This document shows, in pieces, positions 1 through 64,000 of a stretch of 64,000 nt of DNA. Numbering within the stretch: position 1 is the first letter of the stretch; each line of letters opens with the position of its first letter. The notes beneath the pieces are model-generated. The model saw only the letters and a program-made list of their open reading frames with translations. It did no database searches and was not told where the DNA came from. The stretch comes from Nepenthes gracilis (Eukaryota; Streptophyta; Magnoliopsida; Caryophyllales; Nepenthaceae), in contig BSYO01000034.1 of the NCBI GenBank assembly GCA_033239525.1, positions 4,526,001 to 4,590,000 on the forward strand. Direction: 5' to 3'. Position numbers and translations under genes: made by a program.

Positions 1-565
1 CGAGAGCTTAAGCTAGCGATCACGCTAGAGACGCCACTTCTCCCGACTTAACTACGCTGGTACCCTAGTGCTGGAACGACAGCGGGCGCCCGCACCTTTC
101 TTTCAACGATCGATGGAGTAGATATAGATCAACAACCGTTTGCTCCAAATATTCTCGCTCTCGGTAAGAGTAAATGCAGCAGAGGGGCTCGCCGGCGGTC
201 GTCCCTATGCAGCCACCGTAAAATGTGGCCCGAGAAAAGAAGCGAGACGAGAAGGCCTAAGAGGGTCAGTGAATAATTAGATCCCCGTCTCTTTGCGTGC
301 TCCAGGCCAGAACAGGCCTGAAGAGCGCTCTGGGAGCACAACGCCGGGAGAAAGCCCAGAAAGAAGAAACCCTCAATACTCTCTGGCAGAGAATGAAAAC
401 TTAGTCTAGGAGCGAGCCTCCAAGACTGTCAGGTCCGCTAGAGGCAGTAGCCGACCGGTTACTAGACCCTTCGGGGACAAAATAGAGTTGAGGGCTTACC
501 TCAATTCTAAGAGATCTGTCAACGCTACTCAAACAAATTCACGTGTGGATAAGATTTGAAACCGA
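1..565 (+). other. Tat-1 untranslated leader
   Basis: No coding segment matching gag or any recognised family is seen before the gag homology begins at about 566. The position upstream of gag makes this the untranslated leader of the element. A short minus-strand open frame at 129-341 matches nothing I recognise. No PBS is visible. Confidence 0.6.
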
Positions 566-1680
566 ATGTTCAAGGACAATGAGCACGCTGTTGACCTTGA
601 CAAATCTCCCTTCACAGCGGAGATCCTAAATCGTCCACTGCCCGCCAAATTCAAAATGCATTCCCTTGATTTATACGATTGGAATAGTGATCCAGTTGAC
701 CATCTGGATCACTTTCGCACCCATCTGAGTCTACAAGGGATGGAAGACTCAACAATCTGCAACTACTTCCCACTCACGCTGAAGGGAGATTCTCGCATCT
801 GGTTTCATCGCCTCCCTTCAGGCACCATCAGCAACTTCCGGGAGCTCACAGATCTCTTCTTGGCTCAGTATGCCTCGAGCCGACAGGAAGAGAAGCAGCC
901 GTGGCACCTCTCCCACATTAAGCAGAAGTTAGGAGCGAACCCGCAGAGATTTACGGACTGTTTTGTGGCAGAGGCCAGGCGGATTCCCCAGATCACGGAA
1001 GAGATGAAGCTGGGCAGTTTCATCTCTGTGCTGACCTATGGGGACTTCTTCAAGCACCTGGTTCACAAGAATCCCTAGACCTTTCGAGAGGCAGAGTCAA
1101 TCACTCAGGCTTATGCAACGGCAGAGGAAGCCAACGAAGTAAAACGCCCAGAACAGGCAGACCAGCCTCGCTCATTCCCTGGAGAGGGAAAAAAAAATAT
1201 AGCGACGGCGATCACTCCCGCCGGAAGAAGCACAAAACTCACCCGCCAGAATGCAGAGATTATGGGTCCACCAGCTTTACGCCCCTGACGAACACAGGCT
1301 CAAATGTCCTTATACAGATCCGTAAAAAAAAATTCCTGAAGTGGTCAAAACCACTAAAGAAGGACACCGGAAACCAGCCAAAATACTTTGATTTTTACCG
1401 CTCTACTAGACATTCTACTAAAAACTGGAAAAGGATTGTAGAGGGAGATTGAGGAGTTGATTCGCAGGGGCCACCTGACCACATTTGTCAAGGGCCCTGG
1501 GTAGAGTTCTAGAGCAGCCAGTGGAGAAGGGCAGGAGCTGTCTCCTCCCGAAAATCGAGTTGCGGTAGGGGTGGTCAATATCGTCACCACCCGACCTGCC
1601 AAAAACCTAGCCAACAATAAGGAGTAGCAGACTAGGAGAAAGAAGTAGCATATGACGAACAACACAATCAGCTTCAATGA
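566..1680 (+). pseudogene. Tat-1 gag (capsid) pseudogene
   Basis: Gag forms the retrotransposon particle. The open part (566-1078) carries the Ty3/gypsy capsid domain (Retrotrans_gag type): a 'YDWNSDPVDHLDHF' entry motif, then 'GDSRIWFHRLP' and 'LFLAQYASSR', in the normal order. A TAG at 1076-1078 ends it. Similarity then continues through an 'EEANEVKRPEQ' stretch near 1120, also present in Tat-2 and in the relic near 22200. A degenerate zinc-knuckle region lies around 1387-1450, where aromatic residues replace the expected cysteines. The family assignment is firm; the exact 3' limit is not. Confidence 0.85.
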
Positions 1681-1689
1681 TGATGATTT

Positions 1690-2120
1690 AACTCATGTAA
1701 TGTCCCCACATGCTGACCCATTGTTGTATCCGCGCTCGTTTCAGACGGTAGTATCTATTACAAGTTGAAGCAAGTGTTTATTGATAATGTTAGTTCAAAG
1801 GACTTACTTTACTTGGATACTTTCTTTAAACTAGACTTAAAAAAGAACCAATTAAAACCTACCGAGTGCCCATTGTGTGGCCTTGACAACGAGCCAATGC
1901 TCGTCCAAGAGACAATCCAACTGGAGGTCACTCTAGCAATGTATCCAAAAACAGCAAGTCGAACGCTCACCTTCTTAGTGGTCGACCTATCCTCTGTTTA
2001 TAACGTTATACTAGGCAGACCGTGCTTAACAGCATTTGGGACAGTCACCTCGATTCCACACCTCAAGATGAAGTTCCTAATGCCTTATGGTATAGGAGAG
2101 GTGTTAGGTGACTAAGTTAC
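1690..2120 (+). pseudogene. Tat-1 aspartic protease pseudogene
   Basis: Retropepsin-like domain that would cut the Gag-Pol precursor. The open part is 1765-2115. The active-site region reads FIDNVSS, with Val where a small Gly is usual. It is followed by the hydrophobic 'LTFLVVDL', 'VILGRPCLTAFG' and 'HLKMKFLMPYGIGEV' segments typical of Tat proteases. Tat-2 has the same segments at 34650-34800, and so does the eroded relic at 23050-23190. Several stops lie upstream in the same frame and a TAA-like break follows the domain, so no active enzyme is expected. Confidence 0.8.
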
Positions 2121-2339
2121 TGGGCGAACATATTACCTGTCTCAAATTACCCCTAGCGGCAGCACTAGAGCGGTTGGGAAACTCAATCATCGAGACAAGA
2201 CAACCTTGTAGTAAGCGCAGTCCGGCAAAGCCACAGATCTAGTCCCCCTAAACCCGGAGGAACCAGAAAAGTGTGTACAGATTGACGACTCACTCACCGG
2301 AACACTGCGCGATGAATTGATCTCATTCTTATGACGAAA

Positions 2340-3520
2340 CGCTGATATTTTTAGGTGGACTCCAGCAGGCATGCCTGGGATTCTGGTTGAGGTGATGGTC
2401 CACAAGTTGGGGCTTGATCCTGACCGGAAGCCCGTCAGCCAGAAGCGGAGAAATCACTCTGTAGAAAAGTTGATCGCCATCTGGGAGGAGATGAAGAAAC
2501 TACCGGACGCAGGATTTATCAGAGAAGTCCACTATCCGGATTAGCTCTTTAATGTCGTCCTGGTAAAGAAAAGCAATAGGAAATGACAGATGTTCGTTGA
2601 TTTTACCGACGTTAACAAAGCCTGCCCAAAGGACAGCTTTCCTTTACCCTGGATCGATCTATTGGTTGACTCGATGGCCGGACATGAGCTGCTAAGTTTC
2701 ATAGACGCCTATTCGGGTTACAACAAGATCTGGATGAATCCGGAAGACGATGAGCATACCTCATTCATGACGGATCAGGGCACCTACTACTACAAAGTGA
2801 TGCCCTTTGAATTGAAAAATGCCGGAGCAACCTATCAACGATTGGTTAACAAGATGTTTGAAAAATAGAACGGTTGCAACATAGAGGTCTACGTCGACGA
2901 CATGCTCGTCAAGAGCAGAGTAACCGGCAGCCACATCCGCGACCTGGTAGAGTCGTTTGAGATGCTCCGCGAGCATCACATGAAGCTGAACACGACTAAG
3001 TGTGTCTTCCGGATAGCCTTGGGTAAATTCTTGGGTTTTATCATCTCCCAACGGGGGATTGAGGCAAACCCTGAGAAGATTAAGGCCATCGCAGACATGG
3101 CTCCCCTGCGGAGCGTAAAGGACGTCTAGCGATTGACTAGATGACTAGCAGCGTTGTCTCGCTTCCTCGCGAAGTATGGCGATAAGTACTAGCCCTTCTT
3201 TAAGGCCCTAAGAGGGACAAAATCCAATGGATTTCAATAGACAACAAACTGCCAGACAGCCTTCGATGAATTGAAGCGGTATCTGGCCAGCCTGCCTTTG
3301 CTAGTGTCGCCCACGGGCGGAGAAGAGCTGTATCTTTACCTGGCGGTGTCGGAGGTATCCCTCAGTTCCGTCCTCGTATGCCAGGACTCCGACACTCAAC
3401 GGCCGCTTTACTACGTGAGTAAAACGTTAACCGGCCCAGAGACCCACTACTCATGCGTAGAAAAGCTAGCCTTAGCATTTATATTCTTTGCACGGAAGTT
3501 GAGGTCATACTTTTAGGCAC
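2340..3520 (+). pseudogene. Tat-1 reverse transcriptase and first RNase H pseudogene
   Basis: The RT core spans about 2400-3126. Motifs seen in order are 'VDFTDVNKACPKDSFPLP' (from about 2596), 'LSFIDAYSGYNKI', 'VMPFELKNAGATYQRLVNKMF', and the catalytic YVDD at 2890-2901. The Ty3-type RNase H (3271-3516) begins 'LKRYLASLPLL' and includes 'YYVSKTLTGPETHYS'. Stops at 2543, 2584, 2866, 3127, 3139, 3149, 3190 and 3238 break the frame, mostly at positions expected to be Trp, Gln or Arg. YVDD survives, but the enzyme cannot be made as one chain. Confidence 0.9.
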
Positions 3521-3524
3521 ACCG

Positions 3525-4145
3525 TGTAGTGGTCATCACTGACCAATCTCTGAAAAATATACTCTAGAAACCCGACATTTCTAGACGGCTAGTAAAGTGG
3601 GCTATCGAGTTGGGCGAGTTCGGCATCGAATTCAGACCCAGACCTGCTGTCAAAGCGCAAGCTCTGGCCGACTTTATTGTTGAGACCACGACCCCAGTCC
3701 TCGAAGAACAGCCCGCAGAAAGCACGGTGCAATTTGACGGAGTTCCAAAGTGGGTACTCAATGTAGACAGATCATCTACGGATGCCAGCAGTGGTGCCGG
3801 AGTGGTCTTCACAACCCCGGACGGGTTTGAGGTGAAGTATTCTCCCAAACTCAATTTTTCTGCAACCAACAACGCTACCGAATATGAAACCTTATTAGCC
3901 GGATTACGATAAGCAAGGGAGTGCTCAGCCAAGTGGTTGGCGGTCTACAGCGACTCTGAACTAATCGTTAACCAGGTTAACAGAGACTTCAATGTAAGCA
4001 ACCCTCACCGAGCCAATTACTTGGCAAAGGTGAGGGAGGCTGCCCAGGGTTTCGACAAACTAACCCTGGTTTATATTCCCAGAACTGAAAACTGGAAGGC
4101 AGATCAACTGGCTAGAACCGCTACAGCCGAAAATCTAGAATAGTA
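3525..4145 (+). pseudogene. Tat-1 second (plant/archaeal-type) RNase H pseudogene
   Basis: Tat-lineage elements carry an additional RNase H between the Ty3 RNase H and integrase. Here the acidic residues of that fold can be seen: Asp in 'WVLNVDRSST', Glu in 'NNATEYETLLAGL', Asp in 'AVYSDSELIVNQV', and Asp in 'NWKADQLARTA'. Stops at 3516, 3567, 3910 and 4141 split the reading frame. The dual RNase H supports assignment to the Tat clade rather than to a chromovirus or Athila. Inactive as it stands. Confidence 0.85.
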
Positions 4146-4149
4146 CTCG

Positions 4150-5484
4150 AGGGACATGAGGGAGATTCTGAATGCTCCCAGCATAGAGAGGTTGGAGGCG
4201 ATGCAGATTTCCAAAGTAAAAAACTGGATGATGCCCTACCTTAGCTATCTGGCTAACGGATCATTGCCAGAAGATGCAAAGAAGGCTAAGTGAATCAAAA
4301 AGACAGCTGGCTAGTATACTGTGGTTGATGGGCGACTATACCGCCGTGGTTACTCAACCCCATGCCTCCAATGCCTAACTCCCGAAGAGGCCGACTACGC
4401 CTTTGGTGAAGTGCACCTCAGGATTTATGGAGCACATGTTGGTGGAAAAAACTTAGTTTTCAAAATCATGCGACAGGCCTACTATTGGCCCTCAATGAAA
4501 AAGGATGCGCTCGAACTTGTGAAGAAATGTGAAAGCTGTCAGCTTCACAGTAACCTTCACCGCCAGCCATTCGCTAACTTGAAGACACTTCAGGCCTCTT
4601 GGCCCTTCGCGCAATGGGGGCCCGATATTCTCGGCCCATTTCCCATTGCCACGGGACAAAGGAAGTTCATCATCGTGGGTATTGACTACTTCACCAAGTG
4701 AGTCAAGGCCATCCCACTCGCGAAAATTACAGAGCACAACGCTCTTGAATTCCTTCGCTAGAGTATTATTTGCAGATTTGGCGTCCCAAAGGTTGTCATG
4801 ACCGACAACGGGACCCAATTCTCGGAAAAATATTTTACTAAGTATTGCACCAACCTTGGTATCAAGCTGGACCATACTTCGGTGGCATACCTTTAAGCGA
4901 ATGGACAGGTGGAGGTCACGAACCGAATGCTATTCCACAGGTTAAAGACCAAGTTGGAAGACGTAGGGGGCTTCTGGGTAGACGAGCTCCCCTCAGTTCT
5001 CTGGTCTTACAGGACAACCCCAAAAGAACCAACGTGCGAGACACCATTCAGTCTTTGTTACGGGACTGAAGCAGTAATCCCGGTTGAAATCGGGCTTCCA
5101 AGTCTTAGGGTGGAATCATTTGTCCCACGGGATAACTCTCAGAAAATCAGGGAACACCTAGACTTGTTGGAGGAAGCCCGCGACGCCGCCAGAATACGGA
5201 TAGTGGCCTGCCAATATCAAATCACCCGATACTACAACAAAAAGGTAAAGGCGTGACAATTCGATGTTGGAGACTTGGTCCTACAAGGCGTCGAGGCCAC
5301 AGGCAAGCTGGCCGGCTGCAGCAAGCTCTCCCCAAATTGGGAAGGGCCTTTCTTAGTCTTCGCCGTCTTGCAAAACAGAGCGTACAAACTGTGAAACAGA
5401 GCGTACAAACTCCGAAACCAAGATGAAAAGTTGGTCCCACGAACGTGGAATACGATCCACCTCAAATGCTACTTCCAATAAGGG
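4150..5484 (+). pseudogene. Tat-1 integrase pseudogene
   Basis: Integrase would insert the element DNA. After a spacer (4150-4320), the zinc-binding part shows 'HLRIYGAHVGG' and 'CESCQLH'. The catalytic core carries Asp in 'GPDILGPFP', Asp in 'MTDNGTQFS' and Glu in 'NGQVEVTNR', so the DDE triad is retained. The C-terminal segment runs through 'SLCYGTEAVIPVEIG', 'YYNKKVKA' and 'PRTWNTIHLKCYFQ', ending near 5482. In-frame stops occur at 4699, 4758, 4894 and 5254. A 21-bp in-frame direct duplication lies at 5373-5414. Confidence 0.9.
5373..5414 (+). repeat. 21-bp direct duplication in integrase C-terminus
   Basis: The stretch starting aaacagagcgtacaaact is present twice, offset by 21 bp (7 codons). 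The duplication keeps the frame, but the first copy ends in a TGA. Confidence 0.8.
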
Positions 5485-6148
5485 ACCCAAGTATGTATTT
5501 GCATTATTGAGTATACGCATTCGCCTGGTTGTTTCAATTTGTCAAAATAAGTGTTTCCTTAGCATACTGTCTTCCCTTTCCGATGTGCATGTATATATAT
5601 GTGTTTGTCTTGCAGGTTTACTCGACCTAAACTGCCTCTAAATCGGGAGGGTCTTCACCTTCTCGTAACTAAACCCTAATCATCCAGGCGGCTCATAAGT
5701 GGTTGAATATGAACCGCAGTCATCCGAGCAGCCCATTAGCGGTTGTATTAAACCCTGGTCATCCAGGCAACCCATAGGTGGTGGAATCTAAATATTGGTC
5801 ATCCAAGTGGCTCATTAGCGGTCAAAATCTTAGGGGCTAACGCAGCACACGCAACGACCTCCTCCACGAGGAGATAACGTGATCAGGCAACGATGGTCAA
5901 AGGGAGAAAAATTCTTCTCCAAGGCTGGTCGCCCAAGTCAGCACTTGGACAGCGTCACCAGGATTCACTCACAAGCCGCCACTACTAGGCCGGCTAACGC
6001 ACACACAGTCGCCTATAAAAAAAACCTAAGGATTTCACTCCTTTGGCAGTAATGCAATGGTCGCCAGCCAATTGAGTTGGCCGTCCAGTATAGCAAACAT
6101 GCAAGTATGAAGCAGCAAAAAAGAAATAGACATAAAGTGGGAGAATTC
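5485..6148 (+). repeat. Tat-1 post-pol spacer with 40-bp minisatellite (5681-5833)
   Basis: No coding sequence was recognised. A tandem array of four roughly 40-bp units begins at 5681, 5721, 5760 and 5800, each starting catcc and containing a 'cycatwrgtggt'-like core. The rest is non-coding spacer between pol and the antisense gene. Confidence 0.75.
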
Positions 6149-8070
6149 TCATTTCATTGCTTTCAAATGTATTACATTATACATGATACAAATGGAAAAC
6201 CAAAAATCGACAACAAGCAAGGGAGGTAGCACCTGACCGTCTCGCGGATCCCACACGAGACTTTCGCGGGTCTGGACAGACTTGTTTGACATATTAAGCA
6301 GGTCCGCCAGGAAGTTAGGGTCAATAAGCCGCGTGATACGCCAACACATATTGACCCATTCCCACATCCGCGACCACATCAATTGCTCAATCTTGTGGGG
6401 GCATATCCGGTGGCTCAGGCAGTTCTCCAACTCTGTCAGCTGCCTGCCAAGCTGCCTAAGGCGTCCCGTAATCCGCTCGTTCTCCTCCCGCAGCCAGGCA
6501 TTCTCCTTGTTCAGACTAACATTCTCGGCCTTTGTATCAGCCAGAACGGTCTGTAAGGCGGTGGCATCCGACCAGTACTCCGCCCGGAGCCGCCTTTCGC
6601 GTCCACCTGTGCGATCTCTGCCACCCTATCAGAGATCACTCGGTCCCGCTAGTCGATTACCTTTGCAATGGCAGCCAGTACCTTTTCCTTCTGCACCAAA
6701 AAACAAAACAAATCAGAAATTCTAAATGAGAAGTTATGCAGAAAGCATAAAAAAAAATAATACCTCCCAAACTCTCCGTGCAGGCCATCAGGCCTGGCCT
6801 CCAAGTTTGGCTCCAGTGGCGGCAGGCTGGAAGCAATGCCCTCACGAGCGGAGCTGGTGGCGGCCTCCTCTAAGATGTTCTCCAGGAGTCCCTCATCAAT
6901 GTGTGGCGGCGCAAAGCGAGCTCCCGGCCGACGGCCTCCACTGTAGCCGTAGGAGGATCAATGTCAATCACTGGCTGCTCAGCCGGCAGCTGCATAGCTT
7001 GTGAGCCGATTGACCGCTCCTGCGCCTCCGCCGGCTGCTCACAGGCTATCTTTTGGAAAATCTCCGTCAACGCCGCTCGAAGAACCACTTGTGGCACAGG
7101 CTGCACCAGAATAACGCCTTCAGCCCGAGTTTTCGGTAGGTCCTCAAACGTCTTCTCCATTCCAGTGGTGCTGCCAGAACTGCTGCAAATCCCGACAGTG
7201 ATTTAGTCAGGCCCCAAAGACGATGAGAAGGGCGTCTACACAGCCATCCTCTTGGGCCTTGGGCCGATGAAGTCATCGTCAATCAGACAGGGACGGATGA
7301 GCAGGCCCCTGGAATCCTCCGGTCGCATCATAACAGCCGACGACGGTGCCTTGAGCTTTTGAATAGGAAAAGGCAGACCCCAATTGACATTCTTGGTCTC
7401 TACCCTAGAGACCAAGAAATCTCTCTTGAAGCCAGAGAGATGGGCTTTGACCAGTTTGGTCAGCCACTCCAAGGACACCGTCTCCGCCACAGATGGCGTC
7501 CCCTTATAAACTTCTGGCATCTGGCCCCAATCCTCCGCTAGGGGCCACGTCTCAGTCACCCTCACAAAGAAAAAATTGATTCTTCCAGTTCTTCAGTGAG
7601 TCGTAGATGGCTGTATTAACCTTTAGGCCACTACGTGGAATCAAGGAGATCAACTCTCTTCCCTGGTTTATCTTGAACAGCCCCTTCACCATAAACATTG
7701 TTAACCGCCTAGAATGTTTACGATGAAAAATACAAAAGTTGTAAATATACCGTACAGCATTAGCGTGAAGTTGGTCGACGGGAACACGCAAAGCCAGGAG
7801 GATCGACTGTAAGTCGTCCGGAAGTGGAAGACGGAGACCACTCCTTAGGTGGGCCTCATACACCGTTACGTGTCCCGCCGGCGGAGAGAAGGCCCTGTCG
7901 TCCTTATCCGAAACCCTCCATGCAATATCTTTGGGGATGTTGAACTCAATGCACAGCTCTTTTACGTCGTTCTGTCGAAGAACAGAAGGGATATTGCAAC
8001 AGAGGTCGAAGCCATATTTGCAGAGGGATTAGGGTTTCTTTCTTTTCTCTCTGGAATGAAAGCAGGTTGA
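6149..8070 (-). pseudogene. Antisense accessory gene of Tat-1 (PF04195-like 'putative gypsy type transposon' protein)
   Basis: Read right to left, about 7980-7236 encodes 'VYEAHLRSGLRLPLPDD', 'LRVPVDQLHANAVRYI', 'LKNWKNQFF' and 'VTETWPLAEDWGQMP'. That order is typical of the antisense ORF of plant Tat/Ogre-like elements, known as Transposase_28/PF04195 (family recalled, not searched). One extra T in a T-run at about 7568-7573 shifts the frame between the two halves. The downstream part (about 6690-6400) encodes a heptad-rich coiled coil ('LNKENAWLREENERITGRLR'). An intron-like GT-AG segment lies at 6691-6763, so a spliced transcript opposite to the element is likely. The function of this protein family is unknown. 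Other frameshifts are probable. Confidence 0.7.
6691..6763 (-). other. Putative intron of the antisense gene
   Basis: On the minus strand a GTATTATT donor at 6763 leads into a T-rich tract and a TTTGGTGCAG acceptor ending at 6691, 73 bp in all. The flanking frames are coding-like on both sides. A second possible intron, with TGACTAAAT and TTTGCAG, ends near 7188. Confidence 0.5.
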
Positions 8071-8340
8071 AGACGAAGAAGTAGAGTAGAAGGAAACTAC
8101 TAAGTGTAGAGGAGGAAAACTTAAACGGCAAGGTGTGAAATGCCTTAAACCTCCTCGGGAAAGCACGCCATCATTTTTGCCGCATGTTGCATCCCAAATG
8201 GGCCTCTTTTGAACAAATCTTCTGACGTATTAATGGCTAGGATAGTGGTTTAACCGTGTGAAAACACGTGTCTACTTTTAACCTGACAGGCCAACTAATG
8301 ACCACGCGTCGGTCAGGGCTCATACAAAATTCTCTGGAAT
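8071..8340. other. Tat-1 3' non-coding spacer
   Basis: Presumed promoter side of the antisense gene and spacer before the 46-bp array. Minus-strand open frames here are low-complexity and match nothing recognised. Confidence 0.4.
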
Positions 8341-8610
8341 CTGACCAAAGACGGTCAATACATCCGGTCAACTTTCTTCTTCGAATCTGACCAAAGACGG
8401 TCAACGAATCCAATAAGCCTTCTCCTTCGGATCTGACCAAAAACGATCAATAGACCTGGTTAACTTTCTTCTCCGAATCTGACAAAAGACGGTCAACAGA
8501 TCCAGTCAACCTTCTCCTCCAGATCTGACCAAAGACGGTCAACAGACCCGGTCAACTTTCTTCTCCGGATCTGAACAAGACGGTCAACAGATTCGGTCAA
8601 TGCCTCACCC
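8341..8610 (+). repeat. 46-bp tandem repeat in Tat-1 3' region (about 6 copies)
   Basis: The motif ctgaccaaagacggtcaaca recurs at 8341, 8387, 8433, 8479, 8525 and 8571, an exact 46-bp spacing. Each unit ends in a 'cttctccgga'-like stretch. The copies differ at several bases, so the array is old. Tandem arrays in the 3' untranslated region are known for Tat/Retand-type elements. Confidence 0.92.
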
Positions 8611-8699
8611 TTTCGTAGAGTTCTCCAGAATTTTCAAGCAGCAAAGGAGAGTGAGGAGCATCCCATCTTGAACATGCCAGAGGCCAGAATTCTAGCCAC

Positions 8700-8715
8700 T
8701 GGCTTGGGGGGCTAG
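8700..8715 (+). promoter_or_regulatory. Tat-1 polypurine tract
   Basis: A ggcttggggggctag run lies immediately before the LTR start at 8716. Tat-2 has an equivalent ggggctag just before its LTR at 39482, which supports both calls. Confidence 0.7.
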
Positions 8716-9827
8716 TGATAGGTGTACTGTAAATGGGCCGGCCCTATAGTCAAAGGTGGCCCAGATCCACTGTTGGACGGTCAACATTGGCCTAACAGGA
8801 AATGAGGGACGAATTCCTGAAAGGCCCAAACACGCGTTAGACGATCGATGCCACCGTTGACCGATTGAGGCACAGGCGGGTGGCCTACTCGTGCTCAGAA
8901 CGGTCAACCCGTGCGTTGCCTAGAATCACTGTAATAACAGACCAAGAATAAAAAGGCTTTTCACTGGCTTGACCCACTTGGGCCCATGCTCCAGCAGGTG
9001 GTCAACAACGGCTCTTTTCCTAACTCTGCGCCTTCCATAAATCCAACCAGCTCCAAAAAGGACGTTGACAAGATCGGCGCCTTTCCTATAAGAATAACGC
9101 TAGATTTTTCCAATTCCTACCAAGTGGAGCCTGCCAACGGTAATATATTCGAAAGGAAGGTAGGAAATTTGGAAAGCCACTACCTGCCAGAGAAGAAAAT
9201 AATCCCAACTAATTAGGCAACTCGTGCCTTCCTCACAAGCAAGGTCGCTTAAACATGGCGCAAGGGATCACACCTTCCAACCAAGGAAGATCACACTGCC
9301 GCCATTAAAATGAGCCTTAGGGTCTTCGCTCAGGGCATGCGAACAACTACTCACACAACGCTTGCTGCTGCACTTTCTACCACACAGACACACAACTTTC
9401 TACTGCCCAAAAGAAACATACGCTGTCGACTAGGCATTCCACGACGATTTCATACTCTCTCTCTCTGCGAATGCACTGAGGAAAAGAATACAAATTAAAG
9501 GCATACAGGCGTTCTTCCTGTTGACAGACACCTACTGCCTTCACCCACCGTCCAGATTTAAGAGATGATGTTGCCTCTCTTTCTTCTGAAAACCCACGCA
9601 CTCTTACACACTCACTCTAAATTCTCATTTTCAGTTATCTTTCCATATTTTGAAGGTTGTTTACTGATTTGAGCGTCGGAGTGTTTCCGGTGGAATAACT
9701 TTCCGCCGACACACTGACCTCCTGTTCGTTTTAGTGGTGTGTAGGATCCAAACTTAGTGAACGGAGTCAGAACCAAACAAGCGGATCAGTCCAAATCTAT
9801 TTAAAGTTCGGATCCAATAACACATCA
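8716..9827 (+). repeat. Tat-1 3' LTR
   Basis: It starts TGATAGG after the polypurine tract and ends near CATCA, where similarity to the CNL upstream repeat begins. Near the 3' end it has 'gagcgtcggagtg' and a 'gacctcctgttcgttt' stretch. The same U5 landmarks occur in the Tat-2 LTR at 40157-40215. The terminal bases are uncertain by about 3 bp. Confidence 0.8.
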
Positions 9828-9828
9828 A

Positions 9829-11240
9829 TATTTATAACTCATAATTTTCTCAGCTAGAGATTTTTATTTATTTTCTTATTTTCCATTAAAATATAGCACA
9901 TAATATGCACATATTTATACACTAAAACATATTAGTAACACATTATTTAATCACTTTTTAAATATTTTTATTTTATGATTTCTTATCTATCAATTTAGTC
10001 ATATGTTAAATTTTTGAGTATTATTTATCTCATAGTATGTATCCAATTTTCGATGACAAAACATATGCGGCCATTTGTTTACTGTGATAGAACAAAATCT
10101 AAGAAAATATTATAGATATATTATTATTGTCAATACCTATTGAATTAAAAATTTAGTAAAATCTGTGAGTTATATTTAATATAATTCATGTGTTAGATTC
10201 AATGTGATCCTCATTCTATAGGCTCATGATGCTTATTATTATTTGTTATTCATATCATTTAGACTGATATTCCAACCAGTGAATCTCTATCTTCCTAATA
10301 ATGTTAGACTCTAGGTGAGATCCTCACCTATTATTGATGAATTTTAAATTCTATAGAATCTTTTTATCTTACGATACCAAGATTTGGTAAGGGTTACTCT
10401 TATTATTGCTTTTGAATTGTAATTACAATGAATTGTATATTTTGGAATAGAGTTTATTGTTAGATTCTATGTTATTCCAGTGGCTTTAGTATATTTGATA
10501 TTGTATATTCAAAATATTTATTCGTTTATTACACGTTTTTAATTATCATTACTTATTTGATATTTGACTAATTTTTATATTTTATTGGCTCTAAATTCAA
10601 GTTTATTATATAACGTTAGCAGGGGACTCCACATTTACTGTGGGACTTTCAGCTAGAGGGGATTTGGGAGATTAGTTGTTATCGTATTATTTAGTGACAA
10701 TTGGATTATATTTTGATGAAAATTTGCTAGTTTTTTTCAAGTTATGACTTATGAATTTTAGTAGTTTTTATCTCTTAAATATTTGTTTCATGTAGTGATG
10801 AGACAATAACTTTATAGTTGAAAAAGGTTAAAATTATTATAAATATTTAATAATTTTATATATTAAAACTTTTAACATGAATGGTTCAAATCGAGTTTGA
10901 TAATTAATATTCGAGTAATCACGAACATAAATTGGAGCGGCTGCAACGTGAGAGGACGTCGTAGCCCCTTTGGCACCATTGGGGGTCGTTGGATTAAATA
11001 TTTAACAGTCTCTATTTTTCTAAAAGAAATAAAAATAAAAATAAATAAGAAATGTTTTTTACTTTTCTTAAAAAAATAATAAAAATAAAAAATATATATA
11101 AACAGCATTTTTTAAAAATCGAACGGCCGCTGATAGTGTCAAAAGAGCTAGGACGTCCTCCCACATTGCACCGTTCTTGTTGTATTTGGAGTTTAATACG
11201 ATGGTAGGTGTGACGAGAGGATCCTTCTTTCCTCCTATAT
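9829..11240 (+). repeat. Block G copy 1: AT-rich CNL upstream repeat
   Basis: Very similar to 27245-28660 and 51612-53040. Shared landmarks include 'ataactcataatttyctcag', 'gcaggggactc', 'tgttatcgtattatttagtg' and the fold-back at its right end. No protein-coding potential. Its left part was removed or displaced by Tat-1. In each case it lies upstream of a CNL copy. Confidence 0.85.
10942..11170. repeat. Fold-back (inverted repeat) element, copy 1
   Basis: The left arm (10942-about 10990, starting tgcaacgtgagaggacgtcg) is nearly complementary to the right arm (about 11120-11170, ending ccacattgca). The A/T-rich loop is about 120 bp. The same structure occurs at 28355-28589 and 52727-52968. 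It has no coding capacity and resembles a MITE or fold-back element. Confidence 0.75.
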
Positions 11241-11395
11241 TTCATTTTTTGCCATCCAAGTCCTCTGCATTTAATTTGTAAGGGCGATGTGTCCTACTAA
11301 TTTTGTTTTTATATTTACTCTTTATATCTATAGGCATCTACCAGTGATTTTTTTGAGGTTAAGTAAATTTATTTTTTATTCTATTTGTTGGGTCC
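11241..11395 (+). repeat. Block F (5' part), copy upstream of CNL-1
   Basis: Matches the starts of the F repeats at 25681, 28661, 45978 and 53041 ('aatttgtaagggcg', 'gaggttaagtaaat'). It is cut at 'ttctatt' by the Tat-3 LTR. The last five bases, ctatt, would be the target-site copy. Confidence 0.8.
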
Positions 11396-12394
11396 CAGTA
11401 TAAAGGCCCATAAAAACACGGCCCAGAAGAAAATCCCAAACGAGAGGCCAATGGCCCAAAGACCAAGACCACCGTAGAAGCCCAAGAGGTCCCGTCCGCT
11501 CATAAGGAAGCTCGAGGACAACACCAACGACACCCAAGTGCACAGACATGGAAAGGACCGAGAACCCTAGAAGCTCTGTTGAGTCTCAAAATCGTCCGAG
11601 ACGTCAAGAAGAGACTCTCGGGCTTTCCCCAGAAGATCCTCCAAGAGCAGCCACCTCTTACGAGTCCGCGAACTCCCAAGGAGCTCCACCCAGGAACGAG
11701 GACTACCCTATGCTCGGCCAAGGATGCCAGCTAAGCGATTTCGTCGATTCTCAAGGAAACCTGCAACCACTACCAGTCTCCATCTAAACAGAGCACGCCT
11801 GGCCAAGTCAGGACTAACGCCTAAACCCTGCTTGACTGACACACCTAGGCCTACCAGCGGCGCTAGCCGCGTGCCTTCCCGCGCACGTTAGCAGAATTAA
11901 TGAGGCCGGTGGGACACTGCACAGCTTTTGGGCCATCCGATGGCTGCCACGCGTCTCCTCCCCAATGGCCTGGACTGTCCTATAAATACCCAGTAAAGTT
12001 CCTCTCAAGGGGACCGGATTCTCTTTTCCCAATTTTGCTCCAGAAAGAAGGCAAAAGGCCCACTTCCTCTCGGCCACTGAACCTCTCTCTTCCCAACAAA
12101 ATGGAACAAAAAGAGTGGTAAAGCCTTCTAGTGAGCAATCCCCCCTAAAAAAGAGATACAAAACAATAGACAAGGAAGAAATTAACCCCAACACTTGTAC
12201 TTTGTAAAGACTTCAACCTAAATAGTGAAGCACTTTCAAGATCCTGAGCCTCGTGGTTTTTCCTCCCCATTCAAGAGGAGGTTTTTCACGTAAAAGATCC
12301 GGTCTCAATTTTCCTCTCGTGTCCAACACCTCACATATTTGTGTTGCCTGGAAACTGCGGATCCGACTGGACCCTGCGGATCCAGAATGCAACA
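11396..12394 (+). repeat. Tat-3 5' LTR (999 bp)
   Basis: Begins TGTTGGGTCCCAGTATAA and ends ATGCAACA, followed one base later by a primer-binding site. A TATAAATACC promoter box lies at 11981-11990. It is the same family as the solo LTR at 53890-54991: the start 'tgttgggtccc', the 'gggcccataaaa' region and the GCAACA end are shared. Confidence 0.93.
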
Positions 12395-12395
12395 T

Positions 12396-12415
12396 TGGCG
12401 CCGTCTGTGGGAACG
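12396..12415 (+). promoter_or_regulatory. Tat-3 primer-binding site
   Basis: TGGCGCCGTCTGTGGGAA immediately follows the LTR, as in many plant Ty3/gypsy elements where a tRNA 3' end primes minus-strand synthesis. The exact tRNA was not determined. Confidence 0.85.
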
Positions 12416-12958
12416 AAAATTGACTGAAAGCTCGTAGCTTCCCACCCTCCTACAACAGCAACGCCCTGAAGATGATCAGCAGACAAGACAGTACGTCCAC
12501 CCGGGAAGAGGAGCGCTACACAGGTGCCTCCCATCGGGTGGCAGAGTGAGTGGCGGCCTTGGCACTAGAGTGCGCAAGCTAGTGGAGAAGGTGGACAGCC
12601 TCACAAGAGCCGTTCGTACCCTCCGAGAGAAGGTGGACGAGCAATCTAGGGGCCCGCGCCCGAAAGTCCTCGTCCAGCGGCGCCCCAGAGGCAACACTCG
12701 ACGCGGACTTCTGGCGAGTTGAGGGACTACCTCAACAGAAAAAAGTCCATGAGCCAAGCCCCGATGAAGAAGGGCTCAAAACGCTCTGGAAGACGGTCTT
12801 CAGGTCCAAAACCGACGAAACGAGTCAGCCGGGAGGACGAGAAGACCCCCTGCCCCCGAGGACAGGGGAAGGAAAAAGAAGGGCGAGCATCCAGCGGGAG
12901 ACCCAAGGGCCGTCCGAGAAAAAAGAGCCCGAGGCAAGAAGAGCGTGTTGTCCACCAG
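12416..12958 (+). pseudogene. Tat-3 leader and gag N-terminal fragment
   Basis: A possible gag start is the ATG at 12472, leading into a charged, Arg-rich stretch with 'KVDSLTRAVRTLREKVDE', a short coiled coil. This resembles the N-terminal part of Tat gag proteins. The frame is broken by TGA at about 12551 and further stops. The element stops at about 12958, where sequence switches to an antisense copia fragment. Everything downstream (capsid, pol, 3' LTR) is missing. Confidence 0.55.
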
Positions 12959-13185
12959 GCATAACTTAATAGTACAGTTGGCAAGATCTCATTTATCTTG
13001 CTAGTCTCCACCGATAGGTTTTTCAGTTTATCTTCCTTCTTCTTCAGTACTTTTATTGTTCCTTCTCTAGTCAGGATGTTCTTCACCCTCTTCTACCAGA
13101 GGATGAAATTACCTTACCCATTAAACTGTTCTACGCTGAACGATAAGTTCTTTGAGGATGATGACGCCATTCAAACAAAATTCTC
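12959..13185 (-). pseudogene. Ty1/copia gag N-terminal fragment (antisense)
   Basis: On the minus strand, just after the PBS, a frame opens with a Ser-rich start near 13171 (MASSSS-like), then 'FSVEQFNG' and 'KRVKNILTREG', a pattern typical of the start of copia gag. It includes at least two in-frame stops and ends at the junction with Tat-3. The rest of the element is absent. Confidence 0.65.
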
Positions 13186-13190
13186 AATCT

Positions 13191-13203
13191 CTCTTTGATA
13201 CCA
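13191..13203 (-). promoter_or_regulatory. Copia primer-binding site (minus strand)
   Basis: The complement reads TGGTATCAAAGAG directly next to the LTR. This is a one- to two-base variant of the usual copia initiator-tRNA-Met site, and it fixes the orientation of this element as minus. Confidence 0.85.
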
Positions 13204-13205
13204 CT

Positions 13206-14063
13206 TGTTGGCAGCAATGGATGACCTACTGACAAGGATACAGGAACAATCGCTTGTTGGTCGGAATGGACGGCCGACTAATAAAAGTACACACACTTGG
13301 AAGTAAAAGTAGGAGAAGAGAAATTAATACCAAATATTTTACGTGAAAAATCCTTCTAAAATAAGAAAAAAATTACGGGACATTAGGTCCACAAAAATCA
13401 CTAGATATGAGAATTTATTATACAAATTATAGGTGGCAAAAACAAGAACAGAGTAAAGGTTACCAAAAACTTCAACACTTTATTTTTACTCACCGCTCTC
13501 TTTCTCTTCACTTTATCTCATCTATTTTTCTCACTACTACACTACTTCATTGAGTGTGCATATACGCACACATATACACACACGTCCCCCACCATAGCCC
13601 AACTTGGTAGTTGGTGCTCAACTTTCAAGATCTGCATGCGTGTATGCACATACCCTATCTTATAGCAGGTGGCGTATGCCTGCTCCTACAAACCGATCAG
13701 CGTTTGGAGTCCCAAGAATGATGTCTACCAACTACCTAATCAGGTAAGTCTACTGTACACCTTTTTGGGATATGATAGTCATTCAGACCTTTTATATTCA
13801 GTTAGTCAACCCTGTTGACAATCCTCTCATTATTGGCCGGTTAATTACCCTGTTGACCGATCGAAGTAGTCCGACTAGATTCTTTAACGGAGTTAGTCGT
13901 CTCACGACTTTTACCGGTTAACATATTGACCGGTAAATGTTTACCTTCTTGAAGGTTCCGGTCAATTATGTTGATCGAAATTCCTTCTACTTAAAGTAAC
14001 ACACACATGCTCTGTCCAAGTCCTCCAATCACAAGGACTTCCATACGGGAGTGATTCCCAACA
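13206..14063 (-). repeat. Copia LTR (truncated element, minus strand), in the CNL-1 5'-UTR intron
   Basis: Bounded by TGTTGG and CCAACA; on the minus strand it is the 5' LTR followed by the PBS. It is homologous to the solo LTR at 29930-30721. Its right flank, attataagtat, matches the right flank of that copy exactly, showing one ancestral insertion site. The left target-site copy and the other LTR are lost. It contains several 'ggtcaac/ttgaccgg' motifs. Confidence 0.9.
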
Positions 14064-14337
14064 ATTATAAGTATCTTAAAAATAGCATAGAGAGTATATT
14101 TTAAATATTTTGCAGCTATAAATAAAGTAAGTTGTCCCTATCGCATGCTTTTCGCCACTAGTAATGTTGTAGTCAACAATGAATAGAAAAAGTATCAAAT
14201 AGTTGAAATATAAATAACTATGTCGAGACAGACCTAAGCATGGACTGATTGAATCGAGAGCAAACAGTGAAGAAGTAGTTTGCAAAGCAACCTGAAAGTT
14301 GTCCGTGCTGATCCTGTGATTGCAGCAAGAAGGCAAG
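14064..14337 (+). promoter_or_regulatory. CNL-1 leader: remainder of 5'-UTR intron and splice acceptor
   Basis: Matches 30722-31001 and 55266-55547 almost base for base. An acceptor-like gattgcag precedes caagaaggcaag and the start codon at 14338. The donor and first exon that lie upstream in the CNL-2 locus are missing here, replaced by retroelement DNA. Confidence 0.65.
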
Positions 14338-16197
14338 ATGAGTTTCGAGACTGTTGCTGTGTCTTTTCTAGTTCAAAAATTAGGCTATATGTTGATTGAA
14401 GAGGTAGAGTTCTTATCGGGTGTGGAAGATGAAGTTCAAAGCTTGCTGGAGAATATCAAATAAATGCAGAGCTATCTCAAGGACATGGACGAGCAAGAAG
14501 GAGAGCTGAATGAAGTACTCTGCATGTAGATTTCAGAAATCAGGAATATTGCTTATGATGCTGAAGACTTGATTGATTCGCTCATCGTCGAAGGTGCTGC
14601 AAGGAAAAGAGATAGGTTTGCTCGCTTCATCAACAATCCTTTGCGTACACATGATGTGGGAATTGAGATTGAAGCTATTAAGAGGAGAATGGAAGAAAGT
14701 ATGAAAATGCTGCAAACATTTCAAGTTGGAGGCCGGAACGAACGAACTCAAAAAAAGCTGCCTCGAAGCTATCCCCATAGCAATGACGACTATGATGTTG
14801 GCCTAGAAGGTGATGTCAAAATGTTAGCTGCGCAAATGATCGGAGAAAAGAATCAAGCAAAGGTTTTGAGCATCGTAGGGATGGGTGGTTCGGCAAAACA
14901 ACGCTAGCAAGGAAACTTTACAATCATGAAACCATCAAACAACACTTTATCTGTCAGGCTTGGATTTCCGTATCACAAGAATGGAATACTCAACACATCT
15001 TAGTTGAGATCCTGAGGCAAGCTACTGGCACCAAGCCAAACACAGAAGAAATGGTGAGCATGGAAGAACTGGTGGACAAACTACAAGACTATCTAAAACA
15101 AATGCGATATTTAATAGTACTTGACGATGTGCGGAAGAAAGATACTTTGGAAGACATGCTCCCAGCATTCCCATTTGGAAATAAAGGAAGCAAGATTACA
15201 ATCACCACCCGTATTCACGAAGTTGTTGAATTTTCGGATTTGCCTCACTTTTTTCATGAGCCACGGCGCCTTACGAAAGATGAATCTTGGGAGTTGTTTA
15301 GCAAGATAGCTTTGAATCACAGGGAATGCATTGACGACTATTAACAGATTGGTGACTTTAAAAAGTTAGGTAAGGAGATTTGAATAAATGTGAAGGGTTA
15401 CCCCTAGCTATAATTGCTTTGGGTGGACTCTTAGGTGCAAAGGGCACTAAGGAGGAATGGGAAAAAGTAAGCAAAGTTGTAAGTTCAAAGGTTATGGGAG
15501 GAAGAGGCATGCATACGTATGGCACCGTGAAGGACATGTTAGCCTTGAGGTATCAAAACCTACCTTATGATTTGAAACCTTGCTTTCTTTATGTGGCTCT
15601 CTTTCCTGAAGATTGTGAAATTCCAGTGGGTATGCTCACAAGAATGTGGATATCTAAAGGTTTTATAATGTCTCAAGAAGAAACGTTGGAAAGAAGCACA
15701 AGAGAATGTATAGATGAATTGATCCAACGATGTGTGGTTCAAGTTGCAACAAGGAACTTTGCAGGCAAAGTGAAAACAATTCGAATCCACGATTTAATGC
15801 GCGATCTTTGTATTAAAAAGGCAAAGGAACAAAATTTTCTAGAGGTTTTTCATCGATCTTCTACCCCTTTGGAACTAGATAAGGATGCAACAAGATCACA
15901 ATCACGCTGATGTATCATTCATTCTTATTGGAGGTATGATTTATGATATTGTGTACTAACAATTCAATTTTTATCTATTCTGTTAAAGTTCAATTTAAAC
16001 TTGGTGCCATACTGACCAAAATTTTTAACTTGTGCAGCATGAGTGTTCAAATTGGAACCCAAAATTCCCATCTTAGATCACTTTTCATATTTGAAGCAGC
16101 TGCTGTCAAAACCCACCGATATAAGGTACATGAAAAGAGAGCAACGTTATTCGAATATTTATCTACAACAATATCTGCAACAATATTTCATCATTAA
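14338..16197 (+). pseudogene. CNL-1: CC-NBS-LRR disease-resistance pseudogene (RPP13-like), LRR lost
   Basis: CNL proteins are cytosolic ATP-binding immune receptors. The start at 14338 gives 'MSFETVAVSFLVQKLGYM'. The CC domain has the EDVID-type motif 'YDAEDLIDS'. The NB-ARC has GMGGS..KTT (about 14879), 'LIVLDDV' (about 15113), 'GSKITITTR', 'CEGLPLAIIALGG', 'CFLYVALFPEDC' and 'RIHDLMRDLC' (MHD site as IHD). Damage: TAA at 14461, TAG at 14527, a 1-bp loss in the P-loop (about 14891), TAA at 15342, a deletion at about 15379, and TGA at 15908. An intron-like segment spans 15934-16037. Exon 2 breaks off near 16150 to 16197, so the LRR is missing and block D1 follows. Confidence 0.93.
15934..16037 (+). 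other. CNL-1 intron between NB-ARC and LRR
   Basis: GTATGATTT donor and CTTGTGCAG acceptor, 104 bp, aligned with the introns at 57157-57263 (CNL-4) and about 32600-32706 (CNL-2). Confidence 0.65.
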
Positions 16198-16295
16198 ACA
16201 TTTCACGAATTTTGCTAGACTTCTCTGTCCAAGCATGTCATATGTAAATATTTCATGTCCTCTAAATGATCTAAGATCTACCAGTAAAACCAGTT

Positions 16296-16500
16296 ATCAA
16301 CCAAATCTTTTGGGACGAATGTGAAGTCATTCTATAGCTTTGGTGTCGTGTGCTTGGAAAGGAGAAGCTGCTATCCCTCTATTATTCACCAAGAAATGAT
16401 AAAATTATGGCTGCTTCCTGAATGGACAGCCGACGTTGCTACAATATTATAGCAGCTAATGACCAATCCCTCCAATATAAGGGATACAAGGTTTAATATG
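16296..16500 (+). pseudogene. Possible protein-kinase fragment in block D1
   Basis: One frame reads 'KSFGTNVKSFYSFGVVCLE', which resembles the kinase subdomain IX pattern (D-x-Y-S-F-G-V-V-x-L-E), followed by 'PEWTADVATIL' and a TAG. The D3 copy at about 41260-41450 has the same stretch. No ATP-binding or catalytic loop is visible. It could be a remnant of a receptor-like kinase or a chance match. Confidence 0.3.
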
Positions 16501-18094
16501 ACTAACTGAAGGTAATGGTGCCCCTAAACCAGACCTCTTGGGGCATATGTAGATTTCTATGCTTGGAGCTGAAAAAGCTCTTTTAGGTAGGAACATTGAT
16601 TTAGAAATTCTATAGGTCTTTTGGCCGGTGTGGTAATGCTGTTGGTAAAGTGCCTCGGCATAACTTAATGTTATCTAACCGGTAGGAAGATTTCTTAATG
16701 CCTTATTTTTCTTTTATTAGAGTTATTTAATAACCACTTGCAATGGCAAGAACAAATAGGGAAAAACAAGCATATTTGAAAAAAGCATAAACAATGAAGA
16801 GCGTATGGAGTAATATTTGGCCATTATTTCCAATTTTTTGTTTTTGAAAAGACATTGACGTAAATTGAATCTTTTTAGAAAAAAAAAAAACACCTTCTAA
16901 AAAATAACTAACACACTTTATAAGCTATACAAATGTGTAGTCATAATTCAAAAATATAGAAATTATTTTCAACGTAAGTTGTAAGGTATAAGTTTATTAA
17001 AATTAATTTCAGAAATAGTAATAAAAAAGCATGTATGATGCTTAATCCCACATGCCAACCCCCACTCCAAAAAATTAAAAAAAAAAAAAAAAAAAGAAAA
17101 GGATTGCGGCGTCTCATTTGGATGATGGGTACTGAACATCAAGTGATCTTGTATTATTACATTTATATATTTAAAAACTTTTAATTAATCTTATTAAAAG
17201 TAAACTTATATTCAATTAGGCTTATCAGAGGAAATTGATTATGAATTTAATGACCGAGGGGGGGAAACCATCTTAAACAAATTTGTTGTAGCGGAGAAAG
17301 CCTCAATCCAAGACAGATGAATAAAATAAGAGACTCATTGAAAGGGAACTTTTAGTCCCAAAACGCATAAAAGTTTTGACCCTTTGATAATTTTTTGGAA
17401 CAAATATCAAAATTTAATATATGTAAAGAATTTTAAATCTAAATGATATGGATAATACAAGTATCAATATTAACACAATAGGATAAAAATTAAAACAATA
17501 ATAAATAATGAGAAAGGTACAATTTTTGGTGACAATGAGAAAACTTGATAATCGCGACTATTGTGAAAAATCCTCTCGGCTTCAACGGTTAGGGAAGACG
17601 TCCACTATGAAAATCAACTTATAAACCCAGTGGTAATTACGCGCTAACATAACTGACTTACTCCCGTCTCATAATCCCTACCAAAGAACTCATTCGATTT
17701 ACTCGCGGCAACAAAACCGTACACCTTTTGGTCTTCACATCAATCTTCCCTCATGAACCGCTCGAAGTTTCAAACTCCACCGGAACCTCTTCTTCACACA
17801 ACTAACGTCGTCAATGAAGGTAGATGGGTAGGTAGGGTTGTAAACGGTAAGGTGAAGATAGTGAGAAAACTGTAACACAAGAGCGTAATAATATAATTGA
17901 GGTTTTCTTAATTTGAGCAAAGATTAAAGTAGTAGATGCTTGTTTTCTTTCAAAAGGGGTGCTCAAAAAAGCATCAGCCAGAAGTAGCGTAACAAAAAGA
18001 ATGATGAAATATATTGTGAAACTTGAAAAAGACATTTAAAAAAATAACTGTTGCCACAACGCTCGAGCGCAAATTAAGCACGTCTAGGGTTTCA

Positions 18095-18270
18095 AGGGAA
18101 CAATGCATAGGCGCTTGAGCGAGAAGGCGACGAGTTTCGGGCGCAAAGTTATTGGAATTTAGGTAAAAGTGAATGGTAGACGTGAGGCTACTGGAATTTT
18201 AACTCGAGTGGATGGCGAGCTCATGGCAGGCAGAGGCGATTGGAATTTGGGCTTGAGCGAGGAGTAGGCG
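18095..18270 (+). repeat. About 50-bp minisatellite in block D1 (degenerate, about 3 units)
   Basis: Repeated 'ttggaattt' and 'gagcgagaaggcg/gagtggatggcgag' motifs recur at about 50-bp steps. The better-preserved equivalent is at 43017-43175. Confidence 0.6.
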
Positions 18271-18340
18271 AACAACAAGCGCATGACACCGAAAACGGAT
18301 AGCCACAGAAATAAGTTGATGTAGCAATTTCATGAACTTT

Positions 18341-21300
18341 AAAGGGGGAAACCTTTGAGGCCCATACTCTGCTGGCAGATCTAGGCCGTGCCGTTTAGGC
18401 TTGGGCCCACGAGGACATTTTGTTGGGCTAACACTTTCAAGGTGGTCTTTCTTGTTGGCTCGATCATGGGTCGATTTATGGGCTACCGGACCCATCAGTG
18501 TTTAATTTAAAAAATATATATATAATGTATCAATTACTTTCCTAGGTAAAACTTTGTAAGGAATAAAAACATATATCAAATTATGTAAAAGTTAAAATGG
18601 TTGGGTAAGCTTTTGACTAAGAACCATTATTGCCTCTAATAATTGTTTAGACAAGAAGCATAAGTAAATGTACAAGGCCCACCATTTCATGGGGAGAGTC
18701 AGAGATATATAGCATTATCTTTGTAAATCAAGTACTAATCGACCTAACTTACTTCAATCCGATACTTTTTAATCCAAATAACTTAACATCGAAAATATAT
18801 CAATTTGATTAAATTAATTATTATTAAAATAATCTTTTAAAATTTGTACCTTACTAAAACCTTTTTAAAATAACGAAACAATCACATGATAAATTTCATA
18901 TATATTCATCATAAATAGTGCTAGATACTAAGTAATCCCCTTTAAAAACCCTTTATTATAATTTGAGTGATTAATCAGTTGAACACAACACTCAACAAAT
19001 CTAGTCCAAAAGAAATTACAATGAGAATAAGAGCAATCGAATGGTCATACATCCTAATAGTATACTAGGACAACGGACTTGACCTTAACGAATAAAGGAA
19101 CTCGAATAAGATCTTAAACAGATACGAACTTCTTCTCTCTTTTCTCTCTCCTCTCTTTTATGCGGTACTTCTTGTGTTGAAATTAATCTTAAAACCCTTT
19201 TGTGCCTCTAATTACCTGGCGTTTTTGTCCACGTTGCTACCCATGTTGTTAAACCCTAAAATCATAATAAGCGTGATTGTATAACAGTTTTGGCGCATGT
19301 GTAATCTTTAAGTGCATAAGGTGTGACCCCATTCGAGCGATCTATGCACATGCATTATATTGATATAATGCTCATATGATTCATTTGACTCGAACACCAA
19401 TATAATACATCACCGGTTCCCAAATTATAACAAAAAAACCAAAATAACCAAACTAACAATATAACCTGTACTTTTTGCTAAATAATAATACATAAATTGT
19501 TCTAAAAATATTAATCCGCCTCTCTGAAATAGTGAAACTCTCAATTCAAATTCTTACAAGTAATCCGAACCTACTGGGGTTAATAAAAACGAAAATAAAA
19601 GTGAGTGAATTATTTAGTAAGGCATATAATTTACATAATTAAATATAAACTTTTTATCAAAATATGTTGGAATAAAACATGATCTAAATTAGATGCAATA
19701 TCATATAATTTTCATAACATTCTATGCATAATTTCAAGTTAATAATCACAATTCTTTATTTTAAATTGTCGTATTTAAAGTATACTAAAATCATACAAAT
19801 TTTTATAAATTTAGGATCAACATGGTATTACTAACAAATGAGCAAATAATTACAACGTGGGTTATATATATTTTCAAATAACCAAAGGTCATACATTACT
19901 ATTCAAGACCAATAAGTGGTTGTTATATATATAAACCTGTAGATAAGGCTGAAAGTTATTTTTTAACCATTGGATGATAAGTTCAAATATCGATTATTAT
20001 TGTAATATGCTAAGACATATTTTAATATATTACCGTTAATTTTCTACAATGGTCCATGTAAAATCAAATAAAAAACTCTCCTCAAATAAGAATATATTTT
20101 TTATATTTTCTCATATTGTAGAAAATATCATTATTATCAAATTTACGTAGATATTCATCTTATTTCTTTAAATATGGTATGTTCCTCGGACCGAATTGTT
20201 GTAAAAATTAGAAAGTTAGATGGACCCTTCAATCGGTTCAAGAGGCTATGGGTTTGGTCTTCGTAGCAGAAAATCCTAGCCCTACTCATCACAATAACCT
20301 AATCGGAGGTTAAAGATATACGTGGCTTACTCTCTGATATATTTTTAAACGTTTAAATCATTAATCTTTATCAGAAAAATAAAAAACATGTAGATAAAGA
20401 TTAGAAAGAGAGGCATGGGGAGAAGTGTAAAGTTTTCTTAGGCTTGGACAACGAAGCTTTGTTTCGAGTGTATCATTTACTAGCGCTTGTATGCTTGAGT
20501 AGGGCTTGCCCCCTTCTTGATTGGAAAATCTATATTTATAATTAGGATTCTAACTGATTAGTCAGTTCAAAAATATCACTTGTAATATAATATGTTATAT
20601 TACATTAAAAGTAAACCGTTACTTTTGATGTGTAACCATTGTTTGAATTAATTCGGTAACAGTCCAGGCATTGTTATCTCTTGATTGACTATAACTGCTC
20701 GTTAGAATTTAGTGCCTCATTTATTACACTGTTAAGCAATTGCTTGTCTATCTTGCACGATCTTTGCTGTCCAATTACTCATGAGGTCGGCATAGCCCTC
20801 TGCATTTGTATTCAGATCACTAGTGCTTGGGCACTATGTTTAATTTGGGCTGGGCTGATCATAGCTAGGTCAAACCCAACAAAATATATTGCATGCAGTA
20901 TAGTGTAAGTTATACAGGAATTTTAGCTTAAAATTTTAAAAACATGTAAGAACTACCATTATGAAAATTAAGTAAAAATTAGTGTAATTTTTACAATTTC
21001 TTCTATTTATGAAACATATAGAATAGTCATGGGTTAGCTTGGAACATGACAAAAACATATAACTTGAATTTAAAGATTTGTAATAACTTATATATGAAAA
21101 TCAAGGATATGCAATAGTAATAAACATCATTTAGGAACAAATATGGACATTATTGCAGAAAATTAGTATTTAAACATTATATGTATGAAACGAAGGCATG
21201 TTTTTCATTAAATTTGTACAAAATGAGAATGAGAATCAATGCATATGAAGTATAAATATTTTACATATGAAATTATAGCATATTTGAGGATTTGAGACAA

Positions 21301-22140
21301 TAAATGCCCATAGTTATCAAAAAAGAAAAAAATAGTAACAAGAGAAAGAGAAGTTTAGGATGCACTTGATTTTACCTAAAGATTGCATGATTTCTCTTTG
21401 ATTTCTTATTATCTCTCTTTCCATCTTTTTTTCATCTCATCTTCTCGTCTCTATCTCTCTTCTCTCTTAAAAACCAGCTCAAAAAGACTCAAAATCGACT
21501 AAACAAAGCCCATTTATAGCAAGTTAGCGCGTTATGCGCGGTTCATGCATGGATCATATGTGACGGGGTACGAGCGTCGATCAGGCGTACGTCAAGAATC
21601 AACACTCTATCCCAATAATGTATATGCACTGCTTGAGCGCAAGTCAGGCACGGATGCTCTGCCTCTAACATACACATGCGTCCCTTGAGCACATATTAGG
21701 TATAATCAATCTGCCTAAAATGCGCTCATATGTGGGTCAAGTACCATTCAGGTGTTAGAACTGATTCTTCAAAATTAAATTTTTCTAAAATTTTATCATA
21801 TTACTTTTTCTAAATTAACTCAAAATTATTTTAATAACGTCGTATACCATAAATAAATCGTGGGGTGTTACATGAACATTGTTCAATTTAATTCAAATAG
21901 GAGAAGTCCATAATAAAACTTCATATTATCGTTTAAATTTTTAACAAATTAAACTAAACCATTAGTTAAGATAAATTTTTTAAACATCCAGTGTGTGGGT
22001 TGATTTAGTTTGGACAATTTATACGATATGTAGTACTAGCCTCATTAGTTTAATATTATTTTTTCCTATTCATCTCACCAATGAGGTTGAATACCTTTAT
22101 AGTTAAGATACATTTGGGTAACTTTTTAAATATTTAGTTC
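18341..22140. other. Gene-poor AT-rich intergenic DNA
   Basis: No supported gene. Open frames are short and low-complexity (for example 18199-18495 minus and 20681-20908 plus). Scattered 'gcttgagcgcaagtcaggca'-like GC-richer patches near 21530-21720 recall the block D minisatellite. No LTR termini or structured RNA recognised. Confidence 0.5.
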
Positions 22141-22149
22141 GTTTGGACC

Positions 22150-23240
22150 CTAAGACACTTTTGGAAGTAGGAGCTACCACACAAGCTCACATCATGATAG
22201 AAGAGGCTAATGAAACAAAATGCTCATATTTTGTAAGCCATCCAAGATCAAATAGTGGAGGGAAGCAAAGAAATAGCAATAAATCTTCCACTTGAGATCA
22301 TGGAAAATAAAATAGAACTAAGTTGGGCATTTACAGAGAGTACAAGCCATTGGACCTTACACCACTGAATGATACTCGGATGAACATTCTGAAATAGATT
22401 TAAAACAAAAAATTCCTAATGATGGGCACAAGCCCATTAGTACCTAGATGGAGGTTATTAGTGTCAGTAATGCTTCTACCACTAATTTTTGAGGCACAAT
22501 GTTGAAGATTGCCGGATGTTATAGAAGAAGATTAAGTTCCTAATACAAAAGGGAGACCTCAAAAAATATTTAGAAAACCCTCGGCTTACCCCAAGTAAGG
22601 ATAAAGATGACAAGGAACAAATTGAATGACCACGAAATTGAATGGCGACAAAAGTCGTGAATATGGGACCAAACAGACCCACTGGGAAAAAAGCCCAGCA
22701 TCATTTCGAGAATGCTTCTTCTAATAAGAAATAGAAATTAGGAGTAAAAAATAAGATTATTAGTTTTAAAAACAATGATATGGCACATATAATTTCTTTC
22801 CATTTTGACCATCTTATTATATCTGCACTTGATTTGAACTCAATCCATGACTACTAATTGAAATGAGTCTTTGTAAATAATGGAAGTTTAAGGAATATTC
22901 TTTACTTCGATATGTTTATTAAATTGGGATTTTAAAGCGGTTAGATGAAACAATCAAATGGACCTCTATATAGGCATGACAAAAACTGACCCAAGCGAAG
23001 GAAATAGTACATCTAAAGGTTATGCTAGGGGCATATCCGAAAATAGCATCTAGTATGCTAACCTTCGTAGTTGTTGATCTTCCATCGGTCTGCAGTGCTA
23101 CATTGGGCTAGCCACACTTCATAATATTCGGAATGGTCATTTCAATATCATATTTGAAAATAAGGTCTCCAACTAGATACGGGATTGAATAAGTTAAGGA
23201 AGAGTAGGTCACCAAACAAAGTTGCTATTTTATTCAAATC
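22150..23240 (+). pseudogene. Highly degraded Ty3/gypsy (Tat-type) gag-protease relic
   Basis: Broken frames read 'EEANETK' near 22210, then a stretch (about 22750-22880) parallel to 34360-34500 of Tat-2, and 'LTFVVVDLPSVCSATLG' near 23060-23110, which parallels the Tat protease. Stops and frameshifts occur every few tens of bases, and no RT follows. It is much older than Tat-1 or Tat-2. Confidence 0.65.
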
Positions 23241-23284
23241 AATGACTCGACATCTTCCTAAACAATTTGATTTTTGGGATGAAG

Positions 23285-23465
23285 ATGATTTTTGGCTTGC
23301 AACTACTTGGCTATCAGAGATTAGCAATGACTACATTTTAAGTTTACAACCATTCGGCCATCAAAAATCAGAAACGACTATATTTTAGGCCTGTAATTAC
23401 TCAACCATCAAGAGATAAAAAGGCTACATTTTAGGCCTACAACTACTCGACCATTAAAAATCCAT
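23285..23465 (+). repeat. 46-47-bp minisatellite (about 4 units)
   Basis: The core ctacattttaggcctacaac recurs at 23331, 23378 and 23424, with a weaker first unit at about 23285. Units contain 'ctcgaccatcaaaaat'. It lies directly 3' of the gypsy relic, much as the 46-bp array lies 3' of pol in Tat-1, although the motifs differ. Confidence 0.75.
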
Positions 23466-24627
23466 TTCCTCAAATTCTAAGTTTCCAAAAGTTTGAAGTT
23501 TATAAGGAGAAAATGACCAAAACTCTTTAATTAGCAATGATCCAAGTTCTAACGGAGCATGCTTATTTTCATAGATGGTAAGTAATGTGCAAACGGATAA
23601 GATCTTTAAATAAGTAGGCTAACAGAATTCAATCATGCTGATAACCTTTTCGTGTGCATAACTTAAACTTTTCCAAATCTTGTTACAGAACTGGATTTAT
23701 TGAGAAAAAAGAATTCCAACAAGATATCAAGCATGAACTAATACAATCTTATATGTATAGTGTAAAAATATGTGCTGAACATGAAATTTCTTCATAAACA
23801 TGAGAAAGTAATTATCATGGCATGTTTTATGTAAAAACTTAACGAAGAAGAGTATGAGAACAATAATGTTCAACAGAACATGAAATAATGAAAATGTAGA
23901 GTACACTTTCCTGCAAATTCTCATACTCGACCTGGTCGTAGGTTTCTACCTCTACTTCTCATTCGTCTCCCTCATGCCCCTTCTTAGGTTTCTTTCGTTT
24001 CTCCCTGACCCATAAATCTAATATTTATAGGCAATGGGCCAGGTAAGAGTAGGTGAAAGCAGGTCATCTAGTTCAGATATTTTGCTCAAATCCTCCTATC
24101 TAGAGAGTTCTAGATTAATCAAAGCAGATGGGAGTGGGTAAAAGCAATTTACCTACTATGGTTTGACTCCTCCAATTTCTGGCCAATCGAGCCAATCCGG
24201 TCAACCTTCTTATTCTTGTCATCATTCTATTTTGGTTGACTAATTCTTTTTAGGTCATCGGTTGATACTGTTTATTTTCAAGTCGTATTTTTTGTAGTTA
24301 TCTTGGTTATCTCCCGATCACCTTAGTTCTAGTCAACTATTTTAATCTGGTTAATTCTTTTATCCAGATAATGTTTTATTCTTATTTCCTCTTTGAAAAT
24401 CCTCTTCGAAAATCCTCTCCATAAATTCTCTTCGAAAATTCACTCTGAATTTCTTCTCCAGAAATCCTCTCTGAAAATTCACTTTGGAAATCTTGTCATT
24501 AAGGTCGGTTAACTATATGCCAAATCAGGTCAATAATTTTGGCATGTCAACAATTAATCGAGCAGGTCAACAAGTTTTGTCCAGTCATCTTACAACCCAG
24601 TCTTAGGAAATCCGGATCCTTACATAT
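23466..24627 (+). other. Non-coding stretch, probable gypsy 3'/LTR remains
   Basis: No gene seen. At 24390-24500 short imperfect repeats of 'gaaaatcctctt/gaaaattcactct' occur. 'ggtcaac' motifs at 24195-24600 resemble those of the Tat-1 3' region and the copia LTR. LTR boundaries could not be placed. Confidence 0.35.
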
Positions 24628-25680
24628 GTGTAAATGCATGTTTTGGGAGATTGAGTATTTAAGTGCATATGGTTGGGAAACGGCTTGGAGATGGAGGACT
24701 AAATTTTGATGAGAGCATTCAGCTAAGGAGCAACTTAGAGGGATGGAAGACTAAGCTCTGCTGAATGCGCTCGGATGGAAGTGACTTTTTTGCAGAATGT
24801 GCTCGTGGGAGAGTAGCTGTCTCGATGAGGAAGGAAATCCTGCAAAATGATAACGGAGAGGGGAAACACCTCTTCGACTACCAGCGATGGGGGCTCCCTA
24901 CGCCTTGTTACATGAATCATCCCCAACGTCCTAGCGGCATGAGAGTCTTGAGCAATCGCAGCGCCTACATAGTCGTAAGCCTGGATCACAAGGTTGTTTC
25001 GGAAGTTGGGGGTGTTCCTACTCTGCTAGGGTAATCCTTCAAACAAAATGAGGAAATGCAAGTATGAGCATGCTTTATCGGTTTCTTTCCTTTCTGATCC
25101 GTTTTCTTCTCTCTGTTGGCTCTACTTTCACGAATCCTCCCCTTATCCTTGCGGAGTGAAGGGCATATGTATAGAGTGAGAGCCAGTTTTATTGCCTTGG
25201 GGCCCATGGCTCTGCCCTCCATGGAAGGCCGACAGTGATGCTTAATTATCGGAGGAATTGTGCAATCGATGACGTCTTTCCTGCGACGATTGCTGAGCTG
25301 TTCTTGTGGTTACCCGCTAATTGGGGGGACGCTACACCGCTTGTTGGCTGATGAGCTAGATGAGAGCTTTGCACTGTGATTGGCGGCAAGTGCTGTGACA
25401 AACTGGTGGTAACCATCTGCTAATGCTACTTTTATGACCGCTAGAAACCACGCGCTGGCAAGGACACATAAGCTTGTCTATTGAATTAAAATTGTCAGGC
25501 TGTACTCGTAGGCCCACTTGGTGTCCATCTCTATTGGCCCATTATGTGCTGCGCTATCTAGAGCTGTGACATTAGGGCCCTGAGTTTTGCAAAAATTTGC
25601 TGGGTTTTTACTTCCTAGGCATGTCTTCTGCCAAGCTAGATTCTTGGGCCGACTTGTAAAATTATCAGACCCATCACCTT
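24628..25680 (+). repeat. Block E copy 1 (CNL upstream block)
   Basis: Similar to 44865-45977 throughout, for example 'taaatgcatgttttkggg', 'gggggctccctaygccttg', 'gcctacatagtcgt' and 'ggaaggccgacagtgatgct'. Both copies run into block F. It starts TGTGTAAATG and ends near CCCATCA, so a solo LTR is conceivable, but no target duplication is seen. No coding content is supported. Confidence 0.75.
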
Positions 25681-26990
25681 CGATATTTCTTTTTTTGTCA
25701 TTCAAGTCTGCTACACTAATTTGTAAGGGGTGGAATATCCTACTAATTTTGTTTTCATATTCACTTTTCATTCATATGGGTAATTATCAGTGACGTTCTT
25801 AAGGTTAAGTAAATCTATTTTAATTCTATTATTCAGTGATTTACGGTGACTTTTTACAAGTTTTTTTTATTATAGAAATATATATCTTATTGTTTATTAA
25901 AAATATTATCACTTAAATTATTAGATGTTTCTATTCATTATTGATAATAGCCATATCTCTTGCAAAACCCATGATATTAAATAAACTTTGGATGATGTTA
26001 AAAATTTTAAAAATTCTATCATAGAAATTTTATAGAAAAAAATACTATATTCTTTATTTTAATATGATTTTTCGTTTAAATGTCATCTCACATATTTTTT
26101 TTTTTATTAGAATACCGTGGGTTGAATTTAAAATTAATATTAGAGTATTTCTTTGAATGATGATTAATTTATCACTTAAAATATTTTTTTATTTATTATA
26201 TATATATTTTTACTGTTATTTTAACATTGTTTTATAACACGTCTAAGATATTATTATTATTATATTGATATTATTTTTTATTATATTTTTATACCTAATA
26301 TATTAAATTAAAAAATAAATATTAAATTAATAAATTTAGTATTACAAATTATATAAACTGTCAAATCAAGCCAACTTTCCAACATTCAATTTAGATACAT
26401 GCTTTGGTTTTTCTAGATAGAAATAAAATCAAATACGATAAAATCTATCAATTTAATTTTGCTTAGAAAAATCCTGTTAGAAATTATTATTCAAAAAGGC
26501 TTTTAAGTTTATGTGAATAAACAAAGGCATTGAAGTGTAATTTTTAAATTCATAAAATTTCTTTAGAATATGTAATTAAAGGTAATTACATATAACATAA
26601 AAATATAAATTAAAAATATTTAATATAGATTGTAATATTATTTAAATGCCCACTTGAATATTTATTTATATCAAAATTATAAAAGACATATGTGAATTTT
26701 ACTTTGTTTTAGTTTTTTAATAATTTTATTAAAAATAAATATATAAATATTATTTTTTAATATAAATTGGTGAGATTCAATTTTTTATAATCTTATTTTA
26801 AAATGGAAGTAAAATACGGCTCATCGTGGACCGTATTCTCCACGGAATGACTTCAGAAGTCGTCGTCGTTTTTTAGACACGACGTAACTTCGCTGCCATA
26901 AATATCTCACCTACCCACCTGCCCCATTTGCAGAACACAGAGAGAGAGAGAGCACGCGCTTGTGGTTTTCTTTTGAGGCTTCAAGTAAGT
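25681..26990 (+). repeat. Block F copy a (CNL-2 locus), distal promoter copy
   Basis: Direct repeat of 28661-29892 and of 50177-51355. Very AT-rich, then a GC-richer 'atggctcatcgtggaccgta'-like stretch and a promoter-like end: CATAAATATCTCACC at about 26897, 'cccatttgcagaacaca', a (GA)n run at 26940 and a gcaagtaagtt-like splice donor near 26985. Compared with the proximal copy, the TATA box is changed to CATAAATA. Confidence 0.75.
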
Positions 26991-26999
26991 TCACTTTTT

Positions 27000-28660
27000 C
27001 TTCGTGAAATTTCTTCTCTCTTCTTTTAGTTTTTTCTTTCTTACTTTTTATTAAAATAATATTTTAAAATATTTAATATAAATTAATTTTATATCTCTAT
27101 AAAATATATAAATTTATAATTATTAAAAAATTTTAATAAATGTAAAACACATTTATTTATGTTTCATAAAGAAAAGAAAAATATAAACAAAATAAGTAGG
27201 GACATTTAATGATATTTATTTCATTTTTTTGTAAGTAATTTTTATGATATTTATAACTCATAATTTCCTCAGCCAGTGATTTTTATTTATTTCCTTATTT
27301 TCTATTAAATATAGCACATAATATGGCATATTTATACACTAAAAAATATTAATAACACATTATTTAATCACTTTTAAAATATTTTTATTATATGATTTCT
27401 CATCTATCAATTTAGTCGTATATTAAATTTGTGAGTATTAATTATTTCATAGTATGTATCCAATTTTTTATGACAAAACATATGCGGCTATTTGTTTATA
27501 ATGATAGAATAAGATCTAAGAAAATTTAATTGATATATTATTATTGTTAATACCTATTAAATTTAAAATTTAATAAAATCTGAGTTATATTTAATATAAT
27601 CTATGTGTTAGATTCAATGAGATTCTTAATCTATGGGCTCGTGATGTTTATTATCATTTGGTATTCGTATCATTTACACTGATATTCCAACCAGCAAATC
27701 TCTATCTTCCTAATAATGTTAGATTCTAGGGAGATCCTTACCTTTTATTGACGAATTTCAAATTCTATAGAATCCTTTTATCTTACGGTACGAAGATTTG
27801 GTAGGACTTACTCTTATTATTCCTTTTGAATTGTAATTACAATGAATTGTACATTTTTAATAGAGTTTATTGTTAGATTCTATGTTATTCCAGTGGCTTT
27901 AATATATTTGATATTGTATATTCGAGATATTTATTTGTTTATTACACATTTTAAATTATCATTACTTATTTGACATTTGACTAATTCTTATATTTTATTA
28001 GCTCCAAATTCAATTTGATTATATAACTCTAGCAGGGGACTCTGCATTTACTGTGGGACTTCTAGCTACACGAGATTTGGGAGGTTAGTTGTTATCGTAT
28101 TATTTAGTGACAATCAGATTATATTTTGATAAAGATTTGCTAGTTTTTTTCAAGTTATGACTTATGAATTTTAGTAGTTTTTATCTCTTAAATATTTATT
28201 TCATGTAGTGATGAGACAATAACTTTATAGTTGAAAAATGTTAAAATTATTATAAATATTTAATAATTTTATATATTAAAACTTATAACATGAATGGCTT
28301 GAATCGAGTCTGATAATTAGGATTCGAGTAATCACGTACATAAATTGGAGAGGCTGCAATGCGAGAGGGCATCGCAGCTCCTCTAGCGCCCTCGGGGGCT
28401 GTTGGATTAAATATTTAACAACCTCCGTTTTTTTAAAAGAACAAAAAAATAATAATAATAAATGAGAAACATTTTTTTTACTTTTTTTAAAAAATAATAA
28501 AAATAAAAATAAATATATAAATAATATTTTTTTTAAAATCAAACGCCCCTGAAGGTACCAGAGGAGCTACGACGTCCTCCCTCATTGCACCCCCTATCGT
28601 TCTTGTTGGATTTGGAGTTTAATACGACGACAGGTGTGACGAGAGGATCCTTCTTTCCTC
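27000..28660 (+). repeat. Block G copy 2
   Basis: Homologous to 9829-11240 and 51356-53040. AT-rich with no coding potential. It separates the two promoter-bearing F repeats and ends with the fold-back element. Confidence 0.8.
28355..28589. repeat. Fold-back element, copy 2
   Basis: The left arm from tgcaatgcgagagggcatcg pairs with the right arm ending gacgtcctccctcattgca. Arms are about 45-60 bp and the loop is A/T-rich. It is the counterpart of 10942-11170 and 52727-52968. Confidence 0.75.
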
Positions 28661-29892
28661 CTATATTTCATTTTTTTCCCACCCAAGTTCTCTGCATCTA
28701 ATTTGTAAGGGCGGAGTGTTCTGCTAATTTTGTTTTCATATTCACTCTTTATATCTGTAGGCAATTACCAGCGGCGTCTTTTGAGGTTAAGTAAATCTAT
28801 TTTTTATTCTATTATATGACTTTTTATAAGTTTTTTAATTATAGAAATTTATATCTTATCATTTGTTAAAAATATTGTCACTTAAATTATTAGATATTGC
28901 TATTTATTATTGACAATAGCAATATCTCATGCAATACCCATGATATTAAATAAATTTTGGATAATGTTAAAAATTTTATCATGTAAAATTTATAAAAAAC
29001 AATGTTATATTTTTATTGTAATATTATTTTTGCTTAAATAACATCTTGCATATTATTTTTTTTAATAGAATACTGTGGATTAAATTTAAAATTAATATTA
29101 TAGTATTTTTTGATTGATGATTAATTTACTACTTAAAATGTTCTTTTTTGTTTCTTTTATATATAATTTTACTACATTTTTAATATTATTTTAGAACATG
29201 TTTAACATATTATTATTATTATTATTATTTCTTATTATATTTTTATACATAATATATTAAATTTAAAAAGTAAATTTTAAATTAATAAATTTAGTATTAT
29301 CAATTATATAAACCGTCAAATCAAGCCAACTGGCTAACATTCAATTTAGATAATTTGTCTCTATTAATAGATTTGTTTGTTCGTATAAAAATTCAAATCA
29401 CAATCAGCGAATTGGTTGTGAATTATTTAATAATTCTTACCAAACCCCTCCATATTTACTATTAAGCAATTAATCAAAATCATTATGCCCTGCTGCTTAA
29501 TAACTATATATTTTAATAGTTAATAAATAATTTTACTTTGTTTTAGTTTTTTTTTTCTTTCATCTATCTATACTAATTTTAATAAAAATAGATAAAAATT
29601 ATTTTTAATATAAATAAGGGAGACACTAGTTGATATAATTTTATTTCAAAACGAAAACAAAGCTCATCGCGAACTGTATTCTCCACGCGATGATTTCGGA
29701 AGTCATCTTGTCTTCCTTAGCATGCAGATTTCGATGCCATTTCCCTGAAATTTCACTTGCATTTCATCAACTCTTCAAATGCTCTCACCCTTCGTAGCCT
29801 GTCTCCCTTTCCTCTATAAATATCTCACCCACCTGACTGCCCCATTTGAAGAACACACAGATAGAGCGCATGCGCTTATTCGAAAACTTGAT
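28661..29892 (+). promoter_or_regulatory. Block F copy b: proximal CNL-2 promoter, 5'-UTR exon and donor
   Basis: TATAAATA at 29815-29822 is followed by 'tctcacccacctg', 'cccatttgaagaacacac' and a short GC-rich leader, and then by GTAAGTATAG, a strong splice donor, at 29893. The leader would splice to the acceptor gattgcag at 30989, just before the CNL-2 start. The rest of the block is AT-rich upstream DNA shared with copy a. Confidence 0.65.
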
Positions 29893-30989
29893 GTAAGTAT
29901 AGATATGTTAATGGGTGTTATGTTATTATTGTTGGGCCGCGATCAATGGGCGGCCATTTGATACGGGAACAAAAATTAGTGAAATGGGCGGCCGACTAAT
30001 AAAAGCTCAAATTTGTGAAGTAGAAATAGAAGAAAAGAAACAAACACCAAATATTTTACGTGGAAAACACTTTTGAAATAAGAAAAAAATCATGGGATAT
30101 TGTTCTCTTTCTTTTCACTTTCTCTCATCTATTTTTCTCACTACTACACTACTTTATTGAGTGTGCATATACACACATATATATTTTTCTCACTACTACA
30201 CTACTTCATTGAGTGTGCATATACACACACATATATACACACATCCCCACCATAGCCCAGCTGGGTGGTTGGTGCTCAATTTTCAAGGTGTGCATGCGTG
30301 CATGCACACGCCCTGTCCAGTAGCAGGCGGCGCATGCCTGCTCCTGCAAATCGATCAGCGTTTGGAGTCCCAATAATGATGTCTACCAACTACCAAATCA
30401 GGTAGGTCTACTGCACACCTTTTTGGGTTATGATAGTCATTCAGACCTTCTATATTCAGTCGGTTAACCCTGTTGACCATCCTCTCATTATCGGCCGGTC
30501 AATTACCCCATTGACCGGTCGAAGTAGTCCGACCAGATTCTTCAGTGAAATTAGTCGTCTCATAACTTTTACCGGTCAACATATTGACCGGTAGAGGTTG
30601 ACCGTTCAGAAGGTTCCGGTCAACTATGTTGATCGGAATTCCTTCTACTTAAAGTAATACACACGTGCTCCGTTCAAGTCCTCCAATCACAAGAACTTTC
30701 ACACGGGAGTGATTCCCAACAATTATAAGTATATTAAAAATAGTTTAGAGAATATATTTTAAATATTTTGTAGCTATAAATAAAGTAAGTTGTCCCCATC
30801 GGTGGACAGCCATGCTTTTCGCCGCTAGTAATGCTATAGTCAACAATGAATATAAAAAGTATCAAATAATTGAAATATAAATGAGTATGTTGAGACAGAC
30901 CTAAGTATGGACTGATTGAATTGTGAGAAAAAAGTGAAGTAGTTTGCAAAGCAACCTGAAAATTGTCCGTGTTGTTCCTGTGATTGCAG
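29893..30989 (+). other. CNL-2 5'-UTR intron carrying a copia solo LTR
   Basis: Donor GTAAGTATAG at 29893 and acceptor TGATTGCAG ending 30989. Without the LTR the intron would be about 300 bp. The equivalent intron is uninterrupted at 55232-55536. Inferred from motifs and from conservation between loci. Confidence 0.5.
29925..30726 (-). mobile_element. Copia solo LTR with 5-bp target duplication ATTAT
   Basis: The LTR spans 29930-30721 (792 bp, TGTTGGG...CCCAACA) and is flanked by ATTAT at 29925-29929 and 30722-30726. The uninterrupted site is visible at about 55264-55275. It is the same family and same insertion site as the LTR at 13206-14063. A 52-bp tandem duplication (30131-30182 and 30183-30234) and a near-palindrome around 30289-30310 are internal. 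The orientation follows the PBS-bearing relative. Confidence 0.93.
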
Positions 30990-31001
30990 CAAGAAGGCAA
31001 G
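30722..31001 (+). promoter_or_regulatory. CNL-2 leader (end of 5'-UTR intron, acceptor, short UTR)
   Basis: Conserved with 14064-14337 and 55266-55547. The acceptor gattgcag ends at 30989 and the start codon ATG is at 31002. Confidence 0.6.
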
Positions 31002-33812
31002 ATGAGATTCGAGACTGCTGCTGTGTCTTTTCTTGTTCAAAAATTAGGTGATATGTTGATTGAAGAGGCAGAGTTCCTATTGGGTGTGGAAGATCAAGTT
31101 CAAAGCTTGCTGGAGAATATCAAATGGATGCAGAGCTATCTCAAGGACGTGGACGAGCAGGAAGGAGAGTGGAATGAAGTACTCTACATGCGGATTTCAG
31201 AAATCAGGAAGATTGCTTATGATGCTGAAGACTTGATTGATTCGGTCATCATCGAAGGTGCTGCAAGGAAAAGAGATAGGTTTGCTTGCTTCATCAACAA
31301 TCCTTTGTGTACACATGACGTAGGAATTGAGATTGAAGCTATTAAGAGGAGAATGGAAGAAAGTACGAAAATGCTGCAAACATTTCAAGTTGGAGGCCGG
31401 AGCGAACGAACTCAAGAAAGGCTGCCCCGAAGCTATCCCCATAGCAATGACGACTATGTTGTTGGCCTAGAAGGCAATGTCAAAATGTTAGCTGAGCAAA
31501 TGATCGGAGAAAAGAATTAAGCAAAGGTTTTGTGCATCGTAGGGATGGGTGGTTCTGACAAAACAACGCTAGCAAGGAAATTTTACAACCATGAAACCAT
31601 CAAACAACACTTTATCTGTCAGGCTTGGATTTCCATATCACAAGAATGGAATACTCAACACATCTTAGTTGAGATCCTGAGGCAAGCTACTGGCACCGAG
31701 CCAAACCCAGAAGAAATGGTGAGCATGGAAGAACTGGTGGACAAACTACAAGACTATCTAAAACATATGCGATATTTAATAGTACTTGATGATGTGTGGA
31801 AGAAAGATGCTTTGGAAAACATGCTCCCAGCATTCCCATTTGGAAATAAAGGAAGCAAGATTATAATCACCACCTGCATTCACGAAGTTGTTAAATTTTC
31901 GGATTTGCCTCGCTTTTTTCATGAGCCACGACGCCTTACGAAAGATGAATCTTGGGAGTTGTTTAGCAAGATAGCTTTGAATCACAGGGAATGCATTGAC
32001 GACTATCAATAGATTGGTGACTTTGAAAAGTTAGGTAAGGAGATGCTGAAAAAATGTGAAGGGTTACCCCTAGCTATAATTGCCATGGGAGGACTCTTAG
32101 GTGCAAAGGACACTACGGACGAATGGGAAAAAGTAAGCAAAGTTGTAAGTTCAAAGGTTGTGGGAGGAAGAGGCACGCATACGTATGGCACCGTGAATGA
32201 CATGTTAGCCTTAAGCTATCAAAACCTACCTTATGATTTGAAGCCTCGCTTTCTTTATGTGGCTCTCTTTCCTGAAGATTGCGAGATTCCAGTGGGTATG
32301 CTTACAAGAATGTGGATATCTGAAAGTTTTATAATGTCTCAAGAAGAGATGTTGGAAGAAGCAGCAAGACAATGTTTAGATGAATTGATCCAACGATGTG
32401 TGGTTCAAGTTGCAACAAGGAACTCTGCTGGCAAAGTGAAAACAATTTGAATCCACGACTTAATGCGTGATCTTTGTATTAAAAAGGCAAAGGAACAAAA
32501 TTTTCTAGAGGTTTTTCATGCATCTTCTGCCCCTTTGGAACTCGATGAGGATGCAACAAGATCACAATCACGCCGATGTATCATTCATTCTTATTCGAGG
32601 TATGATTTATGCATATTGTATACTAACACTTCAATTTTTAGCTATTCTGTTAAAGTTCAATTTAAACTTAGTGCATTATACTAACCAAAATTTTTAACTT
32701 GTGCAACATAAGTGTTCAAATTGGAACCCAAAATTCCCATCTTAGATTACTTTTCATATTTGGAGCAGCTGCTGTCAAAACCCACCGATATAGGGTAGAT
32801 GAAGAGAGAGCAACGTTAAGCTTGGAACAGGTGTATAAGAACTTCCAATTACTCGAGTCTTAAACATTTTGGTTCAAAAACTTGATGGGCGAAATAGGGA
32901 ACTTGATTCACTTGAGATACCTTGGAATAAGAAGCACGAATATCATAGAACTACCTGAATCTATTAAAAATTTACGCAACTTACCTTGGACAACAAGGTT
33001 ATTGGAGTTTTGAGTGGGCATGAGATAAGAGTGCCCAACGTTTTATGGAAATTGGAACGACTTCCCCATCTTTTTTTACCATGTAGTATGACTTCCACGA
33101 CGAGATTGAAGCTTTCCACCTTGAAGAGCCTGCAGACTTTGTGGGGGGTTTGGGGAGGGAATTGGATGTTGAATGAGATGTTAACACTAAGCCCAATTGT
33201 TAAAAAGCTGCGTATACTAGGTATATCAAACAAAAAACAACTAATGACAGTTTTTCAATGTCAGAGTGTCATTTTTGACACACTTTACTCTTTACAAATA
33301 AATTGGCCTTGCCGCGATAAGAATGTCGAGTTAACAGAATTTGGAATTGTTGTGTCACTACCATCATCAACATAAACCAGAATTATACGGATGAATAGGA
33401 TAGGAGTCTTCACCCATTCAGTTCCCATCTAAGCTTAAGAAGATAAGATTGGCTCATACCCACCTGACATTGCTAGAGACTACGAAAAATTTGGAAAGAC
33501 TTGCGAACTTAAAATATATTTCCTTATCAACGGACTTGTTCGTCAGGAAAGAATGGACTTGTAGGGCAGGTGAATTCCCACAACTTGAGTAGCTTATAAT
33601 TGAGCGCCTCCGCAATTTAGAGGAATGGTTGGTGGAGGGAGGGGCAATGCCACATCTCACCAAGTTAAGAATACAGTGCTGTAAAAAGTTGAAGAAGCTT
33701 CCAGAAGGATTGAAGTATATTGGCAGCCTTCGCGAATTGCACATAGATTGCATGCCTGAAGCATTCAACAGAAGGCATAAATAGGAAGAAACCAATGGAG
33801 AAATAACAAGCC
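31002..33812 (+). pseudogene. CNL-2: CC-NBS-LRR pseudogene, LRR cut by Tat-2
   Basis: The start at 31002 gives 'MRFETAAVSFLVQKLGDM', in line with CNL-1 and CNL-4. The CC domain runs to about residue 165 with 'YDAEDLIDS'. The NB-ARC shows GMGGSDKTT (about 31543; Gly to Asp in the P-loop), 'LIVLDDVW' (31781), 'GSKIIITTC', 'CEGLPLAIIAMGG', 'RFLYVALFPEDC' and 'IHDLMRDLC'. Damage: TAA at 31518, TAG at 32010, TGA at 32448, acceptor AG changed to AA at about 32706, deletions in the first LRRs (about 32860-32980), and TAA at 33373. LRR sequence continues to about 33812, where Tat-2 gag begins. Closest to CNL-1. Confidence 0.94.
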
Positions 33813-34370
33813 AAGGAGGCAAACGAGGTGAAGCGCCCTAAACGCGTAGACCGCCCCCCGGAAGCTCCCTGGCCGACCAATAGGAAGAAGAGGAGTGGCG
33901 ACAGTAACCGCTTCCCGGAGCGCCGCAAGCAGCCGCGCCCTTCGCCGGGATCTAGGAAGGATTATGGACAGACGTCCCTGACCTCTCTGAACGATACCTG
34001 TGCAAACATCCTGATGCAGATCTAGGATAAAAAGTTCTTCAAATGGCCGAAAGCTCTAAAGGGTCTGAGCGGCAGCGACCAAACAAAGTACTGCCAGTAT
34101 CACCGTTGCCTTGGAGATTCTATAGAGAACTGCAGGACGTTGCAGCAAAAAATAGAAGACCTGATCCACCGCAAACACCTTAAACGATTCGTGAAAGGTT
34201 CGGGGTAAGCTCCCACAACCTCGGAGGGTGAGGCCACCGAGCCTCCCCGGGGCCATACTACCGCTAGCGTGATCAACATGATCTCTATCGCAACCGCCAG
34301 GGGCACAAGCAGAAGGAATAGGAGCCAACTTCTAGCAACAAGAGAGTGAAGATAGGGGATAGGAGTGGTG
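33813..34370 (+). pseudogene. Tat-2 gag C-terminal remnant with zinc knuckle
   Basis: Begins within gag at 'EANEVKRPKRVDRPP', equivalent to about 1120 of Tat-1, and continues through 'RKKRSGD'. A zinc-knuckle-like 'KYCQYHRCLGDSIENC' lies at about 34088-34135, with Asp where His is expected. TAG at 34023 interrupts. The capsid domain is gone. Confidence 0.75.
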
Positions 34371-34850
34371 TTATTAGCTTTAGTAGCAACGATATGACAC
34401 ATGTAACCTTTTCCCATACTAATCATCTTGTTGTATCCGCCCTCGTTTCAGACAGTAGGGCTGACTACCAATTAAAATGAGTCTTCATTGATAATAGAAG
34501 CTCACAAAATTTATTATATCTCAAGTGCCTTTTTAAGCTCGGATTGAGGCAAGGTTAGATGAGAGCGGTTGATGGCCCTTTGTACGGCCTGGACAATGAG
34601 CCCGTGACCGTGCAGGGGATAGTCTGGCAAGAGGTCACAATGGGAACTTGCCCGCATGCTGGCATTCCATGTCATCGACCTACCGTCCGTTTACTATGCT
34701 ATATTGGGTAGACCTTTCTTCACAGCCTTCGGGGCTGTAACGTCGATCCCTCATCTAAAGGTGAAGTTTTCCACTCCGTGCGGCGTGGGAGAAGTACTTG
34801 GGGACCAGGCGATGGGACGAACATACTACCTGTCCGAGGTCACCCTCGCA
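34371..34850 (+). pseudogene. Tat-2 protease pseudogene
   Basis: 'FIDNRSSQNLLYL' near 34485 marks the active-site region (an Arg where Gly is expected), followed by 'PLYGLDNEP'. After a frameshift at about 34650 comes 'LAFHVIDLPSVYYAILGRP' and 'HLKVKFSTPCGVGEVLGD'. TGA/TAG stops lie at about 34478 and 34557. The domain order and similarity to 1765-2115 make the call firm. Confidence 0.8.
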
Positions 34851-36240
34851 GCATCGGACTGCCCAGACGAAGATCTTGACCTCCACGACGAAGCCCTGCT
34901 ACGACAAGCCCAGTCAAGAGAAGCTACCGAAGCGATCCCTCTGAATCCTACCGAACCAAAAAAGTGCGTCCATGTGGCCAGCTCTCTTCTGCCTATCGAA
35001 CGCGATTGGTTAGTCACATTCTTGAAGACAAACTCCGACATGTTTGCCTGAGTTCCTGCGGACATACCCGGAATACTTGCCGAAGTGATCGTCCACAAGT
35101 TGGGCCTCGATTCCGGCCATAAGCCCGTTCGACAAAAGTGTAGGAACCATTCCGTCGAGAAGCTGATTGCCATAAGGGAAGAAGTGAAAAGACTCCTGGA
35201 CGCCGGGTTTATTCGAGAGATCCAATACTGAGAATGATTATCCAATGTCGTGCTGGTAAAAAAGAGCAACAGCAAGTGGTGAATGTGCGTAGACTTCACC
35301 GACGTAAATAAGGCTTGCCCGAAGGACAGCTTTCCTCTCCCCAGGATTGATCAGCTTGTGGACTCTACGTTTGGGCACGAGCTCCTGAGCTTCATGGATG
35401 CCTGCTTCGGTTACAAACAGATCCAGATTCACCCTGAGGACGAGGAGCATACCTCCTTCATGACCGACCAGGAAACATATCGCTATAAGGTCATGCCCTT
35501 CGACCTCAAGAATGCCAGGGCAACCTATCAACGCTTGGTGAACAAGATGTTCGAGACTCAGATCGGGAAGAACGTGGAAGTATACGTCGACGACATGCTC
35601 GTGAAAAGTAAGGTTACCGGCAACCACATCCGCGACCTAGAGGAGACCTTCCAGGATCCTCCAGGCGCACAGGATGAAGCTCAACCTCGCCAAATATGCG
35701 TTCGGATAACCTTAGGAAAGCTCCTAGGCTTCATCGTATCCCAGCCGCGGCATCGAAGCCACCCAAAGAAGATCAAGGCCATCCTCGACTTGAACCCTCT
35801 GCGGACGGTGAAGGAAGTGCAGAATTCACCGGGCGGCTGAAGGCCCTCTCGCGATTCCTCGCTAGGTCCGCAGAGAAGTACTTGCCCTTTTTCAAGGTAC
35901 TTAGTGGCACAAAATCATCAGGATTCTAGTGGACCGAGGAATGTGGTGAAGCGTTTAAAGAGCTAAAAACCTACCTTGCCAAGTCACCTCTCTTGAGCTC
36001 GTCGTGCGCTGGCGAGGACCTGTACCTCTACTTGGCTACGTCAGGAATAGCCCTCAGCTCCGTGTTGGTCAGAGAGCATGAGGGAGCACAGCGGCCAGTA
36101 TACTATATAAGCCGGGTACTGACAAATATAGAGGCCTACTATCCGCATGCCGAAAGAATCGCGTTGACGCTCATTTATTTGGCGGAGAAACTACGGCCCA
36201 CTTCCAAGCACACCAGATCATTGAACTAACGAATCAACCT
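34851..36240 (+). pseudogene. Tat-2 reverse transcriptase and RNase H pseudogene
   Basis: The RT shows 'VDFTDVNKACPKDSFPLP' (about 35289), 'LSFMDACFGYKQIQIHPED', 'VMPFDLKNARATYQRLVNKMF' and YVDD at 35583-35594. TGA stops at about 35049, 35229, 35235 and 35280 sit where Trp or Arg codons are expected. A frameshift follows about 35650, and the RT thumb resumes in another frame. RNase H (about 35940-36225) shows 'DLYLYLATSGIALSSVLV' and 'YYISRVLTNIEAYYPHAE'. Inactive. Confidence 0.9.
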
Positions 36241-36870
36241 CTTAAGTCAATCATGCAGAAACCAAAGACTTCCGGGCGGTTGATCAAATGGGCTGTGGAG
36301 CTAGGAGTGTTCGACGTGGAGTTCCGGCCTCAGCAGACCATCAAGGGTCAGGCCCTAGCGGACTTCATTGTCGAGGCAGCGACCCCCGCTTTGGATGTCC
36401 CTAGCAGCCTACGGAGCATGTAAGACCTTGACGTCCCAGTGTGGACCTTGAGCTTGGACGGATCATCCACCCAAGCAGATAGCGGAGTTGGAGTAGTGTT
36501 GAAGACTCAAGATGACGTGCAGATCACATACTCTGTCACGCTGACCTTCCCAGCTACCAATAATGTGGAAAAGTACAAGGCCCCTTCTCGCAGGACTTTT
36601 CCTGGCCAAGGAATGTTCCACAAAATCATTGGTCGTACATAGCGACTCCGAGCTCGTGGTCAACCAGATCCAAGGAAACTTCGAAGCATCAAACCCACAG
36701 CTCGTGAAGTACCTGGCGAAGGCAAAGACCCTGGTCCAGGGGTTTGACCGCTTCCTGATCAAACACGTCCCTAGGTCCGACAACTGGAAAGCTGATCGCT
36801 TGGCCAGGAACGCAGCTGCGGGATCCCCAGAGCAGTACGCCAGGGAACCGAGGGAGACTCTGGCTGCACT
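36241..36870 (+). pseudogene. Tat-2 second RNase H pseudogene
   Basis: 'WTLSLDGSSTQADSGVGVV' (36439) carries the first Asp. A one-base frameshift near 36580 follows 'FPATNNVEKYKAP', so the second acidic site is disturbed. 'VVHSDSELVVNQIQGNF' and 'NWKADRLARNAA' continue in the next frame. Equivalent to 3610-4143 in Tat-1. The preceding linker reads 'SGRLIKWAVELGVFDVEFRP'. Confidence 0.85.
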
Positions 36871-38139
36871 CAGCATCAACTTCTCGGACCAAGAAGTGCT
36901 GCGGGTCGATGAGGGGGACAACTGGATGACTCCGTATAGAAAGTACCTAACCGACGGAACCCTGTCCGACAACGCCGACGAGGCCAAATGGATCAAAAAG
37001 ACAGTAGGCTGGTACACACTCCTCAGTAGGAGGCTGTACAGGTGTGGATATTCTACTCCCTTCCTGAAATGTCTTACCCCTAAGGAAGCCGAGTACGCTC
37101 TAAGCAAAGTACACCTCGGTGTATGCGGCTTGCACATTGAGGGAAAGAACCTTGCGTTCAAAGTCATGCGACAAGGTCTCTATTAGCCAATCCTAAAGCA
37201 AGATGCCATGGAATTCATCAAAAAGTGTGAGAGCTGCCAAGTCCACGGTTCCGTGACGCATCTACCGCACACAGGGTTGCACAGCCTTCAATTCCCGTGG
37301 CCATTTGCGCAATGGGGGCTCGACATCCTCGGACCGTTACCTTTGGCCTCTGGATAAAGAAAGTCCCTAATTATCAGTATTGACTACTTCACCAAGTGGG
37401 TAGAAGCAGTCCCCCTAGCTCGAATCACTGAGCAGAATGCAATGGGATTCCTCCGTCAAAGCATCATCTGCCTCTTTGGGATTCCCAAGGCCGTGGTGAC
37501 CGACAACAGAACCCAAATCACCAGCAAACGTTTCACAAGGTACTGCACTGATCTGCGCATCAGGCTGGTCTACAAGTCCATGGCGTACCATCAAACTAAC
37601 AGACAGGTTGAAGTCACCAACTGCACGTTGTTACACTGGATGAAGACCAAGATGGAAGATACAGGGGGCTCATGAGTCGAGAAGCTACCTTCCGTACTCT
37701 GGTCATATCGGATGACCCCACGGGAACCAATGAGAGAGACATCCTTCAGCCTCTGTTACGGGACTGTGGCTGTAGTTCTCGTTGAAGTGGGATTACCCTC
37801 CCTACGGGTCAAATGTTTCGATCTAACCACCAACTCACAGAGACTTCGGGAAAGCCTTGACCTATTTCCAAAAGTTTGGGACACAACCCGCCTGCAGACC
37901 GCGGCCTATCAACAGCGAGTCATGTGGTACTACAACAAGAGTTTAAAACTCGCCCACTTGAGTTTGGGGATCTGGTCCTCCGGAGCGTAGAGGCGGCGAA
38001 AAAAGTCGCAAACAGGAACAAACTCTCCCCTGAGTGGGAAAGCTCATTCCTCGTCTCCACAATCCTCGGGAGCGGAGCGTACAAGTTATGCGCCCAGAAT
38101 GATAAACTGGTCCCCCGACCCGGAATGCCACCAACCTAA
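36871..38139 (+). pseudogene. Tat-2 integrase pseudogene
   Basis: The zinc-binding region includes 'KKCESCQVHG' (about 37220). The core keeps Asp in 'GLDILGPLP', Asp in 'VTDNRTQI' and Glu in 'RQVEVTN'. Both flanking Gly-to-Arg changes fit G-to-A transitions. 'SLCYGTVAVVLVEVGLPSLR' and 'MWYYNKSLK' follow. After a frameshift near 37950 the C-terminus reads 'NKLSPEWESSFLVSTILG'. TAG at 37184 and TAA at 37354 interrupt. Confidence 0.9.
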
Positions 38140-39481
38140 GGAAATACTACCAGTTACGCAATGACGGTCCAGGTAAGGCACGCACACGTATCCTGAAGAG
38201 TGCTTGTACATACATCAAGTTTTCGCTCAATAAAATTAATTATTCCTATTAGCGTGCATTTTTCATTCATGTGAAGTGTTAGCATGCATAGCATTCCAAA
38301 AAAAACACGACCTAGACTGCCCCTAAGTCAGGAGGATCACGTCCGTTCGTAAAACAAGGCCTTGGCCCTGCGCCAAGCGGCCCATCAGCAGTCTCGTTCA
38401 TGTCTCGACCGCATGAAGAAGGGTGCAACACGTAAGGGAAAGCAATCAGTAAAGGAAACCATGCGGTACAAGATGGAAGAACGAAGACAAAGGGACTATT
38501 TCTTTTATTAATGAAGACTTTTCTTATAAAGTACAAGATTTATGGCAACAAAGGTATAAGAAAAGAGAAGAAGATACGGCACGGGGCCCAGGCCCCACAG
38601 TGATTGCCCCAAATGCCCGAGTGAACTTGGGGAACGTGATCTATATGATATCACCATGGCCTCGACACCACTTCCCCAGCAAGCCACAAGGGAAAATTGC
38701 GCGTTGGCCTGCCCACGATGGAAGTGATCCCGGTGTCATCCATTGAGGCAAAACCAGCGCCCAGCTCAGGAGCCTCCGGGAGGGACTAAAAGGGAAAACC
38801 CTACAATTTCCTCACCGAGACTCCCCTCTCTGCCTCCTTTATGGCCCGTGTACGAACCAAGTGAAGTGGAGACCGCGAGCGACGCACTTCACTGGTGAGA
38901 GGCAACCCCGTGAAAGTTCCGCCGCGATCCCACAACGCTATGGACGAGTCATATCGTGGAGGGGAGGCACTTGACGACAGTGGAGTGGCCGAGCCACCCT
39001 CATTAACATGAGGAATCGACCACAGCGCGAGTGTGAAGGCAGTCTTCTCCGAGAGTTTTAGATCTCTGGCTAGTCCACCCAACTCCTTCGTGGATCCTCA
39101 CTAAAGGTGGAGCAAGCCAGTACCTTCGCATTGTCCCCTCGAAGAAATGCCAAAGGATGCACCACACTCGCTAAGAAGCCCTCCTATTTATGGGCGAAAC
39201 AGGCACCCTTCTCATGCTCGATAAGGCATGCCTCTCGGCGGACATTTTTCATGGAATAAGAAAAGCCCTCAAATCAGACGCAACCCCAGGCGTGCAAATC
39301 CTCCCAATTCAGGCACCGAATCACTGCAGTGTTAGAAAGACCTGCGTATATGCCTAGGGAAGGCGCAAGCCTAGAAGACAACAAGTGTTGGAGCATCTTG
39401 AGGGAAGTCGGCGGACCGCAGATTGGACCCATGGGACATGCCAGGCCCCGACCACTGGTCAGCCCAGGCATGTGGGGCTAG
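38140..39481 (+). other. Tat-2 3' spacer and polypurine tract
   Basis: Non-coding in the element sense. Minus-strand open frames (38312-38536, 38801-39082) do not resemble the antisense protein of Tat-1. A gcatgtggggctag polypurine tract ends at 39481 next to the LTR. Confidence 0.6.
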
Positions 39482-40336
39482 TGTTGGGTCCAAGGCTAAA
39501 GCCCAAGAAGATCTAGAGCCCAGCCCAACTACGCGGGATACCAACGTGGCGGCCCACCATCAGCAGCTAGTGAGCACCTCCTACAGCTCATTAATGCGGC
39601 TGCTAGAAAATGGTAAAATGGCAAGAGAAACCAGCAAATGGAGAAGCGGTCAACGCTACTAGTAGCGACTCAGGCGGCCGCCCACTGGCGACCAGCCAAT
39701 CCCAGCTCAAGGGGAGACCAGGCATGGCCGGCAACACCCAGTAGTATGCCTGCCACTGTAAAACGACAACTGATACGCCGACAATCACCGATAGCGATCA
39801 GTGGCCAACGGACCCTAGCGACAGGAGTTCTCACATCCAAAATTCCATGTCAGGGGGCCTATAAAATCCCTCTTCTTCAACAAAGAGGGGGGATAGGATC
39901 CAAAATAATTGACTCAGCGTCGCAAGCCTCAAGCTTTACCAACTAACCTCCGGATCCAAACTCCTAAGCCTACTCAGGCAACAGAAAGTCAGCCACCTGC
40001 AGCAGTGCACCTAGGGAGCCAGGCCTCCCACCATTCGCTCATTATTCTCTCTCACATAAACAAACACGCACCATCAATGCATTTTTAGCATACTTTCGCA
40101 CACCTCTTAGCGTGCGCCCCATTTATGTTTATTGCGAAAATTTGCTGACTTGAGCGTCGGAGTTGCCTTGGTAGGAGAAATCCCACCAAACCTCTGACCT
40201 CTTATTTATTGATTGTGTTGTGCAAGCCCCAGGTTAACAGAGACGGAGACCGAACCCTTCCACGTACACTTTAGAATAGCTAGAAATTCGAAGGCTCCCT
40301 AATCCGTACGACAATCGAGGATTTGGGACGCAACAA
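39482..40336 (+). repeat. Tat-2 3' LTR (855 bp)
   Basis: Starts TGTTGGGTCCAAGGC after the polypurine tract and ends GACGCAACA. TATAAAA at 39860-39866. The U5 landmark 'gagcgtcggagttg' is shared with the Tat-1 LTR. The right flank, attagtaagacat, belongs to CNL upstream sequence. Confidence 0.9.
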
Positions 40337-40680
40337 TTAGTAAGACATCATTTAAACACTTTTAAAGTACTTTTTTATAATATAATTTCTCAACTATTAA
40401 TTTATCAGAATACTTACCTATGTATAGATATGTTAATGGGTGTTATGTTATTAAAAATGTCATAAAAATAGCTAAAAGAGTATATTTTAAAGACTTTGCA
40501 TGTATAAACTAAAGTGAGTTGTTCCAATCGGTGGATAACCATGCTTCCTCCACTACCAATGCTGTAGTCACCAATGAATAGAAAAAGCATCAGATAGTTG
40601 AAGGATAAATTAGTATGCAGAGAATCCTTCACCACAACTAAAGTCAAGATCTAAACATGGACTGATTAAATATTGGTAAA
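40337..40680 (+). pseudogene. CNL-3: leader-only ghost of a CNL locus
   Basis: From 40337 the sequence resembles block G (compare 27355-27440). From about 40420 it resembles the CNL leader: 'tagatatgttaatgggtgtt', 'aagtgagttgttccaatcgg', and 'aatgaatagaaaaagcatca'. It fades after 'aacatggactgattaaat' at about 40670. No CC, NB-ARC or LRR codons follow. There is no copia LTR at the intron site, unlike CNL-1 and CNL-2. Confidence 0.75.
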
Positions 40681-41110
40681 TTAGACACTTTTTTAAATTT
40701 TAAAACTCATAAAAAGGAAAAAAAAAGTCTCACAATCATCTATTTTTTGGATACCTCTTATCGTGTTTTCTAGTCAAGATTTTGATTATCCGGTTAAACT
40801 TGACCTAAGACAAATTGCCTGTCCTTTGAATACTTGACGTATATTTATAATTTATTTATATATTTACTCACTTGTCCAAAAAATAAATAAATAGATACAA
40901 AGAATTAGAATTTATCTTTTTACAAAATAAAATAATAATTTCAATGGAACCCATTAATAACACTTATTTCCTATTTGGGAAAGAGAAATAGTACTACTCT
41001 TAAAAATTTACATTCATCAAAAATATAATATTTAAAATAATAGATATAAAAAAGTAGAAATTATTTTTTCCCTTTACTGGTCAAACAACCCTCAACCTAT
41101 TCTCAACCGA
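40681..41110. other. Unassigned AT-rich spacer
   Basis: No gene, repeat partner or structure recognised between the CNL-3 leader and block D3. Confidence 0.5.
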
Positions 41111-43226
41111 TACTCGCACGAATTTTACTAGGCTTCTTTGTCTAAGCATGTTATATGTAAGCATTGCGCGTCCTCTAAATGATTTATCCATTGATTATAG
41201 CAATTACAAAAAAGCAACCTAAGATCTACCAGTAAAATCAGTTATCAACCAAATCTTTTGGGACGAATGTGAAGTTATTCTGTAGCTTTGGTGTCGTGTG
41301 CTTGGAAAGGAGAAGCCGTTGTCCCCTTTATTATTCATCAAGAAATGATAAAATTATGACTGCTCCTGAATGGACAGTCGACGGTGCCACAATATTATAG
41401 CAGCTAATGACCAATCCCTCCAATATAAGGGATACAAGGTTTTGTAGGACTGACTGAAGGTAGTGGTGCCCCTAAACCAGACCTCTTGGAGCACATGTAG
41501 ATTTCTGTGTTTGGAGCTGAAAAAGCTCTTTTGGGTAGGAACATTGATTTAGAAATTCTATAGGTCTTCTGGCCGGTGTGGTAATGTCATTGGTAAAGTG
41601 CCCCGATATAACTTAATGTTATTTAACCGGTAGGAAGATCTCTTAATGCCTTCTTTTTCTTTTATAAGAGTTATTTAATAAACACTTGCAATGGCATGAA
41701 GAAATAGGAGAAAACAAGAATATTTGAAAAAAGCAGAAACAATGAAGGGCGTATGGAGTAATATTTGGCCATTATTTACATTTTTTTTTTTTGAAAGGAC
41801 ATAGACGTAAGTTGAATCCTTTCAAGAAAAAAAACTTTCTAAGAAATAACTAACACACTTTATAAGCTTTACAAATATATACAGTCCTAATTCAAAGGAA
41901 AAGGATTGTGTCGTCTCAATTGGATGATGGATACTGAACATCTAGAGTTGATCGCTAATTATTATTTATATAATAATCATATTTAAAAAGAACCACATAT
42001 TAAAATCAAGTGATCTTGTACTATTATATTTATTTATTTAAAAACTTTTAATTAATCTTATTAAAAGTAAACTTATATTCAATTAGGCTTATCATTGGAA
42101 ATTGATTATGAATCTAATGACCGTGGGGAAACCATCTTAATCAAATTTATTGCAGTGGAGAAAGTCTCAATCCAAGACAGATGAATAAGATAACAGACTC
42201 ATTGGAAGGGAACTTTTAGTCCCAAAATGCATAAACTTTTCAACCCCTTGATAATTTTTGAGAGGCAATATAAATATCAAAATTCAATATACGGAAAACA
42301 AATTTAGATCTAGATGATATGTATAATACTAATATTAATATTAACACAATAGCATAAAAATTAAAGCAATAATAAATAATAAGAAAGATATAATTTTTGG
42401 TTACGAAGAGAAAAATCGATAACCGCGACTATTGATAAAAACCCTCTGGGTTTCAACGGTGAGGGAAGACGTCCACTATGAAAATCAACTTACAAACCAG
42501 GTGATAACGACACGTTAACCTAACCGATTTATTCCTGTCTCGTGATCCCTATCAAGGAACTCAATAGATTTACCCGCGATAATAGAACCGAATGACTTCC
42601 GATCTTCACGTCAATCTTCCCTTACTAACTACTAGAAATTCCAAACTCCACCGGAACCTCTTCTTCACACTACCAACGTTACCAATAAAGGTAGATGGGT
42701 ATGTAAGGTTGTAAACGGTAAGGTGAATGTGGTGAGAAAACCGTAACACAAGAGCACAATAATATAATGGAGGTTTTCTCAATTTGAGTAAATATTAAAG
42801 TAGTAGATGCTTGTTTTCTCTCAAAGGAGGCGCACAAAAAGTATTGGCCAGACGTAGGGCAACAAAAAGAAGGAAGAAATATATAGCGAAACTTGAAAAT
42901 GACGTTTAAAAAAATAACCGTTGCGGCAACGCTCGAGCACGGATCGAGCGCGCGTCGAGGGTTTCAAGGGAACAACGCATAGGCGCTTGAGTGAGAAGGC
43001 GGCGAAGCTTCGGGCGCGAAGTTATTGGAATTTAGGTTCGAGCAAACGGTGAGCGCACGGTAGGCCCGAGGCTATTGGAATTTTAGCTTGAGTGGATGGC
43101 GAGCTCACGGCAGGCACGAGGCTGCTGGAATTTGGGGTCGTGCAAGGAGTAGGCGAACAGCAGGCGCAGGACACCAAAAACGGACAGCCATAGAAATAAG
43201 TTGATGTAGCACTTCAATGAACATTA
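41111..43226 (+). repeat. Block D copy 3 (with kinase-like fragment)
   Basis: Homologous to 16198-18340, including the kinase-like frame at about 41260-41450 and the 50-bp minisatellite. It lies downstream of the CNL-3 ghost, just as D1 lies downstream of CNL-1, which suggests D is the natural 3' neighbour of an ancestral CNL unit. Confidence 0.85.
43017..43175 (+). repeat. 50-bp minisatellite in block D3 (about 3 units)
   Basis: The 'ttggaattt' cores fall at 43024, 43074 and 43124, an exact 50-bp step. Units contain 'gatggcgagctcacggcagg'. The D1 copy at 18095-18270 is similar but less regular. Confidence 0.85.
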
Positions 43227-43440
43227 ATAAAAAAAATAATGTTCGGTGGTATCTGAACCCTTATTTCTCTTATGTTTTTGTATTTATGTTTATTTTTTTA
43301 TTTTATCTGGTTTTGTCACGGAATTACCAAAGGAGGAGATTGTTAGGGTCATTTTAGTGTTGGCATATTCCGTAACTATATTTGGTCATGTGTCGCTATT
43401 AGTTATCTATGCATACATTGATGGATGGCTGGGATGAGAT
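43227..43440 (+). mobile_element. Possible copia 3' junction relic (polypurine tract and LTR start)
   Basis: 'tttgtcacggaattac', then caaaggaggagat and TGTTAGGGTCA at about 43344, resembles the polypurine tract and LTR start of copia elements. The LTR body and the right end cannot be defined. Confidence 0.35.
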
Positions 43441-44864
43441 TCGTCATCAATGGTTCAGATGCTGCTATGCATCTTGCTTTCCGAATAGTCTCTTCAACAA
43501 TTTTTTTTTAATTGAACGACTCAGATTACTTTATCATTTAGAATTTAAGATCTAACACATACCTATCGTAAAATAGAGGATCCTGCTACGTAAAGTGAAT
43601 ACTCGCTTCCTACATACCCGAAAAGCCTTCCTCACTATCATCAAACTCTTACCCAGTGTGTCCCTTTTCCTACCCTTATTAGACTGATACAATTTTGCCC
43701 ATTTTATTGCTATTTTCTCCCTGTAGCCTTCGTCATTTCTTTATACTTATTTCTTTACAACCTTTCATTGCCATTCATGCCCATTACACTTTCAATGAAA
43801 CGTTGCCAGTGGACCAAACTTAAAATGTCATTAGCCAAGCATTTTGAGCCTCCCATCGTGAGAATCGTGATAGCTTTAGTAGGATATGTAACTTTGCATA
43901 GGGCCGATGAGAGGCGTTGCCACAAGGTCGACCTTGCTGGGCTCCCGGGTTAGGCCTCTCACTCTAGCAAGGCTGCTCGTGAGTGGAGGGCCAAACACAC
44001 TGGAAGGGATTGACCTTCCTGAGCTCCCAAATCAGGCCTCTGGTTCTCGCGAGGCCGCTCGTTAGTAGAAGGATGAAAACTCTAGAAGCTCTCCCTAGGT
44101 CAAGCCTCTCGCCCCAGTGAGGAAGTGACGGGATACCTATCAATGCCATAGGAGTCTTCTTTATAGGTGGAAGGTTGCCGATTGCCTCGGGAATAGTGAA
44201 GATGTCATCACTCTTGGCTTTTACCTGCACTCCAGGATTGGCTCAGTCTCTCTTTCGGCTGTGGGCCCATCACTTGGATCCCTGCGAATGGCGAGGTCAT
44301 TAAGTGGATGAGTTTTTACCTCGGCGAGAGGTCTCCTCCTTTGGCATCTCCTTTTGGGTGCTGACGATTGTGCATGGGAGGAAGGAGCCCCCAGCCGTTG
44401 TCCATCTAGGTGGGATCATAGGTCCTGGAGCAGTTTAAGTCGATGTTCTGTTGGGCAATGAACGTGTGCTCGTCAAAGGCAGGTTGCACATCGCCATGAC
44501 TATTTAGGGGGTCGTTGCCATGAGAGGTAATATCTCTGGCCGACGTGCTGGCTGGAGCACGAGCATTAATTGTGATTGTTTCGTTAATGTGCGGTGGCAA
44601 ACTTTTCAGTAGTTTTTCACAAATAACGCCAATGATGTATCCTTAAATTCGAGTTATTGTTTGGATTACGGAGCCACTTGATCTTTTTCGATTGGTTGAA
44701 TTGAAGTAGATACGGTATCTATCTCTAACAATTTAAATCCTACGTAACACAACAAATAAATAGGAGATCAGGAAAATAATGGGACTTGATCTCCGATTTA
44801 TCATTTGATATTCAAATCAAAAATCTTTCTCCACTGGATAGAAAGACAATAGGAAAATAGGTAT
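43441..44864. other. Gene-less stretch with a short degenerate tandem repeat
   Basis: No gene supported. Around 43928-44105 two units about 81 bp apart share 'gaccttsctgrgctccc' and 'aggcctctsryttctcg'. The remainder is unassigned. Confidence 0.4.
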
Positions 44865-46138
44865 GTATAAATGCATGTTTTTGGGGATTGAGTGCTTGAA
44901 TGCACACGGTTGAGAAACGACTTGGAGATGGAGAACTGAGTTTCGATGAGAGCACTCAACCAGGAAGTAGCTTATAGGGATGGAGGACTAAGCTCTACTA
45001 AATGCACTCAGCCAGGGAGCGGCTTTCGGATATGAAGGATTGGGTTTCAGACAATACGCTCGGTTGGGAGCGACTTGTTGCAGGATGTGCTCTTGGGAGA
45101 GCGGCAATCTAGAGGAGCAATGAATTCTTGGGCAACGATAATAGAGAGAGGAAACACCCATTGAACTCCTTTTCGACTACCAACAAGGGGGCTCCCTATG
45201 CCTTGCTGCACGAATCATCCTCACCGTGCTAGCAGTGTGAGAGTTTTGAGCAGTCGTGGTGCCTACATAGTCGTGAGCCTGGATCGAAGGGTTATTTCGA
45301 ATGTTAGGGGTGCTCCTGCTCTACTGGGGTAATCCTTCGAGCTAAATGAAGAAATGCGAGTATGAGCATGCTCTGTCGATTTCTTTCCTTTTTGCTCTGT
45401 TTTCTCCTCTCTGTTGGTTCTACTTTCACGAATCCTCCCCTTATCCATGTGGAGTGAAGGGCATATGTATAGAGTGAGAGCCAATTTTGTTGCCTTGGGG
45501 CTCACAACTCCGCCCTCCATGGAAGGCCGACAGTGATGCTTAATTATCGGAGGTTTGTGCAATCGACGGTATCTTTCCTGCGACAATTGCTGAACTTTTC
45601 CTGTGGTTACTTGCTGATTGGGGGCATGTGGCGTTGATTGTCAGTTGATGAGCTAGAGGAGTGCTTTGCACGGTAATTGGCTACGATTGCTGTAACAAAC
45701 TGATGGTAACCGTCTACTGATATTGCTTTTATGATCGCTAGAAAACCACACGCTAGCAAGGGCACATGGGCATGTCTATTGAGTTAGAGTCACCAAGTTG
45801 TACTCATAGGCCCGCTTGGTTCCCATCTCCATCAGCTCATTGTGCGCTAGGCTATCCAGAGCCATACCGTCAAGGCCTTGGGTTTTGTGAAATTTTGCTC
45901 GGCTTTTACTTCATGGCATGTCTTCTACCAAGCCAAATTCTTGGGCCGACTCGTAAAATTATCGGACCTATCACATTCAATATTTCATTTTTTTGCCATT
46001 CAAGTCCGCTGCATCTAATTTGTAAGGAATTTTGTTTTCATATTCACTTTTCATTCCCATGGGTGATTATCAATGACGTTCTTGAGGTTAAGTAAATCTA
46101 TTTTAATTCTATTGTTTAGTAATTTACAGTGACTTTTT
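44865..46138 (+). repeat. Block E copy 3 plus start of block F
   Basis: Matches 24628-25680 and then the first about 160 bp of F. F homology is cut at 46138, inside 'gtgactttttga', by the chimeric element, and resumes at about 50177 (equivalent of 25936), with about 75 bp of F missing. No gene in this block. Confidence 0.8.
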
Positions 46139-46535
46139 GATGCGTGCACCGTTGATGAAGGTCACGCCGGAAGAACAGCGGGGATGAAAACCAGTGGAGT
46201 GAACCGGGAAGGGGAGTCCGGCAGAGGAGGACTCAGGGGAAAAGGGGAATTGTCGAGGGAGAGAGAGAGAGAAAGGGAAAAGGGAAAAGGAAGAGGGAGG
46301 TGCAGAGTGACAGAGTCAGGGAGGAAAAAGAGAGAGAGAGTGGAAAACGGGAAAATATTCTCTACTCATTATACTGCTGTCAGCACATTATATAGGGAAA
46401 TTGGGTAATGGGGAGAACGGGAAACCCTCCACGGGGCCGTAACAACTTAAACAAACAGTAAGCATATGACAGTAAATGGGAACAGAGAACAGAGAACGGG
46501 GAAAAAGAAACGGGATGCTATTAGGCCCGTAATAC
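46139..46535 (-). repeat. 3' LTR-like end of the chimeric element
   Basis: On the minus strand it follows a G-rich tract (gatggatggggtag) and includes TATATAATGTGC near 46385-46397, a CT-rich leader, and an end reading CGGTGCACGCA. The plus strand starts tgcgtgcaccg. The matching 5' LTR was not found within the insert. Confidence 0.5.
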
Positions 46536-46569
46536 TACCCCATCCATCAAAAGAACCTTGTCCTCAAGG

Positions 46570-47256
46570 TTAGACGCGAAGATAAAATTCTAAAGCATCA
46601 TGATCCAACGCAACTCCATATTTCCCGGGGTCCCATTGTCGTCTGCATTTGTCGTAGCTCCATTCGTTACCCGGCATCTCCACTAGTACGACGCTAAAAC
46701 TGTACACGTCGTTCTTCACATATAATTGCCCTGTGAAGACATACTCTGGAGCGGCATAGCCTTCTGTGCCCATCACCCTCGTCGAGACATAAGACTGACT
46801 AGCAGAGGGGCCAAGTTTTTGCTGAACTGAAGATTGAGATTTTGGCATGGTTGCTGAACTGAAGATTGAGATTTTGGCATGGGAGGTCCCACTCAGGAGG
46901 GTGTTAGAGGTCTTGATGTATTGATCGGTGACTCGGCCATCTGGTGTGTGTAAAAAAACAAAGTCTCGGGCACCTCCAATTAAATCCCATGATAGTGGCT
47001 GAACAGCAGAGCCCTTGCCAAACAGGTGGTTTTCCAAACTTTCCTGCTGCATAATTTCATAAACAAGCAGCAGCTCCTTTTCTTCCCAGCAATAACCCAA
47101 CGGCCTCACAAGATTAGGGTGCGAAAGCCTTTCCAGGAAAGTTACCACCGACTGCCACTCTTCAAAACCTCGTAGACTCTCTTGATTCACATTCTTGATG
47201 GCAACAACCACTCCAGTACCACTCCTAGCAGGCTGTTGCTTCTTCTCCATGACCAA
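46570..47256 (-). pseudogene. Captured receptor-like cytoplasmic kinase (RLCK VII-type) pseudogene fragment
   Basis: Reads '[15 protein letters not shown]', '[19 protein letters not shown]', '[18 protein letters not shown]', '[15 protein letters not shown]' and '[12 protein letters not shown]', the order of an RLCK VII kinase. The ATP-binding Lys (VAIK) is present. The catalytic loop has lost its Asp (DQYIKTSN) and no DFG is recognisable. A 32-bp tandem duplication at 46819-46882 and a deletion after 'LSWD' add damage. No introns are seen, although related plant genes usually have several, so a cDNA source is likely. It ends in a stop at about 46570. Not a functional kinase. Confidence 0.85.
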
Positions 47257-47269
47257 CTCGAACCCCCCT

Positions 47270-48410
47270 GCTCATGATAATCCTGCATCTGGCAAAGTTC
47301 CAATAAAATGACCACACCTTTGATTCCTGTTCTTGCCTCTTTGGGATCACCCAACATATTAACAACAGAAGCATCAATAGGAACAGAAGCATCAATATGG
47401 TCCTGGTTTTCAACCCTGGAAGCGCTAGTAACTAATAATACAAGAGCATCCTGATCCACGTTCTTTGGATATACCTCAATCAAGCTTTTGTTAACAGTAA
47501 GCTTGTTAGGAGTGAGAGCCCCGGTCTTGTTACCGCAAAGGACCTCCATACCAGCCATTTTTTTGATGGCTGTCATCCTCTTGGTGATCGCCCCTTGTTC
47601 AGTTAGGCAGTGAAACTCAACAGTCATTGTCACAGACAAAGCTGTTGGCATAGCAATTGGAAGTCCTCCAACGAGAAGCACTAGCAAGTTGTCAATGCCC
47701 TCTTGGTATGCCCTGTGCTGGGTGGGATACATCCCAATAATCCCTACCAGCATTCTCTCAATAATTGAGTAAATACAGGAGTTACCGATGGCAGTCAATA
47801 CCTTTTGGAGCCAAATAAGTGGCCATAATGACCAAATGCTATCAACCAAGTGAGCAGCCTTGCCATATAAGGTGAAGATACCAGTGGCCATAACAACAGC
47901 CTCAATTTTACCTTGCTTGCAATTGGGACCAGCGAAAGTCTCATCACCGGGGTTCTCTGTGAATGGGAGGGAAACTCCAGTAATGGTAGCCTGGTCGATC
48001 TTGAGGGGATCACCCTCCAACAATCGAGCATTGGCTGGAACAATATCTCCTAGCTTGATATTGATTAGATCCTTGGGTACAAGGATTGCTGCTTCTTTCC
48101 CGCTCCACTTTCTGTCTCGCAACACCTTAGTTGTGGAAACAAGATTTGCCAAGAGTGCTGCTACAGCATTTCCTGCATTGTTTTCCTCAATACAGCCAAT
48201 GACGTCTGGATAGTCTGATGGCTTGCCTCCTTCATTTGCTAAAGCAATAGTCATGATAGTTGTAGCCTTCATGACCCAAGACAGAGGACTCCACAAAACC
48301 CCAAAAACTTCAGAAATTTTCCATCCTATTTATCTTCACGTTTGTTCTGGCCAAAAATTTCGAGCCTCACACACTTGAGTTGCTTGGAAACTTCCTCCAC
48401 GGAAGTAGTT
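47270..48410 (-). pseudogene. Captured plasma-membrane H+-ATPase (P3A-type) pseudogene fragment
   Basis: The segment starts with 'TSVEEVSKQLKC' and 'LEIFGQNKRED' (48406-48329), the cytosolic N-terminus. After a TAG and a 1-bp shift it continues '[20 protein letters not shown]', '[16 protein letters not shown]', '[18 protein letters not shown]', '[12 protein letters not shown]', '[15 protein letters not shown]' and '[19 protein letters not shown]'. The phosphorylation site is NKTGALT: the catalytic Asp is Asn. A membrane segment is deleted after 'YPDVIG'. The fragment stops early in the P/N domain at about 47280 and abuts the kinase. Native genes of this family are intron-rich, so intronless codons point to reverse transcription. 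Confidence 0.92.
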
Positions 48411-49560
48411 TCCTGGGACATAAGGCAAGCTGTAACACACAGGTAGTAGAGGCGATACCAATATCTATTGCCCCTCGTGGCCTCCTGAGCCTTCCAGTTG
48501 TAATTAGACTGCCGAATTAATGAAAAAGATCTGGGGGAAACTTCACAAATGACCCAACCGATTTTGTCCCTCAGTGGAGGGATGGATTCCCTTTTTAGCA
48601 GTGCGAGCCCCTCATCAGCTGGGGAAAACTGGTGCCACAATGCCGTTAAACAAATTCCCACTTTCAGAAAATCAAGCAAAACCAACTTGGAATCATCAGT
48701 TGCAACATCACGAACATCAAGTTGGTTGAGGAACGCCACATGAAATTTTAGAACACTAAGGAACTGAGGTGGACCGGTTTGCTTCCACCTAAGGGTTGGC
48801 CTAGTTGGAAATGGTAGAGGTAAGGAGAGCTCCAAGTTTTCCAAATTTACGAGTGCCCATCTCTGGGTTTGGACCGTGTTTGGTGAGCATCTCCCTGTGG
48901 GGTTTTCATTTCTCGATTGGGGCTTTTGTGCCTTAGTGGGACTATCAGTGGTGCGGTCGTCCTGTGGAAGTACGGATGCCACGAAGGAAGCAATATCTGG
49001 GGGAGGTAAGGAAAGCTGAAGAGTGATTGTGGTGCCTGGTGGTGCGGGTGGTGTGCTGGGTAGAGCTTGGGTTAGAGTTGGCGGTTGTGGGAGTGGTGGA
49101 GTTTGAGGAGACAGTTGTGGACTTACCTTCGAAGGCGTGGTGAACAATTTAGTGGCAGGAATCCTGAGAGACTTCTGTCGGTTTGGTTGAAGATGATTGA
49201 ATACGTATGCCTCAACAACGGAATCATGGGTTGTCGGTGCCGAACCGGTCGTTTCGTTTGGTAATACGGTCTTCCAAACCCCAATCTCGTTCCTAGTCAG
49301 CATCTTAGCCTTAGGATCCCCATCGTTGAAGCCTCCAACTGATGCTGCTAGCTTTGCTCCAGGAGCCCATCCCATGCAAGTAAGCTCTGAGTCTCTGCGG
49401 TTGAGATCCAGCTGAACTTTTCGTAAAACCTCATCCGAAGTTTCTGATCGACTGGGAGAGAGTGAAGAACAATCGCTTTCTCTCGCTGGGACCCCTATCG
49501 TAGCAGAAGTAGCTACTGTTGCCGATCGAGAGTCAGGCATAGATGGAATCTTCTGAGCAA
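48411..49560 (-). pseudogene. Unrecognised Pro-rich region in the chimeric element
   Basis: One open frame spans from gag into the H+-ATPase start (49747-48326), so this middle part is open on the minus strand for about 380 residues. It is Ser/Pro-rich ('LSPQTPPLPQPPTLTQALP') with a hydrophobic segment around 'LVLLDFLKVGICLTALWH'. I recognise no domain. It could be gag tail, further captured host sequence, or both. The open length may be chance or recent fusion. Confidence 0.4.
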
Positions 49561-50100
49561 CGATCTGCCCTGAAGATTGAATCGAGAGGGGCGCGACATC
49601 CGCAAAGTAAGCAGAAGCTATTGAAGTCTGGTGTAGATGGGACAGATCGGCTTTGTGAGTCAAGGACGAGGGCGTCCCAAATTTTTGCTCAAGATCCCTG
49701 GAGAAAAATTCCCAGGTAGAGATTTGCCGTGTTGCGCGCATCCACATATACCACAGAGCATCGCGAGGACAAGTAGATGGCGGCGATGGCTAATTTGTTC
49801 GGTGGAGTTTGATGTTTCAGAGAAAAATTGCTCGATATGCGAGAGCAGGTGATAATGTTACGGCCGGAGAAATACGGAATTTACGTGAGAGGCGAACGAA
49901 GGTGAGAGAACGGGGTTGTAATCGAAGAGGAGACTGGAAGAGGTGGAAAATGTTCAGGAGGCGAGGGATGCTGCGTGTTGTTGTTCGATTCAGGCCAAAG
50001 TTTGTCGGATTTCAGTGAGGGTTTGTCGGATTTGTTCATGAATCGAAGCGGGAGCAGTGATGGCCGCTGTGTGTGGTTGGCCATTCACGACGTCCTCCTT
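49561..50100 (-). pseudogene. Chromovirus-type gag pseudogene (5' part of the chimera)
   Basis: In different frames on the minus strand: 'HEQIRQTLTEIRQTLA' near 50040 (coiled-coil start of gag), 'HIEQFFSETSNSTEQ' near 49840, and 'STWEFFSRDLEQKFGTPSS' with 'KADLSHLHQTS' at 49720-49620. These three pieces occur in the order found in chromovirus capsid domains. At least two frameshifts and a TGA divide them. Confidence 0.75.
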
Positions 50101-50176
50101 CCCCCGACTCGAAAGCCCTACGATGCGATCTTCCAGAGGAGTGCAGTGCCCGGGTAATTCCTCTGCCATCTCTCAA

Positions 50177-51355
50177 TTTATTATTGATAATAGCCATATC
50201 TCTTGCAATACCCATGATATTAAATAAACTTTGGAAGATGTTAAAAATTTTAAAAATTCTATCATTGGGTAGAAATTTTATAGAAAAAAATACTACTTTT
50301 GGATGATGTTAAAAATTTTAAAAATTCTATAACAAATTTTATGAGAAAAAAATATTATTCTTTATTTTAATATGATTTTTTGTTTAAATGTCATCTCACA
50401 AATTATGTTTTTTATTAGAATACCTTAAATTATTAGGGTTGAATTTAAAATTAATATTAGAGTATTTCTTTGAATGATGATTAATTTATCATTTTTAAAA
50501 TATTCTTTTTTATTTTTATTAAATATATATATTTTTTTTTTACTGTGGATTATTTTAACATTGTATTTTATAACACGATTAATTTATCTAAAATATTATT
50601 ATTATATTATATATTATATTTTTATTATATTTTTTATACCTAATATATTAAATATTAAAAAAATAAATATTAAATTAATAAATTTAGTATTACAAATTTT
50701 ATAAACTGTCAAATCAAGACAACTTTCCAACATTCAAATTAGATACATGCTTTGGTTTTTCTAGATAAAAATAAAATCAAATACGATAAAATCTATCAAT
50801 TTAATTTTGCTTAGAAAAATCCTGTTAAAAATTATTATTCAAAAAGGCTTTTAAGTTTATGTGAATAAACAAAGGCATTGAAGTGTAATTTTTAAATTCA
50901 TAAAATTTCTTTAGAATATGTGATTAAAGTTAATTACATATAACATAAAAATACAAATTAAAAATATTTAATGTAGATTGTAATATGTGACTTCATATTA
51001 AAATTATAAAAGACATATGTGAATTTTACTTTGTTTTAATTTTTTATCTCTCCATACTAATTTTAATAATTTTATTAAAAATAAATATATAAGGAAATAT
51101 ATAAATATTATTTTTTAATATAAATTGGTGAGATTTAATTTTATATAATTTTATTTTAAAATGGACGTAAAATATGGCTCATCGTGGACCGTATTCTCCA
51201 CGCTGTGACTTCAGAAGTCGTCGTCGTCGTCTTTTTCTAGACACGATGTAACTTCGCTGCCATAAATATCTCACCCACCCACCTGCCCCATTTGCAGAAC
51301 AGAGAGAGAGAGAAAGAGCACGCGCTTGTGCTTTTCTTTTGAGGCTTCAAGTAAG
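50177..51355 (+). repeat. Block F copy a (CNL-4 locus), distal promoter copy
   Basis: Homologous to 25936-26990. Contains a 67-bp local duplication (50229-50362, 'gatgttaaaaattttaaaaa' twice). Promoter-like end: CATAAATATCTCACC at 51261, 'cccatttgcagaacaga', a (GA)n run and a caagtaagtt-type donor at about 51349. The left end was replaced by the chimeric element. Confidence 0.75.
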
Positions 51356-53040
51356 TTCCCTTTTTCTTCGTAAAATTTCTTCTCTCTTCTTTTAGTTTTT
51401 TCTTTCTTCCTTTTTATTAAAATAATATTTTAAAATGTTTAATATAAATTAATTTTATATCTCTATAAAATATATAAATTTATAATTATTAAAAAAATTT
51501 TAATAAATGTAAAACACATTTATTTATGTTTCATAAAGAAAAAAAAATATAAACAAAATAAGTAGGGACATTTAATGATATTTATTTAATTTTTTTTTGT
51601 AAGTATTTTTTATAATAATTATAACTCATAATTTCCTCAGCCAGGGATTTTTATTTATTTCCTTATTTTCTATTAAAATATAGCACATAATATACACATA
51701 TTTATACACTAAAAAATATTAATAACACATTATTTAATCACTTTTAAAATATTTTTATTATATAATTTCTTATCTATCAATTTAGTCGTATATTAAATTT
51801 GTGAGTATTAATTATCTCGTAGTATGTATCTAACTTTTGATGACAAAACATATGCGGCCATTTGTTTACAACGATAGAATAAGATATGAGAAAATCTAAT
51901 TGATATATTATTGCTGTTAATACCTATTGAATTTAAAATTTAATAAAATCTGTGAGTTATATTTAGTATAATCTATGTGTTAGATTCAATGAGATTCTTA
52001 ATCTATGGGTCGTGATGTTTATTATCATTTGGTATTCGTATCATTTATACTGATATTCCAACCAGCTAATCTCTATCTTCCTAATAATGTTAGATTCTAG
52101 GGAGATCCTTACCTGTTATTGACAAATTTCAAATTCTACAGAATCCTTTTATTTTACGGTACGAAGGTTTGGTAGGGCTTACTCTTATTATTCCTTTTGA
52201 ATTGTAATTAGAATGAATTGTACATTTTCGAATAGAGTTTATTATTAGATTCTATATTATTTCAGTGGCTTTAGTATATTTGATATTGTATATTCGATAT
52301 ATTTATTTGTTTATTACACATTTTTAATTATCATTATTTATTTGACATTTGACTAATTCTTATATTTTATTGGCTCTAAATTCAATTTGATTATATAACG
52401 CTAGCAGGGGACTCTGCATTTACTGTGGGACTTTTAGTTACACGGGATTTGGGAGGTTAGTTGTTATCGTATTATTTAGTGACAATCAAATTATATTTTG
52501 ATGAAGATTTGTTGGTGCTTTGCAAGTTATGACTTATGAATCTTAGTGGTTTTTATTTCTTAAATATTTATTTCATGTAGTGATGAGACAACAACTTTAT
52601 AGTTGAAAAAGGTTAAAATTATTATAATTATTTAATAATTTTATATATTAAAACTTTTAATATGAATGGTTCGAATCGAGTCTGATAATTAGGATTTGAG
52701 TAATCACGAAGATAAATTAGAGAGGCTGCAACGTAAGAGGGCGTCGCAACCCCGCTGGCGCCCTCGGGGGCTGTTGGATTGAATATTTAACGGCCTCTGG
52801 TTTTCTGAAAGAAAAAAATAAAATAAATAAAAAATAAATGAGAAACATTTTTTTTTACTTTTCTTAAAAAATAATAAAAATAAAAATATATATATAAATA
52901 ATATTTTTTTTCAAAATCGGACGGCCCCTGAGGGTGCCAGAGGAGCTACAACGCCCTCCCACGTTGCACCCCTATCATTCTTGTTGTATTTGGAGTTTAA
53001 TAAGATGGCAGGTGTGACGACAGGATTCTTCTTTCCTCGT
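51356..53040 (+). repeat. Block G copy 3
   Basis: Homologous to 27000-28660 and 9829-11240. AT-rich, non-coding, and ends with the third fold-back. Confidence 0.8.
52727..52968. repeat. Fold-back element, copy 3
   Basis: The left arm from tgcaacgtaagagggcgtcg pairs with the right arm ending caacgccctcccacgttgca. This copy has the most regular arm pairing of the three. Confidence 0.78.
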
Positions 53041-55230
53041 ATATTTCATTTTTTGCCATCCAAGTCCTCTGCATCTAATTTAAAAGGGCGGAGTGTCCTG
53101 CTAATTTTGTTTTCATAGTCACTCTTTATATCTGTAGGCATCTACCAGTGACGTTTTTTGAGGTTAAGTAAATCTATTTTTTATTCTATTGTAAGACTTT
53201 TTTATAAGTTTTTTAACTATAGAAATTTATATCTTATCATTTGTTAAAAATATTGTCACTTAAATTATTAGATATTGTTATTTATTATTGACAATAGCAG
53301 TATCTCAAGCAAAACCCATGATATTAAATAAATTTTGGATGATATTAAAAATTTTATCATGTAAATTTTCTAGAAAAAAATGTTATATTTTTATTGTAAT
53401 ATTATTTTTTGCTTAAATAACATCTCACATATTATTTTTTTATTAGAATACTGTGGATTAAATTTAAAATTAATATTATAGAATTTTTTGATTGATGATT
53501 AATTTACCACTTAAAATGTTCTTTTTTGTTTCTTTTATATATAATTTTAATACATTTTTAATATTATTTTAGAACATGTTTAACATATTATTATTATTAT
53601 TATTTCTTATTATATTTTTATACATAATATATTAAATTTAAAAAGTAAATTTTAAATTAATAAATTTTGTATTACCAATTATATAAACCGTCAAATTAAA
53701 CCAACTGGCTAACATTCAATTTAAATAATTTGTCTCTATTAATAGATTTGTTTGTTCATATAAAAATTCAAATCACAGTCAGCGATTTGGTTGCGAATTA
53801 TTTAATAATTCTTACCAAACCCATCCATATTTACTATTAAGCAATTAATCAAAATCATTATGTCATGCTGTTTAATAACTATATATTTTTGTTGGGTCCC
53901 AATATAAGGGCCCATAAAACACGGCCTAAAAAGAGAGCCCAAAAAAGCTCAGAGATACATCCACGGGCCAAGAGGAGAGACTGGCCCAAGAGGCCCAAAA
54001 GCCCAATTTAGTCCCTTAAGCTGGACTGGGCTAACAAGCCGGAAAACGCAGGCTAGTGTCTCAAAAGCCGAAGCTACGACAAAGGTCCAAGAGGTTCCAG
54101 GAGCTCGAGGACACCGCTAATAGCAGACGCCATTCAGGTACGAGGACTAGAAGAAGAAGCCTGAGAACCTCAGAAGTTTCATCGGGCCTTAGATTAGTCC
54201 AAGAAGTCAAGGAAAGACCCGAGGACCCTCCACGAAGGACCAAAGATCCTCCAAGTCCTTCCAAAAGGCAGTTGACGTCAGAGAGCTACTTCCCTCGAAC
54301 GGGTCCGCGATCCCTAAGAGACGAGGACTATCCCATGCACGGCCGAGAGCGCCAACTAAGCAACTTCGTCGATTTCCAAGGAACCTGTAACCACTACGAG
54401 ACGCCGCCTCCACAGAGCACGCCTAATTAAATCAAGACTGACGCCTAAAGTCTACAGGCCTGACATGTTCAGGCCGTACCAGCGGCGCCAGCAGCGTGCT
54501 TCCCTGTGCATGCCATCATTCCTGACATGGGCGGCAAGCCAGGTGGACGGTTCCCTCACGCACTCGGCATGATCAACGGGACAGGTGAACAGCCTCTCGA
54601 CCACACGTCAGCTGCCACGTGTCATCTCTCTAGCGGTGCAATTTCTCCTACAAATACCCAGCAGAGGCTCTTGCCTCAGGACCCCTTTCTTCCCTCCTCT
54701 TTTCCCAGAAGAACGAAGAAGAAGGAGGAAGAATTAAGGAACTTCCAAACGAGAAAGCCCTGAAAAGAGGAGAGATTAAGGAAAGAAAAAGGAAAGATAT
54801 TCCCAAATCTTGTACCTTATAAAGACTTCCACCCATAGTGAAGTATTTCTAAAGGCCTAAAGTCTTGTAATTTTTCTTCCTCATTTAAGAGGAAACTTTC
54901 CACGTAAAAATCGGTTTTAATCTCTCCTTCTCCACATCTTACAATCTCGAACACTTGTGTTGCACGTGACCCTGCGATCCGAAACGCAACAATTTTAATA
55001 GTTAATAAATAATTTTACTTTGTCTTAGTTTTTTTTTCATCTATCTATACTAATTTTAATAAAAATAGATAAAAATTATTTTTTAATATAAATAAGGGAG
55101 ACACTAGTTTATATAATTTTATTTCAAAACGGAAACAAAGCTCATCCCGAATGCATTCTCCACGCGATGATTTCGGAAGTCGTCTTCCTTAGCACCCAGA
55201 TTTCGATGCCATTTCCCCGAAATTTCACTT
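53041..55230 (+). promoter_or_regulatory. Block F copy b of CNL-4, split by a solo LTR and lacking the TATA/first exon
   Basis: Two parts, 53041-53889 and 54992-55230, match 28661-29758. The following about 131 bp of the CNL-2 locus (29759-29889), holding the TATA box and first exon, are missing. 'aatttcactt' joins directly to 'tatgtaagtc'. So the proximal CNL promoter is deleted here. Confidence 0.75.
53885..54996 (+). mobile_element. Tat solo LTR with 5-bp target duplication ATTTT
   Basis: The LTR spans 53890-54991 (1102 bp), TGTTGGGTCCC...GCAACA, flanked by ATTTT at 53885-53889 and 54992-54996. The pre-insertion site is preserved at about 29506-29525 ('ctatatattttaatagttaa'). Same family as the 5' LTR at 11396-12394. 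Minus- and plus-strand open frames inside it are not genes. Confidence 0.95.
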
Positions 55231-55547
55231 TATGTAAGTCTAGATATGTTAATGGATGTCATGTTATTATAAATATCTTAAACATAGCTTAGAGAGTATA
55301 TTTTAAATATTTTATAGCTATAAATAAAGTAAGTTGTCCCAATCAGTAGACAGCCATGCATTTCGCCACTAGCAATGTTGTAGTCAACAATGAATAGAAA
55401 AAGTATCAAATAGTTGAAATATAAATGAATATATAAAGACAGATCTAAGTATGGACTGATTGAATTGTGAGAAAAAAGTGAAGAAGTAGTTTGCAAAGCA
55501 ACCTGAAAATTGTTCGTGTTGTTTTTGTGATTGTAGCAAGAAGAAAG
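55231..55547 (+). promoter_or_regulatory. CNL-4 leader: 5'-UTR intron without LTR insertion
   Basis: TATGTAAGTC retains a donor sequence. The intron body aligns with 30722-30989, and the acceptor TTGTAG ends at 55536. The start codon ATG is at 55548. The uninterrupted 'gttattataaatatc' at about 55264 is the empty site for the copia insertions at CNL-1 and CNL-2. Confidence 0.6.
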
Positions 55548-58515
55548 ATGAGTTTCGAGTCTGCTGTTGTCTCATTTGATATTCAAAAATTAGGCGATAT
55601 GTTGATAGAAGAGGCAAAGTTCTCATCGGGTGTAGAAGATCAAGTTCAAAGCTTGAAGAGGGAATTCGAATGGATGCAGAGCTATCACAAGGACGTAGAC
55701 GAGCAGGAAGAAGAGGGAAATGAAAGACTCCGCAGGCGAATTTTAGAAATCAGGAAGATTGCATATGATGCTGAAGACGTGATTGATTCGCTCATCATCG
55801 AAGGTGCTGCAACGAAAAGAGAGACCCTCCTAAAGAGGTATGCTTGCTTCTTCAATTGTCTTGTGCGTATACATAAAGCAAGCACTGAGATTGAAGCTAT
55901 TAAGATGAGGGTACAAGAAAGTACGGAAATGCCCAAAAATATCAGGCTGGAGGCCAGAGTGGACGAATTCAAAAAAGGCTGCGTCGAAGCTATCCCCATA
56001 GTAACGATGACTATTTTGTTGACCTAGAAGGTGATATCAAAATGTTAGTTGAGAAAATAATCGGAGAAAAGAATCAAGCAAAGGTTTTGTGCATTGTAGG
56101 GATGGGTGGTTCTGGCAAAACAACGCTAGCGAGGAAGCTTTACAATCATGAAACCGTCAAACAGCACTTTCACTGTCAAGCATGGGTTTCTGTATCACAA
56201 GAATGGAATACTCAACACATCTTAGTTGAGATCCTGAGGCAAGCTGCTGGGACAACACAAAAAACATATGAAATGGTGAGTATCGAAGGATTGGTGAACA
56301 AACTACGAGACTATCTTAAAGATAAGTTATATTTAATAGTACCTGACAATGTATGGAAGAAAGATGCTTTGGAAGACATGCTCCCTGCATTCCCATTTGG
56401 AAATAAAGGAAGCAAGATTATAATCACCACCCGCATTCACGAAGTTGTTGAATTTCCAGATTTGCATCCCTTTTTCCATGAGCCACGGTGCCTTACGGAA
56501 GATGAATCTTGGGAGTTGTTTAGCAAGATAGCTTTGAATCATAGGGAATGCATTGACGACTATCAACAGATTGGTGACTTTAAAAAGTTGGGTAAGGAGA
56601 TGTTGAAAAAATGCGAAGGGTTAGCCTTAGCTACAATTGCTTTGGGTGGACTCTTAGGTGCAAAGGACACTACGGAGGAATGGGAAAAAGTAAGCAAAGT
56701 TGTAAGTTCAAAGGTTATGGGAGGAAGAGGCACACATATGTATGGCACCGTGAAGGACATGTTAGCCTTGAGCTATCAAGACCTACCCTATGATTTGAAG
56801 CCTTTCTTTCTTTATGTGACACTCTTTCCCGAAGATTGCGAGATTCGAGTGAGTACGCTCAGAAGAACGTGGATATCTGAAGGTTTTATAATGTCTCAAG
56901 AAAAGACGTTGCAAGAAGCAGCAAGAGAATGTTTAGATGAATTGATCCAACGATGTGTGGTTCAAGATGCAACAAGGAACTATATAGGCAAAGTGAAAAC
57001 GATTCGAATCCACGACTTAATGCGTGATCTTTGTATTAAAAAGGCAAAGGAACAAAATTTTCTAGAGGTTTTTCATAGATCTGCTGCCCCTTTGGAACTA
57101 GATGAGGATACAACACGATCACAATCACGCCGATGTATCATTCATTCTTATTCGAGGTATGGTTTATGCATATTGTATGCTAACATTTCAATTTTTAGCT
57201 ATTCTGTTAAAATTCAATTTAAACTTGGTGCATCATGCTGACGAAAAATTTTAACTTGTGCAGCATAAGTGTTCAAATTGGAACACAAAATTCCCATCTT
57301 AGATCACTTTTCATATTTGGAGTAGCTAAGGTCACATTCTACTGTTATGAACTGAGAGCAACGATAAGCTTGGAACAGGTGTATAAGAACTTCCGATTAC
57401 CCAGAGTCTTGAACATTTCTAGTTCAAAAACTTTTGATGGCACATTACCGGCCGAAATAGGGAACTTGATTCACTTGAGATACCTTGAAATAAGAGGCAT
57501 GAATATCATAGACCTACCTGAGTCTATTGAAAATTTACGCAATTTACTTACCTTAGACTATAAGAGTGTTGTATATTTTGGTAGGTATGAAGTAAGAGTG
57601 CCCAACGTTTTATGGAAATTGGAACAACTTGGCCATCTTTTTTTACCATATGATATGACTTGCACGACGGGATTGAAGCTTTCCACCTTGGAGAGCTTGC
57701 AGGCTTTGTGCGTGGTTTGGGGAAGGAATTGGATGTTGAATGAGATGTTAACATTAAGCCCAAGTGTTAAAAGGCTGCGTATATAAGGTATATCAAGTAA
57801 GGAACAACTAATGGCAGTTTTTCAATGTTAGAGTGTCACTTTAGATCAGTTTTACTCTTTACACATAAATTGGATTAACTGCGATGAGAATGTTAAGCTC
57901 CAAAATTTAGAATTGTTGTGTCACTGCAATCATCTACGTAAACTGAAATTATACGGACGAATAGGAGAGGAGTCTTCACCCATTTAATTCCCATCTAAGC
58001 TTAAGAAGATAAGATTAGTTTATACTTACCTGACATTGTCAGAGATTATGAAAAATTTGAGAAGACTCGCGAACTTAAAATATAGTTCCTTATCAATGGA
58101 GTCGTACGTCGGCATAGAATGGACTTGTAGGGCAGGTGAATTCCCACAACTTGAGCAGCTTATAATTGAGCATCTTCGAAATTTAGAGGAATGGTGGGCG
58201 GAGAGAGGGGCAATGCCACATCTCACCTCGTTAAGAATACAGCAGTGTAAAAAGTTGAAGAAGCTTCCAGAAGGATTGAAGTTTATTGGCAGCCTTCGTA
58301 GATTGCACATAGCATACATGTCTGAAGCATTCTACAGAAGGCTGAATCAGGAAGAAAACAATGGAGAAATAATAGGCCAAGGAGGGGAAGATCTCCACAT
58401 TATTCTGTTGAACGCAGCCGTTCAAGCTGCTACAGTGCAGCTTCTTCAATGGCAACGGTTCATTGCTCCATCAACTGTTGGCTGCTGGAATTCCTTTCTA
58501 CGTTTCTGCAATTGA
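55548..58515 (+). pseudogene. CNL-4: near-full-length CC-NBS-LRR pseudogene (RPP13-like)
   Basis: Length without the intron is about 950 codons, normal for a CNL. CC: 'MSFESAVVSFDIQKLGDM' and the EDVID motif 'YDAEDVIDS'. A 1-bp loss near 55938 shifts the frame before NB-ARC. NB-ARC: GMGGSGKTT (56099-56125, intact), 'LIVPDNVW' (about 56332; kinase-2 altered from the hhhhDD form), 'GSKIIITTR', 'CEGLALATIALGG', 'FFLYVTLFPEDC', 'RIHDLMRDLC'. Exon 2 has about 12 LRRs, such as 'LIHLRYLEIRGMNIIDLPES', and ends 'GCWNSFLRFCN'. Stops: TAA at 57784, TAG at 57828 and TAA at about 57985. Least damaged copy, but still a pseudogene by sequence. The start was chosen because it aligns with CNL-1 and CNL-2. 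Confidence 0.93.
57157..57263 (+). other. CNL-4 intron between NB-ARC and LRR
   Basis: Donor GTATGGTTT at 57157 and acceptor CTTGTGCAG ending at 57263, 107 bp. Splicing joins 'IIHSYS' to 'ISVQIGTQNSHLRSLFIF' in frame (phase 2). Confidence 0.75.
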
Positions 58516-58516
58516 T

Positions 58517-58818
58517 TGTGGCTCATATTAATACTGATAATTCCCATTAATTGAGCCCCATTATTCTCGTTAAGGATTTTCGGTGATAATGGACGTTTGA
58601 CGCAATTGATGAAATTGCCTATGAATTGAAGTCATTCGTTTTGTCCCTGCATCCCATTCTAACACGTACACCATCTACAAGTGAGAACGAGGGTCCAGAA
58701 GCTCAAAACACAGCCGAATTCAGATTCGAAAAACAGAGAGGAGGCAAATGGCTGGAGGTATAAAACTCGATCCTTAATTCCGCTTTCATGGTTGATTTTG
58801 CCACATTATTTGCTTACA
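58517..58818 (+). repeat. Copia 5' LTR (left boundary uncertain)
   Basis: Ends TTGCTTACA two bases before the PBS. The left boundary is not defined; TG candidates occur just downstream of the CNL-4 stop. Possible TATA at 'ggtataaaact' near 58758. Confidence 0.55.
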
Positions 58819-58820
58819 TT

Positions 58821-58832
58821 TGGTATCAGAGC
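58821..58832 (+). promoter_or_regulatory. Copia primer-binding site
   Basis: TGGTATCAGAGC, the canonical complement to the initiator tRNA-Met 3' end, two bases downstream of the LTR end. Confidence 0.95.
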
Positions 58833-60030
58833 GAAGCAGTGCCTCTGCCATTTCCGTTCTGCCATTTTTTCATTTTTTTCCGAATTTTAAAATTCTTAAA
58901 GTTTCCTTTTTTTTAAAGATTCGGTTAAAATGAGTGCCAAAAATCGTTGGGAACTTTAATTTCCGACATTTCCATATAATTTTCATCAATTTTGGTGTTC
59001 ATGTGGCGTTGTTTCACTCGGGTCTGGAAAACGGGTTGAATCGGGCGTTGTTGGGTTCGGGCGAACCCGGTGAAGGCAGAAGACGACCTGAATGACGTCG
59101 TTTTGGCTTCTGCTATGGTACCCCAAACGGCGTCGTTTTGCCTTCAGTTTTCAGTATAGTGAGCGGCGTCGTTTCATGGTTTTGTTTTCGGTTTAAAAAC
59201 GACGTCATTTGCTACAGTGTATTTAATAAAAATTATCGATTTTGGACTTGGGCCGTTTTCGTTCGCGGCCCAAATCTAATGCCCGCGTTTGGTGTCCGCG
59301 CTGCAGTGGGTCTGCGGCCCGTTTCGTGGGCGGCCCACACGCTTCTGGCCCATCATTGTAGCCTACGGAAAATTAAAATGCGGCTTGCAAGCACGGTGGC
59401 GAGGTTTCAAACGCGGGTCGTGGGAAGATGATGCCGTTTATCCACTGCGCTGAATGCACGATTGGCGTTCATTTGGGCAGATTATATTTATCTATACATT
59501 TAGTAATATTTATATATATATATATTATATTTATTATATATAAAGAATAAAATATAATATTCATAATATAATTATATATATGTGTACATAATATCTAGTG
59601 ATTAAAATAATTTAATTAATTAAAGATTGACCACAGCGTCCTTAATTAATAAAATTATTTTTTATTATCACATATGGTATAAGGACATTAATTGTGGCTA
59701 ATTATTTTTAATATAATAAAATTTATCCCACAGAAAATTTTATTATATTAAATTAATTAATCAGGATAAAATGTCAAATTATTTTTCTTAATTTGCCCAC
59801 AGAGATTAAAAATTAAAATATAATTTGATAGTTTTATCATGAATTGAATATGAATCTACTTGAATTAAAAATTTAGCCCACAGGTAATTTTTATATCAAT
59901 TGATTTATAATATATGCTTTACATTGGTAAAATATAATTCTGTATTTTGTTAGCCTCATTTATTGGTTGTTAAGTATGTATTTAATTTTTATACAATTGT
60001 TCAAACTGTGAATCTTTTCGACATAAGATG
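58833..60030 (+). other. Copia leader region
   Basis: No gene. At 59090-59215 four 'acg(a/g)cgtcgtttt'-like motifs occur. From 59480 the sequence is very AT-rich, with a (TA)n tract near 59511. Confidence 0.5.
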
Positions 60031-60590
60031 TGAAATTCTCGAAGTAAAAGGTGACAACTATAAGGTGTGAAAGGAGAGAATTCTTCTTCACTTAGGGTGG
60101 TTGGATATAGATTATACTATACGGAAAGACGAATCATTTGCTCTTACTCTAACCAGCACTCCGGATGATGTTACTCTTTATGAACGTTGGGAGCGATCTA
60201 ATCGCCTCAATTTGATATTCATAAAGACTAAAATTTCTACTTGTATTCGTGGTTCTGTCGACCAGCATAATAAAGTGCGTGATTTACTAAAGGCTATCGA
60301 TGAGAAGTTTGAAACTTCAGATAAAGCACTTGCTAGCACTCTAATAATGAAGTTTTCATCTTTAAGGCTCACTAATGTTAAGGGTGTGCATGAGCACATA
60401 ATACAGATGAGGGACATAGCGGCTCAATTAAAAAATTTAGAGGTGAAAATATTTGAATCTTTCCTTGTGCATTATATTTTGAATACGCTTCCACCGCAGT
60501 ATGGACCTTTTAAAATCTCTTACAACACACATAAAGATAAATGGTCAATCAATGAACTCACGACCCTGTGTGTTTAAGAGGAAGGAAGGC
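60031..60590 (+). pseudogene. Copia gag (UBN2-type) pseudogene
   Basis: 'LGWLDIDYTIRKDE' just after the leader, 'LYERWERSNRLNLIFIK', 'KALASTLIMKFSSLRL', 'VHEHIIQMRDIAAQLK' and 'FLVHYILNTLPPQYGPFKI' match the copia gag order. The coding frame is open from before 60101 to 60575 (TAA). The true ATG lies upstream and may be altered; a stop precedes 'RRILLHLG'. Structural protein of the particle, dead by later breaks. Confidence 0.85.
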
Positions 60591-60599
60591 TCATGATGG

Positions 60600-61190
60600 A
60601 GCAAAGTGAGAGCGTTTGCATGCTCAAAGAATGAAAGTTCAAGACACAAGTCAAAAAGATGGGGAAAGGTAAAATACCTCCCCAATCTGACATTAAGAAA
60701 GAATCCAAGTGCTTCTTCTGTAAAACGAAGGGACACGTCAAGAAGGATTATGTCAAGTATCAAAAATGGCTTGAAAAGAAAGGTAATCAATTTTCTTTTA
60801 TATATTATGAATCTAATATGATTAATGTTGCACATAACACATGGTGGATTGATTCTGGTTCTACAATCCATATTTCAAATTCCTTACAAGGCTTGCAAAA
60901 CCTAATGAAGTCAGTGGGCAGTGAACAAAGTATCTTCTCTGAAAACAAGATGCATTCACATGTGGAGGCCATTGGAACATGCAGCTTAGTTTTGAATAGT
61001 GGTTTTGTTTTGACACTAGAAAAGCGCTTTTATATTTCAAATTTCTCCAGAAATTTGATTTCAATTTCAAGACTTGTACCCTTTGGATATTCCGTCACAT
61101 TTTCAGACTCATCTTTCAGTCTATATTATCAGTCTGATATTATTAAAAATGGTACATTATCTAATGGTGTTTATTGCCTGAATTTATAAA
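60600..61190 (+). pseudogene. Copia nucleocapsid zinc knuckle and protease pseudogene
   Basis: 'CFFCKTKGHVKKDY' at about 60710-60751 is a CCHC knuckle whose last Cys is Tyr. The protease active site DSGST lies at about 60851, in 'TWWIDSGSTIHIS', followed by 'FYISNFSRNLISISRL'. The stop at 61187 ends this piece. Confidence 0.85.
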
Positions 61191-62160
61191 ATAATACCTT
61201 TTTTAATACTGTGCATACTGATACTGGCATTAAGCGATGCGTTATGAATTAATATTCTTCTATGTTGTGGCATAGGAGATTAGGTCATATCTCCATTGAT
61301 AGAATCAAAAGATTGGTAACTGATTGAGTACTTAGTACTCTAGATTTTACTGACTTTGAGACTTGTGTGGATTGCATTAAAGGAAAGAAGACCAACAAGA
61401 TTAAGAAAAATATCAAGAGAAGTTCGGACATATTAGAAATCATACATACTGATATTTGTAGTCCTGATATTGATTCATATGGCCCAAAATATTTTATCAT
61501 CTTTATTGATGATTTCTCACGATATATGTATCTCTACTTGCTTCATAATAAGAATAAAACCTTAGATGCTTTTAAATTATTTAAAGCAGAAGTAGAGAAA
61601 TAATATAGAAAACAAATCAAGATTGTGAGATCGGATAGAGGTGGAGAATATTATAAAAGATATACTGAAGATGGACAAATACTTGGTCCATTTGTAAGGT
61701 TTCTTTAAGAACATGAGATTGTCACCCAATATACTATGCCTGGTTCTCCAGACCAAAATGGTGTAGTAGAAAGAAGAAATTGAACATTATTGAAAATGGT
61801 GAGGAGTATTCTTAGCAACTCTGATCTTCCAAAATCTTTATGGAGTGAAGCTCTTAAAACGGTAGTGTATATATTAAACAATGTTCCAACAAAAGCTGTC
61901 CCAGAAACTCTTTTTGAGTTATGAAAAGGTTAAAAATCGAGTTTACAATATGTACGCGTATGGGGATGCCAATCTGAAGTAAGAGTTTACAATCCACTTG
62001 GATCCAAGAACTATTAGTGGGCATTTCATTGAATATGCTGAACGGTCCAAGGGATACAGATTTTACTGTTCATTTCAAAGCACTAGGATTGTGGAATTAA
62101 GAAATATAAAATTTCTTGAGAATGACTTAATGAGTGGGAGAAAGTGATCCAGAAATATGA
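61191..62160 (+). pseudogene. Copia integrase pseudogene
   Basis: The HHCC domain shows 'MLWHRRLGHIS' and 'CVDCIKGKK' (61261-61390). The catalytic core has Asp in 'HTDICSPD' (61451), Asp in 'RSDRGGEYY' and Glu in 'DQNGVVERRN' (about 61764), so the triad is kept. Stops at about 61325, 61601, 61707, 61782 and 61921 and a frameshift near 61920 disable it. '[18 protein letters not shown]' follows the core. Confidence 0.88.
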
Positions 62161-63500
62161 TTTCTAATAATGATTATTTGGTTTCTCAACCTTCCACTTC
62201 AAATGATAGGTTGATTGTTGTACACAACACCCCTCAAGATCAAATTGGTATTGAACAACCAATCAATGTCATTCCACAAAATGCTGATGCTATTCCAGTT
62301 GACCATGAAATTTAGAATTTATCTAAAATAGTTGTACACATACTCCTATTGAGAATGATGATATAATATTGAGAAGGTCTTCTAGAATGAGAAAGTCAGC
62401 AATCCCTGATGATTGCATTGTATATCTACAGGAGTCAGACTACAATGTTGGAGCCAAAAATGATCCTGAAACGTTTTCACAAGCTATGAGTTATAATGAA
62501 TCGTAACTATGTACAATGTCATGAAGGAAGAGATGAATTCCATGAGTTGCAACAGAGTTTGGGATCTTGTTGAGTTGTCTAAATGGGCAAAAGCCATAGG
62601 GTGTAAATGGGTCTTTAAAACAAAGAAAGACTCATTAGGCAATATCGAAAGATATAAAGTAAGACTCGTTGCTAAGGGATATACTCAAAAGGAGATGATA
62701 GATTATACGGAGACTTTTTCTCCTGTATCTAAAAAGGATTCTCTTCGCATAATTTTGACATTGGTTGCTTATTTTGATATGAAATTGTAACAAATAGATG
62801 TGAAAATAGTATTTTTAAATGGTGATCTAGAGGAAGAAGTTTACATGAAACAATCAGAAGGATTCTCCCCTAGTGATGGTGAGCAATTGGTATGCAAACT
62901 CAAGAAGTCCATATATTGATTGAAACAAGCTTCCCGTCAATTGTATTTAAAATTTGATAAAATTATCTCTTTATTTGATTTTAAAGAGAATATTTTGGAT
63001 CAATATATATATCAGAAGGTCAGTGAAAGTAAGATTTATTTTCTTATTTTGTATGTGGATGATATTTTACTTGCATACAATAATAAATGGTTGTTGTATG
63101 AGGTAAAATAATTTCTCTCTGATAAATTTAAAATGAAAGATATGGGTGATACATCTTATGTCATTGGCATCAAGATACATCGAGACAGACCATAATGTGT
63201 TTTGGATTTGTCTCATGATACCTATATCAATAAAATTTTAGAGAGATTTCTGATAAAAGATTATTCACCAAGTGTGTCACCTATTGTGAAGGGTGATAGG
63301 TTTAATTTGAGCCAATACCTGAAAAATAATTTTGAACGGGAACAGATAAAAAATATTCCATATGCTTCCGTTGTTGGAAGTTTGATGTATGCTTAGGTTT
63401 GTACAAGACCTAACATAGCATTTGCAGTTGGAATGTTGAAAAGATTTCAGAGTAATCCAGGTATGAAACACTAGAAGGCTACTAAAAAAGTGTCAATGTA
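62161..63500 (+). pseudogene. Copia reverse transcriptase pseudogene
   Basis: '[11 protein letters not shown]', '[15 protein letters not shown]', '[11 protein letters not shown]', 'VYMKQSEGF' and 'LYVDDILL' with YVDD at 63052-63063 identify the RT. 'MKDMGDTSYVIGIKI' and 'YASVVGSLMYA' continue to the connection domain. Stops at 62788, 62918, 63109, 63194 and 63394 break it. YVDD itself is intact. Confidence 0.9.
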
Positions 63501-64000
63501 TCTCCAAGGTACTAAAGACTACATGCTTATATATAGACAGACCGACGATTTGGAAATATTGGGGTACTCCGATTCAGACTTCGCTGGATGTGTTGATTCA
63601 CGTAAATTCACATCCGGTTACATATTTTTGTTTACCGATGGAGCTGTATCCTGACAGAGTGCAAAACAAACCTTGATTGCTACTTCCACTATGGAAGCCG
63701 AGTTCGTTACTTGTTTCGATGCTACAAAGTATGGTGTATGGATGAGAAATTTCATGTCTAGCCTTAGAGTGGTTGATTTCATCTCAATGCCATTAAAGAT
63801 ATATTGAGATAATTCAGTTACTATTTTTCTGGATAAAAATAATAAAAGTAGCAGTCGAAATAAATATATCGACATTCAGTTTTTAGCCATAAATGAGCGC
63901 ATTAAGGGAAAGGAAATTACGATTGAGCATATTAGTACTGAATTGATGATCGCTGATCCTTTGACAAAAGGCATGCCACCATTGAGGTTCAAGAATCTTG
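63501..64000 (+). pseudogene. Copia RNase H pseudogene (runs off window)
   Basis: 'LGYSDSDFAGCVDSRKFTSGY' begins the domain at 63562, with the first Asp in YSDSD. 'TSTMEAEFVTCFDATK' carries the Glu. 'ISTELMIADPLTKGMPP' is the C-terminal landmark before the window ends. Stops at 63652 and 63807. Confidence 0.88.

Follow-up and report, generated by a model that had tools for sequence, protein, structure and literature searches.

In a 64,000-nucleotide stretch of the Nepenthes gracilis genome (the window), codons of a retroelement gag, of a plasma-membrane H+-ATPase (AHA) and of a kinase follow one another on the minus strand, which raises the question of what kind of unit this is and how parts of host genes came to lie within it. 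An earlier note, made from the letters alone, had placed these three parts there, and matches to AHA2, to the kinases BIK1 and PBL2 and to the gag profile PF03732 bear it out. The account that we favour, at a probability of about 85%, is a non-autonomous LTR retroelement family that carries fragments of host mRNAs in place of pol, gained via template switching, with the cargo mostly a passenger.

Structure and insertion of the window copy

Window positions 46138-50172 (minus strand) hold a 5'-truncated, gag-only copy of a Ty3/gypsy-type LTR retroelement, in which all modules have the same sense and are ordered gag, branching enzyme SBE-II, a stretch termed X, OGG1, a lead, AHA, an RLCK-VII kinase, branching enzyme SBE-I, pol end and 3' LTR. 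A block of the same window at 24764-29514 is without the insert and matches 45053-46138 together with 50173-53889 (81-93%, in three pieces). When these host flanks are joined, a single insertion at 46138-50172 remains, by which about 74 bp of the target were replaced; comparison of the blocks places this lost stretch at 25856-25929 of the paralogous empty site, and the limits previously proposed (46139-50176) lie within about 4 bases of the insertion edges. The left edge is the 3' end of the sister-copy LTR (GCATCA). The right edge adjoins the gag ATG; at this place a 5' LTR and a leader (TTGGTGCTTTCATTGAG) are present in sister copies, so the window copy is 5'-truncated, and the empty site and sister copies put the truncation point at 50172/50173, with the 5' LTR, the leader and the ~74 bp of target gone. 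The window copy has a single LTR, the 3' one, and no target-site duplication was found for it. It is one decayed member of a family, and its 5' LTR has been lost. The element that the earlier note described as a single unit is real, but the absent 5' LTR, the lost target and the multicopy family had escaped it.

The 3' LTR (46138-46534, ~397 bp) starts with TATTACGGG (TGTTACGGG in sister copies) and ends with GCATCA; it recurs at both ends of L009-L017 and L025-L027, so that what had been called an LTR-like end is an LTR. Directly before it, translation reveals a stub, NLEDKVLLMDGVVLR, with a purine tract, GATGGATGGGG (46535-46572), found at the same position in sister copies, which from its sequence and its place before the 3' LTR we take to be a pol end. 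The gag is represented by an N-terminal part read from the ATG (49990-50171), colinear with the gag frame of sister copy L018, and by a capsid part (49613-49857) identified from PF03732 and its reading frames, with frame changes in the window copy. PF03732 reaches E 0.0022 in the window, under the Pfam cut-off, and E 7.8e-6 in L018, above it; a PF19259 match in the L018 gag (E 0.01) is below the cut-off. These profiles support a gag of Ty3/gypsy type and no finer class; pol itself is gone from the copies examined.

A multicopy family in three subfamilies

A DNA search of the species' own genome (752.5 Mb in 133 contigs), in which 40 of 489 candidates were scored, gave at least 67 matches, and 20 matching places were fetched and compared. 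Subfamily sub1 comprises the window copy and L009-L017, with modules in the order of the window copy; L017 is without most of AHA and RLCK, and L016 is worn. Subfamily sub2 (L025-L028) has gag-SBE-II-X and RLCK-SBE-I-LTR in common with sub1 but differs in the middle, which in L027, the sub2 copy tested, consists of neutral invertase (PF12899, just above the cut-off), SBE-I, a TLDc/OXR5-like fragment, SBE-I, RLCK and SBE-I. Subfamily sub3 (L018-L023) agrees with sub1 up to AHA (L023 only from OGG1 on) but has a different 3' part, and the sub1 LTR has no match to the sub3 LTR. L024 matched only up to the start of AHA, and a search for LTR-like repeats in L024 and L028 found none.

Two LTRs with TG..CA ends are present in 12 sister copies of sub1 and sub2, and two LTRs were recognized by direct repeats in sub3 copies. 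Perfect 5-bp target duplications flank 10 of the 12 two-LTR copies of sub1 and sub2, L013 being without one and L025 agreeing in 4 of 5 bases. The scan accepted any pair of end motifs and gave one additional spurious pair for L014. By eye, duplications were also seen in L018, L019, L020 and L022 of sub3, and in L023 only with the LTR end shifted by one base. LTR pairs of the 12 copies differ by K2P distances of 0.013-0.070, corresponding to 0.5-2.7 My at 1.3e-8 changes per site and year, a rate that is not a Nepenthes measurement.

Several predicted proteins of the species also belong here. Protein P0034 has the same letters as the translation of L022 (on C36), and the stretch that joins AHA to RLCK (47250-47315, LELCQ..HEQG..LELV) is found in L022 and in the N. 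gracilis proteins P0001 and P0051. The absence of OGG1 from P0001 was considered as the mark of another chimera and set aside, as it may be a splice of the gene model (GTAAGT follows the SBE-II piece); for this reason, subfamilies were defined on DNA. Several N. gracilis records annotated as P-type ATPase, K+ transporter or kinase are at least partly element sequence and call for caution. The whole module order recurs elsewhere in the genome, as a search proposed in the earlier note was to reveal, and assembly by separate later insertions is contradicted by the junction in P0001 and P0051, by the order in sister copies and by the single 5-bp duplication per unit in most of them.

Host genes represented in the cargo

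At the 5' side of the cargo, the SBE-II fragment (49127-49402) is matched by N. gracilis P0040 at E 3.7e-12 and only weakly by other branching enzymes. At the 3' side, two colinear bits at 46573-46680 correspond to the C-terminal half of rice SBE-I (3AMK/3VU2, E 8.7e-7). A single source gene for both pieces was rejected, since the 5' piece resembles class II more closely (P0040; rice SBE-I gives only E 0.07) and the 3' piece matches rice SBE-I. A protein search with the SBE-II module matched 13 of 34 candidates, all from N. gracilis within the length range of the search. Stretch X (48946-49126), defined by alignment of sister copies, is common to sub1, sub2 and sub3 copies. The OGG1 fragment (48596-48895), from the N-terminal domain of 8-oxoguanine glycosylase, is matched by the host OGG1 P0009 at E 3.8e-31, the Pfam OGG1 domain reaching only 0.021. 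A lead (48413-48595), for which no Pfam match was found, precedes AHA and is common to P0034/L022 and, diverged, to L033. The AHA fragment (47316-48412) corresponds approximately to residues 18-390; the AHA-like ORF at 47187-48329 matches AHA2 in the PDB (5KSD) at E 2.5e-124. The RLCK-VII fragment (46681-47249, its left limit being the end of sub2 matching) contains a 32-bp tandem duplication at ~46819-46882, and the kinase ORF at 46570-47271 matches BIK1 (E 3.1e-46) and PBL2 (E 1.9e-42). An H+-ATPase and a second host gene, as previously claimed, are thus both present, but this understated the cargo, since SBE-II, OGG1 and SBE-I had been missed. With five kinds of genes joined, origin from one unspliced genomic locus is refuted.

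Capture of spliced RNA

Host AHA genes of N. gracilis have multiple exons, and citrus AHA-like genes are described with 13-21 exons (PMC4353184). Alignment of the window to the host gene L036 gives seven blocks of 79.5-87.5% identity, between which five L036 introns are absent from the window. Four of them measure 334, 84, 100 and 101 bp; the remaining one, about 115 bp long, sits within a 140-bp unaligned stretch. At these sites the window has 0-5 unaligned bases, apart from the fourth, where the end of the exon has diverged and 33 bases are unaligned. A paralogue, L037, is 68-72% identical to the window. A 12-residue AHA deletion falls inside an exon and is therefore not a product of splicing. 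The absence of five L036 introns at the junctions indicates that a spliced AHA RNA was captured, in agreement with the transduction of host cDNA proposed earlier and with the exon-boundary comparison to a host copy suggested for it. This intron-loss evidence covers the AHA module. The captured OGG1 part falls within a single host exon and is therefore uninformative on introns; by way of background, 96% of cotton RLCK-VII genes have 4-7 exons (PMC10494381) and wheat SbeIIa has 22 (PMC3228712).

These results also bear on capture at the DNA level, in which a Helitron or Pack-type transposon would have gathered the gene fragments and later come to lie inside an LTR element. Such elements often hold several gene fragments, as also described in a review. 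However, this origin is contradicted for AHA by the absent introns, and the inserted unit in sister copies ends in LTRs with 5-bp target duplications; we regard it as very improbable.

History of captures and exchange

In a tree with 40 of 109 plant AHAs, the six AHA rows of the family cluster together (support 100/100). A 3-residue gain is present in 7 of 7 family rows and in none of the 109 plant AHAs, and a 12-residue loss is found in 6 of 7 rows (P0002 being unalignable there) and in 1 of 109 plant AHAs. In addition, the phosphorylated Asp of DKTGT is Asn in all six family rows covering the site, and the Glu of TGES is Val in 7 of 7, P0002 included; both residues are invariant in the 109 plant AHAs. 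The common group, gain, loss and catalytic changes point to a single AHA capture as the source of all family AHA rows, and the captured part is predicted not to be a working pump. Because dS between captured AHA and L036 (0.50-0.59 in four copies) is well over the median between copies (0.086), the capture may predate the present copies, or its direct parent may be a gene other than L036.

It was also asked whether read-through could explain the cargo, with transcription from an LTR promoter running into a neighbouring gene, followed by splicing and retrotransposition, and repeated rounds adding further genes. Such a process would likewise strip introns and keep one sense, and all window modules do have one sense. 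However, in L027 the TLDc/OXR5 fragment splits SBE-I, which picks up after it at the very residue where it stopped; RLCK splits SBE-I a second time, between residues 331 and 541 of the rice enzyme, and SBE-I continues past it. This pattern fits switching out and back better than read-through. Moreover, the cargo is enclosed by gag and the pol end rather than located outside an LTR. Read-through is therefore considered unlikely.

Different segments of the family appear to have different histories. Sub1 forms one group in the OGG1-AHA tree and in the RLCK-SBE-I tree, but the gag-SBE-II-X tree places L012, L013 and L015 on well-supported branches with sub2 copies and one sub3 copy. Recombination between subfamilies would best account for these conflicting trees, and ectopic DNA recombination between copies could be another source of them.

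Cargo beyond that of the three subfamilies was found with OGG1 as a protein query. Of its 77 genomic matches, four represent exons of the C24 host gene, and the other 73, family copies included, are fragments within residues 27-234. Three further places were examined: L031 has an LTR pair with a WD40 protein and OGG1; L032 has an LTR pair, OGG1, pieces of PARG and ABC1K and a below-cut-off match to H+-PPase; and in L033, a possible further element for which no LTR pair was found in the stretch fetched, OGG1 is accompanied by an auxin response factor (ARF5, E 1e-105) and by a tubulin match under the cut-off. Pieces of K+ transporter, H+-PPase and TPR type also occur in the gene models P0005, P0006 and P0008, which may splice in neighbours. 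It seems that a single retroelement lineage has acquired and exchanged host genes on repeated occasions.

Selection and open reading frames

Another possibility is that the fused frame encodes a functional protein under selection, with the element as its vehicle or origin. The end of gag, SBE-II, X, OGG1 and the start of AHA lie in a common frame of 487 codons, the longest minus-strand ORF of the window copy. In 500 dinucleotide shuffles, the longest ORF had a median length of 128 codons and never exceeded 256. Frames of 868 and 966 codons occur in L022 and L027, respectively. Between copies, dN/dS is 0.32 for the C part of gag (18 copies), 0.57 for OGG1 (14), 0.62 for RLCK (12), 0.83 for AHA (12), 1.01 for SBE-II (17) and 1.20 for X (18); the SBE-I value of 0.19 (13 copies) covers only 36 codons. 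The calculation left out L016, L021 and L023, copies in which less than 60% of the module is present, and pairs whose synonymous changes were too few or saturated. On these values, gag appears constrained, SBE-II and AHA near neutral, and OGG1 and RLCK intermediate. The OGG1 and RLCK values and the long frames could favour a selected chimera, but the values for SBE-II, X and AHA do not, the catalytic residues of AHA are lost, and in-frame stops occur in 4 of 17 SBE-II and 4 of 14 OGG1 copies. Stop counts in RLCK and SBE-I are unreliable, as L027 shows stops despite its 966-codon frame through RLCK.

The open frames were rejected as a sign of selection because of the short DNA branch and mostly not low dN/dS. 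When neutral decay was simulated up to 0.025 changes per site, 10% of runs remained without a stop, and since the window copy's own DNA branch is shorter (0.011-0.020), its open frame needs no selection; at 14.8% change, the length of the amino-acid branch, 0.25% of runs were stop-free. A selected chimeric gene is hence improbable.

Proposed mechanism

In the reading preferred here, the family keeps its LTRs, its leader, the pol-end stub and the front part of a gag of Ty3/gypsy type, and an autonomous relative would supply the enzymes. Host mRNAs may be co-packaged in virus-like particles, where reverse transcriptase could leave the element RNA for a host RNA and return to it; cargo blocks would have been exchanged between subfamilies in the same way, and most of the cargo would be carried along passively. 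Template switching is inferred here from its expected products. A more far-reaching version, that the family works as a cDNA-shuffling engine whose Gag packages host mRNAs, whose subfamilies trade cargo and some of whose chimeric frames, the longest having 966 codons, yield new proteins, is rather doubtful.

Comparison with known systems

Plant LTR elements with captured host genes have been described in individual cases, maize Bs1 among them, and in surveys. What we claim as new is that one unusually prolific lineage carries so many and such diverse host genes and has reassorted them. Several cargo sets, common junctions, young copies, a host gene and an empty site are available in this one lineage, so that one can read directly in which order genes were captured, where switches took place and what elements exchanged. 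The lineage also lends itself to asking if host mRNA is packaged by gag-only elements. A search of open-licence PubMed Central found no report of the Nepenthes family; the available portion of the N. mirabilis genome paper gives Gypsy elements as 35.5% and contains no description of such a family, with 'gene capture' occurring 0 times.

The earlier comparison to Bs1 was apt: passages of PMC13317346 and PMC7264820 describe Bs1 as an LTR element with three transduced host genes, one of them a plasma-membrane H+-ATPase. The Nepenthes element has at least five kinds of genes (SBE-II, OGG1, AHA, RLCK and SBE-I) and relatives with other cargo, and apart from the H+-ATPase the Bs1 cargo, as described in part of PMC13317346, is different. 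In pepper, LTR elements, often without gag or pol, captured spliced mRNA of NLR genes that were thereby retroduplicated; these excerpts of PMC5664825 concern chiefly one captured gene family, whereas in Nepenthes fragments of unrelated genes are strung together. For rice and sorghum, 672 and 1,343 host genes inside LTR elements were reported in an annotation survey, the relevant portion of which does not describe serial reassortment (PMC3726574). Veju and BARE-2 of Triticeae are recombinant LTR elements ascribed to abnormal template switching in passages of PMC13317346; they gained unknown sequence or that of other elements, whereas the Nepenthes elements gained host cDNAs in series.

OGG1 fragments across the genome

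Genome-wide search for the N-terminal part of OGG1 (8-oxoguanine glycosylase) revealed 73 matches besides the host gene, some of which fall within open frames of 450-870 codons, and many of the 73 are probably additional elements carrying host-gene fragments. At another OGG1-containing locus, L033 (G000:C36:3045500-3052000), a single 616-codon frame fuses OGG1, the unknown lead (the stretch preceding AHA in the insert), a piece of an auxin response factor comprising most of its N-terminal half, and a tubulin-like piece. In the window copy, the kinase part contains a 32-bp tandem duplication (46819-46882), roughly in the DFG region.

Genomic context of the insert

Self-comparison of the window identified tandem copies of a CC-NBS-LRR-type resistance gene (13520-16149, 30179-33819, and 55266-58385; 87-92% identity), and duplicated blocks of this cluster flank the insert (46138-50172) on both sides. 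The same comparison detected AT-rich 0.7-kb direct repeats (25677-26397 and 28657-29352, also 53037-53727) with ~3 kb spacing and ~82% identity, one of which houses the insert; they are LTR-like ends of a different element. A pair of mutually related stretches with retroelement-like frames (2389-5068 and 35082-37766; 71-73% identity) was also found by self-comparison, the latter stretch including a frame (35283-35837) that appears reverse-transcriptase-like by eye.
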